The translations under genes and the position numbers were made by a program. Below, one piece after another: positions 1-54,747 of a stretch of DNA of 54,747 bases (its first letter is position 1; each line of letters begins with the position of its first letter). This DNA comes from Balneolaceae bacterium. Lineage in GTDB: Bacteria > Bacteroidota > Rhodothermia > Balneolales > Balneolaceae. Below the pieces are notes generated by a model. That model worked only from the letters and a program-made list of their open reading frames with translations. It was not told the DNA's origin and did no database searches. The stretch spans positions 1 to 54,747 of the forward strand of contig JAFIFA010000200.1 of assembly GCA_020832225.1 (NCBI GenBank). Direction: 5' to 3'.

Positions 1-1254
1 CACATGCATCACAACAACCTGTTTGGCCAACACGCTCTTGAGATATTTGGCGCACCTGAGGAGGACCTGGAAGGTTTTCAGCATGAGGCGATGACGATGC
101 TTACGCTCCATGAAATTGGCCATACGCTTGGGCTCAACCACAACATGCAGGCGAGTACACTCCATTCACCCGATGAGATCCACGATCTGGAGCTTGCCAA
201 TACCGTTGGCCTTACCGGTTCGGTAATGGACTACTCTTCCGTGAACGTTAATCCCGATCGTGAAAATCAGGGACGGTACTACGACATCAAGCCGGGTCCG
301 TACGATATCTGGGCGATCCGTTTTGGCTACTCACCGGCCCTCGATGATCCTGAAGCGGAGAAAGAGCGGCTTGAGGAGATTCTCTCAGAGTCTACCAAAC
401 CGGAGCACGCATTTGGTAACGACGCAGATGATATGAGATCGCCGGGTGGAGGAATCGACCCCAGAGTAATGATTGGCGATATGTCGAGTGATCCCGTAGC
501 CTACGGTGTACAGCGAATGGATCTGGTTAAAGAGCTGAAGGACGGACTGCTGGAGAAGTTTGGCACCCGTGAGGGGCAATCCTACCAGGAGCTGCGCAAC
601 GCCTACATGATGCTGATGAACCAATACCGGACACAGACCGGTGTGATTTCACGTCAGATTGGTGGTGTTTACAGAGACAGGGCAAAAATCGGACAGGAGG
701 GAGGCGATATTCCTTTCAGAGCGGTGCCCGCAGCCCAGCAGCAGGAGGCGATGGATTATCTGTCGCGATACCTTTTTGCTCCGGATGCATTTGCCACATC
801 ACATGAGGTCTATAACTACCTGCAAATTCAGCGAAGGGGATTCAACTTCTTTGGCACCAACGAGGATCCGAAAATTCACGATCAGGTACTGATCATGCAG
901 AATAACGTGTTGAATCATCTTCTGCATCAGAACACCCTGCTTCGTCTCACCGACTCACGCACGTATGGCAATGAGTACGCCGTAGCTGATATGGTGTCGG
1001 ATCTGACAGGGGCGGTCTTTAACGCAGATGCTCGCAGCAATGTGAATACGTTCCGTCAAAATCTTCAGGTAGATTATGTGGAACGACTGATTGCGATGAC
1101 CGAAAATGGCGCCTATGATCACGTTGCCAAGTCGGCTGCACTTTACAGCCTGCAGACGATCCGCTCAATGATGGATAACCGTGGCAGTGTAAATGCGGAG
1201 ACACGTGCGCATACAGCCCATATCAAACACCTGATTGACAAGGCGCTGGATTAA
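1..1254 (+). CDS. Zinc-dependent metalloprotease, C-terminal part (DUF4953-type)
   Basis: The reading frame is open from the first base, so the true start lies outside the window; 417 residues are visible. Near residue 36 is an extended metzincin zinc site, HEIGHTLGLNH, with three His ligands and the catalytic Glu. About 40 residues later comes SVMDYSSV, which fits the Met-turn. This arrangement matches the large secreted DUF5117/DUF4953 proteases of Bacteroidota-like bacteria (usually 800 residues or more), so roughly half the protein is missing. The rest is the helical C-terminal region of that family. It is probably periplasmic or outer-membrane associated, which cannot be checked because the N-terminus is absent. 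A clear terminator hairpin follows the stop. The family call is firm; the substrate is unknown. Confidence 0.88.
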   Translation, partial: HMHHNNLFGQHALEIFGAPEEDLEGFQHEAMTMLTLHEIGHTLGLNHNMQASTLHSPDEIHDLELANTVGLTGSVMDYSSVNVNPDRENQGRYYDIKPGPYDIWAIRFGYSPALDDPEAEKERLEEILSESTKPEHAFGNDADDMRSPGGGIDPRVMIGDMSSDPVAYGVQRMDLVKELKDGLLEKFGTREGQSYQELRNAYMMLMNQYRTQTGVISRQIGGVYRDRAKIGQEGGDIPFRAVPAAQQQEAMDYLSRYLFAPDAFATSHEVYNYLQIQRRGFNFFGTNEDPKIHDQVLIMQNNVLNHLLHQNTLLRLTDSRTYGNEYAVADMVSDLTGAVFNADARSNVNTFRQNLQVDYVERLIAMTENGAYDHVAKSAALYSLQTIRSMMDNRGSVNAETRAHTAHIKHLIDKALD

Positions 1255-1284
1255 ACGGCAGCCACTTAAAAGTTGATGATATTC

Positions 1285-1318
1285 AAAATCCGCAGGGTGT
1301 TCTCCTTGCGGATTTTTT
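1285..1318 (+). terminator. Rho-independent terminator after the metalloprotease gene
   Basis: An inverted repeat (AAAATCCGCA with TGCGGATTTT, short loop) runs directly into a T-tract, 30 bases after the metalloprotease stop. Confidence 0.85.
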
Positions 1319-1366
1319 ATTTGAAGAAGAGTTGATGCTGAACGGGAAGCTGTTCAGACATGGCTG

Positions 1367-1969
1367 CTATGTACTCCCTTTTCGATCCTGCCAGTTCTCG
1401 TAATCGCCCTGCTGCTGTTCTTTCCGGTTTTCGGGGATTTCTCTGAGAGGCTCACACTCTTTTAGCGATTCGTGAAGCTGTTGCGGAAGCCGTTGATACC
1501 AGCCAGTTCCCTCTGTTTTCCAGTTGGCCATCTCATCGGTTACATCCTTTACAATCTTTCCGGGATTTCCGACAACCACTTTTCGGTCGGGAATTTGCAT
1601 CCCCTCCTTAATAAATGCCAGGGCACCGATCACGCACTCTTTTCCGATGGTTACGCGATCCATCACCACGGCATTCATACCTACGAGGGTGTTTTCGCCG
1701 ATAGTAGCACCATGTATGATTGCGCCATGACCAACATGTGCAGCTTTGTGCAAAGTCACGGTTACACCGGGAAACATGTGGATGGTGCAGTTCTCCTGAA
1801 CGTTACAGCCATCTTCGATCACGATCTTTCCCCAGTCTCCGCGTATAGCTGCCCCGGGCCCGATATAGACATCTCTGCCGATAATCACATTTCCGGTAAC
1901 TGCAGCCTGCGGATGAACAAAAGAAGATTCATGAACGACAGGTTTGTAGCCGTTGAATTCGTAGAACAT
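1367..1969 (-). CDS. Gamma-carbonic-anhydrase-like / PaaY-type hexapeptide-repeat protein
   Basis: 200 residues from the ATG at 1969. A longer GTG start at 2005 only adds residues derived from the neighbouring repeat, so ATG is preferred. The protein is a left-handed beta-helix of hexapeptide repeats (GNVIIG, RDVYIG, GENTLVG, VTIGKECVIG). It has the gamma-class metal-site pattern HMFPG followed by HVGHGAIIHG, giving the expected His ligands. PaaY and YrdA relatives act as cytosolic carbonic anhydrase-like proteins or CoA thioesterases. The neighbouring acyl-CoA dehydrogenases make a CoA-thioester housekeeping role plausible (inference). The C-terminal tail is charged and Gln-rich (near ENRKEQQQG). 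The repeat block lies between it and the upstream dehydrogenase. Confidence 0.85.
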   Translation of the reverse strand: MFYEFNGYKPVVHESSFVHPQAAVTGNVIIGRDVYIGPGAAIRGDWGKIVIEDGCNVQENCTIHMFPGVTVTLHKAAHVGHGAIIHGATIGENTLVGMNAVVMDRVTIGKECVIGALAFIKEGMQIPDRKVVVGNPGKIVKDVTDEMANWKTEGTGWYQRLPQQLHESLKECEPLREIPENRKEQQQGDYENWQDRKGST

Positions 1970-1999
1970 AGTTTGGAGGTGTCTTTCGGTTTTGTGATG

Positions 2000-2312
2000 A
2001 ACCACGGGGCACAGAGAACACAGCGGTATTTTTCCATTAGAAAGAAACCATCAAGCCTCAAAATTCTCTGAGCTTTCTATGATTTTATTAATGCCGCGGA
2101 GACAAGGAGTTCACAGAGAGGTCTGCCCATGAGAAAGCAATCTTCAAGTCCATAAAACCTCTGAGTACTCTGTGCACTCTGTGGTTCCTAAGTATGCTGT
2201 GCTACCTAATTATGTGACGGAGACAATGAATTCATTGAGGTATCTAACTATTAGAAAAGCACTTTTCAAACCCAAAAAAAACTCTGAGCTCTCTGTGCCC
2301 TCTGTGGTTAAA
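2000..2312. repeat. Cluster of inverted repeats built on a CACAGAG / CTCTGTG motif
   Basis: This 345-base gap between two minus-strand genes is filled by short-period repeats. Copies in one orientation: AACCACGGGGCACAGAG (from 2000) and CGGAGACAAGGAGTTCACAG (from 2097). Copies in the opposite orientation: CTCTGAGTACTCTGTGCACT (from 2160) and CTCTGAGCTCTCTGTGCCCT (from 2283), each followed by CTGTGGTT. Worn copies sit near 2066-2080 and 2213-2240. Arms facing each other suggest two or three nested or tandem inverted-repeat elements. No protein is encoded. The outer edge lies two bases beyond the TAG stop of the dehydrogenase gene, and the opposite edge touches the start of the gamma-CA gene. 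The sequence differs from the GACTCA family elsewhere in the window but the layout is similar. Confidence 0.75.
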
Positions 2313-2314
2313 TA

Positions 2315-3523
2315 CTATCCATTCCCCTTCGGCGTGAATGCCTGTATGCCCGTGATCTCCCGACCGAGGATCAGTCCATGGATGTCGTAAGTTCCTTCAT
2401 AGGTGTTTACCGACTCCAGGTTCACCATGTGGTGGATAACGCGATACTCTCCGGTGATGCCGTTGCCGCCGTGCATGTCGCGCGCCACTCTGGCAATATC
2501 GAGAGCTTTGCCGACATTGTTCCGTTTGGCCAGTGAGACCATGGAAGGGTGAAGGCGTCCCTGATCTTTAAGCTGACCGAGTCGCCAGGCCAGCATCTGC
2601 ATGGAGGTGATGTCGGTTAGCATATTGGCCAGTTTGGTTTGCGGCAGCTGGTTGGCTGCAATTGGCTGACCAAACTGCTTTCGTTCGCCTACATACTGAC
2701 GTGCCCGCTGGTAGCAGTACTCAGCCGCTCCGATGGCGCCCCAGGCGATTCCATATCGTGCACTGTTGAGGCACATGAATGGGCCTTTGAGTCCGCGAAT
2801 TTCAGGAAATGCATTTTCGTCCGGTACAAAAACATCCTCAAAAACCATTTCGCCGGTGGAGGATGCACGTAGACTCATCTTATGTTTTGTGACGGGGGTA
2901 GAGTAACCCTCCATCTCTTTTTCAACGATAAAGCCGCGAATAACGGGTTTGTCATCTTTATGCTCTTTGGCTTTTGCCCAAACGATTCCCACATCTGAAA
3001 CGGGTGAGTTGGTGATCCACATCTTGGCACCGTTCAGAATCCATCCGCCGTCGGTTTTGATTGCGTTGGTGACCATCGAACCGGGGTCGGAACCATGATC
3101 GGGTTCGGTGAGGCCGAAGCATCCGATAATCTCTCCGGTAGCCAATCTTGGCAAAAAGCGCTGCTTCTGTTCTTCGGTACCAAACTGAGAGATCGGGTAC
3201 ATCACCAGGGATGACTGCACCGACATGAAAGAGCGGTATCCAGAGTCGACCCGCTCCACTTCACGGGCAACGAGTCCATATGCGGTTTCGCTGGCACCAA
3301 CTCCGCCATATTTGGGATCGATGGTGGCACCGAGTAATCCGAGATCGCCCATCTCTTTGGCGATATCCATATCAAAAATCTCTTCCTGGTTACCCTTTAG
3401 AGCGCGTGGTTCGAGCTTGGTTTGAGCGTATTCACGAGCCGTCTCCATGATCATTCTATCATCTTCGGAGAGTTCAGACTCAAAGAGGTATGCGTCGTCT
3501 ATATTAAATTGTTTTTTGGCCAT
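2315..3523 (-). CDS. Acyl-CoA dehydrogenase, glutaryl-CoA dehydrogenase-like
   Basis: 402 residues from the ATG at 3523; a TTG 33 bases upstream also gives an open frame but is less likely. This is a full-length flavin acyl-CoA dehydrogenase: N-terminal helical domain, CFGLTEPDHGSDPGSM and WITNSP FAD/substrate loops, then the C-terminal helical domain. NTYEGTYDIHGLILGREITG carries the catalytic Glu in the position and context typical of glutaryl-CoA dehydrogenase, as does LNSARYGIAWGAIGAAE. The enzyme would oxidise glutaryl-CoA or a related acyl-CoA and pass electrons to ETF, encoded 5 kb away. Family membership is clear; glutaryl specificity is inferred from motif resemblance. Confidence 0.87.
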   Translation of the reverse strand: MAKKQFNIDDAYLFESELSEDDRMIMETAREYAQTKLEPRALKGNQEEIFDMDIAKEMGDLGLLGATIDPKYGGVGASETAYGLVAREVERVDSGYRSFMSVQSSLVMYPISQFGTEEQKQRFLPRLATGEIIGCFGLTEPDHGSDPGSMVTNAIKTDGGWILNGAKMWITNSPVSDVGIVWAKAKEHKDDKPVIRGFIVEKEMEGYSTPVTKHKMSLRASSTGEMVFEDVFVPDENAFPEIRGLKGPFMCLNSARYGIAWGAIGAAEYCYQRARQYVGERKQFGQPIAANQLPQTKLANMLTDITSMQMLAWRLGQLKDQGRLHPSMVSLAKRNNVGKALDIARVARDMHGGNGITGEYRVIHHMVNLESVNTYEGTYDIHGLILGREITGIQAFTPKGNG

Positions 3524-3954
3524 TCTATGAGGTGTTTTAAGCGGTTGATCGGTCAAATCGTAGCATTCTTAACGTAAGGTAATGATTTAAGTATCTGAAA
3601 TCATGGAAAGAGAGAAGATTTTGGAAATTTTTTAAGAAAATATTTATTATTTTAAAAAAACCTCACTACTGCTACGATATAATTCAAAATATCGCAAAAA
3701 TCCGGATGATTACTGTCAAGTTTTGATTTCGGACGATGCGGTAGCGTTTATCTGAAAAGCCGCTTTCTGAATAAGGGAGTGGCTTTTCTGTTTTTGGACG
3801 CAGAATTACATTGATTCAGAACACTGAGTTGTTTGAAGCAAATGCCCCCCCTTCATTAAAAAATTAAATTGAGAAAAGCCGGAATGCGCCTCAAAAAAAA
3901 GCCACACCCTGATAAAGAGCGCGGCTTAGCTAATCTCACAGAGCTGTCGGGTTA
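3524..3954. other. Intergenic region between two acyl-CoA dehydrogenase genes
   Basis: No convincing ORF. It holds an A/T-rich stretch (about 3625-3665) upstream of the downstream dehydrogenase, a hairpin with arms GAAAAGCC at 3754-3761 and GGCTTTTC at 3781-3788, and a minus-strand terminator at 3893-3928 (listed separately). The A/T-rich part is the likely promoter region for the gene starting at 3523, but I could not fix a motif. Confidence 0.6.
3893..3928 (-). terminator. Terminator of the 3955-5145 acyl-CoA dehydrogenase gene
   Basis: Read on the minus strand, AAGCCGC pairs with GTGGCTT around a 15-base loop and is followed by eight T. It starts 27 bases after the stop. Confidence 0.75.
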
Positions 3955-5145
3955 TTAACTGTTATAACCCAGCTCATTCTTAATCTCACGCGCGAGAATC
4001 AGTCTCTGAATTTCAGAGGTACCCTCACCGATGGTCATCAGTTTGGAGTCGCGCAAAAACCGTTCCACGTGATACTCCTTGGTGTAGCCATATCCGCCAT
4101 GGATCTGGATAGCATCGAGGGCGGCACGCTCGGATAACTCTGAAGCAAAGAGTTTTGCCATGGATGCCTCCTTGGTGTATGGGCGTCCGTTGTCTTTCAG
4201 CCACGCAGCGCGGTGCACCAGGAGTCGGGCCGCGTCAATTTCGACGGCCATATTCACCATTTTGTGCTCAATCGCCTGGAAATCACCGATCGATTTTCCA
4301 AACTGCTTGCGCTCTTTTGCATATTTCATGGACTCTTCGAGGGCTCCGCGGGCAATTCCCACAGAGAGGGCGCCAATTCCAATACGCCCGCCATCAAGCA
4401 CCTGCATCGTATCGACAAAGCCTTTTCCAAGTTCACCAAGCAGGTTTTCACCCGGAACACGGACATTCTCAAAATAGACCTCGGTGGTGTCGGATGAGTT
4501 CATACCGAGCTTGTGCATCGGTTCACCCGGTTTTACACCTTCCATTTCGCGCTCAACAATAAAGGCGCTGATTCCTTTGGTGCCGAGAGTAGGGTCGGTT
4601 TTGGCTAAAACAACATAGGTGTCTCCTACAGATCCTTGGGTAATAAAGATTTTTGCTCCGTTGATGATCCAGTCGTCGCCATCTTTCACCGCTGTCGTCT
4701 TCATATCGGACGCATCACTTCCAGATCCGGGCTCTGTAAGGCACCAGGCACCCAATTTTTCACCCTTTGTGAGTGGAGTCAGATATTTTCTTTTTTGGGC
4801 ATCATTTCCGGCATGTGCAATGTGTCCGCTGCCAAGTGAGGTGTGCGATGCAATTGTGAGTGCAAGGGAGGCGTCCCAGCGCGCAATCTCTTCGAGTGCA
4901 AGGCAGAAGCTTACGGTATCGAACCCGGCCCCTCCATACTTCTCCTCATGGTAGATGCCAAGCAGGCCCTGATCGGCAAGCATCTTAACAATATCGTGAG
5001 GAAACGTCTTGTTCATATCCCGCTCAATCACACCGGGTGCAATATGACGGGTGGCAAAGTCGCGAACCGTGTCGCGAATCATAACCTGATCGTCAGTCAG
5101 GTCGAAGGAGAGAGAGGTCGATTTTTCGAGTACGTCTAAATTCAT
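3955..5145 (-). CDS. Acyl-CoA dehydrogenase, short/medium-chain type
   Basis: 396 residues, the usual length for butyryl/short-chain acyl-CoA dehydrogenases. Typical motifs are [15 protein letters not shown] (FAD/substrate loop), [29 protein letters not shown], and the C-terminal [18 protein letters not shown] then [18 protein letters not shown], where the Glu in GEGTSE is the catalytic base. It catalyses the first step of beta-oxidation or branched-chain acyl-CoA oxidation, with ETF as acceptor. Chain-length specificity cannot be told from sequence alone. It has its own terminator and is transcribed separately from the other dehydrogenase. Confidence 0.9.
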
Positions 5146-5297
5146 TTCTGTATCTGATTAATTAATTGGAACCGCTTCCAAAGATAACGATTTCCTCAGG
5201 AAATTCATCAGTAGTTCCGTAAAGAAGCGGGAATTTTCCATCGTTCTGTATTTGTCTGCCTTAGAAACAGTAAGAGATGGTGAATCGTTTAAAATTT

Positions 5298-5344
5298 AAG
5301 TTTCATTCAAAAATCTTGAAACTTTTTTATACCTTAGCGCTAAG
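5298..5344. promoter_or_regulatory. Two inverted repeats in the divergent promoter region
   Basis: Between the divergent dehydrogenase (start 5145) and small lipoprotein (start 5405) genes lie AAGTTTCA (5298-5305) facing TGAAACTT (5317-5324), and the perfect palindrome CTTAGCGCTAAG (5333-5344). The first is followed by a short T-run but no gene lies upstream on that strand. They could be operators; no regulator is identified. Confidence 0.4.
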
Positions 5345-5404
5345 ATGATTGTACTTCTAACAGAATTTTAAATTTCTACCCGGAACCCATAAATTAAATT
5401 TACC

Positions 5405-5737
5405 ATGTCTCATAAAGCACTATTTTTTGCCATTACCATTCTGATGTTCGTAGGCGTTGCCTGCGGGAGTTCAGGCCCTATGTCTTCTGAAGATCAGACT
5501 GCACTAACCGGTGTTGTTCTGGACCATGAATCATGGGATAGAATTGCAGATGCTACTGTACGCCTGGTTGATGAGGATAACTCTCAGGTAACCAATGAAA
5601 ACGGCATCTTCGCATTTATCGGAGTGGGCGTTGGTTCTCATACCGTTGAGGTTGAAGCTGAAGGATATGGCACCTCACAGCACACTGTCGAAGTTGAAGC
5701 CGGCGGTACGCGAGTTCAGCTTAAAATCGGCAGTTAA
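5405..5737 (+). CDS. Small lipoprotein with one carboxypeptidase-regulatory-like domain
   Basis: 110 residues. The N-terminus is a lipoprotein signal (hydrophobic ITILMFVGVAC with Cys20 as lipobox Cys). From about residue 33 comes one beta-sandwich repeat of the CarboxypepD_reg/PEGA type: LTGVVLDHESWDRIADATVR, then NENGIFAFIGVGVGSHTVEV and EAEGYGTSQHTVEVEAG. Such domains are stalks or binding modules and are not catalytic. The next gene encodes a similar protein, suggesting a tandem duplication. A strong terminator follows. Function unknown beyond an envelope location. Confidence 0.78.
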   Translation: MSHKALFFAITILMFVGVACGSSGPMSSEDQTALTGVVLDHESWDRIADATVRLVDEDNSQVTNENGIFAFIGVGVGSHTVEVEAEGYGTSQHTVEVEAGGTRVQLKIGS

Positions 5738-5762
5738 CGGATTTAGAGCCTACAAAAGGTTT

Positions 5763-5797
5763 AAAAACCCGGCCCTTTTTGGGAGCCGGGTTTTTTT
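5763..5797 (+). terminator. Rho-independent terminator after the small lipoprotein gene
   Basis: AAAAACCCGGC pairs with GCCGGGTTTTT and runs into a seven-base T-tract. Confidence 0.9.
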
Positions 5798-5917
5798 ATG
5801 GGAAAAATTTTAAAAACAAACTCTCTATGTTGGAAACTATTTCCTTTTCTCTGAGTTAATTCACCTACGCAGTTTGACCAGCTGCACTTATCACATAAAA
5901 ATAAAACAGGAGAATTC

Positions 5918-6295
5918 ATGATGATGAATAAAACCGTCATGACGATAGTCCTGCTGTCCGCAGCCGCTCTTTTCTGGACAGCAGCACTAAATACTACTAC
6001 AGCAGATAATTATTTGCCTGAACTGGAAATATCAGGAAGCGTACACGATGCGGAGAATGGAGATGCCATAGAGGGTGCTCAGGTAATGCTGAACGACGAT
6101 GGAGAATCTGCAGTCACCAACGAGTATGGTGAATTTCTGTTTTCCGGTGTAGAACCGGGAACACATACGCTACGTGTCGATGCTGAAGGCTACAATGCAA
6201 CTTCCCGTCAGGTTGAGGTTGAGGATGACAGCGTTGCTGTTACGATCGATCTCTACCCGGAAGATGATGATGCAGGAATGGATCTGCACCGTTAA
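5918..6295 (+). CDS. Secreted protein with one carboxypeptidase-regulatory-like domain
   Basis: 125 residues. AGGAG six bases before the first ATG supports this start. The N-terminal signal peptide (VMTIVLLSAAALFWTAALNT) has no lipobox Cys. The rest is a single beta-sandwich module: LEISGSVHDAENGDAIEGAQ, TNEYGEFLFSGVEPGTHTLR, DAEGYNATSRQVEVEDDSVA. The tail is acidic and ends in DLHR. It is a paralogue of the preceding lipoprotein but probably free in the periplasm or exported. Function unknown; a terminator follows. Confidence 0.75.
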   Translation: MMMNKTVMTIVLLSAAALFWTAALNTTTADNYLPELEISGSVHDAENGDAIEGAQVMLNDDGESAVTNEYGEFLFSGVEPGTHTLRVDAEGYNATSRQVEVEDDSVAVTIDLYPEDDDAGMDLHR

Positions 6296-6334
6296 TTTTA
6301 AGGATTAGACATTTGATCCGTAAGGATCATAAGG

Positions 6335-6367
6335 AAGGGGGGATGTAAAAAATCCGCCCCTTTTTTT
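6335..6367 (+). terminator. Rho-independent terminator after the 5918 gene
   Basis: AAGGGGGGAT pairs with ATCCGCCCCTT (one bulge/mismatch) and is followed by T7. It also sits just past the end of fixX on the other strand. Confidence 0.8.
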
Positions 6368-6379
6368 GTTTAGAAGAGA

Positions 6380-6682
6380 TTACCCGTAATTCCATGTTAC
6401 GCCACGCCCGATCTCAGGGTCCGGGAATTCCCAGCTTACCGCTCCCTGATCACACGCATACATACAGGTACCGCACTCAATGCAGTCTTCAACCTGAAAG
6501 TGCACCTTACCTTGCTCATCTTTGGTATAGCAGTTGGCCGGGCAGACGTAGGTCGTGCATTTGTGGGGACAGGTGGAGTTGCAGATGTCGGTATCCACCT
6601 TAATATGTGGCTTAATATCCGATTTTGCCTGGTTGCGATAACTCACAAGTCCAAGTCGCTCGGGAAGAGATAGTAATTTCAT
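6380..6682 (-). CDS. fixX: FixX-like ferredoxin (partner of ETF:quinone oxidoreductase)
   Basis: 100 residues. The C-terminal half has the [4Fe-4S] motif CIECGTCMYAC, and the N-terminal half has a second Cys group (CNSTCPHKC and YVCPANC) as in FixX and in the ferredoxin domain of ETF-quinone oxidoreductases. VSWEFPDPEIGRGVTWNYG closely matches the usual FixX C-terminus. It carries electrons from the flavoprotein FixC towards quinone. It is last in the minus-strand cluster etfB-etfA-fixC-fixX, separated from fixC by a 197-base gap that contains a short heptamer repeat, so it could be co-transcribed or have its own promoter. Confidence 0.9.
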   Translation of the reverse strand: MKLLSLPERLGLVSYRNQAKSDIKPHIKVDTDICNSTCPHKCTTYVCPANCYTKDEQGKVHFQVEDCIECGTCMYACDQGAVSWEFPDPEIGRGVTWNYG

Positions 6683-6847
6683 GGTGGTGGTGGCTTCTGT
6701 TTAGTGACAAGTTCAGTTTAACGTAATGTTGATAATCAGAACAGGGGCAATGGGTTTGAAGGAATTAGTTGGCAGATGACAAATCAATAAAAGGTATTAA
6801 GTTGTTATTGCTGTATTTATTTTCGAAATATGATTCTCATTGCAAAG

Positions 6848-6877
6848 TAGTCTACTGTCTACTGTCTACTGTCTATT
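6848..6877. repeat. Tandem 7-bp repeat (GTCTACT x3, plus one variant)
   Basis: Three exact GTCTACT units at 6850-6870 and a fourth GTCTATT at 6871-6877, preceded by TA. It starts three bases beyond the fixC stop. The period (7 bp) and the TAGTC edge match the GACTCA elements of the same gene cluster but the unit differs. No opposing arm was found in the gap, so it may be a remnant. Confidence 0.8.
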
Positions 6878-6879
6878 AA

Positions 6880-8202
6880 CTACAACGCTTTCGCTCCCTT
6901 CGCTCCAAGCTTGATCAGCTCCCAATAGGAGGCGTGTCGCTTGATGGCACCGCGAAGCATATCGCGCGATTTTGGAGTCGGTTCATTCTTGATGCTGAAG
7001 AAATTTCGTCCAAAGTCGCAGATTAGGTTGGGCACTTTCTGTGTCATTACCGGATCGTGCAGCAGGTGAACGGCATCCTGGAAATTGTTGATGTCTTTCA
7101 TAACATAACTCTCATCAAGGGTATCCTGGTATGCCTTCATGGCCAACTCACCAAAATCCTCTTTCTCTTTGGCGCCTACAATTGTTTCAGCTGCCAGAAT
7201 CCCCGACCGTATTGCGTAATCCATACCCTGAATCGCCTTTCCGGCGTTCATGAGCAGATTGGCTGCTTCACCACAAACCAGGAGACCCGCTTTGTAGAGT
7301 TGCTTCGGCATTACACGTTTATCACCAGAAGAGACAATGTGTGCGGAATACTCAACAACTTCACCTCCGCGAATTGTATCGGCTACGGCAGGGTGTTTTT
7401 TGAACTCATTGAGGATGTCGTGCGGCTTCTGCTCTTTTTCACGCAGATCCTTCAGCCCCAGTACCAACCCGAGTGAAATGGTATCCTTATTTGTGTAGAG
7501 AAACCCACCGCCCTCCACGCCATTGGTGGCAAAGCCTACAAATTCGTTGCTCATACCGCTTTTGCCGTTGAGCTGAAACCGGTTCTCAAGCACATCCTGA
7601 TCGAACCGGATAATCTCCTTGACGCCCGTCAGCATATGATCTGCGGGAACATATTTATCCTGCAATCCTACCTGACGAGTCAGCAGATTGTTTACACCTT
7701 CTGCAATGATGACCGAATCGGCGTAGAACTTATCCTCACCGGTACGGATTCCCACAACCTTGCCATCTTCCTGCAAAACCTCTTCAACGAGGATATTTGG
7801 GGCGATGAAGGAGTCCATAGCGTAATCACTCTTGTCAATCGCCTCCTGTACCTTGTCGGCCAGCCATCGGTCGAACTTGGATCGCAGAACAACTACTCCC
7901 GTATAGGGTGGTTCATTGAAATGTGAGGATTTGAAATCGATAGAGAAGGATGATTGTTCATCCAGAAAGGTGAGGCGTCTCTGATTAATGAAGCGGTCCC
8001 AGCCGGCATCCTCTTCCCAGTAGTTGGGAACGAGTTTGGCCAGGTCGTTACCCCACAATACGCCACCGGAGACATTCTTGGCCCCGGGAAACTCTCCTTT
8101 TTCAATCAGGAGAAATTTCATGTTGTTGTTGGCAAGCGTCATGGCCGCGGCTAATCCGGCTACACCGGCTCCCACGATGATACAGTCAAATTTTTCGTCC
8201 AT
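6880..8202 (-). CDS. fixC: FixC-like FAD-dependent oxidoreductase (ETF:quinone oxidoreductase flavoprotein)
   Basis: 440 residues. The N-terminal dinucleotide fold CIIVGAGVAGLAAAMTLANN binds FAD. Other family motifs are GAKNVSGGVLWG, DRWLADKVQEA, AEGVNNLLTRQ and CGEAANLLMNAGKAIQGMDY. With FixX it forms a membrane-associated unit moving electrons from EtfAB to quinone. No transmembrane span is seen, as is normal. Gene order etfB-etfA-fixC-fixX equals fixABCX. The start is 14 bases after the end of a GACTCA repeat element, so its leader derives from that element. ETF-linked beta-oxidation is the likely role, given the acyl-CoA dehydrogenases nearby; low-potential ferredoxin reduction as in nitrogen fixers is an alternative. 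Confidence 0.92.
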   Translation of the reverse strand: MDEKFDCIIVGAGVAGLAAAMTLANNNMKFLLIEKGEFPGAKNVSGGVLWGNDLAKLVPNYWEEDAGWDRFINQRRLTFLDEQSSFSIDFKSSHFNEPPYTGVVVLRSKFDRWLADKVQEAIDKSDYAMDSFIAPNILVEEVLQEDGKVVGIRTGEDKFYADSVIIAEGVNNLLTRQVGLQDKYVPADHMLTGVKEIIRFDQDVLENRFQLNGKSGMSNEFVGFATNGVEGGGFLYTNKDTISLGLVLGLKDLREKEQKPHDILNEFKKHPAVADTIRGGEVVEYSAHIVSSGDKRVMPKQLYKAGLLVCGEAANLLMNAGKAIQGMDYAIRSGILAAETIVGAKEKEDFGELAMKAYQDTLDESYVMKDINNFQDAVHLLHDPVMTQKVPNLICDFGRNFFSIKNEPTPKSRDMLRGAIKRHASYWELIKLGAKGAKAL

Positions 8203-8216
8203 AATTTGATAGTCTT

Positions 8217-8340
8217 TAGTCTTGAGTCGTGAGTCTTGAGAAGTTTGGGTAATTAGAAGCAGAGAATTCCACTCAAATTAGAAACCTAAGTCTGTTAAGT
8301 GGGTTCACCCTCAAGACTCAGGTCTCATGACTCACGACTA
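8217..8340. repeat. GACTCA-family inverted-repeat element 1 (etfA/fixC junction)
   Basis: 124 bp bounded by TA. The left arm starts TAGTCTTGAGTCGTGAGTC (8217-8235); the right arm is CTCAAGACTCAGGTCTCATG then ACTCACGACTA ending at 8340. Units are 7 bp, NGACTCA, with one base change in one unit. The core is about 65 bp and A/T-rich. On the minus strand the first three bases are the TAG stop of etfA. Removing the element with one TA gives GAAAAATAAAGACTATC, that is, a TAA stop followed 13 bases later by the fixC ATG. Confidence 0.88.
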
Positions 8341-9318
8341 TTTTTCACTTTTCACTTTCTTTATTTCCTCAATAAACGGCGGGAGAACTTTGTAGAGGTC
8401 ACCGACCAGTCCGTAATCAGCAATGTCGAAGATCGGCGCATCGGGGTCTTTGTTGATCGCCACGATCACTTTGCTGTTGGCCATGCCGGCCACGTGCTGT
8501 ATAGCTCCCGAGATACCAATGCCGATATAGAGCTGGGGTGAGACCACTTTTCCGGTCTGACCTATCTGAAGGCTTGGGTCGTAATCACCTGCCTCGGTTA
8601 GTGCCCGTGAGGCTCCAACGCCCGCATTCAGAACAGATGCGAGTTCAGAGATCAGATTTCGGCCCTCCTCATCTTTAACACCACGTCCGGCCGCAATCAC
8701 CACTTCCGCTTCTGAGAGATCGATGCGGTCTGAAGAAGAGCTGATGATCTCCTTTAGCGTAAGCCGGAGTTCATCATCGCTGAAGCTGAAGTCGATCGGC
8801 TCAACGGATGTATCGCCCTCTTGTTCAACCACATCGTAAGAACCGGAACGAACGGTGATCATCACACATTCTCCTTCCGCTTCCACGGCAGAGATGATTT
8901 TGGAGGCCATCACAGGTCGTTTTCCCTTTACACCATTATCCGTGAGCTCAAATTCAGACATATCGGCAAGAGCAGAAGCTCTACGGTTTGCAGCCAGCGC
9001 TCCCAGAATATCTTTTGAGCCTTCGGTTGACGCAAAAGCAACCAGCTTCGGGTTAATCTTTTCAACTGCTGCGGAAAGTGCTTTCAGTAGGGGGGTGTTG
9101 AGGTGGTTTTTGAAGATCGGATTCTCAATGGTGTAGATCACTGAGGGACCATACTTCTTCAGCGTATCGGTAACCGCTCCCGGATTCTGATCAACAACCA
9201 GCGCAGCGGAGGTGAGTCCCTTCTCTTTGGCAAGTTGATTGCAGCGTGAGAGAACTTCAAGTGATGAACGTTTGATCTTTCCGTCGTTAACAGAGATATA
9301 AGTTAGCAGAGTACTCAT
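8338..9318 (-). CDS. etfA: Electron transfer flavoprotein alpha subunit
   Basis: 326 residues. The C-terminal FAD domain is unmistakable: VIAAGRGVKDEEGRNLI, LNAGVGASRALTEAG, QIGQTGKVVSPQLYIGIGIS, GAIQHVAGMANSKVIVAINK and DPDAPIFDIADYGLVGDL. The N-terminal half has the divergent alpha-subunit fold. With EtfB it accepts electrons from acyl-CoA dehydrogenases and passes them to FixCX. It starts 27 bases downstream of etfB. Its TAG stop is also the first three bases of a repeat element, and a TAA was probably the ancestral stop. Confidence 0.95.
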   Translation of the reverse strand: MSTLLTYISVNDGKIKRSSLEVLSRCNQLAKEKGLTSAALVVDQNPGAVTDTLKKYGPSVIYTIENPIFKNHLNTPLLKALSAAVEKINPKLVAFASTEGSKDILGALAANRRASALADMSEFELTDNGVKGKRPVMASKIISAVEAEGECVMITVRSGSYDVVEQEGDTSVEPIDFSFSDDELRLTLKEIISSSSDRIDLSEAEVVIAAGRGVKDEEGRNLISELASVLNAGVGASRALTEAGDYDPSLQIGQTGKVVSPQLYIGIGISGAIQHVAGMANSKVIVAINKDPDAPIFDIADYGLVGDLYKVLPPFIEEIKKVKSEK

Positions 9319-9345
9319 TGGATTGATGATATTCGTTGTTTTGTG

Positions 9346-10116
9346 TTAAATGACGCTTTCAGCACTGTCCAGCAGGCGGGCTACTTCGCGGGCAATCTCT
9401 TCCGGCTCGCCCTCATACTTCTTGCCCGGCTCGCGCTCCGGCTTCTCTTCGAAAGAGAGTACGCGCGTCTTCACATCATCTGCTGAAACTCCTGCATCGA
9501 TATCTGCGACGGAAATCGTCTCTACCGGCTTACGTTTCGACTGCATAATGCCTTTGAGGCTCGGTATCCGCGGATCATTCATGTCATTAGAGCAGGTAAC
9601 AACTCCCGGTGATGGAACCTCAATCATCTCCTGACCTGCATCACCCTGACGTTTTACAGTAAGGGTTTCGCCTTCAAGTTTGAGGCCAACCGCGTTGGTT
9701 ACATATGGTTTGTCGAGCAGCTCAGCGAGGATGGAGCCGGTAAGCCCTGAATCCGTATCCTGACTTTGTTTGCCGCAAAGAATAAAATTGTACTCCTTAT
9801 CGCTGAAAAATTTAGCGAGGATTTTACCAAAGGAGAAAGAGTCGAACGGTTCGTCACCGCTTGTAACGATATGAGTTCCTTTATGAGCTCCCATAGCCAG
9901 TGCTTTTCGGAGCGTCTCTTTTGCTTTTTCGGGTCCGGCAAGTACCACTTCCACTTCGCCGCCGTGCGCCTCAGTAAGTACGAGTGCCTCTTCTACTGCC
10001 GAAGCGTCATATGCATTCAGGATATTGCGGTCGGCATCCTGAACCAATTTGCCGTCTTTGATCTGCAGTGGGGCGTTTACATCAGGTACTTGCTTAATAC
10101 AAACGTAAAATTTCAT
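9346..10116 (-). CDS. etfB: Electron transfer flavoprotein beta subunit
   Basis: 256 residues, normal length. MKFYVCIKQVPDVNAPLQI, NAYDASAVEEAL, CGKQSQDTDSGLTGSILAEL and the AMP-binding region are typical; EVPSPGVVTCSNDMNDPRIP then SLKGIMQSKRKP is the family signature. First gene of the minus-strand etfB-etfA-fixC-fixX cluster; the promoter must lie in the 386-base divergent gap. Soluble partner of EtfA, shuttling electrons from acyl-CoA dehydrogenases to quinone. Confidence 0.95.
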   Translation of the reverse strand: MKFYVCIKQVPDVNAPLQIKDGKLVQDADRNILNAYDASAVEEALVLTEAHGGEVEVVLAGPEKAKETLRKALAMGAHKGTHIVTSGDEPFDSFSFGKILAKFFSDKEYNFILCGKQSQDTDSGLTGSILAELLDKPYVTNAVGLKLEGETLTVKRQGDAGQEMIEVPSPGVVTCSNDMNDPRIPSLKGIMQSKRKPVETISVADIDAGVSADDVKTRVLSFEEKPEREPGKKYEGEPEEIAREVARLLDSAESVI

Positions 10117-10502
10117 GCTTGATGGTTTGTTTTTCAGTTAGCTTATGAAACCGCTTTTTTAGGATTTTAGGAATATACAAAACCTGAGTCAAAAAACTGC
10201 ACCGACAAGCCGGAACCGATGCTCTGGTGGTCATTCCATCTTTGTATATGCAACCGAAGTTTTTATGGAACATTTTGTGTTGTGTGCGGTTAATCCACTC
10301 TCTCATTAAGCTGAGAAACCTCTTATTCTTGTTCTCAGAAGTATTAATAATTTGTTCTTTCAAACCTATCGGTGTTCTTAATTTTGAAGTGGAGTCTCCA
10401 GTCCCTTTCTGATTTCATTTGGTTTACCCCTTTTGAAAAGAATTTCAAAAATTTTGTAACAAATCACCTACATGTTTCTCTTGTAAGCAGGGGGTATCCA
10501 TT
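10117..10502. other. Divergent promoter region between etfB and the receiver gene
   Basis: 386 bases without a convincing gene. Small ORFs in it lack recognisable protein sequence. A/T-rich segments near 10120-10170 and 10430-10470 could hold the two promoters, but no clear box pair was found. Confidence 0.5.
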
Positions 10503-10880
10503 ATGGAAACAAATTTAACCGCGTTATCCGTGAAGAAAATTCTGATTGTTGAAGACGATCTGATCATCGCTCTGTCTACCGAGAAAATGGTTGAGAAGAT
10601 TGGACATGACGTCATAGACCGTGTTACAACGGGCGAACAGGCAATCGATGTGGCTCTGAAAGAGAAACCGGATCTTATCTTAATGGATATCCGGTTGGCG
10701 GGTAAACTCGATGGAATCGATGCCACAAAAAAGATCAAAAGTGAAATGGATGATATTAAGATCGTCTACCTGACCGGAAACACAGACCCTGCCTACAGGG
10801 AGCGTGCCAACGGTACCGGTTACGAGGCCTACCTCATCAAGCCAATCACTTATAAAGACCTGGAGAAGATTATCTCTTAA
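10503..10880 (+). CDS. Stand-alone response-regulator receiver protein
   Basis: 125 residues, a single CheY-like receiver with no output domain. Acidic pocket Glu17-Asp18-Asp19 (IVEDDLII), phospho-acceptor Asp62 in LILMDIRL, Thr91 in VYLTGN and Lys113 in LIKP are all present, so it should be phosphorylatable. Its histidine kinase is not in the window. Receivers of this form in related bacteria often work with cytosolic PAS/GAF kinases (family knowledge). A hairpin and an ABC-like membrane gene follow on the same strand. Confidence 0.88.
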   Translation: METNLTALSVKKILIVEDDLIIALSTEKMVEKIGHDVIDRVTTGEQAIDVALKEKPDLILMDIRLAGKLDGIDATKKIKSEMDDIKIVYLTGNTDPAYRERANGTGYEAYLIKPITYKDLEKIIS

Positions 10881-10907
10881 CAAGGTCGGATCTATCCCGT
10901 ATATTCA

Positions 10908-10928
10908 GGGCTTTCACCCCGAAAGCCC
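10908..10928 (+). other. GC-rich hairpin between the receiver gene and the membrane-protein gene
   Basis: GGGCTTTC pairs perfectly with GAAAGCCC around ACCCC. No T-run follows, so it is more likely an mRNA stability or attenuation hairpin than a full terminator. Confidence 0.55.
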
Positions 10929-10944
10929 AACTAAAGTTAGACGA

Positions 10945-12165
10945 TTGTCACCCTTCATAAAGCGAACTCCGCTATTAACAACCATTGTGGCACTCATTGT
11001 GCTTGCGATGGGACTCTCATGGACCGGTGACTACTCTGCAGGCGAGCGGATCGTTACGGTTCGATATCTGCTTTTTGCCCTTTCCGGCTTCATCGCCTTT
11101 GCCACTCCCTATCTCTTCTTTCCAGATAAAAATACTCCGATACTGCAACAGGGGAATATGAGAGGAGGTGCTTTTTTGGGCTATTTGATGCAGAAGCAAT
11201 CCCGTTTCTACAGCCCTTTCTGTTTCTTGCTGGCTGTTCTGCTTTTTGGAGATCTGAACGATCCAACAGGCTCCCTTGGGCTTAAGGCCGGTCATTTTAT
11301 CTACGCAGTAACATTTACAACTGCACTTAATTTAATGGCCCTCAGCAGGTATGTAAAAAGTGGCCGAGACTCTCAGTTTTGGCAGGAGTCAGAAAAAGGC
11401 AGGGAGATGAGGCGTAAGGTGGCCTACTATTTTAAGTACCCAATCGATCCGGGTTCAATACCGAGCCTTATTAATACCCTTCTGCTTACAACTGCCGGAA
11501 TGGTGATTGTGATTGCGGGTGCATTACTGGAATCTCTGCCGGGTGCCATTGCCGAACCGGTAACCGGACTCCTGTTTTTGGCTTTTGGTGCTGCCATGAC
11601 GATGAAACTTCGGGATGAACCTGGGCGACACTTTTACCCCACAAACGCCTTCTTTAGTGAATTTTTTGGAGGAGGCGCTAAGGAAGACTCAGTTACCGAA
11701 CGCAGAGAGGCAGAACAGCTTTGGTGGGTACCCTCTCCAATCAGGGCAAATGTGTGGCAGTTTCTACAGCAAACCGATCGTCGCATACCGGCCGGCCGGG
11801 TGGTTGCTGCCGGACACGCATTGGTCTGGTTTATAGCCTATCAAAGGCCTGAGGAGGAGTTTCTGACGACTATCTGGGTACTTTTTGCCATTAGCCATCA
11901 CTTTTTTGTGCTTTTGACCATGCAGGGATCGATCTCTCCGTCGTGGCTGCACAGATGGATGGGGTCACCGTTCAGCTGGCTTATGAGCCGCTTCTGGATG
12001 CAGGTGAGATGGATTTTGCCGCTCGTAGTAAGTATGAGTACACAGCTATTTGTTTTCGGGGTTCCCGGCTTTGCTGCACAGGGCCTCGTGTTGGCTGTCT
12101 TTCTGACTACCGGCTTTGCCCTGGCATCGCTCGGGGCATTCAGGCTGAAAAGAGAGGTTTCCTAA
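10945..12165 (+). CDS. Multi-pass membrane protein, probable ABC transporter permease partner
   Basis: About 406 residues from a TTG at 10945. An ATG at 10804 in the same frame would overlap the receiver gene heavily and add hydrophilic non-conserved sequence, so the TTG is preferred but not certain. About nine or ten hydrophobic helices (for example LLTTIVALIVLAMGLSW, YLLFALSGFIAFATPYLFF, FCFLLAVLLFG, AGMVIVIAGALL, WILPLVVSMSTQLFVFGVPG). No family motif was recognised. The next gene, 32 bases on, encodes an ABC ATPase, so it is probably the membrane half of that transporter. Substrate unknown. Confidence 0.65.
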   Translation: MSPFIKRTPLLTTIVALIVLAMGLSWTGDYSAGERIVTVRYLLFALSGFIAFATPYLFFPDKNTPILQQGNMRGGAFLGYLMQKQSRFYSPFCFLLAVLLFGDLNDPTGSLGLKAGHFIYAVTFTTALNLMALSRYVKSGRDSQFWQESEKGREMRRKVAYYFKYPIDPGSIPSLINTLLLTTAGMVIVIAGALLESLPGAIAEPVTGLLFLAFGAAMTMKLRDEPGRHFYPTNAFFSEFFGGGAKEDSVTERREAEQLWWVPSPIRANVWQFLQQTDRRIPAGRVVAAGHALVWFIAYQRPEEEFLTTIWVLFAISHHFFVLLTMQGSISPSWLHRWMGSPFSWLMSRFWMQVRWILPLVVSMSTQLFVFGVPGFAAQGLVLAVFLTTGFALASLGAFRLKREVS

Positions 12166-12197
12166 GTTTTTCAAACGAACTCAAACAGGATAAATAG

Positions 12198-12854
12198 ATG
12201 TTGAGTGTAAACAATCTGACAAAACAGTATAAGGCAGGGCAGCCTGTGTTTCAGAACTATAGCCACGATTTTCGTCCGGGTACAGGAGTAGGAATAACCG
12301 GACCCAATGGATCGGGCAAGACCACGTTTTTAAGGATACTATCGGTGAACTCGTTTCCGACCTCAGGTGAGGTGCTCTATAATGGCATCAACATACACGA
12401 CAAACCGGGAAGCTATCTGGAACATGTTGGTATTGTCCACGATGAAGAGTCACTTCCTCAACATCTTACTGCAGCTGAGCTGATGGAGTGGATTCTGAGA
12501 AACAGGAAGCGGTGGAGTTCGGAATCTGAAGGCCGGATCAGGGAGGTCTTTAACCGGCTATCCCTCGATGCGATTGATGATCAGATCGGCACCTACTCCA
12601 CGGGTATGAAGAAGAAGACTCAAATTGCCGCCGCGCTGATACTGGAACCGGCGTTGCTCATTATGGATGAGCCTATGAGGGGCCTCGATCGCGAGACCCG
12701 TCAGGTTGTGGCCGAAGAATTGAAACGGGCAAAAAGCAGAGATACCCTTATCTTAATGTCCTCACACTACCTCGATACGGGGAGCGATCTTTTTGATGAG
12801 ATGATTGAGTTTCCCCTTAAGAATGAGAATCAAAACGAAAAACAGAACATCTGA
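12198..12854 (+). CDS. ABC transporter ATP-binding protein
   Basis: 218 residues, one nucleotide-binding domain. Walker A is GPNGSGKTT (within GVGITGPNGSGKTTFLRIL); Walker B is LLIMDEPMRGLD; the signature is STGMKKKTQIAAAL rather than canonical LSGGQ; the H-loop is SSHYLD. STGM signatures are typical of ABC-2 exporters and CcmA-like subunits. It is translated right behind the membrane protein and only four bases before the FNR gene, so the three are likely one transcript. Transport direction and cargo are not evident. Confidence 0.88.
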   Translation: MLSVNNLTKQYKAGQPVFQNYSHDFRPGTGVGITGPNGSGKTTFLRILSVNSFPTSGEVLYNGINIHDKPGSYLEHVGIVHDEESLPQHLTAAELMEWILRNRKRWSSESEGRIREVFNRLSLDAIDDQIGTYSTGMKKKTQIAAALILEPALLIMDEPMRGLDRETRQVVAEELKRAKSRDTLILMSSHYLDTGSDLFDEMIEFPLKNENQNEKQNI

Positions 12855-12858
12855 AGCT

Positions 12859-13782
12859 ATGTCTGAGATCAAAATTCCTGAAGTAGAACTCAATATCTAC
12901 ACGCCGAAAGATCCCGTTGAGGTAAAGGTGGTGGAGAACTACATCGTCACAAAAGAGTCGAGTCCGAACTATGTTCGTCATATCACGTTTGATGTATCGG
13001 GTACTGAACTTGAGAATAAGGTAAGGGTTGGTCAGTCGGTAGGAATTCTCCCGCCCGGAAAAAATGAGAAGGGAAGGGCTCACAAACTGAGGCTCTATTC
13101 GGTCTCATCTCCCACGAAGGGTGAAAATGGCAATCCTCATCTTGTTTCAACAACGGTTAAGAGAACGATTGAGGAGCTGGAAAACAAAATCTATCTGGGA
13201 GTGGCTTCAAACTATCTGGCGGATCTCAAGCCGGGAGATACGGTGAAAATGACCGGGCCAAGCGGGAAAAGGTTTCTCCTTCCTGAAAATGCGAAAGATT
13301 TCAACTACCTCTTTTTTGCTACGGGAACCGGAATTGCACCTTTCCGGGGTATGATTATGGAGCTGTTTGGTGATGGGGATTATAAAAATGACTGCTCACT
13401 TGTGTTTGGTTGCCCATATCGAACCGATCTGCTCTATGCCGATTTCTTTGAGAAAATTGACTCAGAGCACAGCAATTTTCACTATCTGCCCAGTATTTCC
13501 CGGGAGTCTCGAAGGCCAGATGGATCCAAGTATTACGTCCAGACCAAGCTTGAGGATGAGTCGGACCTTCTTCTGCCGATACTGAAGAAGAAGAATACCC
13601 TGATCTATATCTGCGGGCTTAAAGGGATGGAGTATGGGATCTATATGGAGCTGCTGAAAATGGGTCTAAATGAATACCTTGAGATCCGAAAAGAGCTTCC
13701 TGAAGATCTGAATGAGATTCCGCTTGATAAGTTCAAACGGTACATCAAGCCGTCTGACCGCATTTTTGAAGAGGTTTATTAA
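12859..13782 (+). CDS. Ferredoxin--NADP(+) reductase, plant type
   Basis: 307 residues from the ATG at 12859; the frame is open further upstream but overlaps the ATPase gene. The FAD site is RLYSVSS; the phosphate-binding region is FFATGTGIAPFRGMI; the NADP region includes LVFGCPYRTDLLY, YYVQTKLED and YICGLKGMEYGI; the C-terminus ends in an aromatic residue (FEEVY), which stacks on FAD in this family. It transfers electrons between ferredoxin or flavodoxin and NADP(H). No photosynthesis genes are present, so a heterotrophic role (supplying reduced ferredoxin or draining it) is likely. Grouping with an ABC transporter is unusual and may be chance. Confidence 0.88.
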   Translation: MSEIKIPEVELNIYTPKDPVEVKVVENYIVTKESSPNYVRHITFDVSGTELENKVRVGQSVGILPPGKNEKGRAHKLRLYSVSSPTKGENGNPHLVSTTVKRTIEELENKIYLGVASNYLADLKPGDTVKMTGPSGKRFLLPENAKDFNYLFFATGTGIAPFRGMIMELFGDGDYKNDCSLVFGCPYRTDLLYADFFEKIDSEHSNFHYLPSISRESRRPDGSKYYVQTKLEDESDLLLPILKKKNTLIYICGLKGMEYGIYMELLKMGLNEYLEIRKELPEDLNEIPLDKFKRYIKPSDRIFEEVY

Positions 13783-13797
13783 GGGTAACGAGCCTTT

Positions 13798-13875
13798 AAA
13801 TTGCCACTGCTCATCTTTTGAACGCGAAGCGAAACACTGAAAAGCAGAGAATTCTCCGTGCCTCGGTGGCAATTT
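13798..13875. repeat. Short element with 10-bp terminal inverted repeats
   Basis: AAATTGCCAC at 13798-13807 and its exact complement GTGGCAATTT at 13866-13875 bound a 78-bp segment between two convergent genes. The inner right part reads CTCCGTGCCTCGGTGGC, resembling the CTCTGTG motif of the 2000-2312 repeats. It could be a small repeat element or serve as a bidirectional terminator. Confidence 0.55.
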
Positions 13876-13949
13876 TTAGATCAACATTCGGGGATGGATC
13901 TTATCATATATAGACCATATCCCCTACAGGTCCTTCATTTCACTTGCTG

Positions 13950-14885
13950 CTACTTCTCTTCCTTTTTAACGTTATCGACTTCAGGGGTTCCAAGCGCAAA
14001 GTTTTTGAGCGAAACAAACTTGTAGGGGAGAATTCGTCCGCCAAACTTTTCCGTATATACCTGCGTGAAAACAGCACCCAGAAGGATGGTCTGTATATTG
14101 TAATAGACCCAAATGATGAAGACGACCAAAGACCCCGCCGCCCTGTAGGTGGCTTCAATTCCGGTTGCAGAGAAGAAGTAACCAATCAGGAATTTTCCAA
14201 GCAGAAAGAGAGCGGTAGTCACCAAAGCCCCAATTAGTACATCTTTCCATCTTGCATGTACATCGGGCAGTATTTTAAAGATCAGGGTAAAAAAGAGTAC
14301 GGCAAAGATCATGGTGCCAAATCGTGAGGCAAACCGATAGACCTCTACTTCAATTTCAGGAACCAGATCTACAAAAAAACCGGCAACAACAGCAATGGCA
14401 GCCTCGGCCACAAGGGATGAGATCAGAAGCAGACTGAAGATGATGATCATGCCAAATGATAGGGCACGGTTGATCAGAAAGTGGAACACCGAATTGATTT
14501 TTATATCGGATACGTTCCAGATTCGGTTTAGGGTCGTTTTAAGCTGACTAATTACAGTAGTAGCTCCAAATATGACGGTTCCAAGCGCGATGATTGTGGT
14601 CAATGTTCCGCCGGCACTCTCCGTACGTGCAGCCAGAAACTCGTTTAGGGTGGCGATCATATCATCATCCAGATAATCACCCAGCTGCTCCTGAACCTGA
14701 GCGGTAATCAGTTCCTCACTTAGAAAAAGTCCGCCAAGTGAGACAATCAATATAAAAAGTGGCGCAATCGAAAAGATGGTGTAAAAGGCGATCGCAGCCC
14801 CCTGAGTGATGATATCGTCATCAATTGCTTTTTTGAATGTGAGACGGATCAGGTCCCATGTATCCTGCAATACGGTCTTTATCAT
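13950..14885 (-). CDS. YihY/BrkB-family inner-membrane protein
   Basis: 311 residues. Family features are GAAIAFYTIFSIAPLFILIV near the start, a LGTVIFGATTVISQLKTTLN segment and six hydrophobic spans in total, with LVVFIIWVYYNIQTILLGAV near the end. These proteins were once taken for RNase BN but are membrane proteins of unsettled function. The C-terminal cytosolic tail ends in charged VDNVKKEEK. Convergent with the FNR gene; its start is nine bases after the stop of the aminotransferase gene, so it is co-transcribed with it. Confidence 0.9.
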   Translation of the reverse strand: MIKTVLQDTWDLIRLTFKKAIDDDIITQGAAIAFYTIFSIAPLFILIVSLGGLFLSEELITAQVQEQLGDYLDDDMIATLNEFLAARTESAGGTLTTIIALGTVIFGATTVISQLKTTLNRIWNVSDIKINSVFHFLINRALSFGMIIIFSLLLISSLVAEAAIAVVAGFFVDLVPEIEVEVYRFASRFGTMIFAVLFFTLIFKILPDVHARWKDVLIGALVTTALFLLGKFLIGYFFSATGIEATYRAAGSLVVFIIWVYYNIQTILLGAVFTQVYTEKFGGRILPYKFVSLKNFALGTPEVDNVKKEEK

Positions 14886-14894
14886 GAATGACGG

Positions 14895-16052
14895 TTATTT
14901 GGTCAAAGCTTCTATGGCGTGATCGATCTCTTCAGTACTGTTATAAAAGTGGGGTGAAATACGAATCATTCCTTCTCTTGCAGAAATAGTGATCTTTATC
15001 TGTTTCAATAGGTTAACGGTCTCCTCCGGATTGCTGATCCCGGGTATTATGAAAGTAACGATTCCGGCGCGTGATTTCTCTTCAGTAGGTGTAATTAGCT
15101 CGGCCCCTTTTTCGGTAAGTTGACTAATGGCATGATTGGTTAGATGGTTGATCTGTTGACCAATCCTTTTGCTACCGATCTCCAGAAGCGTCTCCATAGA
15201 TGCTTTTAGTCCGGTGATACCCAGCATATTGGGGGTTCCTGTCTCCAGATGTTGAGATACAGGAAGCCAGGGCTGATCATAATTGAGCATATCCCAAGGC
15301 TCTTCAACAGAGAGCCATCCCGTCTTTGCCGGCTTCAGAAGCTCCGCCATCCGTTCCGATAGCCATAGGATCCCGCACCCCATCGGACCCATCAGCCACT
15401 TATGCGAGCCGCTCGCAATAACGTCAATACCCGCCTCTTGCGGCTTGATGGGCATAGCTCCAAGCTGTTGGATGCCATCAACCATAAAGAAAATGTCGTG
15501 TGCCCTGCAGAGTTCGCCAATCTCCTCAAGATCTGCACGAAAGCCGCTCAGAAACTGGACCGCACTTACAGAGAGCAGGCGCGTTCTGGGTGTGATTTTA
15601 CTCTCCAGATGCTCCGCGGTGATTCGATGACCCGGAGTCTCGGTCATCACCACCTTCACACCTCGTGGCTGCAGTGCACGAAAAGGGTGAACATTAGATG
15701 GAAACTCCATTGTGTTGAGAAGCACTTCATCACCCGCCCCCCAGGGAAACCCTTCTGCGACGGCAGAGATGGCATCAGAGGTGTTTCCCAGAAATGTGAT
15801 GTGATCATTTTGAGGCACATCAAGGTAGTTGGCCGCAAGCTTTCGTGCAGAACTGAGTATCTCCATTCCCCCTTCAAAATTTTCAATGGACCCCTCATGT
15901 CGTTCAGTGATAAAGCTGTTGATTGCCTCCACAACCCGGGTAGAGAGCGGGCTGATGGCAGCGTGATTCAAATAGACATGTCCGTTTCCTATGTGTGGAA
16001 AGAGGTTGCGTAAATGGTTTAGTTCATCCTCTGAAAAGGGTGATTCAGACAT
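14895..16052 (-). CDS. Class V aminotransferase (cysteine desulfurase / isopenicillin-N epimerase-like)
   Basis: 385 residues from ATG at 16052. This start overlaps the stop of the upstream DUF502 gene by eight bases (ATGTCTGA), a translational-coupling layout. PLP-fold signatures: YLNHAAISPLSTRV at the N-terminus, FLGNTSDAISAVAEG, MVDGIQQLGAMPI with the PLP-pyridine Asp, and SGSHKWLMGPMGCGILW with the Schiff-base Lys. No SufS-type catalytic Cys loop was recognised, so an aminotransferase or epimerase rather than a desulfurase is preferred. Substrate unknown. Confidence 0.8.
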   Translation of the reverse strand: MSESPFSEDELNHLRNLFPHIGNGHVYLNHAAISPLSTRVVEAINSFITERHEGSIENFEGGMEILSSARKLAANYLDVPQNDHITFLGNTSDAISAVAEGFPWGAGDEVLLNTMEFPSNVHPFRALQPRGVKVVMTETPGHRITAEHLESKITPRTRLLSVSAVQFLSGFRADLEEIGELCRAHDIFFMVDGIQQLGAMPIKPQEAGIDVIASGSHKWLMGPMGCGILWLSERMAELLKPAKTGWLSVEEPWDMLNYDQPWLPVSQHLETGTPNMLGITGLKASMETLLEIGSKRIGQQINHLTNHAISQLTEKGAELITPTEEKSRAGIVTFIIPGISNPEETVNLLKQIKITISAREGMIRISPHFYNSTEEIDHAIEALTK

Positions 16053-16635
16053 TTTGATCACTGTTTGAGTTCTCTTCAATATGGGTAACACCGGCGCTTA
16101 CGGCAAACTTCATCGCATCGGCCGGATTCACATCGATAGGGGTTACTTTATCTGGGTGAACCAGAAAGAGATTGCCGGAGAAGTTGTAGGAGTGTGGAAA
16201 GTATACGGCCACACGATCTTTTATCTGAAGGAGTGAGAGGTTCTCTTCTGTGAGGAAACCGATGCGGTCAACTCCATCAACAATCTGGACAATTACAGGG
16301 CGATTAAATTTTTTCTTCTCACCGACAAACGCCTCCATGAAATCCTTAAAGGCGGTGTAGACGATCTTAAAGATGGGAATCCGCGCAAAAATTGCTTCGG
16401 ACCATGAGAAGAGCGGTCTGGTAATAGCGAATGAGATTGCAAAACCGAGCAGGGCAATGACAAAAAAGGCGGTAAGGATGCCAAGGCCGGGAATCTGAAC
16501 CGGTAGCCAGTTGAACAGAATATTGTTGAGCGAGTGGTTGAGCCAGTTTACCAGAATCACCAGCACGTAGAGTGTGAAAAAGAGAGGGGCTACAAAAAGG
16601 AGTCCCCGAAAAAAGTAATTCAGTATAGTTTTCAT
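16045..16635 (-). CDS. DUF502 family membrane protein
   Basis: 196 residues. Two N-terminal transmembrane segments (GLLFVAPLFFTLYVLVILVN and GILTAFFVIALLGFAISFAI) are followed by IPIFKIVYTAFKDFMEAF and a soluble domain containing VAVYFPHSYNFSGNLFLVHP, the characteristic DUF502 pattern. Function of the family is not established. First gene of a minus-strand unit with the aminotransferase and YihY genes; divergent from alaS. Confidence 0.85.
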   Translation of the reverse strand: MKTILNYFFRGLLFVAPLFFTLYVLVILVNWLNHSLNNILFNWLPVQIPGLGILTAFFVIALLGFAISFAITRPLFSWSEAIFARIPIFKIVYTAFKDFMEAFVGEKKKFNRPVIVQIVDGVDRIGFLTEENLSLLQIKDRVAVYFPHSYNFSGNLFLVHPDKVTPIDVNPADAMKFAVSAGVTHIEENSNSDQNV

Positions 16636-16670
16636 TAATGCAGGATCAGTTCAGCCGTTTATCATCGGAA

Positions 16671-16680
16671 TATGCGCATA
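16671..16680. promoter_or_regulatory. Palindrome in the divergent DUF502/alaS region
   Basis: TATGCGCATA, a perfect 10-bp palindrome 36 bases upstream of the DUF502 start. Possible operator; weak evidence. Confidence 0.25.
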
Positions 16681-16833
16681 ATGCGGAAGAAATGGTATGT
16701 GGGATGATTGGGCGATCGGTTCCCGATAAGTCCCGAGGTTTCGCAATCTAAGGCAGAGTAATTCCGCATCACTCACCGATTTTTGCTATTTTTGAAGATT
16801 GAAGAAAAAACCCTTTTTAATTGAATACGAACT

Positions 16834-19494
16834 ATGTCTTTTAAAACATCAGAGCAGATCCGCGCTGAATTTCTCGAATTTTTTAAGAAAAAGGATCACC
16901 TGATCGTAGAGAGTGCCCCTGTTGTGCCGCTGAACGATCCTTCGCTGCTCTTTACCAATGCCGGTATGAATCAATTCAAGCCGATCTTTCTGGGAGATGA
17001 AGAGGGGCTGAAAGAGTCGGGCAAACTGTGGAAACGTGCCGCCGATACCCAGAAATGTATCCGGGTAAGCGGTAAGCATAACGACCTTGAAGAGGTGGGA
17101 CACGATACTTACCACCACACGCTCTTTGAGATGCTTGGAAACTGGTCGTTTGGAGACTATTTCAAGGAGGAGGCGATTGAGTGGGCCTGGGAACTGCTGG
17201 TTGATGAGTGGGGACTCGATCCGGATCGTCTCTATGTTACCGTATTTGAGGGTGACGACCAGGACGGCTTGCCGGTTGATAATGAGTCGATTGAACTCTG
17301 GAAATCCAAGACAGGGATATCACCCGATCATATCCTCAAATTTAACAAGAAAGATAACTTCTGGGAGATGGGCGATACCGGTCCGTGTGGCCCCTGTTCC
17401 GAGGTGCATGTGGATCTTCGAACCGATGAGGAGCGAAAAAAGAAGCCGGGTTCGGAGCTGGTGAATATGGACGATCCCCGTGTGATGGAGATCTGGAACC
17501 TGGTATTTATTCAATTTAACAGACAGAGCGACGGTTCACTTGAAAAGCTGCCGGCGCAGCATGTGGATACCGGGATGGGTTTCGAGCGGATCTGTGCCGT
17601 GCTTCAGGGCAAAACGTCCAACTACGATACGGATGTCTTTCAGCCTGTGATCCGGTCGATCGCAAAAATGGCTGGCGTAAAGTATGGCGACGATGAAGAG
17701 AAAGATATCGCCATGAGGGTTATAGCCGATCACATCCGTGCGGTCAGTTTTGCAATAGCTGATGGCGCCTCACCATCTAACGAAGGACAGGGTTATGTAA
17801 TCCGCAGAATCCTCCGTCGTGCAATCAGATATGGCTGGGATCGACTGGGTTTCAAAGAGCCTTTCATGTTCAAGCTTAGCGCGGTGCTGGCTGAACAGAT
17901 GGGAGCTACATTCCGCGAGCTGCCGGCTCAGATCGAATATATTCAGAACGTGATTCGATCGGAAGAGAAGAGCTTTATCAAGACTTTGGGGCAGGGAATC
18001 GAGCTCTTTAATGAGATGATTGAGGAGAGCGGAAGCCTCTCTGGTGATGACGCATTTAAACTGCATGATACATTCGGTTTTCCGATCGACCTTACCAGCC
18101 TGATGGCCCGAGAAAAGGGTGTGGAGGTAGATAGTGAACGTTTTGACGAGCTCATGAAAGAGCAGAAAGAGCGGGCAAGAGCTGCCGGAAAGTTCGCCGC
18201 ATCTGAAAAGAGTGACCTCGACTGGAAGGTGCTCAAGGATGGTGAATCACGATTTGTGGGTTACGACCACCTAAAAACAGAGACCGGAATTCTCGCTGTT
18301 GCTGCAGGTGACGGTAAGGGATACATCATTCTGGAGAGTACACCATTCTATGCGGAAGCGGGTGGACAAGTTGCCGATTTGGGAACCATCAGCAGCGGAA
18401 AGGAGATATTGAAGGTGACCAATGTACGGAAGTCGGCACAGGGGAGCGTGCACACTGTTAACAGATTACCCAAAGATCCCTCCGGCAGATGGACAGCTGC
18501 CGTGGATAAGGCTCATCGATCAGAGGTAGAGAAACATCACACGGCCACACACCTAATGCATGCCGCACTGCGCGACATTCTCGGCGATCATGTAGCTCAG
18601 AAAGGTTCGCTGGTTGCTCCCGATCGGCTCCGTTTCGACTTTTCCCATTTTGAAGCAGTGACCGATAACGAGCTGAATCGCATTGAGGAGCAGGTGAATC
18701 GCAAGATCCGTGAAAACATCCCGCTTCTTGAGGAGAGAAATATCCCGATTGACGATGCGCGCGAACGAGGTGCAATGATGCTGTTCGGTGAGAAGTATGG
18801 TGATTTTGTGAGGGTCATTACATTCGATCCCGACTACTCTGTTGAGCTTTGTGGTGGAACCCACGTAAACGCGACGGGTGAGATCGGCTACTTCCGGTTT
18901 GTAAATGAAACCTCTGTAGCAGCCGGAATCCGCAGGGTGGAAGCGGTGGCGGGGATGGCTGCCGATCTGGAGCTTCGAAGCGAAAAAGAGCAGATCAGTA
19001 AGTTGAGATCACTGCTTGGAAATCAGAAAGAGCCGGTGAATGGCGTAGAAGAGCTAATTGCCAATAACCGGGAGCTTGAGAAAGAGCTGGATCGATTGAA
19101 ACAGAAACAGGCAGGTGGAGCGCTCGACTCTGTACTCAGCAGCGGAACGGAAGTTGATGGAATCTCCCTTTATCGGGGAGAGATAGCCGGAGCCGATATG
19201 GATGCTCTCAAGCAGCTTGGCTACGATGCGCTACAGAAAAAGGCAAAAAGTACTGTTGTTGTTCTGGCCGCCAAAGACACGGACGAGGGAAAGGTCTACC
19301 TGATGGCCGCAATCACCGACGATCTGGTTAAGCGAGGTCTGAAAGCCGGCGCATTGGTTTCCGTACTTGGTAAAATTGTTGGCGGAGGCGGAGGAGGGCA
19401 ACCCACACTTGCCACCGCGGGTGGACGCTTTCCGGAGAAAGTGGATGAAGCCCTTGAGAGTGTTGAGGGGTGGGTTCGGGAGAATCTGGGATAA
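16834..19494 (+). CDS. alaS: Alanyl-tRNA synthetase
   Basis: 886 residues, full length. The N-terminal class II catalytic domain starts SEQIRAEFLEFFKKKDH and has LLFTNAGMNQFKPIFLG and RVSGKHNDLEEVG; the editing domain has the zinc-site His pair HHTATHLMHAAL and the CGGTHVNATGEIG motif; the C-Ala domain ends in the Gly-rich VGGGGGGQPTLATAGG. It charges tRNA(Ala) and clears mischarged Ser/Gly. Single plus-strand gene with its own leader; pdhA follows 87 bases later. Confidence 0.98.
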   Translation: MSFKTSEQIRAEFLEFFKKKDHLIVESAPVVPLNDPSLLFTNAGMNQFKPIFLGDEEGLKESGKLWKRAADTQKCIRVSGKHNDLEEVGHDTYHHTLFEMLGNWSFGDYFKEEAIEWAWELLVDEWGLDPDRLYVTVFEGDDQDGLPVDNESIELWKSKTGISPDHILKFNKKDNFWEMGDTGPCGPCSEVHVDLRTDEERKKKPGSELVNMDDPRVMEIWNLVFIQFNRQSDGSLEKLPAQHVDTGMGFERICAVLQGKTSNYDTDVFQPVIRSIAKMAGVKYGDDEEKDIAMRVIADHIRAVSFAIADGASPSNEGQGYVIRRILRRAIRYGWDRLGFKEPFMFKLSAVLAEQMGATFRELPAQIEYIQNVIRSEEKSFIKTLGQGIELFNEMIEESGSLSGDDAFKLHDTFGFPIDLTSLMAREKGVEVDSERFDELMKEQKERARAAGKFAASEKSDLDWKVLKDGESRFVGYDHLKTETGILAVAAGDGKGYIILESTPFYAEAGGQVADLGTISSGKEILKVTNVRKSAQGSVHTVNRLPKDPSGRWTAAVDKAHRSEVEKHHTATHLMHAALRDILGDHVAQKGSLVAPDRLRFDFSHFEAVTDNELNRIEEQVNRKIRENIPLLEERNIPIDDARERGAMMLFGEKYGDFVRVITFDPDYSVELCGGTHVNATGEIGYFRFVNETSVAAGIRRVEAVAGMAADLELRSEKEQISKLRSLLGNQKEPVNGVEELIANNRELEKELDRLKQKQAGGALDSVLSSGTEVDGISLYRGEIAGADMDALKQLGYDALQKKAKSTVVVLAAKDTDEGKVYLMAAITDDLVKRGLKAGALVSVLGKIVGGGGGGQPTLATAGGRFPEKVDEALESVEGWVRENLG

Positions 19495-19581
19495 AACCGG
19501 GGCTCCCGATCTGAAAACTTCTCAAATATTGGGTATATTAGAAAACTAACCTGAAAACGAATTACACGATCACATTTTAGT

Positions 19582-20688
19582 ATGGCGAAAAAACAGAAGG
19601 AAGCGTTTTTCACACCGATCGGTACGGACGAGAGCAATAACGGTAAAATTGATAAAGCCGTAAAGCTGCCGAAACCTACCAAGAAGAAACACAAAGATCT
19701 GGGTCTGAGCGATGATGATGTCCTTGAAATGTATGAGCAGATGTATCTGCAGAGACGTTTTGAGGAGAGAGCGATGCAGATGTACCAGAAAGGAAAGTTT
19801 GGCGGATTCCTCCACCTCTATATTGGACAGGAGGCCGTTTCAACAGGTACGGTTTTCGCCTTAAACGATGATGACGACATCATCACAGCCTATCGTGATC
19901 ACGGTTGGGGACTTGTTCGGGGCGTAAGTGCCAACGAGGGGATGGCTGAGCTCTATGGAAAAGCTACCGGCTGCTCCAAAGGAAAGGGAGGCTCCATGCA
20001 CTTTGCCAATGTTGAGAACCATTTCTGGGGCGGATATGGTATTGTGGGAGGTCACATCCCGATTGGCGGCGGACTCGCTTTCGCTAACAAATACCAGGAA
20101 AATGATCGTGTAACAGCCTGCTTCATGGGTGATGGTGCCGTAGACCAGGGTGCACTCCACGAAACCCTCAATATGAGTCAGCTTTGGAAACTCCCTGCCA
20201 TCTATGTGGTGGAGAACAATGGCTACTCGATGGGTACCGCTGCCTACCGCCACACAGTAAATGAGATCCATGAGCGTTCGAAGGGTTACGGTATGAAGAG
20301 TGCTGTATTCAACGGAATGGATGTATTTACCGTCTATGAGAATATGAAAAAGATCGCTGATGAGGTTCGTGAAGATAGCATGCCATGGTTCGTTGAGATT
20401 CGGACTTACCGCTACCGCGGCCACTCCATGTCCGATCCGCAGAAGTACAGAACCAAAGAGGAGCTCAAAGAGTATCAGAAGACCGATCCGATTGAGCGTA
20501 TGAAAACATACATCCTTGATGAGAAGATTGCGGCTGAAAAAGATCTGGATAAGATCAATGACCGCATTGAAGAAGAAGTTCTTGAAGCGGTTGAGTTTGC
20601 AGAAAACTCCGACTTCCCTGCCGATGAAGCGCTATGGGAAGATATGTTTGCGGATGAGCCCCATTTCCACGACCGGAAAGAGGCGTAG
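19582..20688 (+). CDS. pdhA: Pyruvate dehydrogenase E1 component, alpha subunit
   Basis: 368 residues. MYLQRRFEERAMQMYQKGKF, GFLHLYIGQEAVSTG, YRDHGWGL, and the ThDP-binding motif MGDGAVDQGALHETLNMSQL are diagnostic; TYRYRGHSMSDP is the phosphorylation-loop region of E1 alpha. The N-terminal 45 residues are Lys-rich and not conserved. With PdhB it forms the heterotetrameric E1 that decarboxylates pyruvate. First gene of the cluster pdhA-pdhB-pdhC; no E3 gene lies in the window. Confidence 0.95.
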   Translation: MAKKQKEAFFTPIGTDESNNGKIDKAVKLPKPTKKKHKDLGLSDDDVLEMYEQMYLQRRFEERAMQMYQKGKFGGFLHLYIGQEAVSTGTVFALNDDDDIITAYRDHGWGLVRGVSANEGMAELYGKATGCSKGKGGSMHFANVENHFWGGYGIVGGHIPIGGGLAFANKYQENDRVTACFMGDGAVDQGALHETLNMSQLWKLPAIYVVENNGYSMGTAAYRHTVNEIHERSKGYGMKSAVFNGMDVFTVYENMKKIADEVREDSMPWFVEIRTYRYRGHSMSDPQKYRTKEELKEYQKTDPIERMKTYILDEKIAAEKDLDKINDRIEEEVLEAVEFAENSDFPADEALWEDMFADEPHFHDRKEA

Positions 20689-20732
20689 TCAGGCAGCGGC
20701 AACAAAAAAATTAAAGAAAAACAGTTCTAAAA

Positions 20733-21716
20733 ATGGCCGAATTACAATTCCGAGAAGCAATCCGTGACGCAATTGATGAAGAGATGGACCGTGATGAGTC
20801 GGTCTTCCTGATGGGGGAAGAGGTGGCTGAGTACAATGGTGCCTATAAAGCTTCAGAAGGGCTGCTTGATAAATATGGTTTTAAACGTGTGATTGATACC
20901 CCGATCTCTGAACTTGGCTTTGCAGGCATTGGCGTTGGAGCGGCGATGAACGGCCTTCGTCCAATTGTGGAGTTCATGACGTTCAATTTCGCAGTTCTGG
21001 CTGCCGATCAGATCATCAATCATGCTTCCAAGGCACGCTATATGCTTGGCGGACAGCTAAGCGTACCGATGGTATTTCGCGGGCCAAACGGTTCAGCGGG
21101 ACAGCTTGGAGCCACCCACTCCGTTGCGTACGACTCCATGTACGCACAGTTTCCGGGTCTTTCGGTGATCTATCCATCTGAACCTGATGATGCAAAAGGA
21201 CTTCTGAAGTCTGCCATCAGAAATGATGACACCGTTCTCTTTATGGAGTCGGAGCAGATGTATGGAATGAAAGGTGAGGTTTCCGATGATGACGACTACA
21301 CCATACCGATCGGCAAGGCTAAAATTAAGCGTGAAGGCGACGACGTAACAATCGTTGCTACCGGTAAGATGTACCACATTGCGAAGCAGGCGGCTCAGCA
21401 GCTCGCCAAGGATGGTGTTGAGGCGGAAATTATCGATCCGCGCACCATCAAGCCGTTCGATATTGAGGCGGTTGTTAAGTCGGTGAAGAAGACAAATCGA
21501 TGCGTGGTTGTTGATGAAGCGCATCCTTTTGGAGGACTCGCCTCTGAAGTCGGATTTCTGATTCAAAGGGAAGCATTTGACTACCTGGACGCACCCGTTC
21601 AGCGGGTAACGCTCCCGGATGTGAACGCTCCGTTTTCAAAACCGCTTTTTGATCTTTGGCTGCCCGACGCTAAAGAGGTGATTGAGGCGGTTAATGCGGT
21701 AACATACCGCGGATAA
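20733..21716 (+). CDS. pdhB: Pyruvate dehydrogenase E1 component, beta subunit
   Basis: 327 residues, standard length. REAIRDAIDEEMDRDESVFL, GEEVAEYNGAYKASEGLLDK, RVIDTPISELGFAGIGVGAA, FRGPNGSAGQLGATHS and the C-terminal TLPDVNAPFSKPLFDLWLPD are the usual E1 beta motifs. The beta subunit contributes the Glu that activates ThDP and the transketolase C-domain. Starts 44 bases after pdhA. A hairpin follows the stop before pdhC. Confidence 0.95.
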   Translation: MAELQFREAIRDAIDEEMDRDESVFLMGEEVAEYNGAYKASEGLLDKYGFKRVIDTPISELGFAGIGVGAAMNGLRPIVEFMTFNFAVLAADQIINHASKARYMLGGQLSVPMVFRGPNGSAGQLGATHSVAYDSMYAQFPGLSVIYPSEPDDAKGLLKSAIRNDDTVLFMESEQMYGMKGEVSDDDDYTIPIGKAKIKREGDDVTIVATGKMYHIAKQAAQQLAKDGVEAEIIDPRTIKPFDIEAVVKSVKKTNRCVVVDEAHPFGGLASEVGFLIQREAFDYLDAPVQRVTLPDVNAPFSKPLFDLWLPDAKEVIEAVNAVTYRG

Positions 21717-21734
21717 GAGCAAACGACTACAGAT

Positions 21735-21756
21735 ACGGCCGGAAACTAAAGCCGGC
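21735..21756 (+). terminator. Hairpin after pdhB, possible attenuator
   Basis: CGGCCGG pairs with CCGGCCG and is followed by CTTTTC. The T-run is weak, so read-through into pdhC is expected; it may lower E2 expression relative to E1. Confidence 0.5.
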
Positions 21757-21848
21757 CGCTTTTCATCTTTGCGTTTTGTTCATGCTCTTACTACTCTTTT
21801 ACAGGGAAACTGAAAAATATCCAATAATTTTCGCATAAAACTCAGATT

Positions 21849-23141
21849 ATGGCCATCAAAATTGAAATGCCGAAGCTCAGCGACACCATGGAAGAAGGGG
21901 TGATCGCCAAGTGGAATATTAAGGAAGGGGACAAAGTGGACGCCGGTGATGTGATCGCCGAAGTGGAGACCGACAAGGCAACCATGGAGGTGGAAGCGTT
22001 CGATCCCGGTACTGTTCTTAAAATTATAGTCAACGAAGGTGATGCGGTTCCTCTTGGAGGCATAATGGCCATCATTGGTGATGAGGGAGAAGATATCAGC
22101 GATCTGCTGGATGGCGCAGATTCTGGTGACTCTGCAAAATCGGACGACTCCGGTGAAGAGAAGAAGGAGAGTAAGAAGTCCGGCAAGGATGAGTCGAAAA
22201 AAGATTTTGACCCGATTCTGGGGGATGTAGGAAAGGAAAAGAGTAAAAAGGAGACATCATCTTCCGATAGTAAAAAAGCGGATGACGGTGACGGCCGAAT
22301 TAAGGCATCTCCTCTGGCACGCAGCATGGCGGAAGATAAAGGAATTGATCTGGCAAATGTTGAGGGGTCGGGCCCCGACGGTCGGATCATCAAAAAGGAT
22401 ATTGAGAGCTACAAGCCATCTGAAAAACCGAAGAGTGCAGCGGTAGCCTCTTTCGAATCGCAGGAGTCTGAGGATGTGAAGGTTTCCCAGATGCGGAAGG
22501 TAATTGCAAGACGTCTGTCTGAAAGTAAATTCACCAATCCGCACTTCTACGAAACGATTGATATCGATATGGAAGCGGCAATTGAGGCGCGTAAGAAGCT
22601 CAATGAAGTTAGCGATGTCAAGATCAGCTTCAACGACATTGTGGTGAAGGCTTGTGCGGCTGCGCTTCGGCGGCACCCAGACATCAACTCCTCCTGGCTG
22701 GATGATGTAATCCGCAAGCATGGTGACGTGAATGTTGCAGTTGCCGTAGCGGTCGATGAAGGACTTATGACGCCGGTAATTCAGCATGCAGATCGTAAAA
22801 ACCTGCGTCAGATTTCAACTGAGACGCGGGAGCTTGCCGGACTTGCACGAGACCGAAAACTTCAGCCCGAGCAGATGGAAGGCAGCACGTTTACCATCAG
22901 TAACCTCGGAATGTTCGGTATTGAGGAGTTTACAGCAATCATCAATCCGCCAAATGCCTGTATTCTGGCCGTTGGAGCTATCCGCGACGTGCCCGTTGTG
23001 AAAGATGGCGCGGTTGTGCCCGGAAAAAGAATGAAAGTAACCCTCTCCAGTGATCACAGGGTAGTGGATGGAGCCAAGGCGGCTCAGTTCCTCAACACGT
23101 TGAGACAAATGGTGGAGAGTCCGCTCTCTATGCTTCTCTAA
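21849..23141 (+). CDS. pdhC: Dihydrolipoamide acetyltransferase (pyruvate dehydrogenase E2)
   Basis: 430 residues. One lipoyl domain at the N-terminus (IKIEMPKLSDTMEEGVIAKW; lipoyl Lys in ETDKATMEVEA), an acidic/Lys-Ser-rich linker (about residues 90-150), a peripheral-subunit-binding domain (IKASPLARSMAEDKGIDLAN to GRIIKKDIE) and the catalytic core ending in VTLSSDHRVVDGAKAAQFLN, with the active His-Asp in DHRVVDG. It transfers the acetyl group to CoA and forms the core of the complex. Only one lipoyl domain, where some relatives have two or three. A strong terminator ends the operon. Confidence 0.95.
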   Translation: MAIKIEMPKLSDTMEEGVIAKWNIKEGDKVDAGDVIAEVETDKATMEVEAFDPGTVLKIIVNEGDAVPLGGIMAIIGDEGEDISDLLDGADSGDSAKSDDSGEEKKESKKSGKDESKKDFDPILGDVGKEKSKKETSSSDSKKADDGDGRIKASPLARSMAEDKGIDLANVEGSGPDGRIIKKDIESYKPSEKPKSAAVASFESQESEDVKVSQMRKVIARRLSESKFTNPHFYETIDIDMEAAIEARKKLNEVSDVKISFNDIVVKACAAALRRHPDINSSWLDDVIRKHGDVNVAVAVAVDEGLMTPVIQHADRKNLRQISTETRELAGLARDRKLQPEQMEGSTFTISNLGMFGIEEFTAIINPPNACILAVGAIRDVPVVKDGAVVPGKRMKVTLSSDHRVVDGAKAAQFLNTLRQMVESPLSMLL

Positions 23142-23161
23142 TCCGGAAGTTTTTCCACTTT

Positions 23162-23198
23162 AAAAGCCGGTATTCCGACAGGGATTCCGGCTTTTTTT
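23162..23198 (+). terminator. Rho-independent terminator of the pdh cluster
   Basis: AAAAGCCGG pairs with CCGGCTTTT, followed by T7, 20 bases after the pdhC stop. Confidence 0.88.
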
Positions 23199-23482
23199 AT
23201 GCCTTTATGACGTCTCAGGAGTATTTATCCGGGGGAAGGAAAATATTTCCGCTTCTCATTTAAAATCGGCCATTCCCATCCGATAAGGTCAATGAGCCCG
23301 GTCTCCCGCTTTACGATTAATGTCTGGAGATACCTGGGAAAATCTAATTGTTGTAAAAGCGCTTCGGGTGAGATCGTTTAAGCGATTATCGCGGAGGTGT
23401 GCCGCACCTTTAAATATTATAATTTTTTAATGTTATAAAATTGTAATAATATGCGTTTAAGAAAGAGACCTAGGGGGGTGAT
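23199..23482 (+). other. Long leader upstream of the 23483 gene
   Basis: About 280 bases without an ORF. It holds several small hairpins near the gene: GCGAT/ATCGC around 23381-23391 and AGGTG/CACCT at 23395-23409 followed by TTT, then an A/T-rich stretch (23415-23455) and GGGGGTG just before the start. The last may act as the ribosome site. A structured leader is possible; no known riboswitch was recognised. Confidence 0.4.
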
Positions 23483-23884
23483 ATGAAAAGATCAATTATG
23501 TTTTTAATTGTAATCTTCTTCATGACTGCAGCGAAGCTGATGTCACAATCAACATCGGTTTCTGTTATGGAGGTAAGAGTAGAAGTGGTAGCTGGAGTAT
23601 CCATTGCCACAGCAGATACCATACGTCCGTTCGATCCAAATGAGAACGACGTTGTATACGGAGAGTTTGAAGTGAACCTTCCGGAAGGAGTTGAAATTGT
23701 TGCCAAGGCAGAGAACAAGGTGAAAATGGTAAACGGAACCACAACCTGGACGCTAAATAGCGAACTCTCGGTTGTAGAAGATACAGACGGCCGTTACCGC
23801 TTTACGTTCATCACAAGAGACAATCAAAAAGTAGACAGAGGTATTCATAGAGGTATACAGACGGCTACTATAGAATACATCTGA
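23483..23884 (+). CDS. Small secreted protein, possibly DUF4402-like
   Basis: 133 residues. Signal peptide SIMFLIVIFFMTAAKLMSQS, probable cleavage after MSQ/S. The remainder is predicted all-beta with alternating hydrophobic residues (VMEVRVEVVAGVSIATADTI, YGEFEVNLPEGVEIVAKAEN) and a C-terminal GIHRGIQTATIEYI that resembles the closing strand of DUF4402-type surface proteins. This is a weak resemblance only. It has a long leader and its own terminator, so it is a single-gene unit. Function unknown. Confidence 0.65.
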   Translation: MKRSIMFLIVIFFMTAAKLMSQSTSVSVMEVRVEVVAGVSIATADTIRPFDPNENDVVYGEFEVNLPEGVEIVAKAENKVKMVNGTTTWTLNSELSVVEDTDGRYRFTFITRDNQKVDRGIHRGIQTATIEYI

Positions 23885-23895
23885 GTCCCCCTTGA

Positions 23896-23936
23896 AAAAG
23901 GTGCCTTCCGAAAAGAGGGCACCTTTTCTTTTTTTA
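23896..23936 (+). terminator. Rho-independent terminator after the 23483 gene
   Basis: AAAAGGTGCC pairs exactly with GGCACCTTTT, then CTTTTTTT. Confidence 0.9.
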
Positions 23937-24057
23937 TCCATCTTCTATCGAATTTCAGAATACATCCGATAAATAAGATGAACGGATCATCATATTCTGC
24001 TCTTGACAAAATGGAGCCGATGTTATAGCGTTGTGTAGCTATTACATGTTATCATCG

Positions 24058-24065
24058 CAGGAGGT
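24058..24065 (+). promoter_or_regulatory. Strong Shine-Dalgarno site that fixes the 24070 start
   Basis: CAGGAGGT lies a few bases before the ATG at 24070. It rules out the upstream ATG at 24031. Such a clear SD is unusual in this window, where most genes have A-rich leaders. Confidence 0.7.
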
Positions 24066-24069
24066 AGTT

Positions 24070-24792
24070 ATGAAGGAGAAATCAGAGCTTTCACTCAATC
24101 TTTTCACAAAAGTTGGGGATGATCTCGAAAAACGCCGGTATATCATTCTGGCTGAGCTGCAGAGAATCTCTGCCGAGTTTCAGTATTATAAGATTTATCC
24201 CCACCTCAGCAGAATTACGGAGCTTCACCGAACGCTCACCGAAATTCTGACCCGTCTGTCCGATCTGAGGAGTAAATTTCCAAAACGGATCAGCAAGATC
24301 GACTGGGTGAACCAGACGATTGAGCATGAAGTGGTATTTGTGGATGGTACCGATCTGAGCGCGGTAGAAGATCTCATTCAATGGACTCTGCCACAACTGG
24401 AGAAAGTAATTCAGGAGGGCGTGGCCATTCACGAATTTGTGGAGAAAGAGCTTAATGTGGAGCATGTCGGTATTCTGCCCAACTACAGGGAGGAGGGATA
24501 CTTCTTTCTTCCGGATAACAGGTCGCGAAAACTGAACCTGTTTCGGTTCGAAATCTCCATTTTTCACAGTTCCGAAGATCGCTACAGATCACTAAAAACC
24601 CGTCTGCTTAAATCCCTCAAGCAGGGAGATGCACACCTTAGCCCGGGTTCCATTAAGCTGGACCTGATCAGAGAGGAACGGGAGTTGCCAAATCCGGCAA
24701 CATATTCGTTTGATATATCACTCGACTTCCCGTTCGATCAAACCGTTCTTCCGGTGGCAAAACGTAAACTGATGCAGGCTATTTCAGACTGA
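24070..24792 (+). CDS. Conserved-looking hypothetical cytosolic protein
   Basis: 240 residues from ATG 24070. No signal peptide or membrane span. The first half looks helical (KRRYIILAELQRISAEFQYY, ITELHRTLTEILTRLSDLRS), with a middle segment HIGILPNY-like (EHVGILPNYREEGYFFLP) followed by alternating strands and a Lys/Arg-rich LFRFEISIFHSSEDRYRSLK and ISLDFPFDQTVLPVAKRKLM. I do not recognise the family. It stands alone between two terminated genes with a strong SD. No function is assigned. Confidence 0.7.
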   Translation: MKEKSELSLNLFTKVGDDLEKRRYIILAELQRISAEFQYYKIYPHLSRITELHRTLTEILTRLSDLRSKFPKRISKIDWVNQTIEHEVVFVDGTDLSAVEDLIQWTLPQLEKVIQEGVAIHEFVEKELNVEHVGILPNYREEGYFFLPDNRSRKLNLFRFEISIFHSSEDRYRSLKTRLLKSLKQGDAHLSPGSIKLDLIREERELPNPATYSFDISLDFPFDQTVLPVAKRKLMQAISD

Positions 24793-24895
24793 ACTGAATA
24801 GATATTTTTCTGTTTGATGCAGACTGAGGCGAAAAGCGCTTCCCTCTTTCATTTATTCTGTTATTTTAGGTATTCCGCTACATAACGGATAACCG

Positions 24896-25894
24896 ATGAT
24901 GAACAGGAAAACTTTTATTAAGAGGCTAGCGCTGGCAACAGGTGGATCAGCTCTTATGCCAATACCATTCAGTTTGATGAAATCTGACAAGAATAGCCCG
25001 GAAAACGAACTCTTTTTTAAGATCTCACTGGCACAGTGGTCGCTGCACCGTACCTATTTTGGCGACTCGCTGGAGGGTGGATTTGAGAACTTTTTTGCGA
25101 CACTGCAATCGAATCCGGACGACCTTCTCCGAGGCAGCGAGGATCCACTCTACTTTGCAAAGTTCAGCAAAGAGAAGTTTGGCATCGATGCTGTTGAATA
25201 TGTGAACACCTTCTACTTTGATAAGGCGGAAGATCAGGGATATCTCAATGAAATGAAACGGATTGCTGATGGTGAAGGTGTAAAGAGCGTACTCATCATG
25301 TGTGATGCGGAGGGCGCTCTCGGGGCTGCCGGGGAGAGCGAGAGGCTTCAGGCTGCAGAGAATCACTATAAATGGGTTGATATGGCCAAATTTCTGGGCT
25401 GTCACTCAATTCGGGTTAATGCCTTCAGTGAGGGTAGCTATGATGAACAGATGGAGCGGTGCGCTGCCGGACTTCGGGTTTTGGCAGAGTATGCTGCCAA
25501 AGAGGATATGAAGATCATGGTTGAGAACCACGGCGGCCTCTCAAGCAATGCCCGGTGGCTGGCAGATACCATTGCCATGGTTGATATGCCAAACTGCGGC
25601 ACACTTCCCGACTTTGGAAATTTCACCATTTCAGAAAATGAAACCTACGATCACTATCAGGGAACGGAAGAGCTGATGCCCGCTGCATTCGGGGTTAGCG
25701 CAAAAACACACTCATTTGATGAGGATGGAAATGAAGAGAATCTCGATTACATGCGTTTGATGGGTATCGTGAAGGATGCCGGCTACACCGGACATGTGGG
25801 AATTGAGTATGAAGGTGATCAGCTCAGTGAAAATGACGGGATCAGAGCCACAAAAGAGCTGCTGATTCGGGTTGGGCGTGAACTTAACAGTTGA
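24896..25894 (+). CDS. Exported TIM-barrel sugar isomerase/epimerase-like protein
   Basis: 332 residues. The N-terminus RKTFIKRLALATGGSALMPI resembles a Tat signal with an RK in place of RR. The body is a xylose-isomerase-like TIM barrel: ISLAQWSLHR at strand 1, FGIDAVEYVNTFYFDKAEDQ, CHSIRVNAF, MKIMVENHGGLS (metal Glu), TLPDFGNF, AKTHSFDEDGNE and YTGHVGIEYEGD (metal Glu). Metal-dependent isomerases or dehydratases of this type act on sugars or cyclic polyols. It is followed after 21 bases by a gluconate-dehydrogenase-subunit-3-like gene, so a periplasmic sugar-oxidation pathway is likely (inference). Confidence 0.82.
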   Translation: MMNRKTFIKRLALATGGSALMPIPFSLMKSDKNSPENELFFKISLAQWSLHRTYFGDSLEGGFENFFATLQSNPDDLLRGSEDPLYFAKFSKEKFGIDAVEYVNTFYFDKAEDQGYLNEMKRIADGEGVKSVLIMCDAEGALGAAGESERLQAAENHYKWVDMAKFLGCHSIRVNAFSEGSYDEQMERCAAGLRVLAEYAAKEDMKIMVENHGGLSSNARWLADTIAMVDMPNCGTLPDFGNFTISENETYDHYQGTEELMPAAFGVSAKTHSFDEDGNEENLDYMRLMGIVKDAGYTGHVGIEYEGDQLSENDGIRATKELLIRVGRELNS

Positions 25895-25915
25895 AAATTT
25901 ATAAATTAGAAACGG

Positions 25916-26515
25916 ATGAAGATGGAACCGAATAAAGACCAGATTTCAAGAAAAGAAGCGATCAAACGAACAGGTGCTCTGCTGGGAGGGGTAATCTTTG
26001 CCCCAAATATTTTGGGGCTGCTGAACGGTTGTACGGCTCGCCCGGATGTGGATTGGGAGCCGGTGCTCTTTAACCGAAGACAGGCACGGCTGGTTTCAAC
26101 ACTCGCCGACGTCATTTTGCCGGAAGATGATACCCCATCCGCGAGTCAGGCTGGCGTACCGGCATTTATCGAATCGATGGTCAATGAGGTCTACAACGAT
26201 GAGCAGCGTGAACTCTTTCTGACAGGTCTGGATCGCTTTGACGAAGAATCAACGATTCAGCTTGAGGGTGATTTCTACGATATGACCGACGAAGTGAAAT
26301 ATGAATACACACACGGAATCAATCGGGTTGCTCTTGAAAATGGACGGGATGAAGATGGAAATGCTCCGTTTATCATGATATTTCGTGAACTGACGCTTCT
26401 GGGATATTTCCGGTCTGAGCCGGGAGCTACACAGGTTCTTCGCTACGAGCCTACTCCGGGACGCTATGAAGGCTGTGTGCCATTTGAGGAGATCGGCCGT
26501 ACCTGGGCCATTTAA
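25916..26515 (+). CDS. Gluconate 2-dehydrogenase subunit 3 family protein (Tat lipoprotein)
   Basis: 199 residues. Tat-like SRKEAIKRTGALLGG precedes a lipobox LLNGC, so it should be an exported lipoprotein. The domain has ARLVSTLADVILPEDDTPSA, AGVPAFIESMVNEVY and LTLLGYFRSEPGATQVL, typical of the small chaperone/anchor subunit of FAD gluconate dehydrogenases. Its partner is the GMC oxidoreductase encoded convergently 900 bases away. The small subunit is thought to carry the large subunit through Tat, since that one has no signal. Confidence 0.86.
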   Translation: MKMEPNKDQISRKEAIKRTGALLGGVIFAPNILGLLNGCTARPDVDWEPVLFNRRQARLVSTLADVILPEDDTPSASQAGVPAFIESMVNEVYNDEQRELFLTGLDRFDEESTIQLEGDFYDMTDEVKYEYTHGINRVALENGRDEDGNAPFIMIFRELTLLGYFRSEPGATQVLRYEPTPGRYEGCVPFEEIGRTWAI

Positions 26516-26538
26516 CGCTTTAGTATCAGAATAAACTG

Positions 26539-26573
26539 AAGGCATGCCCTTGTGAGAGAGCATGCCTTTTTCA
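26539..26573 (+). terminator. Rho-independent terminator after the subunit-3 gene
   Basis: AAGGCATGC pairs with GCATGCCTT around a 12-base loop, followed by T-rich sequence. Confidence 0.85.
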
Positions 26574-26594
26574 TTTAAAAATAATTGATATCCA

Positions 26595-27356
26595 ATGAGA
26601 CCCTATAACCTCTCTGATTCGAGCTGGAAAGAGATAGAGACACAGGAAATTGATCTGGTTATTCTTCCCTGGGGAGCCACAGAAGCACATAACTACCATC
26701 TTCCTTATGGAACAGACAACATCCAGGCAGACCATATAGCCGATGAAGCCGCACGTAAGGCGTGGGAAAACGGTGCCAAGGTGATGGTTCTGCCAACCAT
26801 TCCGTTTGGGGTGAACACCGGTCAGACCGATATTCGACTCGATATCAATCTGCACCCCAGCACGCAGCTCAAGATTTTGGATGATATTGTTGAAGTGCTG
26901 AACAGCCAAACATTCCGAAAGCTGCTGGTGTTGAACGGGCATGGCGGTAACGACTTCAAAACAATGCTCCGGGAGCTGGGTGTAAAGTATCCGGAGATGC
27001 TCCTCACTACATGCAACTGGTTTCAGGCGCTGGATAAATCGAACTATTTTGAACATGAGGGTGATCATGCCGATGAGATGGAGACCAGCCTTATGTTGTA
27101 TATCGCCGGAGAGCTGGTGCACCCTCTGAAAGTTGCCGGAGACGGGCGGGAGCGTGAACCCAAAGTGAAAGCGTTTAAAGAGTCGTGGGCATGGAGCGAG
27201 CGAAAATGGTCTCAGGTAACCGATGATACCGGCATCGGTGATCCTTCAGCCTCATCAGCAGAGAAGGGAGAGCGGTTTTTCAATGATCTTACCGACAAAC
27301 TGGCCGGGTTTTTCTCCGAACTCTCTTCTGTTGATCCGGATAACCTCTATACATAA
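26595..27356 (+). CDS. Creatininase-family amidohydrolase
   Basis: 253 residues. Metal-binding motifs of the creatininase family are all present: PWGATEAHNYHLPYGTDN (Glu, His, Asp), PFGVNTGQTD, VLNGHGGNDFKTML and GDHADEMETSLML (His, Glu). Members cleave cyclic or linear amides, including creatinine and formamides in cofactor biosynthesis. The exact substrate is unknown. It is cytosolic, starts about 20 bases after the terminator of the preceding gene, and is convergent with the GMC dehydrogenase gene. Confidence 0.86.
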   Translation: MRPYNLSDSSWKEIETQEIDLVILPWGATEAHNYHLPYGTDNIQADHIADEAARKAWENGAKVMVLPTIPFGVNTGQTDIRLDINLHPSTQLKILDDIVEVLNSQTFRKLLVLNGHGGNDFKTMLRELGVKYPEMLLTTCNWFQALDKSNYFEHEGDHADEMETSLMLYIAGELVHPLKVAGDGREREPKVKAFKESWAWSERKWSQVTDDTGIGDPSASSAEKGERFFNDLTDKLAGFFSELSSVDPDNLYT

Positions 27357-27391
27357 ATAAATCCCTCTCCGGGACGAAGAGGGATTTATTA
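27357..27391. terminator. Bidirectional terminator between convergent genes
   Basis: AATAAATCCCTCT pairs exactly with AGAGGGATTTATT. It lies between the ends of two convergent genes and is A/T-rich on both outer flanks. Confidence 0.75.
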
Positions 27392-27411
27392 AAGTGGTCA
27401 ATCTCTGGTTA

Positions 27412-29127
27412 TTATAGATTCCCCTTTTTGATCTCTTCAGCAGCGTAATTGGCAGCACGTGCCGTTAATGCCATGAACATAAGTGAGGGGTTCTGAATGG
27501 AAAAGGATGTCATACAGGCGCCATCTGTTACAAAAACATTCTTGCAGGTATGTACCTGATTCCACTTGTTCAGAACAGAGTTGCCCGGGTCTTTACCCAT
27601 GCGTGCACCACCCATTTCATGGATGTCGAGACCGGGAGCCTGTTTGCTGTCACTGGTCCAGATATTTTTGCATCCGGCTGCATCGAGCATCTCTTGTCCC
27701 TGCTCAAGGAAATCCTCGAGCATCTTCTCATCGTTGTCATCGTAGTCTACGTCAGTAATCAGCTGTGGAATTCCCCAGTCATCAGTCTCATCTTCGCTGA
27801 GGGAGACACGGTTGTCATATTTTGGAATGGTTTCACCGGAGATCGACATATAGACATTCCATGAACCGGGAGTAGCTGCCTGTTTTTTCAGCTCGCTTCC
27901 GATCACGTCACTATTGATCACGTGACCCCACCCGGAGCGGTTCGCACCGGTTGAAACGAGATATTTCCCCTGGAAATCCACATTGTCCTGCTGGAAGACA
28001 TTACGGAATGGAGGCATGATCGGCCCCGTAGGCCGTCGTCCAAAGAAGTAGCTATCCTCATAACCCTCAACCGTGGCGCCCAGTCGGCCCCGATAGTTAT
28101 GAAAACCAACATACCGGCCAAGAGTACCGCTATCGTTGCCAAGTCCGTTGGGATAGCGGTTGGAGGTGCTGTTGAGCATAATCAGATTGGAGTTGAGACA
28201 GGCCGCATTTACAAAGATCACTTTGGCGTAGTACTCTGTCATCTCTTTGGTTTCGGCATCCACAACACGAACCCCGGTGGCTCTTCCCTTTTCATCATCA
28301 TGGATGATGGAGTGCACCACAGAGTGTGTTCGCTTTGTGAGATTTCCGGTTCGCTCTGCCCATGGTAGAGTTGAGGAGTTGGAGCTGAAGTATGCTCCAT
28401 ATGGACACCCACGATAACACAAGTTTCGAGCCAGGCAGAGCCCTCGGCCCTGCTCGCGGTGAATGTCACGCACTTCAGTGAGGTGAGCGCATCGCCCCTG
28501 AACCATATATCTGCCGGGGAATGCGGCTTCAATCCGGCTCTTCATATCCTTTTCAACGCAGTTCATCTCAAAGGGTGGCAGAAAGTCACCATCAGGAAGG
28601 TGCTCATGGCCATCTTTATTTCCGCTCCATCCAACAAAATGTTCAACATGCGAGTACCAGGGAGCCAATTCATCATAGGTGATCGGCCACTCTATGCCGA
28701 AACCATCTCGAGCCGGTCCTTCAAAATCATATTTGCTCCATCGCTGTCCGCCACGGGCCCATAGCAGCGACTTGCCACCTTCAACATAAGCACGAATCCA
28801 GTCGAACGGCTTCTCCTGAATGTAGGGGTGTTCTTCATCTTTCAGAAAAAAGTGTTCGGTATTGTTGTTGTAGGCGTAGCATCTGGCAATAATCGGGTTT
28901 CGCTCCAGTTCGTCCTGCGGTATGCGTCCCGCATTTTTCTCTTCCCATGGATGGAGTGTAGCGGTGGGGTAGTCTTCGCGATGTTTAACTGGGCGACCAC
29001 GCTCAAGGATCAATGTCTTAAGTCCGTTATCACATAGCTCCTTGGCAGCCCAACCGCCGCTGATTCCCGATCCGACCACAATGGCGTCGTAAGTATTGTT
29101 CTTCTTATAAGCTCCGTTAATATTCAT
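27412..29127 (-). CDS. GMC-family FAD dehydrogenase (gluconate 2-dehydrogenase large-subunit-like)
   Basis: 571 residues from ATG 29127 (a GTG two codons earlier is open too). FAD fold at the N-terminus: AIVVGSGISGGWAAKELCD, with GGKSLLWARGGQRW downstream. Cys-rich ARNLCYRGCPYGAYFSSNSS is typical of the gluconate/fructose dehydrogenase branch. The C-terminal catalytic segment is DIHEMGGARMGKDP followed by TDGACMTSFSIQNPSLMFMA. It oxidises a sugar or sugar acid and passes electrons to a cytochrome or quinone. It lacks a signal peptide, so export with the Tat lipoprotein at 25916 fits. No cytochrome c subunit lies beside it. Confidence 0.9.
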   Translation of the reverse strand: MNINGAYKKNNTYDAIVVGSGISGGWAAKELCDNGLKTLILERGRPVKHREDYPTATLHPWEEKNAGRIPQDELERNPIIARCYAYNNNTEHFFLKDEEHPYIQEKPFDWIRAYVEGGKSLLWARGGQRWSKYDFEGPARDGFGIEWPITYDELAPWYSHVEHFVGWSGNKDGHEHLPDGDFLPPFEMNCVEKDMKSRIEAAFPGRYMVQGRCAHLTEVRDIHREQGRGLCLARNLCYRGCPYGAYFSSNSSTLPWAERTGNLTKRTHSVVHSIIHDDEKGRATGVRVVDAETKEMTEYYAKVIFVNAACLNSNLIMLNSTSNRYPNGLGNDSGTLGRYVGFHNYRGRLGATVEGYEDSYFFGRRPTGPIMPPFRNVFQQDNVDFQGKYLVSTGANRSGWGHVINSDVIGSELKKQAATPGSWNVYMSISGETIPKYDNRVSLSEDETDDWGIPQLITDVDYDDNDEKMLEDFLEQGQEMLDAAGCKNIWTSDSKQAPGLDIHEMGGARMGKDPGNSVLNKWNQVHTCKNVFVTDGACMTSFSIQNPSLMFMALTARAANYAAEEIKKGNL

Positions 29128-29221
29128 TATCACTTCCGGAAGTTTGGTTGAAATGGCAAAGGGTAAGTAATCAATAAAACAAAAACCGGAACCGCTTACA
29201 AGGAGCTTTAGGAAAGATCAC

Positions 29222-29653
29222 TTAGCGCCTTCGTATTATGGCGAGAGTACAGCGGGATATGCATACCAGTTTTCCGCTCTCAGTTTCTATACGAATCTCC
29301 CAAACGTGGGTCTGTGCCCCCTTGTGAATCGGTTTAGCAATACCGATAACGCTACCGCCCAGTTTAACCGATTTTATGTGATTGGCATTGATCTCCAGCC
29401 CCACTGCCGTCTGTTTCTCGTCAGTCAGGTTGAGCCACGCACCAATGGATGCTAGTGTCTCTGCAAGGGCTACGGATGCACCGCCATGAAGAATCCCAAA
29501 CGGCTGAATGGTATTTTCACTAACCGGCATCTTGGCACGCAGTTCATCCCTTGAGAAGTGTGTGAACTCAATGCCGAGGACATCCCCCATATCCTTCCTT
29601 TTATTATTGAACATCTGTTCCACACGGGGGCGTATCGCTTCTTCAATCTTCAT
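29222..29653 (-). CDS. PaaI-like hotdog thioesterase
   Basis: 143 residues from ATG 29653 (a TTG two codons before is not needed). Single hotdog fold with IQPFGILHGGASVALAETLA, in which the HGG motif and nearby Glu form the active site of the 1,4-dihydroxy-2-naphthoyl/phenylacetyl-CoA thioesterase group. VGLEINANHIKSVKLGGSVI follows. Hydrolyses an acyl- or aryl-CoA. Divergent from the fad operon, which suggests a role in CoA release during fatty-acid or aromatic breakdown. Confidence 0.85.
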   Translation of the reverse strand: MKIEEAIRPRVEQMFNNKRKDMGDVLGIEFTHFSRDELRAKMPVSENTIQPFGILHGGASVALAETLASIGAWLNLTDEKQTAVGLEINANHIKSVKLGGSVIGIAKPIHKGAQTHVWEIRIETESGKLVCISRCTLAIIRRR

Positions 29654-29730
29654 ATTCAATTTGCGGGTTTGTAGGGTGTGATAAATTAGGAGAATTTGGA
29701 GAACGTTAGGGATATTGGGGCTAAAGTTAC

Positions 29731-29749
29731 AAAAAAGTTGAACTTTTTT
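29731..29749. promoter_or_regulatory. 19-bp palindrome upstream of fadD
   Basis: AAAAAAGTTGAACTTTTTT is a perfect inverted repeat around one G, in the 190-base gap between the divergent thioesterase and fadD. A likely binding site for a dimeric regulator of both units; the regulator is unknown. Confidence 0.4.
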
Positions 29750-29843
29750 ACGATCGGGCTTTCAAAAGTCACAGCATTGTGTAAATTATTGAGTAACAGT
29801 GTTAACCTCTGTCTGTTGGCAGGAAAACCGCTTTTTTACATCT

Positions 29844-31631
29844 ATGAGTGAAAATAAAACGACGTTGCCTGAACTTCTGTTTAAAGGCCTTGAAAACTAC
29901 CCGGCCGGCCTTTTTTCATCCGTAAAAAGAGATGGAAAGTGGATCGATACGTCCGTCTCAGACTTCACCACCAAGGTTAAACATTTTGCCCTGGGGCTCT
30001 ATGAACTGGGTGTGAGGCCGGGTGATAAGGTCTCTATCCATTCAGAGAACTCTACGGAGTGGTTAATTTGTGATCTGGCAATACTTAGTATTGGAGCGGC
30101 TGATGTGCCAATCTATTCCACTCAGCCGGGCGATCAGATTAAATACATTCTTGAGAACTCGGATGCTAAAGTTCACATCGTCTCGAACGATGAGATGTTT
30201 GCTGAAACCAAACCGCTTGTCAAGGAAGTGGAGTCTGTCAAAGCGATCATCTCCATCCTTGGGTCGAAGCATAAGAAGCTAAAACCGTTTGATGAAATTC
30301 TGGAATCAGGTAAAAAGCTAAATGAAGAGAAACCGAAACTCTTTGAAGAGCTCCGCGACGCAGTTAAACCGGATGATCTGGCCACACTGATCTACACATC
30401 AGGCACCACCGGTATGCCGAAAGGGGTGATGCTAACCCAGAACAACATCGCATCGAATGTTGTTGCATCCCTGGAGAAGCTCCCCTTCAGCGTTGAAGAA
30501 TTCTACAAAAAGGATGTGCTCTCCTACCTGCCTCTGTCACACGTTTTCGAGCGTATGATTGAGTATATGTATATCAGCATGGGTTGCCGAATATACTACA
30601 TCGAGGTGATTGAGGAGATTCGGGATGATTTTACCCACGTTAAGCCATTCTTCCTTGCAACGGTACCGAGGCTGCTCGAAAAAATACATACCGGTGTGAA
30701 GGTGAAAGGACAGGAGCTCTCCGGCCTGAAGAAGAACCTCTACTACTGGGCGATCTACATGACCGAGAACTACGATCCGGAAAATCCACCATCAGGTCTT
30801 GCAGCTGTTAAACATAAAATTGCCGACAAACTTATCTACAGCAAGATTCGTGAACTGTTTGGTGGCAATCTCCGCGGAATGGTGAGTGGCGGTGCTGCAC
30901 TCTCTCCGGAGGTCTTTAAATTTATGAACGCCATTGGATTTATCTGTGTGCAAGGCTACGGGCTTACAGAAACATCACCGGTAATAACCGTTCAAACTCC
31001 GGGCGCGATGAGAATCGGCACTTCGGGTAAGCCACTTCGCGATATTGAAGTTAAGATCGCTGAAGACAAGGAGATTTTGACCAGAGGTCCGCACGTGATG
31101 AAGGGCTACTACAAAAATGAGGAGAAGACCCGTGAAGTGATGACCGAGGATGGCTGGTTCATGACCGGCGATATCGGTAAGATCGATGAGGATGGATTCC
31201 TCTATATCACCGATCGCAAGAAGTCGATGTTTAAGCTCTCTACCGGAAAGTATGTGGCACCACAAAATGTGGAGAACGTCATCTCAGGCTCGGGCTACAT
31301 TGAGCAGACAGTGGTAATCGGCTACCAGAAGAAGTTCTGCTCGGCACTGATTGCACCATCCTACGACAATGTTTTGAAGAGGCTGAAGAGAGACGGAGTT
31401 GAACCCTCCAAGCCCTATGGAAAAGATGAGAAGGTGCGTGAGCTGATCTGGGGTGAAATGGAAAAAGCCAACAAACAACTATCCCCTTGGGAGCGTGTGA
31501 AGAAATTCGTACTGCTCGAAGAACCACTCTCCATCGACAACGGAGAACTAACACCAACCATGAAGGTAAAACGTCCCGTTGTCCACGAGAAGTTTAAGGA
31601 GGAGATTGAGGGGATGTATGCTGATGAGTAG
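29844..31631 (+). CDS. fadD: Long-chain fatty acid--CoA ligase
   Basis: 595 residues from ATG 29844 (MSENKTTLPELL); an ATG 45 bases upstream only adds non-conserved residues. AMP-forming ligase: phosphate loop TLIYTSGTTGMPKGVMLTQN, GYGLTETSPVITVQTPG, TGDIGKIDEDGFLYITDRKK and the C-terminal hinge and Lys region (STGKYVAPQNVE, LTPTMKVKRP). It makes acyl-CoA from long-chain fatty acids at the inner membrane face and starts the fad operon. Its TAG stop is the first three bases of a repeat element. Without the element the stop would be TAA and overlap the fadN start. Confidence 0.93.
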   Translation: MSENKTTLPELLFKGLENYPAGLFSSVKRDGKWIDTSVSDFTTKVKHFALGLYELGVRPGDKVSIHSENSTEWLICDLAILSIGAADVPIYSTQPGDQIKYILENSDAKVHIVSNDEMFAETKPLVKEVESVKAIISILGSKHKKLKPFDEILESGKKLNEEKPKLFEELRDAVKPDDLATLIYTSGTTGMPKGVMLTQNNIASNVVASLEKLPFSVEEFYKKDVLSYLPLSHVFERMIEYMYISMGCRIYYIEVIEEIRDDFTHVKPFFLATVPRLLEKIHTGVKVKGQELSGLKKNLYYWAIYMTENYDPENPPSGLAAVKHKIADKLIYSKIRELFGGNLRGMVSGGAALSPEVFKFMNAIGFICVQGYGLTETSPVITVQTPGAMRIGTSGKPLRDIEVKIAEDKEILTRGPHVMKGYYKNEEKTREVMTEDGWFMTGDIGKIDEDGFLYITDRKKSMFKLSTGKYVAPQNVENVISGSGYIEQTVVIGYQKKFCSALIAPSYDNVLKRLKRDGVEPSKPYGKDEKVRELIWGEMEKANKQLSPWERVKKFVLLEEPLSIDNGELTPTMKVKRPVVHEKFKEEIEGMYADE

Positions 31632-31758
31632 TCTTGAGTCGTGAGTCCTGAGTCTTGAGAGGGCCGGGACTTAATTCAAGATGTATGGACTAAGAAATGA
31701 ACAATTCAAGATTTTAATTCAATAAGCCTCATGACTCAAGACTCACGACTCAAGACTA
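31629..31758. repeat. GACTCA-family inverted-repeat element 2 (fadD/fadN junction)
   Basis: 130 bp. Left end TAGTCTTGAGTCGTGAGTC (31629-31647) and its exact 19-bp complement GACTCACGACTCAAGACTA at the right end (31740-31758). Each arm has three full NGACTCA units plus a terminal partial one (left 31629-31662, right 31727-31758); the A/T-rich core is about 65 bp. The right arm contains CTCATGACTCA, whose ATG starts fadN. Removing one TA plus the element restores GATGAGTAAAAACATC, an ATGAGTAA overlap between fadD and fadN. Confidence 0.92.
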
Positions 31759-34112
31759 AAAACATCCAAAACGTCCTCATCCTCGGCTCAGGTGTAATGG
31801 GCAGCCAGATTGCGGCGCACTGCATCAATGCCGGGCTTAGAGTGAAGCTGCTCGACCTGAAATCGGATGATCCCAAACGGCCGAACAAGACAGCGGAAGA
31901 GAGTATTCAAAAACTGACTAAAATGAACCCGGCGCCACTGGGCGATCCTGCTTGGGCAGAGCGGATCAAACCGGGGAATTTCGAGGATCATCTGGAGTGG
32001 GTTGCCGATGCTGACTGGGTCTGTGAGGTGATCGTGGAGCGGATGGACATCAAAAAGGATATGATGGCGAAGCTTGAGAAAGTTCGCAAGCCGGGCACGA
32101 TTGTGAGTTCGAACACTTCCGGATTACCTATTTCGCAAATCAGTGAAGATGTGTCTGATGAGTTCAAGTCGCATTTTCTGGGTACGCACTTCTTCAATCC
32201 GCCGCGATACATGAAGCTTCTGGAGATCATCCCGACAAAGAGTACGGATGATGCGGTTACGGAGTACATGACCCGATTCTGCGAGAAAATTCTCGGAAAG
32301 GGCACAGTACTCTGCAAGGATACCCCCAACTTCATCGCCAACCGGATCGGCGTCTTTTCGATGGCGGCGATGATGCCGTGGTTTTTTGATGGCAAGTTTC
32401 GTGCTGAGGAGATCGATTTTCTGACTGGAACCCTCACCGGCTACTCAAAAGCGGCGACGTTCCGTACCGCCGACATGGCCGGACTGGATGTGATCAATCA
32501 CGTATCTGAAAATCTCTATCCTGCTATTCCGGATGATGAGCGAAGGGAGGTGTTTAAGCTGCCTGAGGCTTTCAAAAAAATGGTTGAGAATGGTGCTCAT
32601 GGCAACAAAACTGGGCATGGTTTTTACAAAAAAGTGAAGGGCAAAAAAGGAAATGAATACCATGTGGTTGATCCCGGATCGCTGAAGTACGAAAAGCAGA
32701 TAGACGTCTCGTTTGAATCGGCCGGCAAAGCCAAAAAAGAGTATAAAACCCCTGGCGAACGACTGAAATTCCTGGTCAATCAGGATGATAAAGCCGGGAA
32801 GTTTTTGTGGGAGATTCACTGCGATCTGCTGCTATATTCAGCGAACCGTATTCCCGAAATCGCAGAATCCGTAGAAGCGATCGACCGCGCCATGCAGTGG
32901 GGCTTCAACTGGGAACTCGGGCCGTTTCAGCGATGGGATGCGATTGGGGTAGAAGAATCCGTAAAGCGCATGGAAAAGGAGGGACGAACGGTTCCCGATT
33001 CGGTGAAGAAGATGCTCGAAAGCGGACGGAAATCCTTCTATAAAAATGACGGTTCTGTTTACAACCTGGCTACCGGCAACGTTGATCAGCTGACTCCACC
33101 TGCAAAAGGAGCTCTAACAGCTGCCTCACTGAAGCGCAATGGAAAAGAGGTATGGGGCAACAAGAGTGCCGGACTCTACGATATGGGTGACGGTGTGGCG
33201 CTGTTCGAATTCCGGACCAAGCAGCAGACGCTCGGGTTTGAACTGGTGAAGTCGGTAGATAAAGCCGCAGAGATTGTAAAAGAGCAGTTTGATGCGATGG
33301 TGATCGGTCATGACCATGAGAATTTCAGCTATGGTGCAAACTTGGGTGAAGCGGGTCATGCGCTACAAAATGGTGACTTTGAAATGATCAAAGATGCTGT
33401 GGAGAGTTTCCAGCGGGTAGCGGTTGGTTTGCGATATCAGCCGTTCCCGGTGATTGGCGCTGTATCCGGCCGGTGCTTCGGCGGCGGCGTAGAGTTTATG
33501 ATGCACTGTGATAAAGTTGTGGCACACCATGAGTTTTACTGCGGACTGGTGGAGCTGGGTGTGGGACTGATTCCTGCAGGCGGCGGCACCAAAGAGCTGC
33601 TGCTTCGCGCCATGGAGAATGTGAAGGAGGATGAGGATGCCGATCCGCTTCCCTATCTGAAGGATGCGTTTAAAACGATCGGTATGGCGAAAGTCTCCGA
33701 TGGCGCACCCAAAGCGAAAAAGCTTGGCTACCTGCGCGACACTGATATGATTGTAATGCACCGAGATTTGCTCCTTTCAACCGCTAAACAGCAGGTACGT
33801 GCCATGGCCGAGGCGGGATATCGTCCGCCGGCAGAACCGAAAATCAAACTACTTGGCCAGACCGGCAAGAGCGTTCTGGATGTTACCGTCTACATCATGA
33901 CCGAAGCGAAGTGGGCATCACCCTACGATAAGGTATTGGCCGGAAAAGTTGCCGAAATCATGACCGGCGGAGACCTCAGCGAAGCCCAGGAAGTGCCGGA
34001 GTCTTATGTGCTGAAATTGGAGCGCGAAGCGATTCTTGAATGCTTCAAGGATGAGCGGAGTCATAAGAGGATGGAGCATATGCTGAAGACTGGGAAGCCT
34101 CTAAGAAACTAG
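31731..34112 (+). CDS. fadN: 3-hydroxyacyl-CoA dehydrogenase / enoyl-CoA hydratase fusion (FadN type)
   Basis: 793 residues. The dehydrogenase comes first: NAD fold NVLILGSGVMGSQIAAHCIN, the catalytic-region THFFNPPRYMKLLEIIPT and a second 3HCDH segment. The crotonase domain is C-terminal: GRCFGGGVEFMMHCDKVVAH and ELGVGLIPAGGGTKELLLRA. This order matches Bacillus FadN and is the reverse of FadB/FadJ. It does steps two and three of beta-oxidation. The first nine residues (MTQDSRLKT) come from the repeat element; the inferred ancestral start was MSKNIQNV. The ATG lies inside a predicted long stem. Confidence 0.93.
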   Translation: MTQDSRLKTKNIQNVLILGSGVMGSQIAAHCINAGLRVKLLDLKSDDPKRPNKTAEESIQKLTKMNPAPLGDPAWAERIKPGNFEDHLEWVADADWVCEVIVERMDIKKDMMAKLEKVRKPGTIVSSNTSGLPISQISEDVSDEFKSHFLGTHFFNPPRYMKLLEIIPTKSTDDAVTEYMTRFCEKILGKGTVLCKDTPNFIANRIGVFSMAAMMPWFFDGKFRAEEIDFLTGTLTGYSKAATFRTADMAGLDVINHVSENLYPAIPDDERREVFKLPEAFKKMVENGAHGNKTGHGFYKKVKGKKGNEYHVVDPGSLKYEKQIDVSFESAGKAKKEYKTPGERLKFLVNQDDKAGKFLWEIHCDLLLYSANRIPEIAESVEAIDRAMQWGFNWELGPFQRWDAIGVEESVKRMEKEGRTVPDSVKKMLESGRKSFYKNDGSVYNLATGNVDQLTPPAKGALTAASLKRNGKEVWGNKSAGLYDMGDGVALFEFRTKQQTLGFELVKSVDKAAEIVKEQFDAMVIGHDHENFSYGANLGEAGHALQNGDFEMIKDAVESFQRVAVGLRYQPFPVIGAVSGRCFGGGVEFMMHCDKVVAHHEFYCGLVELGVGLIPAGGGTKELLLRAMENVKEDEDADPLPYLKDAFKTIGMAKVSDGAPKAKKLGYLRDTDMIVMHRDLLLSTAKQQVRAMAEAGYRPPAEPKIKLLGQTGKSVLDVTVYIMTEAKWASPYDKVLAGKVAEIMTGGDLSEAQEVPESYVLKLEREAILECFKDERSHKRMEHMLKTGKPLRN

Positions 34113-34290
34113 TCGTGAGTCCTGAGTCTTGAGTCGTGAGATTTTCGGATTCAAGTTTTGAATTAAATTGATGTAACCATTCATAAAATGAGCTTCCTTT
34201 TTAATTTCAATCTACTTTTCCACCCACAAGACTCAAGACTCAAGACTCAAGACTCAGGACTCACGACTCACGACTCAAGACTCACGACTA
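34110..34290. repeat. GACTCA-family inverted-repeat element 3 (after fadN)
   Basis: 181 bp. Left arm TAGTCGTGAGTCCTGAGTCT and on to 34140 (three full units); its first three bases are the fadN stop. Right arm 34229-34290 has eight uninterrupted NGACTCA units (first base A,A,A,A,G,C,C,A) and ends CGACTA. Core about 85 bp, A/T-rich, unrelated to the cores of the other copies. Removing it with one TA gives AAACTAAATC, a TAA stop for fadN. Confidence 0.9.
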
Positions 34291-34330
34291 AATCAAAAAA
34301 AGTGTAAGGAGATTCAAATTTTGGGTTCAT

Positions 34331-34362
34331 ACAGGTTAGTGACAATTCATAACTAAACCTGT
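34331..34362 (+). other. Hairpin just upstream of the four-helix-bundle gene
   Basis: ACAGGTTAGT (34331-34340) faces ACTAAACCTGT (34352-34362), 10 pairs with one extra A, loop of 11. It ends six bases before the ATG of the four-helix-bundle gene and may control its translation or be a conserved part of the element. Confidence 0.55.
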
Positions 34363-34368
34363 TGAACC

Positions 34369-34767
34369 ATGGATAATTTTAGAAATCTGATTGTATGGAA
34401 GCGTGCTGTTGAACTGGCAACGAGTGTATATCGTAAAACCGTTAACTTTCCAAAGTATGAACTTTATGGATTAACCTCACAGATTAGGAGATCAGCAGTC
34501 TCAATCAGCTCAAATATCGCTGAAGGCGCAGGTCGAAGATCTAAGAAAGAGTTCGCCAATTTTCTTGGAATTTCTTACGGATCTGCCTGTGAATTGGAAA
34601 CACAGTTACTGATCGCAAGAAACCTGGAATACCTGGTTCCAACTGATTTTGATTCTCTCTTTGAAGAGTTAAATGAAATCCAAAAAATGCTCTACGCCCT
34701 GGAAAAGAAACAACGAAATCAAACTCAATCCCACCCTCATGACTCAAGACTCAAGACTCAAGACTAA
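34369..34767 (+). CDS. Four-helix-bundle protein (S23/IVP family, related to Avd)
   Basis: 132 residues. [40 protein letters not shown] and [20 protein letters not shown] are the hallmark of the 23S-rRNA-intervening-sequence/four-helix-bundle family, to which the Avd accessory protein of diversity-generating retroelements belongs (family knowledge). The basic pentamer-forming bundle is expected to bind nucleic acid. The last nine residues (HDSRLKTQD, ending at the TAA) are translated from the GACTCA repeat, so the gene ends inside the element. It sits between two repeat arms of the same orientation, within the fad operon, and overlaps the fadA start by 29 bases. No reverse transcriptase is in the window. 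Confidence 0.9.
34735..34766. repeat. GACTCA-family right arm at the fadA start
   Basis: CCTCATGACTCA followed by two AGACTCA units and AGACTA, ending at 34766. Same orientation as the right arm at 34229-34290, so the four-helix-bundle gene is flanked by direct repeats. The ATG of fadA (34739) and the stop of the four-helix gene both lie in it. Confidence 0.88.
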
Positions 34768-35947
34768 TAACAACGAAGTTGTTTTAGTAGCCGCCAAAAG
34801 AACCGCCTGCGGAAAGGCCAACAAAGGCTCCCTCCGTTTTACTCGTCCCGATTCACTGATGGGTGAAATCATCAAAGATCTATTAAAGCACGCTCCTGCG
34901 GTTAAACCAGAGATGGTGGATGACGTCATCGTAGGCTGTGCCTTTCCCGAAGGGTCGCAGGGGATGAATCTTGCACGGCAGGCAGTATTTCTGGGAGGGC
35001 TGCCCGACTCGGTTCCGGGGATGACCATCAACCGGTTCTGCTCGTCGGGTTTGCAGACGATAGCCATGGCTGCGGAGAGGATCATGGCGGGTGGTGCGGA
35101 GGTGATCATTGCCGGTGGGGTTGAGAGCATGAGCCAGGTGCCGATGGGCGGGGTTTCATTTCAACCGAATCCCGATCTGGCTGATCAGCGTCCGGAGGTC
35201 TATATCAACATGGGGCTGACGGCAGAGAATGTGGCGGACAAATATGGTGTGAGCCGGGAAGATCAGGATCAGTTTGCATTCAATAGCCATCAAAAGGCGA
35301 TTAAAGCGTGGGAAGAGGGGTACTTTGATGAGCAGATCACACCGGTTGAGGTGGTTCACAAGTATGTAACCGCTGACGGCGAAGTGGAAGAGAATAAATT
35401 TTCCTTTGTAAAGGATGAAGGTCCTCGCAAGGATACCAATATGGAAGCACTCGGCGGACTGCGCGCCGTGTTCAAAACAGGCGGTACCGTCACAGCCGGA
35501 AACTCCTCACAAATGAATGATGCTGCTGCAGGCGTACTGGTGATGAGCCGCAAAAAAGCGGATGAGTTGGGCCTGAAGCCGATCGCTCGGTATCTCGGTT
35601 TTGCAGTGGGCGGAGTTGCACCGGAAATTATGGGAATCGGTCCCGTTGAAGCGATCCCGAAAGTATTGAAACAGACCGGCCTGAAGCTGAATGATATCGA
35701 CTTGGTAGAACTGAACGAAGCGTTCGCTGCGCAGGCGCTGGCCGTTATTAGTGAAGCGGGGCTTGATCCCGAAAAAGTGAATATCAACGGAGGTGCGATC
35801 GCGATGGGTCACCCACTCGGCTGTACCGGCGCCAAACTCACCACACAGATCCTACACGACCTCCACAGGCTCGATAAACGCTACGGCATGGTAACGATGT
35901 GTATTGGTGGTGGTATGGGCGCTGCGGGGGTTTTTGAAAAGCTATAG
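34739..35947 (+). CDS. fadA: Acetyl-CoA acyltransferase (3-ketoacyl-CoA thiolase)
   Basis: 402 residues from ATG 34739. The nucleophile Cys is in [18 protein letters not shown]; the His is in [16 protein letters not shown]; the second Cys is in [14 protein letters not shown]. It cleaves 3-ketoacyl-CoA, the last step of beta-oxidation, as partner of FadN. The first nine residues (MTQDSRLKT) derive from the repeat, after which the typical [15 protein letters not shown] begins. An in-frame ATG at 34673 lies within the four-helix gene and is unlikely. No native ATG can be reconstructed upstream, so the gene now depends on the element's start codon. Confidence 0.93.
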
Positions 35948-36078
35948 AAATGAGTCTTGAGTCCTGAGTCTTGAGAAGGACCCGGGTGTAACTATAAATT
36001 CATGCTAAGGCTTTCGATTATTGGTTAATTTTAAAAAGTAGAAAAAACTCACGACTCACGACTCAAATCTCAAGACTA
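35945..36078. repeat. GACTCA-family inverted-repeat element 4 (fadA/SDR junction), partly worn
   Basis: 134 bp. Left arm TAGAAATGAGTCTTGAGTCC then TGAGTCTTGAG, in register with the others but TAGAAA replaces TAGTCN. Right arm CTCACGACTCACGACTCAAA then TCTCAAGACTA, one unit altered. Removal with one TA gives CTATAATAATATGTTC: a TAA stop for fadA and the SDR ATG three bases further on. Confidence 0.85.
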
Positions 36079-36083
36079 ATAAT

Positions 36084-36935
36084 ATGTTCAAAGAAGACAC
36101 CCTAAAAAACGAAGTCATCCTCATTACCGGCGGTGGAAGTGGCCTTGGGCTCTCCATGGCGAAGAAGTTTGCTGAGCTGGGGGCGGATATTGCCATATGC
36201 GGGCGGACCGAAAAAAAATTAAAGGATGCCACAGAGGTACTGAAAGAACATGGAGCGAAGGTCAGGTACTACGCTTGTGACGTGCGTGAGTATGAGGCTG
36301 TGGGGGAGATGTTCGAAGCAATCATCAAAGATTTTGGGAAAATAACAGGCCTTGTAAATAATGCAGCGGGTAACTTTTTGAGTGCCTCTGAGGATCTTTC
36401 ACCCGGCGGGTTTAAGGCGATCGTTGATATCGTGTTGCACGGGAGCTTTAACTGTACGCACCATTTTGGTAATCATCTCATCAAGCAGAAAGAGAAGGGG
36501 AATATTCTAAATATCGTAACCACCTATGCTGAGGATGCCGGTTCGGCGTTTGTGCTGCCATCCGCCTGCTCCAAGGCCGGTGTGCTGGCGATGACCCGTT
36601 CACTTGCTTATGAATGGGGAACCTACGGAATTCGAGTCAATGCCATCGCTCCGGGGCCATTCCCAACTGAGGGTGCATGGACACGTCTTTTCCCAACCAA
36701 AAAGTTTGAAAAGAAATACATTGAACGAATCCCTGCAGCCCGCTATGGCGAACGCGAAGAACTGGCCAATCTTGCCGCATTCCTGATGAGTGATATGGCC
36801 CCCTACATTACCGGAGAAACCGTAACAATCGACGGCGGGGAGAAACTTTCCGGTGGTCAGTTCAACTTCATCGACTCGGTGATGTCGCGCGGGAAGCTTA
36901 AAATGGCGTTTAAGATGTTGAAGATGAAGGGTTGA
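36084..36935 (+). CDS. SDR oxidoreductase, 2,4-dienoyl-CoA reductase-like
   Basis: 283 residues. The N-terminal NADP motif is VILITGGGSGLGLSMAKKFA, with the NNAAGNF sequence characteristic of 2,4-dienoyl-CoA reductases. The usual YxxxK is not present; the matching site reads SACSKAGVLAMTRSLA, with Lys but no Tyr, as in the dienoyl-CoA reductase group. It likely reduces double bases left from polyunsaturated acyl-CoA, matching its place at the end of the fad operon. The last 14 residues are encoded by a 41-bp sequence that is repeated 596 bases downstream. Confidence 0.87.
   Translation: MFKEDTLKNEVILITGGGSGLGLSMAKKFAELGADIAICGRTEKKLKDATEVLKEHGAKVRYYACDVREYEAVGEMFEAIIKDFGKITGLVNNAAGNFLSASEDLSPGGFKAIVDIVLHGSFNCTHHFGNHLIKQKEKGNILNIVTTYAEDAGSAFVLPSACSKAGVLAMTRSLAYEWGTYGIRVNAIAPGPFPTEGAWTRLFPTKKFEKKYIERIPAARYGEREELANLAAFLMSDMAPYITGETVTIDGGEKLSGGQFNFIDSVMSRGKLKMAFKMLKMKG
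36891..36931 (+). repeat. 41-bp direct repeat, copy 1 (3' end of the SDR gene)
   Basis: Begins GGGAAGCTTAAAATGGCGTT and ends AAGATGAAGGG. Identical to 37487-37527. Codes for the last residues of the SDR, followed by GGT TGA. Confidence 0.92.
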
Positions 36936-36977
36936 TAAATGCGGGACTAAATATCTTAAAGTGACAGGTAGCTATCA

Positions 36978-37334
36978 CTATTCGGCCGGTCTGATGTTCT
37001 TCAGTTCAACTTTTGGAAATGTTACCAACCAACCTCTGGCTGTATTTTCACCGGTCAACTTAACATCTGCAATTACTTCAATCCTATTTTCGCTATCAGG
37101 AAATAGGGTTGAAAAATCCTCCCGGTTACCGGGTACGCCATAGGTGGTATCTGCCGTTTCAAACAACATACCCAGTCCATCTAATGCAGGGGATCCACCC
37201 CAAACAAGAGTACCATTCTGATCTTTTAGTACAGATTCATGAGCATCCGTTCCACAAGAGTAGAGAGCAAGTGAAGACAGAATGAATAGAGAGATGGTGA
37301 AAAATATTGGCTTGTAATGATTTACGTTCGACAT
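36978..37334 (-). CDS. Small lipoprotein of unknown function
   Basis: 118 residues. N-terminal ISLFILSSLALYSCGTD is a lipoprotein signal with Cys at the end of the lipobox. The remainder (VLKDQNGTLVWGGSPALDGL, ENRIEVIADVKLTGENTARG) looks like a small beta-rich domain with no family recognised. It lies alone between the two copies of the 41-bp repeat and points against the fad operon, so it was probably gained with that segment. Confidence 0.68.
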   Translation of the reverse strand: MSNVNHYKPIFFTISLFILSSLALYSCGTDAHESVLKDQNGTLVWGGSPALDGLGMLFETADTTYGVPGNREDFSTLFPDSENRIEVIADVKLTGENTARGWLVTFPKVELKNIRPAE

Positions 37335-37486
37335 CAGTTTGTTAGATTTAGGTAAAATGATATATCTATCTTATTCTACACTCACTGACCGTCCTATACC
37401 TATCTCTTTATCCGGGATTATATAAAATCAGGAATAAGGTATGTTTCGCTAAATGTAGTATTGGTTCGAGTGGCGAATCAATGCAA

Positions 37487-37527
37487 GGGAAGCTTAAAAT
37501 GGCGTTTAAGATGTTGAAGATGAAGGG
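37487..37527 (+). repeat. 41-bp direct repeat, copy 2
   Basis: Exact copy of the SDR gene 3' end (36891-36931), here followed by GTAG, which would also give an in-frame stop. The bases upstream are not SDR sequence, so this is an isolated fragment. Together the copies bracket about 555 bp with a lipoprotein gene. Confidence 0.92.
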
Positions 37528-37549
37528 GTAGTTTAGCCTGACAATGAGT

Positions 37550-38392
37550 TTAGCGGAGCAGCTTTTTAATCTTGTCAGTGATTAAAGCAGAGCGGTAGGC
37601 CGTATATGGTGTGAAGAGCGTGTCAGATTTCATCCGGATCGACTTAAAGAACTGCTGAAGCGACCAAACGGCTGTTCCGGCGGGATCGGAACTATATTCA
37701 CGGACAATCTGATGTCCCTTGTCACTTTTATGGAGAAAACGCATGTTGCCACTCAAGACGTCCGTTTCGCAAACCATCGATCTTCCGGCAAACACTCTTC
37801 GGTGAAGCGGTTTCTCAGATCCCATAAAGAACTGAAAAGAAGCGAGAGAAGAGTCGTCGAAACGGAGTGTAATCGATAGCCCGGTATCTGAACCGGAGAT
37901 TTGAATTGGTTTTGCTTCGGCATGATGAAGATTTCCACCTATCCAATTGACGGCCAGGGCAACCTCATCACTCCAGTTTCTGAAAAGTTGATCACTGTCC
38001 GGTTTTCCCTGTACCAGTGCCGATTCTCTTCGAACCTGAATATGCTCGATTTTTCCAATTTCGCTCCGTATTCGGCTGCCGGAAAGGTTGAGTGATGGCC
38101 AATGAGACATCTGTACCTGAACGCCAGCCTCCCTGGAGAGTTCATGGATCTTTTGGAGCTCTTCGGCGCGATCTTCAAGACGGGCTATATGAAATGTGTG
38201 AAAACCGGCACGGATGGCGCGGGTAAGTTCGGAGAGATCTCCGGGTTCGTGATCGATGAGAATAAGTGCATCTGCCTCACTTCTCTGAGGCAGCTCAGAC
38301 GAGATAACCACTTCCCTGACCTGACGAATCTGACGGAGATGCTTTTCCCAGGCTTTGGCACGCTCAATATCGCCGGAAATAGCTACGATCAT
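37550..38392 (-). CDS. Hypothetical protein, possibly a divergent Gfo/Idh-like fold
   Basis: 280 residues. The order of elements (alternating strand-helix at the N-terminus: MIVAISGDIERAKAWEKHLR, ADALILIDHEPGDLSELTRA, GFHTFHIARLEDRAEELQKI, VQVQMSHWPSLN; then a beta-rich C-terminal half) resembles a Gfo/Idh/MocA-type oxidoreductase. However, the GxGxxG nucleotide motif is missing and no catalytic EKP motif is visible, so it is probably not an active dehydrogenase of that family. No signal peptide. Function unknown. Confidence 0.6.
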   Translation of the reverse strand: MIVAISGDIERAKAWEKHLRQIRQVREVVISSELPQRSEADALILIDHEPGDLSELTRAIRAGFHTFHIARLEDRAEELQKIHELSREAGVQVQMSHWPSLNLSGSRIRSEIGKIEHIQVRRESALVQGKPDSDQLFRNWSDEVALAVNWIGGNLHHAEAKPIQISGSDTGLSITLRFDDSSLASFQFFMGSEKPLHRRVFAGRSMVCETDVLSGNMRFLHKSDKGHQIVREYSSDPAGTAVWSLQQFFKSIRMKSDTLFTPYTAYRSALITDKIKKLLR

Positions 38393-38459
38393 CCATCGAA
38401 AGTTAGTGTATGGTTTCAGAGAAGATGGCGAGCGGGGGAGAGGAATCCAAATGGAATTC

Positions 38460-38642
38460 CTAATCAGGCATAATCAACGCAAAAATAAAATAGAGCAGTA
38501 CCATTGTACCCCCGGAAACGAATCCAAGAATCACAAAGATGATGCGAATAATCGTGGAATCCATTCCGAAGTAGTTTGCGATTCCACCGCAAACACCAGC
38601 AATCATCTTGTCGGTGCGTGATTTTCTGAGCTTAGCCGGCAT
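38460..38642 (-). CDS. PspC-domain membrane protein
   Basis: 60 residues from ATG 38642, with AAGGA seven bases upstream; the frame also opens at a TTG 18 bases earlier. LRKSRTDKMIAGVCGGIANY is the PspC signature, then FGMDSTIIRIIFVILGFVSG and a transmembrane stretch (TMVLLYFIFALIMPD). Small PspC proteins sense or protect the inner membrane during stress. Single gene; a palindrome lies 32 bases upstream. Confidence 0.88.
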   Translation of the reverse strand: MPAKLRKSRTDKMIAGVCGGIANYFGMDSTIIRIIFVILGFVSGGTMVLLYFIFALIMPD

Positions 38643-38673
38643 AAATATGTCCTTATTCAATGTTGTCAGATAC

Positions 38674-38685
38674 CTGTTTAAACAG
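38674..38685. promoter_or_regulatory. Palindrome upstream of the PspC gene
   Basis: CTGTTTAAACAG, perfect 12-bp palindrome ahead of the PspC start. Possible operator. Confidence 0.35.
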
Positions 38686-38893
38686 ATACGTAAAGAAAAG
38701 AAGCAGGTTGCAAAGATGTTATAAAAAAAGTATCCGTCTTCTGAGAACTTGTGCTAAAAAGCTCTGAAGTTCACCTAAAGAGTCATCATTACTCTGATAA
38801 ACTCTGATAAAATTTTTACCACTTGCTGCTTCTTTTCTTGCAGGTCGATTAATTCTGCAGATGAACGGTTTAAAGATAGAGAATTGCGGCTAT

Positions 38894-38928
38894 AAAAAAA
38901 GGCGAAGCTTCATGAGAAACTTCGCCTT
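38894..38928 (-). terminator. Terminator after the M56 gene
   Basis: On the minus strand AAGGCGAAG pairs with CTTCGCCTT, then T7. 52 bases after the stop. Confidence 0.88.
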
Positions 38929-38980
38929 CTACCGTAAGCTATGGCTCAGCTTATGGGTTAAAAGTCATCTGAGGTGAGGA

Positions 38981-40726
38981 TTAGTTGCCACCATATCCGG
39001 TAATCGTCAACATAGCCGGTTCTGCTGGTGTAGAAGTTGGAGCCGAAGTTTGTTCACCACTTGCCAGTCTGAACAAAATCGGGATAGAGTATTGAACCCG
39101 AACCGGTCGCCCGCGCTGCATACCGGGACGGAATTCTGCTTCGCTCACAACGCGAAGTGCTTCTTCATCGGCACCGCCACCTATACCACGGATGATCTGC
39201 GGGTTTTCTACCTGCCCCTCTTCATTCACAATAAACTGGACATAGACACGCCCTTCAATACCCGCCCTTCGGGCCATCTCCGGATAGCGTATTTTCTGTT
39301 GAAGAGTCTGCAGGCCGCCAATCAGCTCCGGCATATCCTCTACCACCACAAAGTAGTCTTCAGCAGGCTCATCATTGGAGATATCAACCTGGATATCCTG
39401 TCGTTCCAGACCCATTGTTTCCAGAACGGTATTGTACGATTCAGGGTCTAGATTGGTATTTACGATGATGACACCTTTCTCCCCGCGCTCACCAAATCTA
39501 CTGGTAGCTGCTTCATTCTTTAGGATCTCGATCGATTTGATATGATCTGGTTGGAGATACTGAAGCTGTGACATTTTATTTTCATGGCGTTCAGCCTGGT
39601 CCTCTTCACTCAAAAAGATGACAATCTGATGATAACCGCGATCTCCGGATCTGTCGATGTCTGTCATGAGGTTAAGGTCCTCATCATCAAAAACGGTGTG
39701 GGTCTGCATGTCGGTGCAGGCCATTACGATCGCTGTTGAGAAGAAGATAGCGGCCAGAAGGGATAGACTACTCCGCCCCGGAATCGTTTTAAGGTGCTTT
39801 TTTTGAGAAATCATGGTGATCCTCTTTTTAAGGTTTGATGATTCCTGAGCCATATTAACGGAAAGTTCTTTGTCGATATTTGGCATGGGGATCAGCTCAA
39901 GCAGCAGAGAAGCGTACTTCTTGCGGGAAACTGAACTCTTTGCCAGCACGGCACTATCGCACCGAAGTTCACGATACTCAATCAGTTCAGTTCGGAGCTT
40001 ATGAACCAGCGGATGGTACCAAAAAATTGCCTGGGTAATTGTCACGACCATGTGTGAAAAGAAGTCGTTTTGGCGAATGTGTGTCAACTCATGACAGAGC
40101 GCCAGATTCATCTTCTCGGGCTCACTCTGCAGTTTAGATGGGAGTATCACTACCGGTTTTCGAAAACCGAAGGTGACGGGTACGACATCCTTTTCGATGA
40201 ATGCAATTTTTACAAGCTTGCCCAACTCGCCAAGCAGGCTTCTGTTCTCATCACTCAGACCGGGCAGATCGCTCACGGGCATGAGTTTGCATGAAGCCCT
40301 GAGGCGCATTAGCTGGACGCACTGTGCTACGAACCTGATCAGCGTAAGGAGTGCACCTCCGGCAATCAAGAGGAAAGCAAAGCCACTGAGCCAGGTGGTA
40401 AATGGAATTGCGGACTCCTCTGCAGGTTGCGAAAGACCGATCTCAATAGGTGAGGTCACGTAAAACACCTTCAGTGTGGCTTCAGATGCGGCAGGGATGA
40501 ATAGTCCCTGAGCGGCTTCGAGTGCAAGGAGCAGTAGAAAACCTGCCGGCAATGCTATGATGATGGCCAGCCTTGAGTGGTATTGGTATACCGGATGAAT
40601 GGAGTCATTCCATCGCAGAACCATCCAGATGAGTAACGCTGCAAGCGTCCAGATGGTTAGCGGAAGCCAGCCTGCTGAGAATAAGTTGCTTGCAAAATCG
40701 GCACTGCGAAAGAATAGCTGTTCCAT
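38981..40726 (-). CDS. BlaR1-like M56 metallopeptidase with TonB-type C-terminal domain
   Basis: 581 residues. Three or four N-terminal transmembrane spans (LPLTIWTLAALLIWMVL, LAIIIALPAGFLLLLALEAA, WLSGFAFLLIAGGALLTLIR), then the M56 zinc site HELTHIRQNDFF near residue 215. A later membrane segment (LLAAIFFSTAIVMAC) is followed by periplasmic SIEILKNEAATSRFGERGEK and VIIVNT, which resemble a TonB-receptor plug loop, and a TonB C-terminal domain (YPEMARRAGIEGRVYVQFIV to RPGMQRGRPVRVQYSIPILF). It likely senses an envelope signal and cleaves BlaI, encoded just upstream. TonB-dependent transport input is a reasonable guess. Confidence 0.88.
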   Translation of the reverse strand: MEQLFFRSADFASNLFSAGWLPLTIWTLAALLIWMVLRWNDSIHPVYQYHSRLAIIIALPAGFLLLLALEAAQGLFIPAASEATLKVFYVTSPIEIGLSQPAEESAIPFTTWLSGFAFLLIAGGALLTLIRFVAQCVQLMRLRASCKLMPVSDLPGLSDENRSLLGELGKLVKIAFIEKDVVPVTFGFRKPVVILPSKLQSEPEKMNLALCHELTHIRQNDFFSHMVVTITQAIFWYHPLVHKLRTELIEYRELRCDSAVLAKSSVSRKKYASLLLELIPMPNIDKELSVNMAQESSNLKKRITMISQKKHLKTIPGRSSLSLLAAIFFSTAIVMACTDMQTHTVFDDEDLNLMTDIDRSGDRGYHQIVIFLSEEDQAERHENKMSQLQYLQPDHIKSIEILKNEAATSRFGERGEKGVIIVNTNLDPESYNTVLETMGLERQDIQVDISNDEPAEDYFVVVEDMPELIGGLQTLQQKIRYPEMARRAGIEGRVYVQFIVNEEGQVENPQIIRGIGGGADEEALRVVSEAEFRPGMQRGRPVRVQYSIPILFRLASGEQTSAPTSTPAEPAMLTITGYGGN

Positions 40727-40729
40727 CGT

Positions 40730-41107
40730 TTAATCCTCGATTCCGTCAATCATCTTTTTGATCTCTTTCCGCTCGTCATCAGAAAGCTTTTCGTTCTGAA
40801 CCAGGGCCTGCACCAGATCCTTGGGTGAACCATGAAACACTTTATCCACGAGGCGGTCAACGAGATTGTATCGGACATCTTCAGGCTTAATTGCGGCACT
40901 GTAGATATAGCTAAGACCTTCTTTTCTGTATTTCAGATATTTCTTATCAGCCAGATTTTTCATCACCGTCATTACGGTGGTGTAGGCTACTTTTCGATCC
41001 TTCAGGATCAGCTCGCGAACTTCGGCTACGGATGCCTCTCCAAGGCTCCAGACGTGGTTGAGCACTTCCATTTCTGTTTCTCCGAGCGGTGTGAGTGATT
41101 TTCTCAT
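40730..41107 (-). CDS. BlaI/MecI-family transcriptional repressor
   Basis: 125 residues. Winged-helix DNA-binding domain (LTPLGETEMEVLNHVWSLGE, VAEVRELILKDRKVAYTTVM, TVMKNLADKKYLKYRKEG) and a C-terminal dimerisation helix. BlaI repressors bind dyad operators and are cleaved by their M56 partner. It is the first gene of the pair; the M56 gene starts three bases after its stop. Two palindromes in its leader are likely autoregulatory operators. No beta-lactamase is in the window, so its targets are other genes. Confidence 0.93.
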   Translation of the reverse strand: MRKSLTPLGETEMEVLNHVWSLGEASVAEVRELILKDRKVAYTTVMTVMKNLADKKYLKYRKEGLSYIYSAAIKPEDVRYNLVDRLVDKVFHGSPKDLVQALVQNEKLSDDERKEIKKMIDGIED

Positions 41108-41126
41108 TTGTTGTCCTTCTATTTGG

Positions 41127-41142
41127 TTAATGACGTCATTAA
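41127..41142. promoter_or_regulatory. Candidate BlaI operator 1
   Basis: TTAATGACGTCATTAA, a perfect 16-bp palindrome 20 bases upstream of blaI-like start. Confidence 0.5.
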
Positions 41143-41161
41143 ACAGTAATTGAATATTCAG

Positions 41162-41177
41162 TACTAATTACTTAGTA
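41162..41177. promoter_or_regulatory. Candidate BlaI operator 2
   Basis: TACTAA, four bases, TTAGTA: a dyad 35 bases above the first palindrome, in the shared divergent region of the repressor and photolyase genes. Confidence 0.45.
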
Positions 41178-41281
41178 AAATAGATAAATGTCAAGCCAAT
41201 ACTACAACTTTAATATTAACTATACGGGCGTTACCGGAACGTCTCGTTTTTAAAAACAATTCTGTTCGAAAAAGGAGACAG

Positions 41282-42844
41282 ATGCCAAGACCTTATTTAA
41301 CAAAAATCGATCAGGTTCTGAAGAAAAAAAATCCTTCAGACTACTCAGAGGTTGTTTTTATTCTCCACGATCAGCTGAACCTGAAGGCGTGGCCCGGCCG
41401 AATTCGTAAAGAGAAGCCGCTGCTTATTTTCATGGAGAGCCGTGAAAAGGGGAGCGAGCTGCCACACCATAAAATAAAGGCAACCCTGGTATTGAGCTCC
41501 ATGAGGCACTTCGCCCTTGAGTGTCATGAAGCCGGATTCCCCGTTCTTTATCACTCTACCAACGGACATTTCAACGACGGACTTGAAGAGCTTCTTGAGG
41601 GGTTTGATGGTACCTTTATATATATGACTCCCTCTGAGTGGGACAGTCGGGAACGGATTCGTTCTTTCGCTGATCAGTTTGGCGGGCAGAGCCGTGAACT
41701 TCCAAACGGATTCTTCCTGGCTGATGCCGAGAAGTGGAAAGAGAAGATTGAGCCGGGCTATCGAATGGAGTATTTCTATCGTGAGATGAGACGGCAGACC
41801 GGCTACCTGATGGATGGAGATAAACCGGAGGGAGGAGAGTGGAACTACGACGATCAGAACCGGGAATCCCTGCCAAAAGATCATCCCCTGCCCGAAATAT
41901 CCGTGCCCGAACAGTATGAGATCACCAAGGAGGTGATGGAGATGGTGGAGGCGTACTTTCCCGATAGTTTCGGAAAGCTGGATGGCTTTCGCTATGCGGT
42001 AACAAGGAGTGATGCACTCTCGCTTTTGGACGACTTTATTGAGAATCGAATGGATGAATTTGGCCCCTATGAAGACGCTCTGAAAATGGGAAATCACCGG
42101 CTGTTTCACTCACAGCTTTCGCTCTACCTGAACAACGGACTTTTGCTTCCTGGTGAAGTGTGTGATAGAGCCATTCATGCCTATCATGACGGGAGTGCAC
42201 GGCTAAATTCGGTCGAAGGGTTTATCAGGCAGATCATCGGCTGGCGGGAGTATATCCGGATCTACTATGAGGCGATGATGCCTGAGGTGAGGGATGCAAA
42301 CCACTTTGGATTTACGAAAAAGCTACCCGAACTCTACTGGACCGGCAAAACGAAGATGACCTGTATGGAGCAGAGCGTTAAGCCGGTATTGGAGGAGGCC
42401 TACTCTCACCACATTCAGAGATTGATGATTCTGAGCAACTTCAGCAACCTCACCGAAACCGATCCGCGAGAGCTGAACCGTTGGTTTCATCTTGCCTATG
42501 CGGATGCATACGAATGGGTTGAGCTGCCAAATGTTTTGGGAATGAGCACATTTGCTGATGGGGGTGTGCTGGCTTCCAAGCCCTACATATCGAACGGTAA
42601 CTACATCAACAAGATGAGCGACTACTGCCGCAACTGCAGCTACAGTGTTACCAAAAAGACGGGCGAAAAAGCCTGTCCGTTTAACTACCTCTACTGGAAT
42701 TTCGTGGACAAGCAGCGCGAGACCTTTAACGACAGTGGAAGGGTCAATTTTATGGTCAATATGTTCGACAACAAAAAATCGGACGAAGAGAAGGAGAAGA
42801 TCCGCGAGTCGACAGAGAATTTTTTGGCAGAGCTGAAGAGGTGA
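41282..42844 (+). CDS. Cryptochrome/photolyase-related protein (FeS-BCP type)
   Basis: 520 residues, the usual length. AAGGAGA precedes the start. The N-terminal region (VVFILHDQLNLKAWP) is the antenna-side fold; the flavin-binding helical domain has EGFIRQIIGWREYIRIYYEA and LSNFSNLTETDPRELNRWFH; a Cys cluster YCRNCSYSVTKKTGEKACPF binds the [4Fe-4S] centre of PhrB-type (6-4) photolyases. It repairs UV-damaged DNA or senses light. Divergent from the BlaI pair; the dCTP-deaminase-like gene follows 66 bases later. Confidence 0.92.
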   Translation: MPRPYLTKIDQVLKKKNPSDYSEVVFILHDQLNLKAWPGRIRKEKPLLIFMESREKGSELPHHKIKATLVLSSMRHFALECHEAGFPVLYHSTNGHFNDGLEELLEGFDGTFIYMTPSEWDSRERIRSFADQFGGQSRELPNGFFLADAEKWKEKIEPGYRMEYFYREMRRQTGYLMDGDKPEGGEWNYDDQNRESLPKDHPLPEISVPEQYEITKEVMEMVEAYFPDSFGKLDGFRYAVTRSDALSLLDDFIENRMDEFGPYEDALKMGNHRLFHSQLSLYLNNGLLLPGEVCDRAIHAYHDGSARLNSVEGFIRQIIGWREYIRIYYEAMMPEVRDANHFGFTKKLPELYWTGKTKMTCMEQSVKPVLEEAYSHHIQRLMILSNFSNLTETDPRELNRWFHLAYADAYEWVELPNVLGMSTFADGGVLASKPYISNGNYINKMSDYCRNCSYSVTKKTGEKACPFNYLYWNFVDKQRETFNDSGRVNFMVNMFDNKKSDEEKEKIRESTENFLAELKR

Positions 42845-42910
42845 GTCTCTTGTTCAGAAATTAAAGACATAAATTGTTAACTTCGCTCTTCATTAAAAAT
42901 TAGATGCGGA

Positions 42911-44128
42911 ATGAGCGAAACCATTAGCGAAGTTACACTGCGAACCAAAGGAATTCTCCCGGTTCAGAAACTTAAAATTTTGTCGGAAGCCGGTATTCTA
43001 ACCTCAGAGGATGGATTCCCGATTGAGGAGAATCAGTTTCAGCCAAACTCTATTGATCTGCGGCTGGGAACCCGCGCCTATCGCGTGAGAAGCAGCTTCC
43101 TTCCCGAAAAGGAGACGGTTCAGCAGAAGATCGATAAACTTTGCCAGTACTCCTTTTCGATCGAAGATGGTGCTGTTCTTGAACCGAACTGCGTCTACAT
43201 CATCCCGCTTCTGGAGAAGCTGAATCTCCCCTCGGTGCACTACTCATCACAGAAAAAGCTCTTTAACGGAAACGGTGAGTCCGGTCCGGTAAAACTCATC
43301 TCTGAAGAGAATCTCACCGCCAAAGCCAACCCGAAAAGCACAACGGGCAGGCTCGATATCTTTACGAGGGTGATCACCGACTATACACACCGGTTTGAGG
43401 AGATTGAGCCCGGCTTCAGCGGCAATCTCTGGCTTGAGGTGGTACCCAAATCATTTCCGGTTAAGGTTCGAACCGGGCACAGGCTCAATCAGCTTCGTAT
43501 CCGGCATGGACACACCACACTTAGCGATCAGGATCTGCTTCGGGTACATAGCAGTGATCCACTGCTTTTTGGTGAGAACGGAGAGCCGCTCGACCTCAAC
43601 TCCGTCAAGGTGAACAACGGCTTATTCATGAGCGTAAACCTGCAGGGAGACAAAGATGACATTCTTGGCTATAAGGCCAAAAAGCATCGCGATCTGATCG
43701 ATCTGGATAACATCGATTACTACGCCGTTTCAGATTTCTGGGAACCGATCAGGGCTGGCAACGATGACCACCTCATTCTGGAGCCGGAAGCATTCTATAT
43801 CTTTGCTTCAAAAGAGCGGTGCCGCATACCTACCCATCTTGCGGCCGAGATGATCGCCTACGACACGGGTTCGGGTGAACTTCGCACCCACTACGCAGGC
43901 TTTTTTGACAGCGGGTTTGGCGGTACCGTCGAGGATGGTGGCGCAAGAGCCGTTCTAGAGGTTCGTTCACACGATGTTCCGTTTTTAATTGAACATGGCC
44001 AGACTTTCTGCAGCATGGCGTTCGAACCAAACAGCGAAATTCCTGAATTTATCTACGGGACCGATATTAAGAGCAACTATCAGGGGCAGGGGCTGAAACT
44101 CGGAAAACATTTCAGGCAGGAACTCTAA
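42911..44128 (+). CDS. 2'-deoxycytidine 5'-triphosphate deaminase (two-domain form)
   Basis: 405 residues, twice a normal Dcd because two dUTPase-fold halves are joined. FQPNSIDLRLGTRAYRV opens the first half; AKANPKSTTGRLDIFTRVIT and EPGFSGNLWLEVV are Dcd/dUTPase motifs; the second half has ILEPEAFYIFASKERCRIPT, MIAYDTGSGELRTHYAGFFD and GGARAVLEVRSHDVPFLIEH. It would deaminate dCTP for dTTP synthesis. The two-domain form is known in other groups of bacteria. Starts close after the photolyase gene, on the same strand; no terminator seen between. Confidence 0.86.
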   Translation: MSETISEVTLRTKGILPVQKLKILSEAGILTSEDGFPIEENQFQPNSIDLRLGTRAYRVRSSFLPEKETVQQKIDKLCQYSFSIEDGAVLEPNCVYIIPLLEKLNLPSVHYSSQKKLFNGNGESGPVKLISEENLTAKANPKSTTGRLDIFTRVITDYTHRFEEIEPGFSGNLWLEVVPKSFPVKVRTGHRLNQLRIRHGHTTLSDQDLLRVHSSDPLLFGENGEPLDLNSVKVNNGLFMSVNLQGDKDDILGYKAKKHRDLIDLDNIDYYAVSDFWEPIRAGNDDHLILEPEAFYIFASKERCRIPTHLAAEMIAYDTGSGELRTHYAGFFDSGFGGTVEDGGARAVLEVRSHDVPFLIEHGQTFCSMAFEPNSEIPEFIYGTDIKSNYQGQGLKLGKHFRQEL

Positions 44129-44131
44129 ACG

Positions 44132-44341
44132 ATGGTTGTTGACCGCTGTATTTGTCATGAAACCTCATTCCTCGAGCTCAAAGAGATTGCTCGGGAACGT
44201 GGTTTAAACTCCGTTGAGGAGTTGAGAGAGGCAGGGTTGTCCAGCACGAACTGTAAACTCTGTGTACCCTACATCAAACGGATGCTTGAAACCGGTGAGA
44301 CCAAATTTGATCTGCTGAAACCGGATAAACGGTCGGTCTGA
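44132..44341 (+). CDS. BFD-like [2Fe-2S]-binding small protein
   Basis: 69 residues. CIC near the start and CKLC 32 residues later give the CxC...CxxC ligand pattern of bacterioferritin-associated-ferredoxin domains. LKEIARERGLNSVEELREAG fits the helical part. It starts three bases after the deaminase stop and its TGA overlaps the ATG of rsmE by one base, so translation is coupled. A role in iron or redox handling is inferred from the family. Confidence 0.8.
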   Translation: MVVDRCICHETSFLELKEIARERGLNSVEELREAGLSSTNCKLCVPYIKRMLETGETKFDLLKPDKRSV

Positions 44342-45042
44342 TGAACCTCTTCTTCACACCAAAAAATCTGGTTACTCCTCCCAATGTCTCTCTTACCGGG
44401 CAGGAGGCGAAGCATGCATCCAGGGTGATGCGGTATCGCTTAGGTGACCGTATCGATATCACAGATGGAGCAGGGCATCACTATCGAGGCAAGGTTACCG
44501 AGGCAGAGAAGGATCGGTTAACTGCCGAGATCATCGAATCGAAATTTGAAGAGAAGCCTTTTCCTGAACTGATTCTTCTGCTCGGCGTTATCAAGAAGAG
44601 AGACCGGCTCGAATTTGCCGTGGAGAAGTGTACGGAGCTAGGCGTGAACCGAATCCACCTTTTCCATGGGGATCACAGCGAGAAGCAGAATGTACGGATG
44701 GAGAGGGCAGAGGCCGCAGTATTAGCGGCAATGAAGCAGTCACTACGTTTTTGGCTGCCTGAAGTTGAGATACATCCTTCACTGAAAGAGGCAATCGGTT
44801 CAATTGGCGCCGAATGTCGGCTTATTACGGCCGACGAGACAAAAGACGGGGAGAGTGCTCTGTCGCTTCGAGATGAGGTTGATCGGATTGGGATGATCGT
44901 TGGACCAGAGGGCGGGTTTTCTGATGGTGAGCGCAAGTTGATGAACGAGAAAGGAGCTGTAGCCTACTCACTTGGCAGCAAGAGATTGCGTGCAGAGACG
45001 GCGGCGATAACAATAACGGACCGCTTCAGGGTTTATCGCTAA
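44341..45042 (+). CDS. rsmE: 16S rRNA (uracil(1498)-N3)-methyltransferase
   Basis: 233 residues. N-terminal PUA-like domain (SLTGQEAKHASRVMRYRLGD) and a SPOUT knot domain: LILLLGVIKKRDRLEFAVEK, CTELGVNRIHLF, IGMIVGPEGGFSDGERKLMN and YSLGSKRLRAETAAI. These are the canonical RsmE SAM-binding loops. It methylates 16S rRNA U1498. Last gene of the plus-strand run; the start overlaps the preceding stop. Confidence 0.94.
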   Translation: MNLFFTPKNLVTPPNVSLTGQEAKHASRVMRYRLGDRIDITDGAGHHYRGKVTEAEKDRLTAEIIESKFEEKPFPELILLLGVIKKRDRLEFAVEKCTELGVNRIHLFHGDHSEKQNVRMERAEAAVLAAMKQSLRFWLPEVEIHPSLKEAIGSIGAECRLITADETKDGESALSLRDEVDRIGMIVGPEGGFSDGERKLMNEKGAVAYSLGSKRLRAETAAITITDRFRVYR

Positions 45043-45080
45043 ACGAATTGCTAAGAGCTTAGCGCAGAGCGAACATAAAC

Positions 45081-45106
45081 AAAAAAGGCCCCAATGAAGG
45101 AGCCTT
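45081..45106 (-). terminator. Terminator after the S41 protease gene
   Basis: On the minus strand AAGGC pairs with GCCTT around a loop and is followed by T-rich sequence (TTTTTTGTTT). It lies between the convergent protease and rsmE genes. Confidence 0.65.
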
Positions 45107-45144
45107 ACTGTTTCGAAATATCTGTTTCTAAGCCGTGTGGATTC

Positions 45145-47031
45145 TTAGTTTCGCTGCTGTCGCATGAGTTGTGCCTGTCTCTGGGCAAACTGCTCGAGCT
45201 GTTCAACTTCGCCCCAAAGCTTCATAGCCTCGTTGAGGGTTTCGTTGAAGTGGTCGTTCACGATCGGGTAGAAGTACTCCGATCCCCAAACCTGTCGGGC
45301 AATTTCAGCCTTCATGCGGCCATGGTTCATCCATACAAGTTCGTTAAAGTGTGAGCGGGTTAGCTTCAGATTATTATCTTCGATAGTTGGTTCATCAACA
45401 TCATCAACTATCTCCATGCCGCTCTCCTTCATCATGGCGAGGAACATCGCGCGGTCCTTATCGCTCCATGAAAAGTTGGCGCGGAAGGCCTGAAAGTCAT
45501 CTTCCCACTGGCTTCGGAAGTCATCTCCGTACTGGTCGAGGTAGTCTCTCACGAAGTCGAAGTCAACCCGGTTTGCAAGCATGAAGTTAAAGAGGTAGGG
45601 TGAAGAGGTGGTATCTTCCTGTACGATAAAGTCAGGGATGATTCCACCGCCACCAAATACTTCTCGTCCGGCTGCGGTCTTAAACCGAAGTGAATCCGGA
45701 ACTTGATCCTTGAACTTCTCTGCATCCATAGTTGCGTCAGATGTACGATGTCGGATCTCAAAAGCGTAGTCTTCACTTCCCTCGTCGAACGGCTTCTGAA
45801 TCAGCCTACCCGATGGCGTGAGGTAGCGGGAGATCGTTACCCGGATATTACTGCCGTCGATCAGCTCATACTGCTGTTGAACGAGTCCCTTTCCAAATGT
45901 TCTGCGTCCTACAACAATCCCGCGGTCGTGATCCTGAATGGCGCCACTTACAATTTCACTTGCCGATGCGGAGCCCTGGTTTACAAGCGCTATAACCGGC
46001 ATGTCCTTGAGAACACCGTCACGACGTGATCTCACCTCATCGTTAAATCGTGTGTGGCGGCTTTCCGTAGATACAAGTTTCGTGTTTCTGGGGAAGAACT
46101 CTTCAGAAATGGCAATCGCCTGACTGAGATAACCACCCGGATTATTTCTGAAATCGATCATCAGCTTCTCCATGCCCTGGTCTTTCAGGTCGCTTACCGA
46201 TGCGAGAAACTCCTCATGTGTGGTGGCTGCAAAACGGTTGATCTTGATATAGCCGGTATTCTCATCCAGCATATAGTGGGTATCGATCGTCGTAAGGGGA
46301 ATATCATCCCGCTCGATTGTGAAGTTGATCGGGTTCGGGTTTCTCGGACGCTTGATTTGTACGTCAACGGTGGTTCCCTTCTGCCCGCGTAGTCGTTTCA
46401 TCACGTCTTCATTGGAGTAACCAACAGCGCTGGTGTCATTGATTTTCGTGATACGGTCACCGGAAAGAATTCCAAGCTGATCACTTGGGCCACCTGAAAT
46501 GGCCGTAATTACTGTAATGGTATCCTGAATGATGTTAAATTGAATCCCAATGCCCTGAAATTTGCCATCAAAATCTTCCTGAATTCGCTCACTTTCATCA
46601 CGCTCGATATAGACGGAGTGCGGATCCAGAATACTCAGCATTGAGCGTATCGATCTCTCCGTCATTTTTTTCATATCCTTGTCGGGATAGTTATTCGCTA
46701 TGTAGAGATAGGCTTCCTCAAACTTATTGAAGGAGTCTCTCAGGTTTTGGATGTCATGATTAGCAAGAGTGTCCAGAGGAGTACCTTCAATAGAGAGTGT
46801 AGAGTCCTCAACGCCTTTAACAAGTCCTGAGAGAGACTTTTCAAAGAGCTGATTTACGGAAACTTCACCGAAATAATTGTCCACAACACGCCTCTGCACC
46901 TGCAGGTATTTGTGAAGGTTATCCTGATGGATTTCATTTTTGACTACGACTTTATCTGCCCCGGTGAGCCAAACAGCAGATAAAATGAGTAGCAGAGCAA
47001 GTGGTGGCGCAAAGAATTTCTTCAATGACAT
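45145..47031 (-). CDS. Carboxy-terminal processing protease (S41 family)
   Basis: 628 residues. N-terminal signal anchor (FFAPPLALLLILSAVWLTGA), a PDZ domain (about residues 150-235; GIGIQFNIIQDTITVITAIS, GILSGDRITKINDTSAVGYS) and the S41 core. Catalytic Ser is in NQGSASASEIVSGAIQDHDR and Lys in RRTFGKGLVQQQYELIDGS. Tail-specific proteases cut C-terminal ends of periplasmic proteins. The long C-terminal extension (about 190 residues, helical, Gln-rich end) is typical of the CtpA/Prc-like branch. Its neighbours on the minus strand are hslU, separated by a terminator. Confidence 0.92.
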   Translation of the reverse strand: MSLKKFFAPPLALLLILSAVWLTGADKVVVKNEIHQDNLHKYLQVQRRVVDNYFGEVSVNQLFEKSLSGLVKGVEDSTLSIEGTPLDTLANHDIQNLRDSFNKFEEAYLYIANNYPDKDMKKMTERSIRSMLSILDPHSVYIERDESERIQEDFDGKFQGIGIQFNIIQDTITVITAISGGPSDQLGILSGDRITKINDTSAVGYSNEDVMKRLRGQKGTTVDVQIKRPRNPNPINFTIERDDIPLTTIDTHYMLDENTGYIKINRFAATTHEEFLASVSDLKDQGMEKLMIDFRNNPGGYLSQAIAISEEFFPRNTKLVSTESRHTRFNDEVRSRRDGVLKDMPVIALVNQGSASASEIVSGAIQDHDRGIVVGRRTFGKGLVQQQYELIDGSNIRVTISRYLTPSGRLIQKPFDEGSEDYAFEIRHRTSDATMDAEKFKDQVPDSLRFKTAAGREVFGGGGIIPDFIVQEDTTSSPYLFNFMLANRVDFDFVRDYLDQYGDDFRSQWEDDFQAFRANFSWSDKDRAMFLAMMKESGMEIVDDVDEPTIEDNNLKLTRSHFNELVWMNHGRMKAEIARQVWGSEYFYPIVNDHFNETLNEAMKLWGEVEQLEQFAQRQAQLMRQQRN

Positions 47032-47214
47032 CGCAAATTATTTTCGGGGTTGATCATCTAACGTAGGATTCTGACATAGAGTATAGTAATCGAGCATTTG
47101 AAAAACCATACACTTTTCTCTAACGAAGATTTGGTTAAAACGTTTCTTTAACTTTTCATTTTGAACATTTTTACATGAAATAGCTTCATTTACCGGCAAT
47201 TTCCCATCAAATCT

Positions 47215-47246
47215 TAAAAACAGAACCGGCTGCACTGAGCAGCCGG
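47215..47246 (-). terminator. Terminator after hslU
   Basis: On the minus strand CCGGCTG pairs with CAGCCGG, then TTCTGTTTTT. 24 bases after the stop. Confidence 0.78.
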
Positions 47247-47269
47247 GTGATTTAACAGGGTGGGAAAAA

Positions 47270-48703
47270 TTAAAGAATGTAGTGGCTCAGGTCCTTATTG
47301 GTTACAAGGTCATTGAGCTGTTTATCGACATACTCTTTATCGATGTTAATTTCTCCGCTGCTGATGTCGTCCGGTATAGCGAACAGCAACTCTTCCAGCA
47401 GGGATGAGAGTATGGTATGAAGCCGTCTTGCGCCAATATTCTCCACATCCCGGTTAACCTGCGCAGCAATTTTGGCAATCTCGCGAATTGCTTCTTCCGT
47501 AAAGTTAATTGTAACACCCTCCGACTGTACCATTGCCTGATACTGCTTGGTGAGTGCGTTTTTAGGCTGACTGAGAATATTGAAGAAATCCTCTTCCGTA
47601 AGAGAGTTCAGCTCTACACGGATTGGAAATCGTCCCTGCAGTTCAGGAATAAGGTCTGATGGCTTCGATACGTGAAAAGCACCTGACCCGATAAAAAGAA
47701 TGTGATCGGTCTTCACAATACCGTGCTTGGTGTTTACGGTACTTCCTTCAACTATTGGAAGAAGATCTCGCTGAACACCCTGGCGGCTTACCTCTCCGCC
47801 ACCCTTGCTGCTTGAAGAGGAGTCGCTGGCAACTTTGTCGATCTCATCAATAAATACGATGCCCTGGTTCTGAACGCGGTCGAGCGCTTCCTGTACGGCT
47901 GCCTCATGATCGATCAGTTTCTCAGCTTCCTGCTCGATCATTACTTCGCGTGCTTCACTGATTGGCAGCGTTCGCTTGGTTCCTTTCTTCCCACCGCGGG
48001 TGAGATTGCCGAGCATATCCTGAAGGTTTACGCCCATCTCTTCCATTCCCTGTGGACCAAAGACCTGCATCATTGGTGTCTTCTTGGAGTCGACTTCGAT
48101 CTCGATTTTTCGATCTTCCAGGTCACCGTTTTTTAGTTTCTCACGAAACCGCTCCCGGGTTCGTTCATTCAGCTCAGCGTCTGTGGCTTGATCGGGGTTG
48201 AAACCCACTTCACCGCTGCCGGCTGTGGAGGTTGACGTGGAGTTGGAATTGGAGGGAGACTTCTTCCGAACCGGCGGGATGAGAATGTCGAGAATCTTCT
48301 CCTCAACAATTTCAGCGGCCTTCTCTTTCACTCGCTCCTGCATCTCCATTTTCACCATGTTCACGGCAAGATCGGTGAGATCGCGAATCATCGATTCCAC
48401 ATCGCGGCCTACATAGCCAACCTCGGTAAACTTGGAGGCTTCCACTTTTATAAATGGAGCACCGGCCAGTTTGGCCAGTCGGCGTGCAATTTCAGTTTTG
48501 CCGACACCGGTAGGGCCGATCATCAGAATGTTATTGGGTACAATTTCGTCCCTGATTTCGGGATCAGACTTCAGTCGCCGCCAGCGGTTTCTGAGGGCGA
48601 TGGAGACCGATCGTTTGGCATTTTTCTGGCCAATTATATACTTGTCAAGTTCGGCTACGATCTGACGCGGGGTCAGGTTTTTTTGAATGGTTTGGACTTG
48701 CAT
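47270..48703 (-). CDS. hslU: ATP-dependent protease ATPase subunit HslU
   Basis: 477 residues from ATG 48703; the TTG upstream lies within hslV. AAA+ features: [20 protein letters not shown], Walker [18 protein letters not shown], the [14 protein letters not shown] pore region, Walker [12 protein letters not shown] and the C-terminal [18 protein letters not shown] and [17 protein letters not shown]. The I-domain contains a Ser/Thr-rich linker ([15 protein letters not shown]) longer than usual. It unfolds substrates for HslV. Its start follows hslV by four bases, so they are co-transcribed. Confidence 0.96.
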
Positions 48704-48707
48704 AATA

Positions 48708-49262
48708 TTACTCTTCAATTTCTAAAATGGTCAGATTGTGATTTGTGTAGATGCAGATATCTGCAGCGATATGCAGCGACTTTTCAACAATCTCTCTGGC
48801 GCTCAGTTCGGGTGCGTTATCTTTCAGGGCACGCGCGGCAGCCAGGGCGAAAGAGCCTCCACTACCGATGGCCAGTATCTGATCATCCGGTTCAATCACA
48901 TCTCCCTGCCCTGAAATGAGCAGGGGGGTATCTTTATCCATAACGACAAGCAGAGCTTCAAGTTTTTGAAGGAATTTATCTTTCCTCCACTCCTTGGCCA
49001 TCTCTACGGCTGCGCGCTGCAGATTGCCATTATAGCTGTTCAGTTTCTCTTCAAATTTTTCAAAAAGCGTAAAGGCGTCGGCTGTTGAACCGGCAAAACC
49101 GGCCAGGATGGATCCATCCTGAAGCTTTCTCACCTTCTTTACAGTCGATTTCATTACGGTCTTATCCAGGGTAGCCTGGCCATCTGCTCCGATGGCTACG
49201 TTACCATCATGGATGATGCCAAGCACCGTGGTTGCGTGCAGGTTTTTTAGGTTTGTCATCAC
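48708..49262 (-). CDS. hslV: ATP-dependent protease peptidase subunit HslV
   Basis: 184 residues. [20 protein letters not shown] carries the nucleophile Thr after a short N-terminal propeptide (about 10 residues before TTV), as in CodW-like forms. [40 protein letters not shown] and [20 protein letters not shown] complete the proteasome-beta-like fold. With HslU it forms the bacterial proteasome-like complex. Promoter region is the 75-base gap to rng. Confidence 0.96.
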
Positions 49263-49337
49263 TAATTATAAAAATTCTCTGTTGAGGGGAGTTTGGTGCC
49301 CGCCATCTGCAGGCACTCACTTCATTACGTAACCAAT

Positions 49338-51086
49338 TTAGTCGCTCTGTCGTGCAGGGCGCTTTGGTCGCTTGGGCCGGCTGCTCTTCGAACCGTTGCC
49401 CTTGCCCTTGCCGTTCCTGTCATCCTTAGAGTAGTAGTCGAGCGTATTGGTTCCATTGGTTTCGGGCTCAATCTCTTTAATCTGCTCCTGACGCGCTTCC
49501 AGGATCTTGTCGATCGACTCTCCCTGAAGTACTACATCGGTGATTTCGAGGTCTGAACCGGTCAGGGTTGCTTTGAACTCGTTGAGGGAGGTGTTCTCAT
49601 CAGCGATCAGATTTACCTTTACCTTGTAGCGGAAGATCCATTTCATTCTCTGGCTGAATACACCGCGTGTGAGATAGGAGTGCAGAAATGGATTGATGTA
49701 GATGTCGACCGCCCTGTATTCCGTGCTGTACTTCAGTTTGCTGATCCAGCTCTCGATGTCGGTTACAATGGTATCCTGGCTCACAACTGTTCCGGTTCCG
49801 CCACACATAGGGCAGACTTTGGATACGGAGTTGACCACGCTCGGGCGAATTCTCTGCCGGGTGATCTGCACCAGGCCAAAGTCGCTCATTCCAATGAGAT
49901 TGGTTTTAGCCTGATCTTTCTTGAACTCTTTCTTCAGCTCGTCATAGATCTTCTTGCGGTTTTTATCGTTACGCAGATCAATAAAGTCTACAACGATGAT
50001 ACCGCCAATGTCTCGCAACCGCAGCTGTTTTGCAATTTCGCGGGCCGCTTCGAGGTTGGTCTTGAGAGAGTTGTCTTCCTGCTTCTCCTTGGCTGCATAG
50101 GGGCCGGAGTTTACATCCACCACATACATCGCCTCGGTCTGTTCAAAGATGAGGTAACCACCGGAGGGCATTCGCACCCTCGGGCTAAAGATGGAGTTGA
50201 CGTCGTGCCCGATGTTTACATGGTCAAAGATATGATCCTTGCCCTTGTAGAGCTGAACGCTTGGAAGCATTTTGGGCGCAATCTGGGATACATAGCTCTT
50301 TACAGATTTGTAGAGCTGATAGTCATCAATCAGAACACGATCATACTGTTTGGCAAAAAGGTCGCGAATAAGGCTCTCGGTAATATCGAGATCCTTGTAG
50401 AGTAGTGTAGGGGGCTTAGATGTCTCAAGCTTGTTCAGAATGCGGTCCCACTTCTTCAGGACGGTTCGCATATCCTCTTCAATCGCCTCTTTATCCTGTC
50501 CCTGAGCTACTGTACGTACAATAACGCCAAATCCTTCCGGAAGCATATCGCCAACGGTTTTCTTAAGCCTTCGACGCTCGCGTCTGTTATTGATCTTTTT
50601 GGAGAGTGCAATGTACTCGCCCATAGGGATGAGTACCAGAAAGCGGCCCGCAATTGTGATGTCGGTTGAAACGCGTGGCCCTTTAGACCCAATCGGTTCC
50701 TTTACGATCTGAACCAGCAGATTCTGATTGTTGCGGAGTAGTTTACCGGCCAGAATCTGCTTGTCGTTATTGGAGAGTTTATCAAACTTTTCAAGCTCAC
50801 AAGCGGCAGATTTGGATATACTCTTTTCACCGTTCAGTTTCTTGATATAGTCGCCAAGGTGGTCTCCGGCATCAGAAAAGTGAAGGAATGCATCTTTTTC
50901 CATTCCCACGTCAATAAAAGCTGCGCGGATGCCGCTCATCACTTTGTGAACGCGGGCGAGGTAGATATCACCAACGGTGCGCTGGTTCTCTTCAGACTCT
51001 ATAAATAGCTGTGCAAGCTCTCCATTTTCGAGAAGTGCAACTCGGGTCTGTTTGCCCGAGGAGTGAATAATAATCTGGTTCTTCAT
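49338..51086 (-). CDS. rng: Ribonuclease E/G family (RNase G-like)
   Basis: 582 residues. N-terminal S1-like domain (VGDIYLARVHKVMSGIRAAF, IDVGMEKDAFLH), the catalytic DNase I-like fold (MYVVDVNSGPYAAKE, IGGIIVVDFIDLRN), and the zinc-link CPMCGGTG. The C-terminus is basic and Gly/Lys-rich (GKGKGNGSKSSRPKRPKRP), probably an RNA-binding tail, not an RNase E scaffold. It processes rRNA and degrades mRNA. A 392-base gap precedes it that could be a long regulatory leader. Confidence 0.93.
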   Translation of the reverse strand: MKNQIIIHSSGKQTRVALLENGELAQLFIESEENQRTVGDIYLARVHKVMSGIRAAFIDVGMEKDAFLHFSDAGDHLGDYIKKLNGEKSISKSAACELEKFDKLSNNDKQILAGKLLRNNQNLLVQIVKEPIGSKGPRVSTDITIAGRFLVLIPMGEYIALSKKINNRRERRRLKKTVGDMLPEGFGVIVRTVAQGQDKEAIEEDMRTVLKKWDRILNKLETSKPPTLLYKDLDITESLIRDLFAKQYDRVLIDDYQLYKSVKSYVSQIAPKMLPSVQLYKGKDHIFDHVNIGHDVNSIFSPRVRMPSGGYLIFEQTEAMYVVDVNSGPYAAKEKQEDNSLKTNLEAAREIAKQLRLRDIGGIIVVDFIDLRNDKNRKKIYDELKKEFKKDQAKTNLIGMSDFGLVQITRQRIRPSVVNSVSKVCPMCGGTGTVVSQDTIVTDIESWISKLKYSTEYRAVDIYINPFLHSYLTRGVFSQRMKWIFRYKVKVNLIADENTSLNEFKATLTGSDLEITDVVLQGESIDKILEARQEQIKEIEPETNGTNTLDYYSKDDRNGKGKGNGSKSSRPKRPKRPARQSD

Positions 51087-51478
51087 GTATGATGTGAAAT
51101 TTCATCAGCAATTCGCTAAGCCTGCATTTCACCATCAAAAAGATCTGAGCAGAGCTGAAATATGGCAGATAGGGTTCGTGGTAGCTTTCAGCTGCATAGG
51201 CTGAGCGAGTTGCCTCAACGTTATAATTCCTGTTAGGAAAAGGGTTATCTGTATGCAAAGGTCCGAAATCTCCGGAATAGGAGGTCTCAAACCGGCCCGA
51301 TGAGCGGCAGACCGCCCCGAGCAGTAAAAAGAAGTGAGAAAGTATGTTTCTTAAGCTAAACAAAAATAAGTATTTACTTGAATCTCTTGTTGATCTGCAT
51401 ACAAAATCAATCAATAAAACAATATAACGGAAAGTTCTCTAATAATTAAATATTGAATCAAGAAAGAGAACAGCGGTG
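51087..51478 (-). other. 392-base gap upstream of rng, possibly a structured leader or small RNA
   Basis: No likely protein; the only longish frame is Ser-rich and extends into rng in another frame. Hairpins seen (plus-strand spelling): GCGGCAGACCGC at 51304-51315 within a GC-rich patch, TTCCTGTTAGGAA at 51228-51240, and TCAGC..GCTGA near 51188-51204. GC-rich structure in an A/T-rich setting is a hint of an RNA gene or an autoregulated rng leader, as known for RNase E of enterobacteria. I could not match it to a known RNA. Confidence 0.4.
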
Positions 51479-52750
51479 TTAGTTGTCGGTGACTCTGGTT
51501 ACGGAAGCACCTGCGCTATTCAGTTTCTTCTCCAAATTTTCATAGCCTCGATCCAGGTGATAGATCCTTAAAACCTCGGTTTTGCCCTCTGCAGCCATTC
51601 CAGCCATCACCAGGCTAACGCTGGCCCTGAGGTCGGTACTCATTACCGAGGCTCCTGTGAGAGGGGTCTTTCCACTGATGGTCACCTTATTCTTGTCCAC
51701 TTTAAGTGAAGCCCCGAGGCGTTTCAGTTCGGGTACATAGCTAAAGCGATCAAAATAGATTGTGTCGGTGACTTTACTCTCACCCTCGGCCTGCGTCATC
51801 ATGGTTGCCCACTGAGCCTGCAGATCGGTAGGAAATCCGGGGTAGATATCGGTTTTGATATTCACAGCATTGATACCGTTGCTGTTACGGACCCGAATCG
51901 TTGTATCGTCAATATCGAACTCGACGCCCAGCTTTTGGAATGATTTCGGGAAGGCACCGAGATCGGTGGGCTTGCATCCGGTGAGGGTGAGGTCGGATCC
52001 CGGAATCATTGCGGCAGCAATCATAAAGGTACCTGTTTCGATACGGTCGGGATCGTTGGAGAACGTGATGCCTTTCAGCTTCTCAGTTCTCCTGATGGTG
52101 AGCTCGCTGGAGCCTATTCCTTCAATATCGGCTCCCATCTGCTTCAGCATATTGCAGAGAAGCACTACATCGGGCTCTTTGGCGGCATTTTTGATCACAA
52201 ACTTTTTTGCACGCTTTACGGCACCGAGTACCAGGTTCACCGTTGCCCCGACGCTACTTGGTTCAAGGGTAAATTCACCCCCTTCAACCTCTTCACCCTC
52301 AATTGAGGCGTTCACATATCCCTGTTGCAGATCGATTTTGATCCCCATCGCCTCAAACCCTTTCAGGTGAAGGTCAACGGGACGGGGCCCCCATGCACAG
52401 CCACCGGGCAGCGAAACTTTGGCCCGGCCGGTGCGGCCTACAAGTGCTCCCAGCATATAAAACGATGCACGCATCTTTCTAACGAGATCGTAGGGTGCCT
52501 CAGGAAAACTGAGATTTTTTGGGTCGATAACGAGGCGATTCTCCTTCTCATGGAAATCCACACGAGCACCCGTAACGCGAAGCACATTGTTGAAGGTGTA
52601 GATGTCCTGAAGTTTCGGAACAAGTGTAAGTTCGGTTGCGCTCTCTCCAAGCAGTGAAGCAGCCATTAAAGGCAGTGCGGCATTTTTTGAGCCGCTGATT
52701 GGTATGGTTCCTTTTAGCGGGGTAGGTCCTTCTATGATAAATTTATCCAC
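51479..52750 (-). CDS. murA: UDP-N-acetylglucosamine 1-carboxyvinyltransferase
   Basis: 423 residues starting at a GTG. The GTG lies in the last bases of the upstream biotin-carrier gene (eight-base overlap). PISGSKNAALPLMAASLLG has the PEP-site Lys-Asn; LPGGCAWGPRPVDLHLKGFE carries the catalytic Cys that is the fosfomycin target; VYPGFPTDLQAQWATMMTQA-type sequence (DIYPGFPTDLQAQWATMMTQ) has the catalytic Asp. It performs the first committed step of peptidoglycan synthesis. Fosfomycin susceptibility is expected from the retained Cys. Confidence 0.96.
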   Translation of the reverse strand: MDKFIIEGPTPLKGTIPISGSKNAALPLMAASLLGESATELTLVPKLQDIYTFNNVLRVTGARVDFHEKENRLVIDPKNLSFPEAPYDLVRKMRASFYMLGALVGRTGRAKVSLPGGCAWGPRPVDLHLKGFEAMGIKIDLQQGYVNASIEGEEVEGGEFTLEPSSVGATVNLVLGAVKRAKKFVIKNAAKEPDVVLLCNMLKQMGADIEGIGSSELTIRRTEKLKGITFSNDPDRIETGTFMIAAAMIPGSDLTLTGCKPTDLGAFPKSFQKLGVEFDIDDTTIRVRNSNGINAVNIKTDIYPGFPTDLQAQWATMMTQAEGESKVTDTIYFDRFSYVPELKRLGASLKVDKNKVTISGKTPLTGASVMSTDLRASVSLVMAGMAAEGKTEVLRIYHLDRGYENLEKKLNSAGASVTRVTDN

Positions 52751-53252
52751 GGGGTTCGATCTCTAACAAAATTTGATTCTTCTCTACGCTGTTACCGGCA
52801 ATGGCCTCCAGGGAGACCACTTTTCCGGATGTTGGGGCTTTTAATTCATTCTCCATCTTCATCGCCTCCAGAATAATGACGGGGTCGCCCTCTTCCACTT
52901 CATTACCTTCGGCCACTAAAAGCTCCAGGATTTTACCGGGCATGGGAGCCTCGAGAACACCGATTGATGCTGCAGCAGTGGTGTCAAAGCCAAGCTTTTC
53001 AAGCATCAGCTCCTCTTCATTTTTCACAACGGCAGTAACAAACTTACCGTTGATGGAGAAGGAGACGGTTTGATTCTCTACAGATATGTTATCGACTTTG
53101 TATAGTTTGGTTCCGGTTCGAAAGAGAACACGCCCATTTTCCTGAATGGTGAGGCTGTACGGGAGTTCGCTACCGTTAACGGTAGCCTTACCTTCACTGT
53201 CGTTGAGGCTCACCTCTATGGTTTCATCCCCGATTTGGCTTTCAAATTGCAT
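52743..53252 (-). CDS. Biotin carboxyl carrier (biotinyl domain) protein
   Basis: 169 residues. The C-terminal biotinyl domain spans about residues 95-168 with MPGKILELLVAEGNEVEEGD and ILEAMKMENELKAPTSGKVV, where the Lys of AMKM is the biotinylation site. The N-terminal half is a beta-rich domain (IEVSLNDSEGKATVNGSELP) of the type found in acyl-CoA carboxylase alpha chains. No carboxylase lies next to it, so partner genes are elsewhere. It overlaps murA by 8 and the upstream small gene by 11 bases, so all three are one transcript. Confidence 0.88.
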   Translation of the reverse strand: MQFESQIGDETIEVSLNDSEGKATVNGSELPYSLTIQENGRVLFRTGTKLYKVDNISVENQTVSFSINGKFVTAVVKNEEELMLEKLGFDTTAAASIGVLEAPMPGKILELLVAEGNEVEEGDPVIILEAMKMENELKAPTSGKVVSLEAIAGNSVEKNQILLEIEPRG

Positions 53253-53514
53253 GGTTCTGGATCTGTTTTAGTCCGATTTTAGTCGCTTTGAAGTGGAATT
53301 GACGGAGGTTGTCCGAATCGTAAAACGGAGATGATACCGCTCCGGGCTCTCCGGAACTCACCTCTACGTAACCCAGATTTTTCAGTCGTATCAGGTCTGA
53401 ACGGATCTCGCCGAAACTTAGTCCCGTCTCATCTTCCAGGTGCTCTACAGACTCCGGAAATATCAGTTCTCTGAGTATCGCTCTTTCAGAAGGAGATAGC
53501 TTGTCTTTTGGCAT
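53242..53514 (-). CDS. Small hypothetical protein, probable winged-helix fold
   Basis: 90 residues from ATG 53514. LSPSERAILRELIFPESVEH, LSFGEIRSDLIRLKNLGYVE then a hydrophilic wing-like stretch suggest a winged-helix domain, with KATKIGLKQIQ at the end. It may bind DNA or a protein. It overlaps the biotin-carrier start by 11 bases, which points to translational coupling. No family recognised. Confidence 0.62.
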   Translation of the reverse strand: MPKDKLSPSERAILRELIFPESVEHLEDETGLSFGEIRSDLIRLKNLGYVEVSSGEPGAVSSPFYDSDNLRQFHFKATKIGLKQIQNHAI

Positions 53515-53559
53515 AAGGGCAAAGATAGAGGGTGAGCGTGTGAATGACAACGATGGGTT

Positions 53560-54072
53560 CTACTCTACCCTGATATCACCATAGGTGATGACATTCTCGT
53601 TGGCATCAAGAACGATAATCCGATAGAGTCCCTGCGGCGACTCTGAAAGTCGTGCGATATCGAGCGGATTGAGCGGAATTGAGGTGAGGCCGGTTGAGAG
53701 CGGGCGGCGCGGGTCTTCGTATATCTGACGAATATTATTGGCGCCGTAATAGGCGAAAATTCTGAGGCCCGATACAGATTCGACACCGGTAATGATGAGA
53801 TCCAGAGAGATCTGATTATTTGATTGTACCGGATTTGGATAGGCCGGATCAACCTCAACCAGTCCCTGAAAGAAGGGGGCGATCCGCCAGTCGTCGGGAT
53901 CTTCACGAATAATCTCTCCGCGGGAGTCGGTCTCAGTAAACCCTTCGGCTTCCCTGAACGCATCTTGCTCAAACTCCCGCTGATCGCTTCCCTGGCTGCA
54001 GCCGATGAGAAGAAAGAGGGTTAGAACAAAAAATAGAGATCGCTTTTCCTGATGCGAATAGATTTTAAACAT
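53560..54072 (-). CDS. Lipoprotein of unknown function
   Basis: 170 residues. FFVLTLFLLIGCSQGSDQRE is a lipoprotein signal with Cys at the end of LLIGC. The mature part includes VEVDPAYPNPVQSNNQISLD, recalling the YPNP stretch of T9SS-associated and related extracellular domains, and LRIFAYYGANNIRQIYEDPR, RIIVLDANENVITYGDIRV, all beta-rich. Likely an envelope lipoprotein with an immunoglobulin-like domain. It is 46 bases upstream of the small winged-helix gene and probably heads the minus-strand run down to murA. Confidence 0.75.
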   Translation of the reverse strand: MFKIYSHQEKRSLFFVLTLFLLIGCSQGSDQREFEQDAFREAEGFTETDSRGEIIREDPDDWRIAPFFQGLVEVDPAYPNPVQSNNQISLDLIITGVESVSGLRIFAYYGANNIRQIYEDPRRPLSTGLTSIPLNPLDIARLSESPQGLYRIIVLDANENVITYGDIRVE

Positions 54073-54178
54073 GTCTGGCGGAACGGATTTGGCAAAGGGA
54101 ACAATTCATTCACACGAACCTTATAAAAATTTGGTAATTTTAAAGGCTCTGAATATTCATCAAAAGTAACAGATAATA

Positions 54179-54520
54179 ATGATACAGGTTTACGGAATTA
54201 AAAACTGCAACAAAGTCCGCGACACCTTCAAGTGGCTCAAGGATCACGAGGTGGAGTATGAATTTGTGGATCTTAAAAAAGAACCACTTACGAGAGAGGA
54301 GCTGCAGGAGTTTGTTGATATGATCGGCCTCGATGTTATGATCAACAGGCGCGGAATGAAGTGGAGGCAGCTTGGCCTCAAGGATAAAAATCTCTCTGAT
54401 GAGGAGCTTTTTGAGGAGCTGCTGGAACATCAGGTTATGATTAAACGGCCGGTACTTGTTCGCGGAGAGGCGATGCTGGTGGGATATGATGAGGACTCGT
54501 TTGAAGCATTTGTTGAATAG
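54179..54520 (+). CDS. ArsC/Spx-family protein (YffB-like)
   Basis: 113 residues. IQVYGIKNCNKVRDTFKWLK has a single Cys in YGIKNCNK, typical of the YffB/ArsC-like group, then VEYEFVDLKKEPLTREELQE, and the C-terminal MIKRPVLVRGEAMLVGYDED, which carries the Arg of this family. The thioredoxin-like fold with one Cys suggests a glutathione- or thiol-dependent reductase, or a Spx-like regulator; the role is not settled. The next gene begins inside its last 32 bases. Confidence 0.87.
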   Translation: MIQVYGIKNCNKVRDTFKWLKDHEVEYEFVDLKKEPLTREELQEFVDMIGLDVMINRRGMKWRQLGLKDKNLSDEELFEELLEHQVMIKRPVLVRGEAMLVGYDEDSFEAFVE

Positions 54521-54747
54521 AACCCTCTTTTTAGCGCTATTTCTCTGTCTGCTAACCAGCAGTATGCTTCCGGCACAGGAGATACTAACGTTCGACCGGA
54601 ATGAGCCGCCAGATATGGAGATGATGGTGGATGCCAGGGAGACCTTCGAATTTGAGGTGAGCTACGGTTTTTTTACACTGGGCTGGGTTGATGTGGAACT
54701 GCTGCCTGATACCACCTGGAACGGCGAAAAGGCGTATCACCTCCGTA
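54489..54747 (+). CDS. DUF3108-like secreted protein, N-terminal part
   Basis: The first 86 codons are in the window and the frame runs off the end. ATG 54489 lies inside the preceding gene, overlapping it by 32 bases, but gives a clean start: MRTRLKHLLNRTLFLALFLC then LLTSSMLPAQ, a signal peptide. After cleavage comes ARETFEFEVSYGFFTLGWVD and VELLPDTTWNGEKAYHLR, which match the opening beta-strands of DUF3108 periplasmic proteins. Function unknown; assignment is moderate because only a third is visible. Confidence 0.75.
   Translation, partial: MRTRLKHLLNRTLFLALFLCLLTSSMLPAQEILTFDRNEPPDMEMMVDARETFEFEVSYGFFTLGWVDVELLPDTTWNGEKAYHLR

Follow-up and report, generated by a model that had tools for sequence, protein, structure and literature searches.

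Tandem CACAGAG/CTCTGTG arm units beside an acyl-CoA dehydrogenase gene of a Balneolaceae bacterium as probable old gene-less copies of a GxxExxY nuclease-coding element

The gap between an acyl-CoA dehydrogenase gene and a gamma-CA/PaaY-like gene of a Balneolaceae bacterium contains facing copies of the word CACAGAG/CTCTGTG, which raises the question of what these repeats are and from what they derive. The window, i.e., the whole 54,747-nucleotide stretch of DNA that was analyzed, is one contig (G000:C155) of a 3.37-Mb draft genome. A preliminary description had reported the repeat between a dehydrogenase and a gamma-CA gene, with at least two facing arm pairs and further worn copies. The repeat sequence, the boxes, and the names of the neighboring genes were confirmed, the latter by acyl-CoA dehydrogenase domains and by a match to hexapeptide gamma-CA/PaaY-like proteins (PaaY at 228.9 bits, under the curated cut-off of 319.6). 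The arm pairs and worn copies could be refined to three related tandem units within the gap 1970–2314, each of about 90–120 bp and with facing arms around an A/T-richer core:

1367..1969, minus strand: gamma-CA/PaaY-like hexapeptide protein gene, likely start codon at 1969
1999..2088, no strand assigned: unit 1, gene-less element; left arm ~2000–2023 (ACCACGGGGCACAGAGAACACAG), core, worn right arm ~2064–2087
2086..2190, no strand assigned: unit 2; left arm ~2094–2120 (CCGCGGAGACAAGGAGTTCACAGAGAG), core, right arm ~2157–2186 (CTCTGAGTACTCTGTGCACTCTGTGGTT)
2190..2312, no strand assigned: unit 3; worn left arm ~2209–2243, core, right arm ~2281–2309 (CTCTGAGCTCTCTGTGCCCTCTGTGGTT)
2315..3556, minus strand: acyl-CoA dehydrogenase gene, stop codon 2315–2317

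CACAGAG boxes are located at 2010–2016 and 2112–2118, a CGCGGAG box at 2095–2101, and CTCTGTG boxes at 2168, 2177, 2291, and 2300. The CTCTGTG boxes are 9 bp apart within each right arm (units 2 and 3), in agreement with the short period near 8–9 bp that had been noted, and the A/T-rich cores were likewise found (GC 0.31, 0.41, and 0.26 vs. 0.479 for the window). The unit ends read AACC...GGTT. The statement that the arms lie edge to edge with both genes holds for the dehydrogenase side, where the last arm ends at 2309 and the stop codon occupies 2315–2317, but not for the gamma-CA/PaaY-like side, where 30 bp separate the likely start codon from the first arm, which begins near 2000.

Comparison with shuffled sequences yielded the following results. 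The 19-mer CTCTGTGNNCTCTGTGGTT (≤3 mismatches) was present three times in the window, with two exact occurrences in the gap 1970–2314, and in 100 dinucleotide shuffles it had a mean of 0.08 and never reached three. The suspicion that the arms might prove unrelated once aligned did not hold: pairwise global alignments of the three units, cores included, scored 79, 119, and 73, above the best of 300 shuffles in each case (58.5, 67, and 64). A genome-wide pattern search for the arm word gave 13 matches, compared to 0 for the reversed pattern. Chance or low-complexity sequence could be invoked for the bare 7-mer CTCTGTG, which is only mildly enriched in the window (11 vs. 6.4 expected; 8 of 100 shuffles had as many), but such an origin of the gap repeats is rejected by the 19-mer, the reversed-pattern control, and the unit alignments, and its probability is close to nil. 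Folding of the gap, proposed as a check, gave a divided picture: the minus strand of 1996–2314 surpasses 100 shuffles in its folding (z −4.26), whereas on the plus strand each unit by itself folds unremarkably (z −1.6, −1.77, and +0.58). An Rfam search of window positions 1–6000 gave no match.

Clustering of the repeat over the genome and its relatives, which had also been proposed, led from the arm matches to GxxExxY elements in the same genome and in the congener G003. No near-identical copy of the window units was found elsewhere in the own genome, and on contig C113 (locus L010) two arm matches face each other at a distance of 758 bp and enclose a 147-aa ORF:

L010, ~1033–1815: GxxExxY element with ORF 1337–1780; TIGR04256 at 139.2 bits, PF13366 (PDDEXK_3) at 135.4 bits

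When the window array was searched against 28 congeneric genomes (own included; E ≤ 0.001), the only non-self matches were one arm of the G003 GxxExxY element, which shares 91% identity over 33 bp with the right arm of unit 2, and two arms of the own genome. All gene-bearing copies with these arms that were found in the own genome code for GxxExxY proteins. According to profile matches, this genome has three GxxExxY genes and six four-helix-bundle (TIGR02436) genes, and all nine lie, as judged by eye, among facing arms of tandem short words, whereby the word differs by locus and its spacing is about 9 bp at the GxxExxY genes and 7–8 bp at the four-helix-bundle genes. This supports and extends the earlier suggestion of several parallel families that share one architecture and differ in their words. 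With a broader pattern applied to 92 genomes, 14 pairs among the matches listed face each other at a distance under 1000 bp (candidates picked by eye). Nine pairs are 26–56 bp apart, which is too close for a gene, and the other five, at 428–758 bp, all enclose a listed GxxExxY match, the one in G012 with two stop codons.

Two side observations concern copies in the own genome. The start of the GxxExxY ORF of L010 (1337–1380, MSNFSEIPTHHGPS) is much like the start of valS behind it (1822–1865, MSNLSDIPKQYNPS), as if the valS start had been duplicated or captured upon insertion at rsmB-valS. Contigs G000:C19 (L009) and G000:C138 (L011) share a near-identical stretch whose left arm has the word CACAGAG and whose right arm is of CGCTGAG type; this may be a mixed-word element that was recently copied.

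Association of the boxes with GxxExxY genes was analyzed in a family sample of 92 genomes, 61 of which gave a GxxExxY match and 77 a four-helix-bundle match. The loci were drawn from the higher-ranking entries of the match lists and thus form a non-random sample: 73 GxxExxY, 75 four-helix-bundle, and, as a control, 30 acyl-CoA-dehydrogenase loci, with long enough flanks in 73, 74, and 29, respectively. Tandem boxes of the motif CRCNRAK (C-A/G-C-N-A/G-A-G/T) at 8–12 bp spacing were counted in 350-bp flanks. They were present at 53/73 GxxExxY, 1/74 four-helix-bundle, and 5/29 acyl-CoA-dehydrogenase loci; the reversed motif was present in the same flanks at 8/73, 6/74, and 0/29. Under a strict label, a box pair belonging to a single word class is missing at 24/73 GxxExxY loci. 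Facing arms (p ≤ 0.01 vs. 100 dinucleotide shuffles) were detected at 40/73, 55/74, and 1/29 loci, respectively. The best self-match lag was 7 or 14 in 54 and 8 in 17 of the 74 four-helix-bundle loci; at the 73 GxxExxY loci, lags of 9, 10, and 12 lead weakly, with z ≥ 3 at the best lag in only 14. Control flanks also show lag 7 (z ≥ 3 in 10/29), because gene-less 7-mer elements are common there. In GxxExxY flanks the direct-repeat match is stronger than the inverted one (median 40 vs. 27), probably an effect of complete palindromic units on either side of the gene. When flanks were mispaired as a control, own flanks did not stand out (7/33 and 0/35 exceeded the 95th percentile of the control); this control is uninformative, because words are shared among loci and the set contains orthologous loci, and was replaced by the dinucleotide shuffles and control genes. 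At least one box pair was found in 37/61 genomes with GxxExxY vs. 8/31 genomes without (Fisher p 0.002, uncorrected for genome completeness or kinship).

In a wider scan of named genomes the GxxExxY profile had at least 580 relatives. Of these, the 80 that ranked highest by likeness to the CAC-clade protein of the own genome were kept, and 77 had long enough flanks. Boxes were present at 67/77 loci, with a spacing peak at 9 bp, compared to 12/77 for the reversed motif and 4/64 for the same loci 700–1050 bp away, and 43/77 loci have boxes that face inward in both flanks. The prevailing word is CAC at 42 loci and CGC at 23. The box-bearing loci represent 14 named phyla, including an archaeal one; many belong to metagenome bins, in which a short contig might be misassigned (the archaeal contig has 3,043 bp). 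Matches were rare among plasmids (6 of 72,556 records) and absent among phages (50,697 records); GxxExxY elements are thus mostly chromosomal, and plasmids and phages are not their main carriers.

For the gap in the window, this means that the tandem CRCNRAK boxes in facing arms (2010, 2095, and 2112; 2168/2177 and 2291/2300) and the likeness of the arms to those of gene-bearing copies (G003, L010) are present and the gene between the arms is absent; a search in six frames of 1970–2320 gave no match to a GxxExxY remnant. Since there is no GxxExxY gene in 1970–2320, the window copies can only be gene-less derivatives, and it is very probable that the elements from which they derive are GxxExxY elements.

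In the GxxExxY protein, the PD-(D/E)XK active-site residues D, E, and K and a Q are intact at 73/73 loci, and the Y of QxxxY at 69/73. The predicted structure (pLDDT 85.9, pTM 0.76) has its nearest folds in SSO0001, which we take to be a Cas4 protein, lambda exonuclease, and AddAB, although these matches are weak (best E 0.016, TM 0.47). The GxxExxY profile gave no match among PDB sequences.

The word of the arms follows the protein. Mapped onto the tree of GxxExxY proteins, the word label (CAC or CGC) changes five times, compared to a mean of 13 in shuffled labels, and 0 of 500 shuffles were as low; this test comprised 15 CAC and 33 CGC loci, 25 loci with no clear label were omitted, and near-copies ease clustering. 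Among pairs of significant-arm loci from different genera, with orthologous pairs removed, protein identity predicts arm similarity for GxxExxY (rho 0.215, p 0.009) as well as for four-helix-bundle proteins (rho 0.484, p 0.001). Within one genome, the association of protein and arms was again seen for the four-helix-bundle family (rho 0.476, p 0.017, 22 pairs) and was absent for GxxExxY (rho −0.098, 16 pairs). Gene and arms are thus inherited together as a unit. The protein-word association would be read most simply as the protein recognizing its word; mere linkage between gene and arms would produce it as well.

Insertion and decay were traced at sites where element-bearing and element-free genomes can be compared. 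In the gap that separates scpB from an astE-like gene (31 loci fetched, both genes adjacent in 25), 4/25 genomes, all of one genus (G064, G061, G058, and G059), carry a complete element, i.e., a 435–528-bp GxxExxY element with CACAGAG/CACAAAG arms between stop codon and start codon. Relics that keep the arms and a C-terminal GxxExxY tail are present in G062 of the same genus (346 bp) and in G081 of another genus (247 bp), whereby the tail match has an E value of 2e-7 for G081 and only 0.18 for G062. The gap is ≤12 bp in 10/25 genomes and holds other sequence of 35–135 bp in 9/25. No target duplication was evident at this one insertion site compared with the diverged empty sites. Since two genera share the same GxxExxY site, movement may be an infrequent event. 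At the window gap itself, the empty-site comparison that had been called for gave no empty site: among six congeners with the same gene order, none is empty and each is filled by other repeat words. At the congener loci L025, L027, L029, and L030, the acyl-CoA dehydrogenase/gamma-CA gap has a different inverted repeat word, CCTGACAGCGT/ACGCTGTCAGG.

At rsmB-valS, where 29 of 30 loci were readable by eye, three loci are gene-bearing with CAC arms, 11 have gene-less hairpins with CGC- or CAC-type arms, two have decayed hairpins, and 13 have no element. Gaps with gene-less forms (~90 bp) are no longer than element-free gaps, so that these forms replace rather than add sequence, and some element-free congeners have a terminator-like hairpin at this place (by eye). 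Pairs were counted by arm position, since the alignment of the 11 gene-less hairpins had misplaced two rows. In seven collinear gene-less hairpins 124/133 cells are paired and four pairs have changed on both sides, vs. 39–51/133 and no double change when one arm is slid by 1–3; with two diverged rows added, the values are 156/171 and nine double-changed pairs, vs. 56–70/171 and 1–4 when slid. Gene-bearing arms show no sense-strand excess of G.U over A.C mismatches (55 vs. 46 and 37 vs. 39), which would speak against a purely RNA role of these arms.

The window also contains elements of a sister family with a different word and gene:

34109..34783, plus strand: four-helix-bundle (23S_rRNA_IVP) element in the fadB-fadA-like gap; gene 34369–34767, PF05635 at 138.7 bits, GACTCAA/TTGAGTC arms
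8205..8345, no strand assigned: gene-less GACTCAA-word element, fold z −4.91
31628..31762, no strand assigned: gene-less GACTCAA-word element, fold z −6.58, upstream stop codon TAG within the first arm
35943..36080, no strand assigned: gene-less element with GACTCAA words

In the first of these elements the right arm includes the likely start codon of the fadA-like gene, so that the first residues encoded by this gene, MTQDSRLKT..., are element-derived; the start of ORF 31731 may likewise lie inside an arm. The fadB-fadA gap is occupied differently across congeners: by the four-helix-bundle element, by a DUF559-type gene with CCCCTCC arms on either side, by gene-less versions that belong to several families, or by no element at all. 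The DUF559-type endonuclease gene between CCCCTCCTT...AAGGAGGGG arms (L359, L360, and L379), in or near fadB-fadA of congeners, was noted as a third parallel family with gene-less members (L362, L363, and L365), whereby the Pfam basis of the DUF559 call is the L360 gene only (G021), which is located behind fadA. For the 8200–8350 element no empty site was found, all five congeners being occupied by elements with differing words: in L114, L120, L124, L125, and L127 a facing-arm element has the word AGTCNTG or AGTANTG, and the word change affects both arms together. Three other window gaps had no comparable ortholog in the congener comparison. An exact 41-bp direct repeat at window positions 36891–36931 and 37487–37527, 596 bp apart, possibly reflects a partial gene duplication.

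The comparisons established a gene-and-arm unit, a word that tracks the protein clade, insertion between stop codon and start codon, and a decay in which the gene is lost and the arms are kept. For the locus as a whole we favor, with some reserve, the reading that the window units are old gene-less copies of a nuclease-coding element, nuclease-driven movement included. A complete element consists of one GxxExxY gene, coding for a PD-(D/E)XK nuclease of the RecB/Cas4/lambda-exonuclease kind, between facing arms of 7-bp boxes about 9 bp apart. The protein would recognize its own element's boxes, probably when the two arms have paired into a hairpin or cruciform, and would nick or resect the DNA, whereupon repair would copy arms and gene into a new gap. 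Gene-less copies with the same word might be mobilized in trans, and later tandem duplication or serial insertion would have produced the three units of the window, which now diverge. The step that the GxxExxY nuclease itself moves the elements has slightly less than an even chance in our estimation. Against the reading as a whole stand that neither excision, transposition, or binding nor a target duplication was seen, that the window units show no GxxExxY remnant and no near-identical copy in the genome, that gene-less forms at rsmB-valS replace sequence, that the protein-word association is absent within one genome for GxxExxY, and that part of the GxxExxY loci show no box pair of one class or no significant facing arms. 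Still more tentative is the generalization to a transposase-free class of mobile elements, in which one small protein (GxxExxY, four-helix-bundle S23/IVP, or DUF559) would read a clade-specific tandem word in facing arms and copy the unit into stop-start gaps, and in which arms that outlive their gene would account for much of the short repeats found between genes in many phyla.

It might also be that arms and gene travel as one unit that is moved by another enzyme, such as a transposase or recombinase, or by replication slippage and repair, and that the GxxExxY protein has its job elsewhere, e.g., in DNA repair or defense. Neither a transposase fold nor a target duplication was seen, the fold is nearest to Cas4/RecB-type exonucleases, which do not transpose alone, and three unrelated genes (GxxExxY, four-helix-bundle, and DUF559) occur in similar arms, even in the same gap of different species. 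We nevertheless regard this possibility as rather unlikely, since the word changes with the protein clade and the box grammar is specific to the gene family; a mere passenger need not keep this link, though tight linkage could do so.

Alternatively, the hairpins could be kept for the host as terminators, mRNA processing sites, or protein-binding sites, with their spread being incidental. The rsmB-valS hairpins that keep their pairing through changes on both sides, the terminator-like hairpin of some element-free congeners, and the strong folds of the sister elements would fit such a function, which however appears improbable given that sister species have nothing or else unrelated families in the same gap, that the G.U excess is missing in gene-bearing arms, and that the window units alone fold unremarkably. 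The paired changes at rsmB-valS, as well as the both-arm word differences between congeners at 8200–8350, would also be expected if template switching or gene conversion homogenizes the arms and copies word changes with neither selection nor a dedicated protein. This purely mutational account leaves the CRCNRAK boxes at GxxExxY genes of many phyla and the astE-scpB insertion unexplained, and we give it even less credit.

If the arms derive from a nuclease-coding element, as we favor, several consequences follow. Heptamer arrays and short palindromes between genes have often been described as orphan repeats with no mechanism. A word family that is tied to a protein family across phyla, with a one-base word difference tracking the protein tree, would turn them into a testable problem of protein-DNA recognition, and the uncharacterized GxxExxY family would gain a likely substrate. 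As a warning, start codons, stop codons, and operon gaps beside such arms may be element-derived.

In the open-licence literature, no description of GxxExxY genes between such arms or of this architecture was found, nor any paper on PDDEXK_3; the term GxxExxY occurs in two papers (PMC12085832, PMC8934634), neither of which was seen to treat arms. Among known repeats, MITEs are alike in being gene-less, inverted-repeat, and multi-copy; they differ in that the arms here are arrays of a degenerate word. The gene-bearing copies found with these arms code for GxxExxY proteins instead of a transposase, and no target duplication was evident at the one insertion site compared. The STRR heptamers of cyanobacteria are tandem 7-bp words between genes and resemble the present arms in this respect. 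TAACTGA heptamer arrays of Beggiatoaceae, Cyanobacteria, and Bacteroidetes consist of 7-bp words repeated in tandem between genes, in many cases immediately ahead of a start codon; they are scattered over unrelated phyla and considered possibly horizontally transmitted, with no mechanism evident. They are described as direct repeats, “helix bundle” is absent from the text, and the passages containing “inverted” mention no facing arms around a gene (PMC4679880). In our view these arrays may belong with the elements described here. The 23S rRNA intervening sequences, in which a short S23p/IVP four-helix-bundle ORF lies between inverted terminal repeats (PMC4990558), are alike in build, and the GACTCAA sister family of the window carries the same Pfam family, PF05635. 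They differ in lying inside 23S rRNA genes instead of between protein genes and in coding for S23p, whereas the CACAGAG family codes for a nuclease; in this gap there is no TIGR02436 match.

In REPIN-RAYT systems the RAYT partner is a tyrosine transposase (Y1/HuH). The partner in matching arms here is a PF13366/TIGR04256 PD-(D/E)XK protein instead, the arms are built of 7-bp boxes that follow each other about every 9 bp, and the gene lies inside the facing arms. A GTAG or CGTC tag marks one end of REP palindromes and is absent from the window units with their AACC...GGTT ends. The likeness to REPIN/REP-RAYT (TnpAREP) lies in the large number of short, gene-less palindromes between genes and in their dependence on one dedicated partner gene (PMC3116915, PMC8266576, PMC3733652). 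Two defining features of REPIN-RAYT are thus lacking here, and in its mode of working the proposed GxxExxY element would still be best compared with this system.
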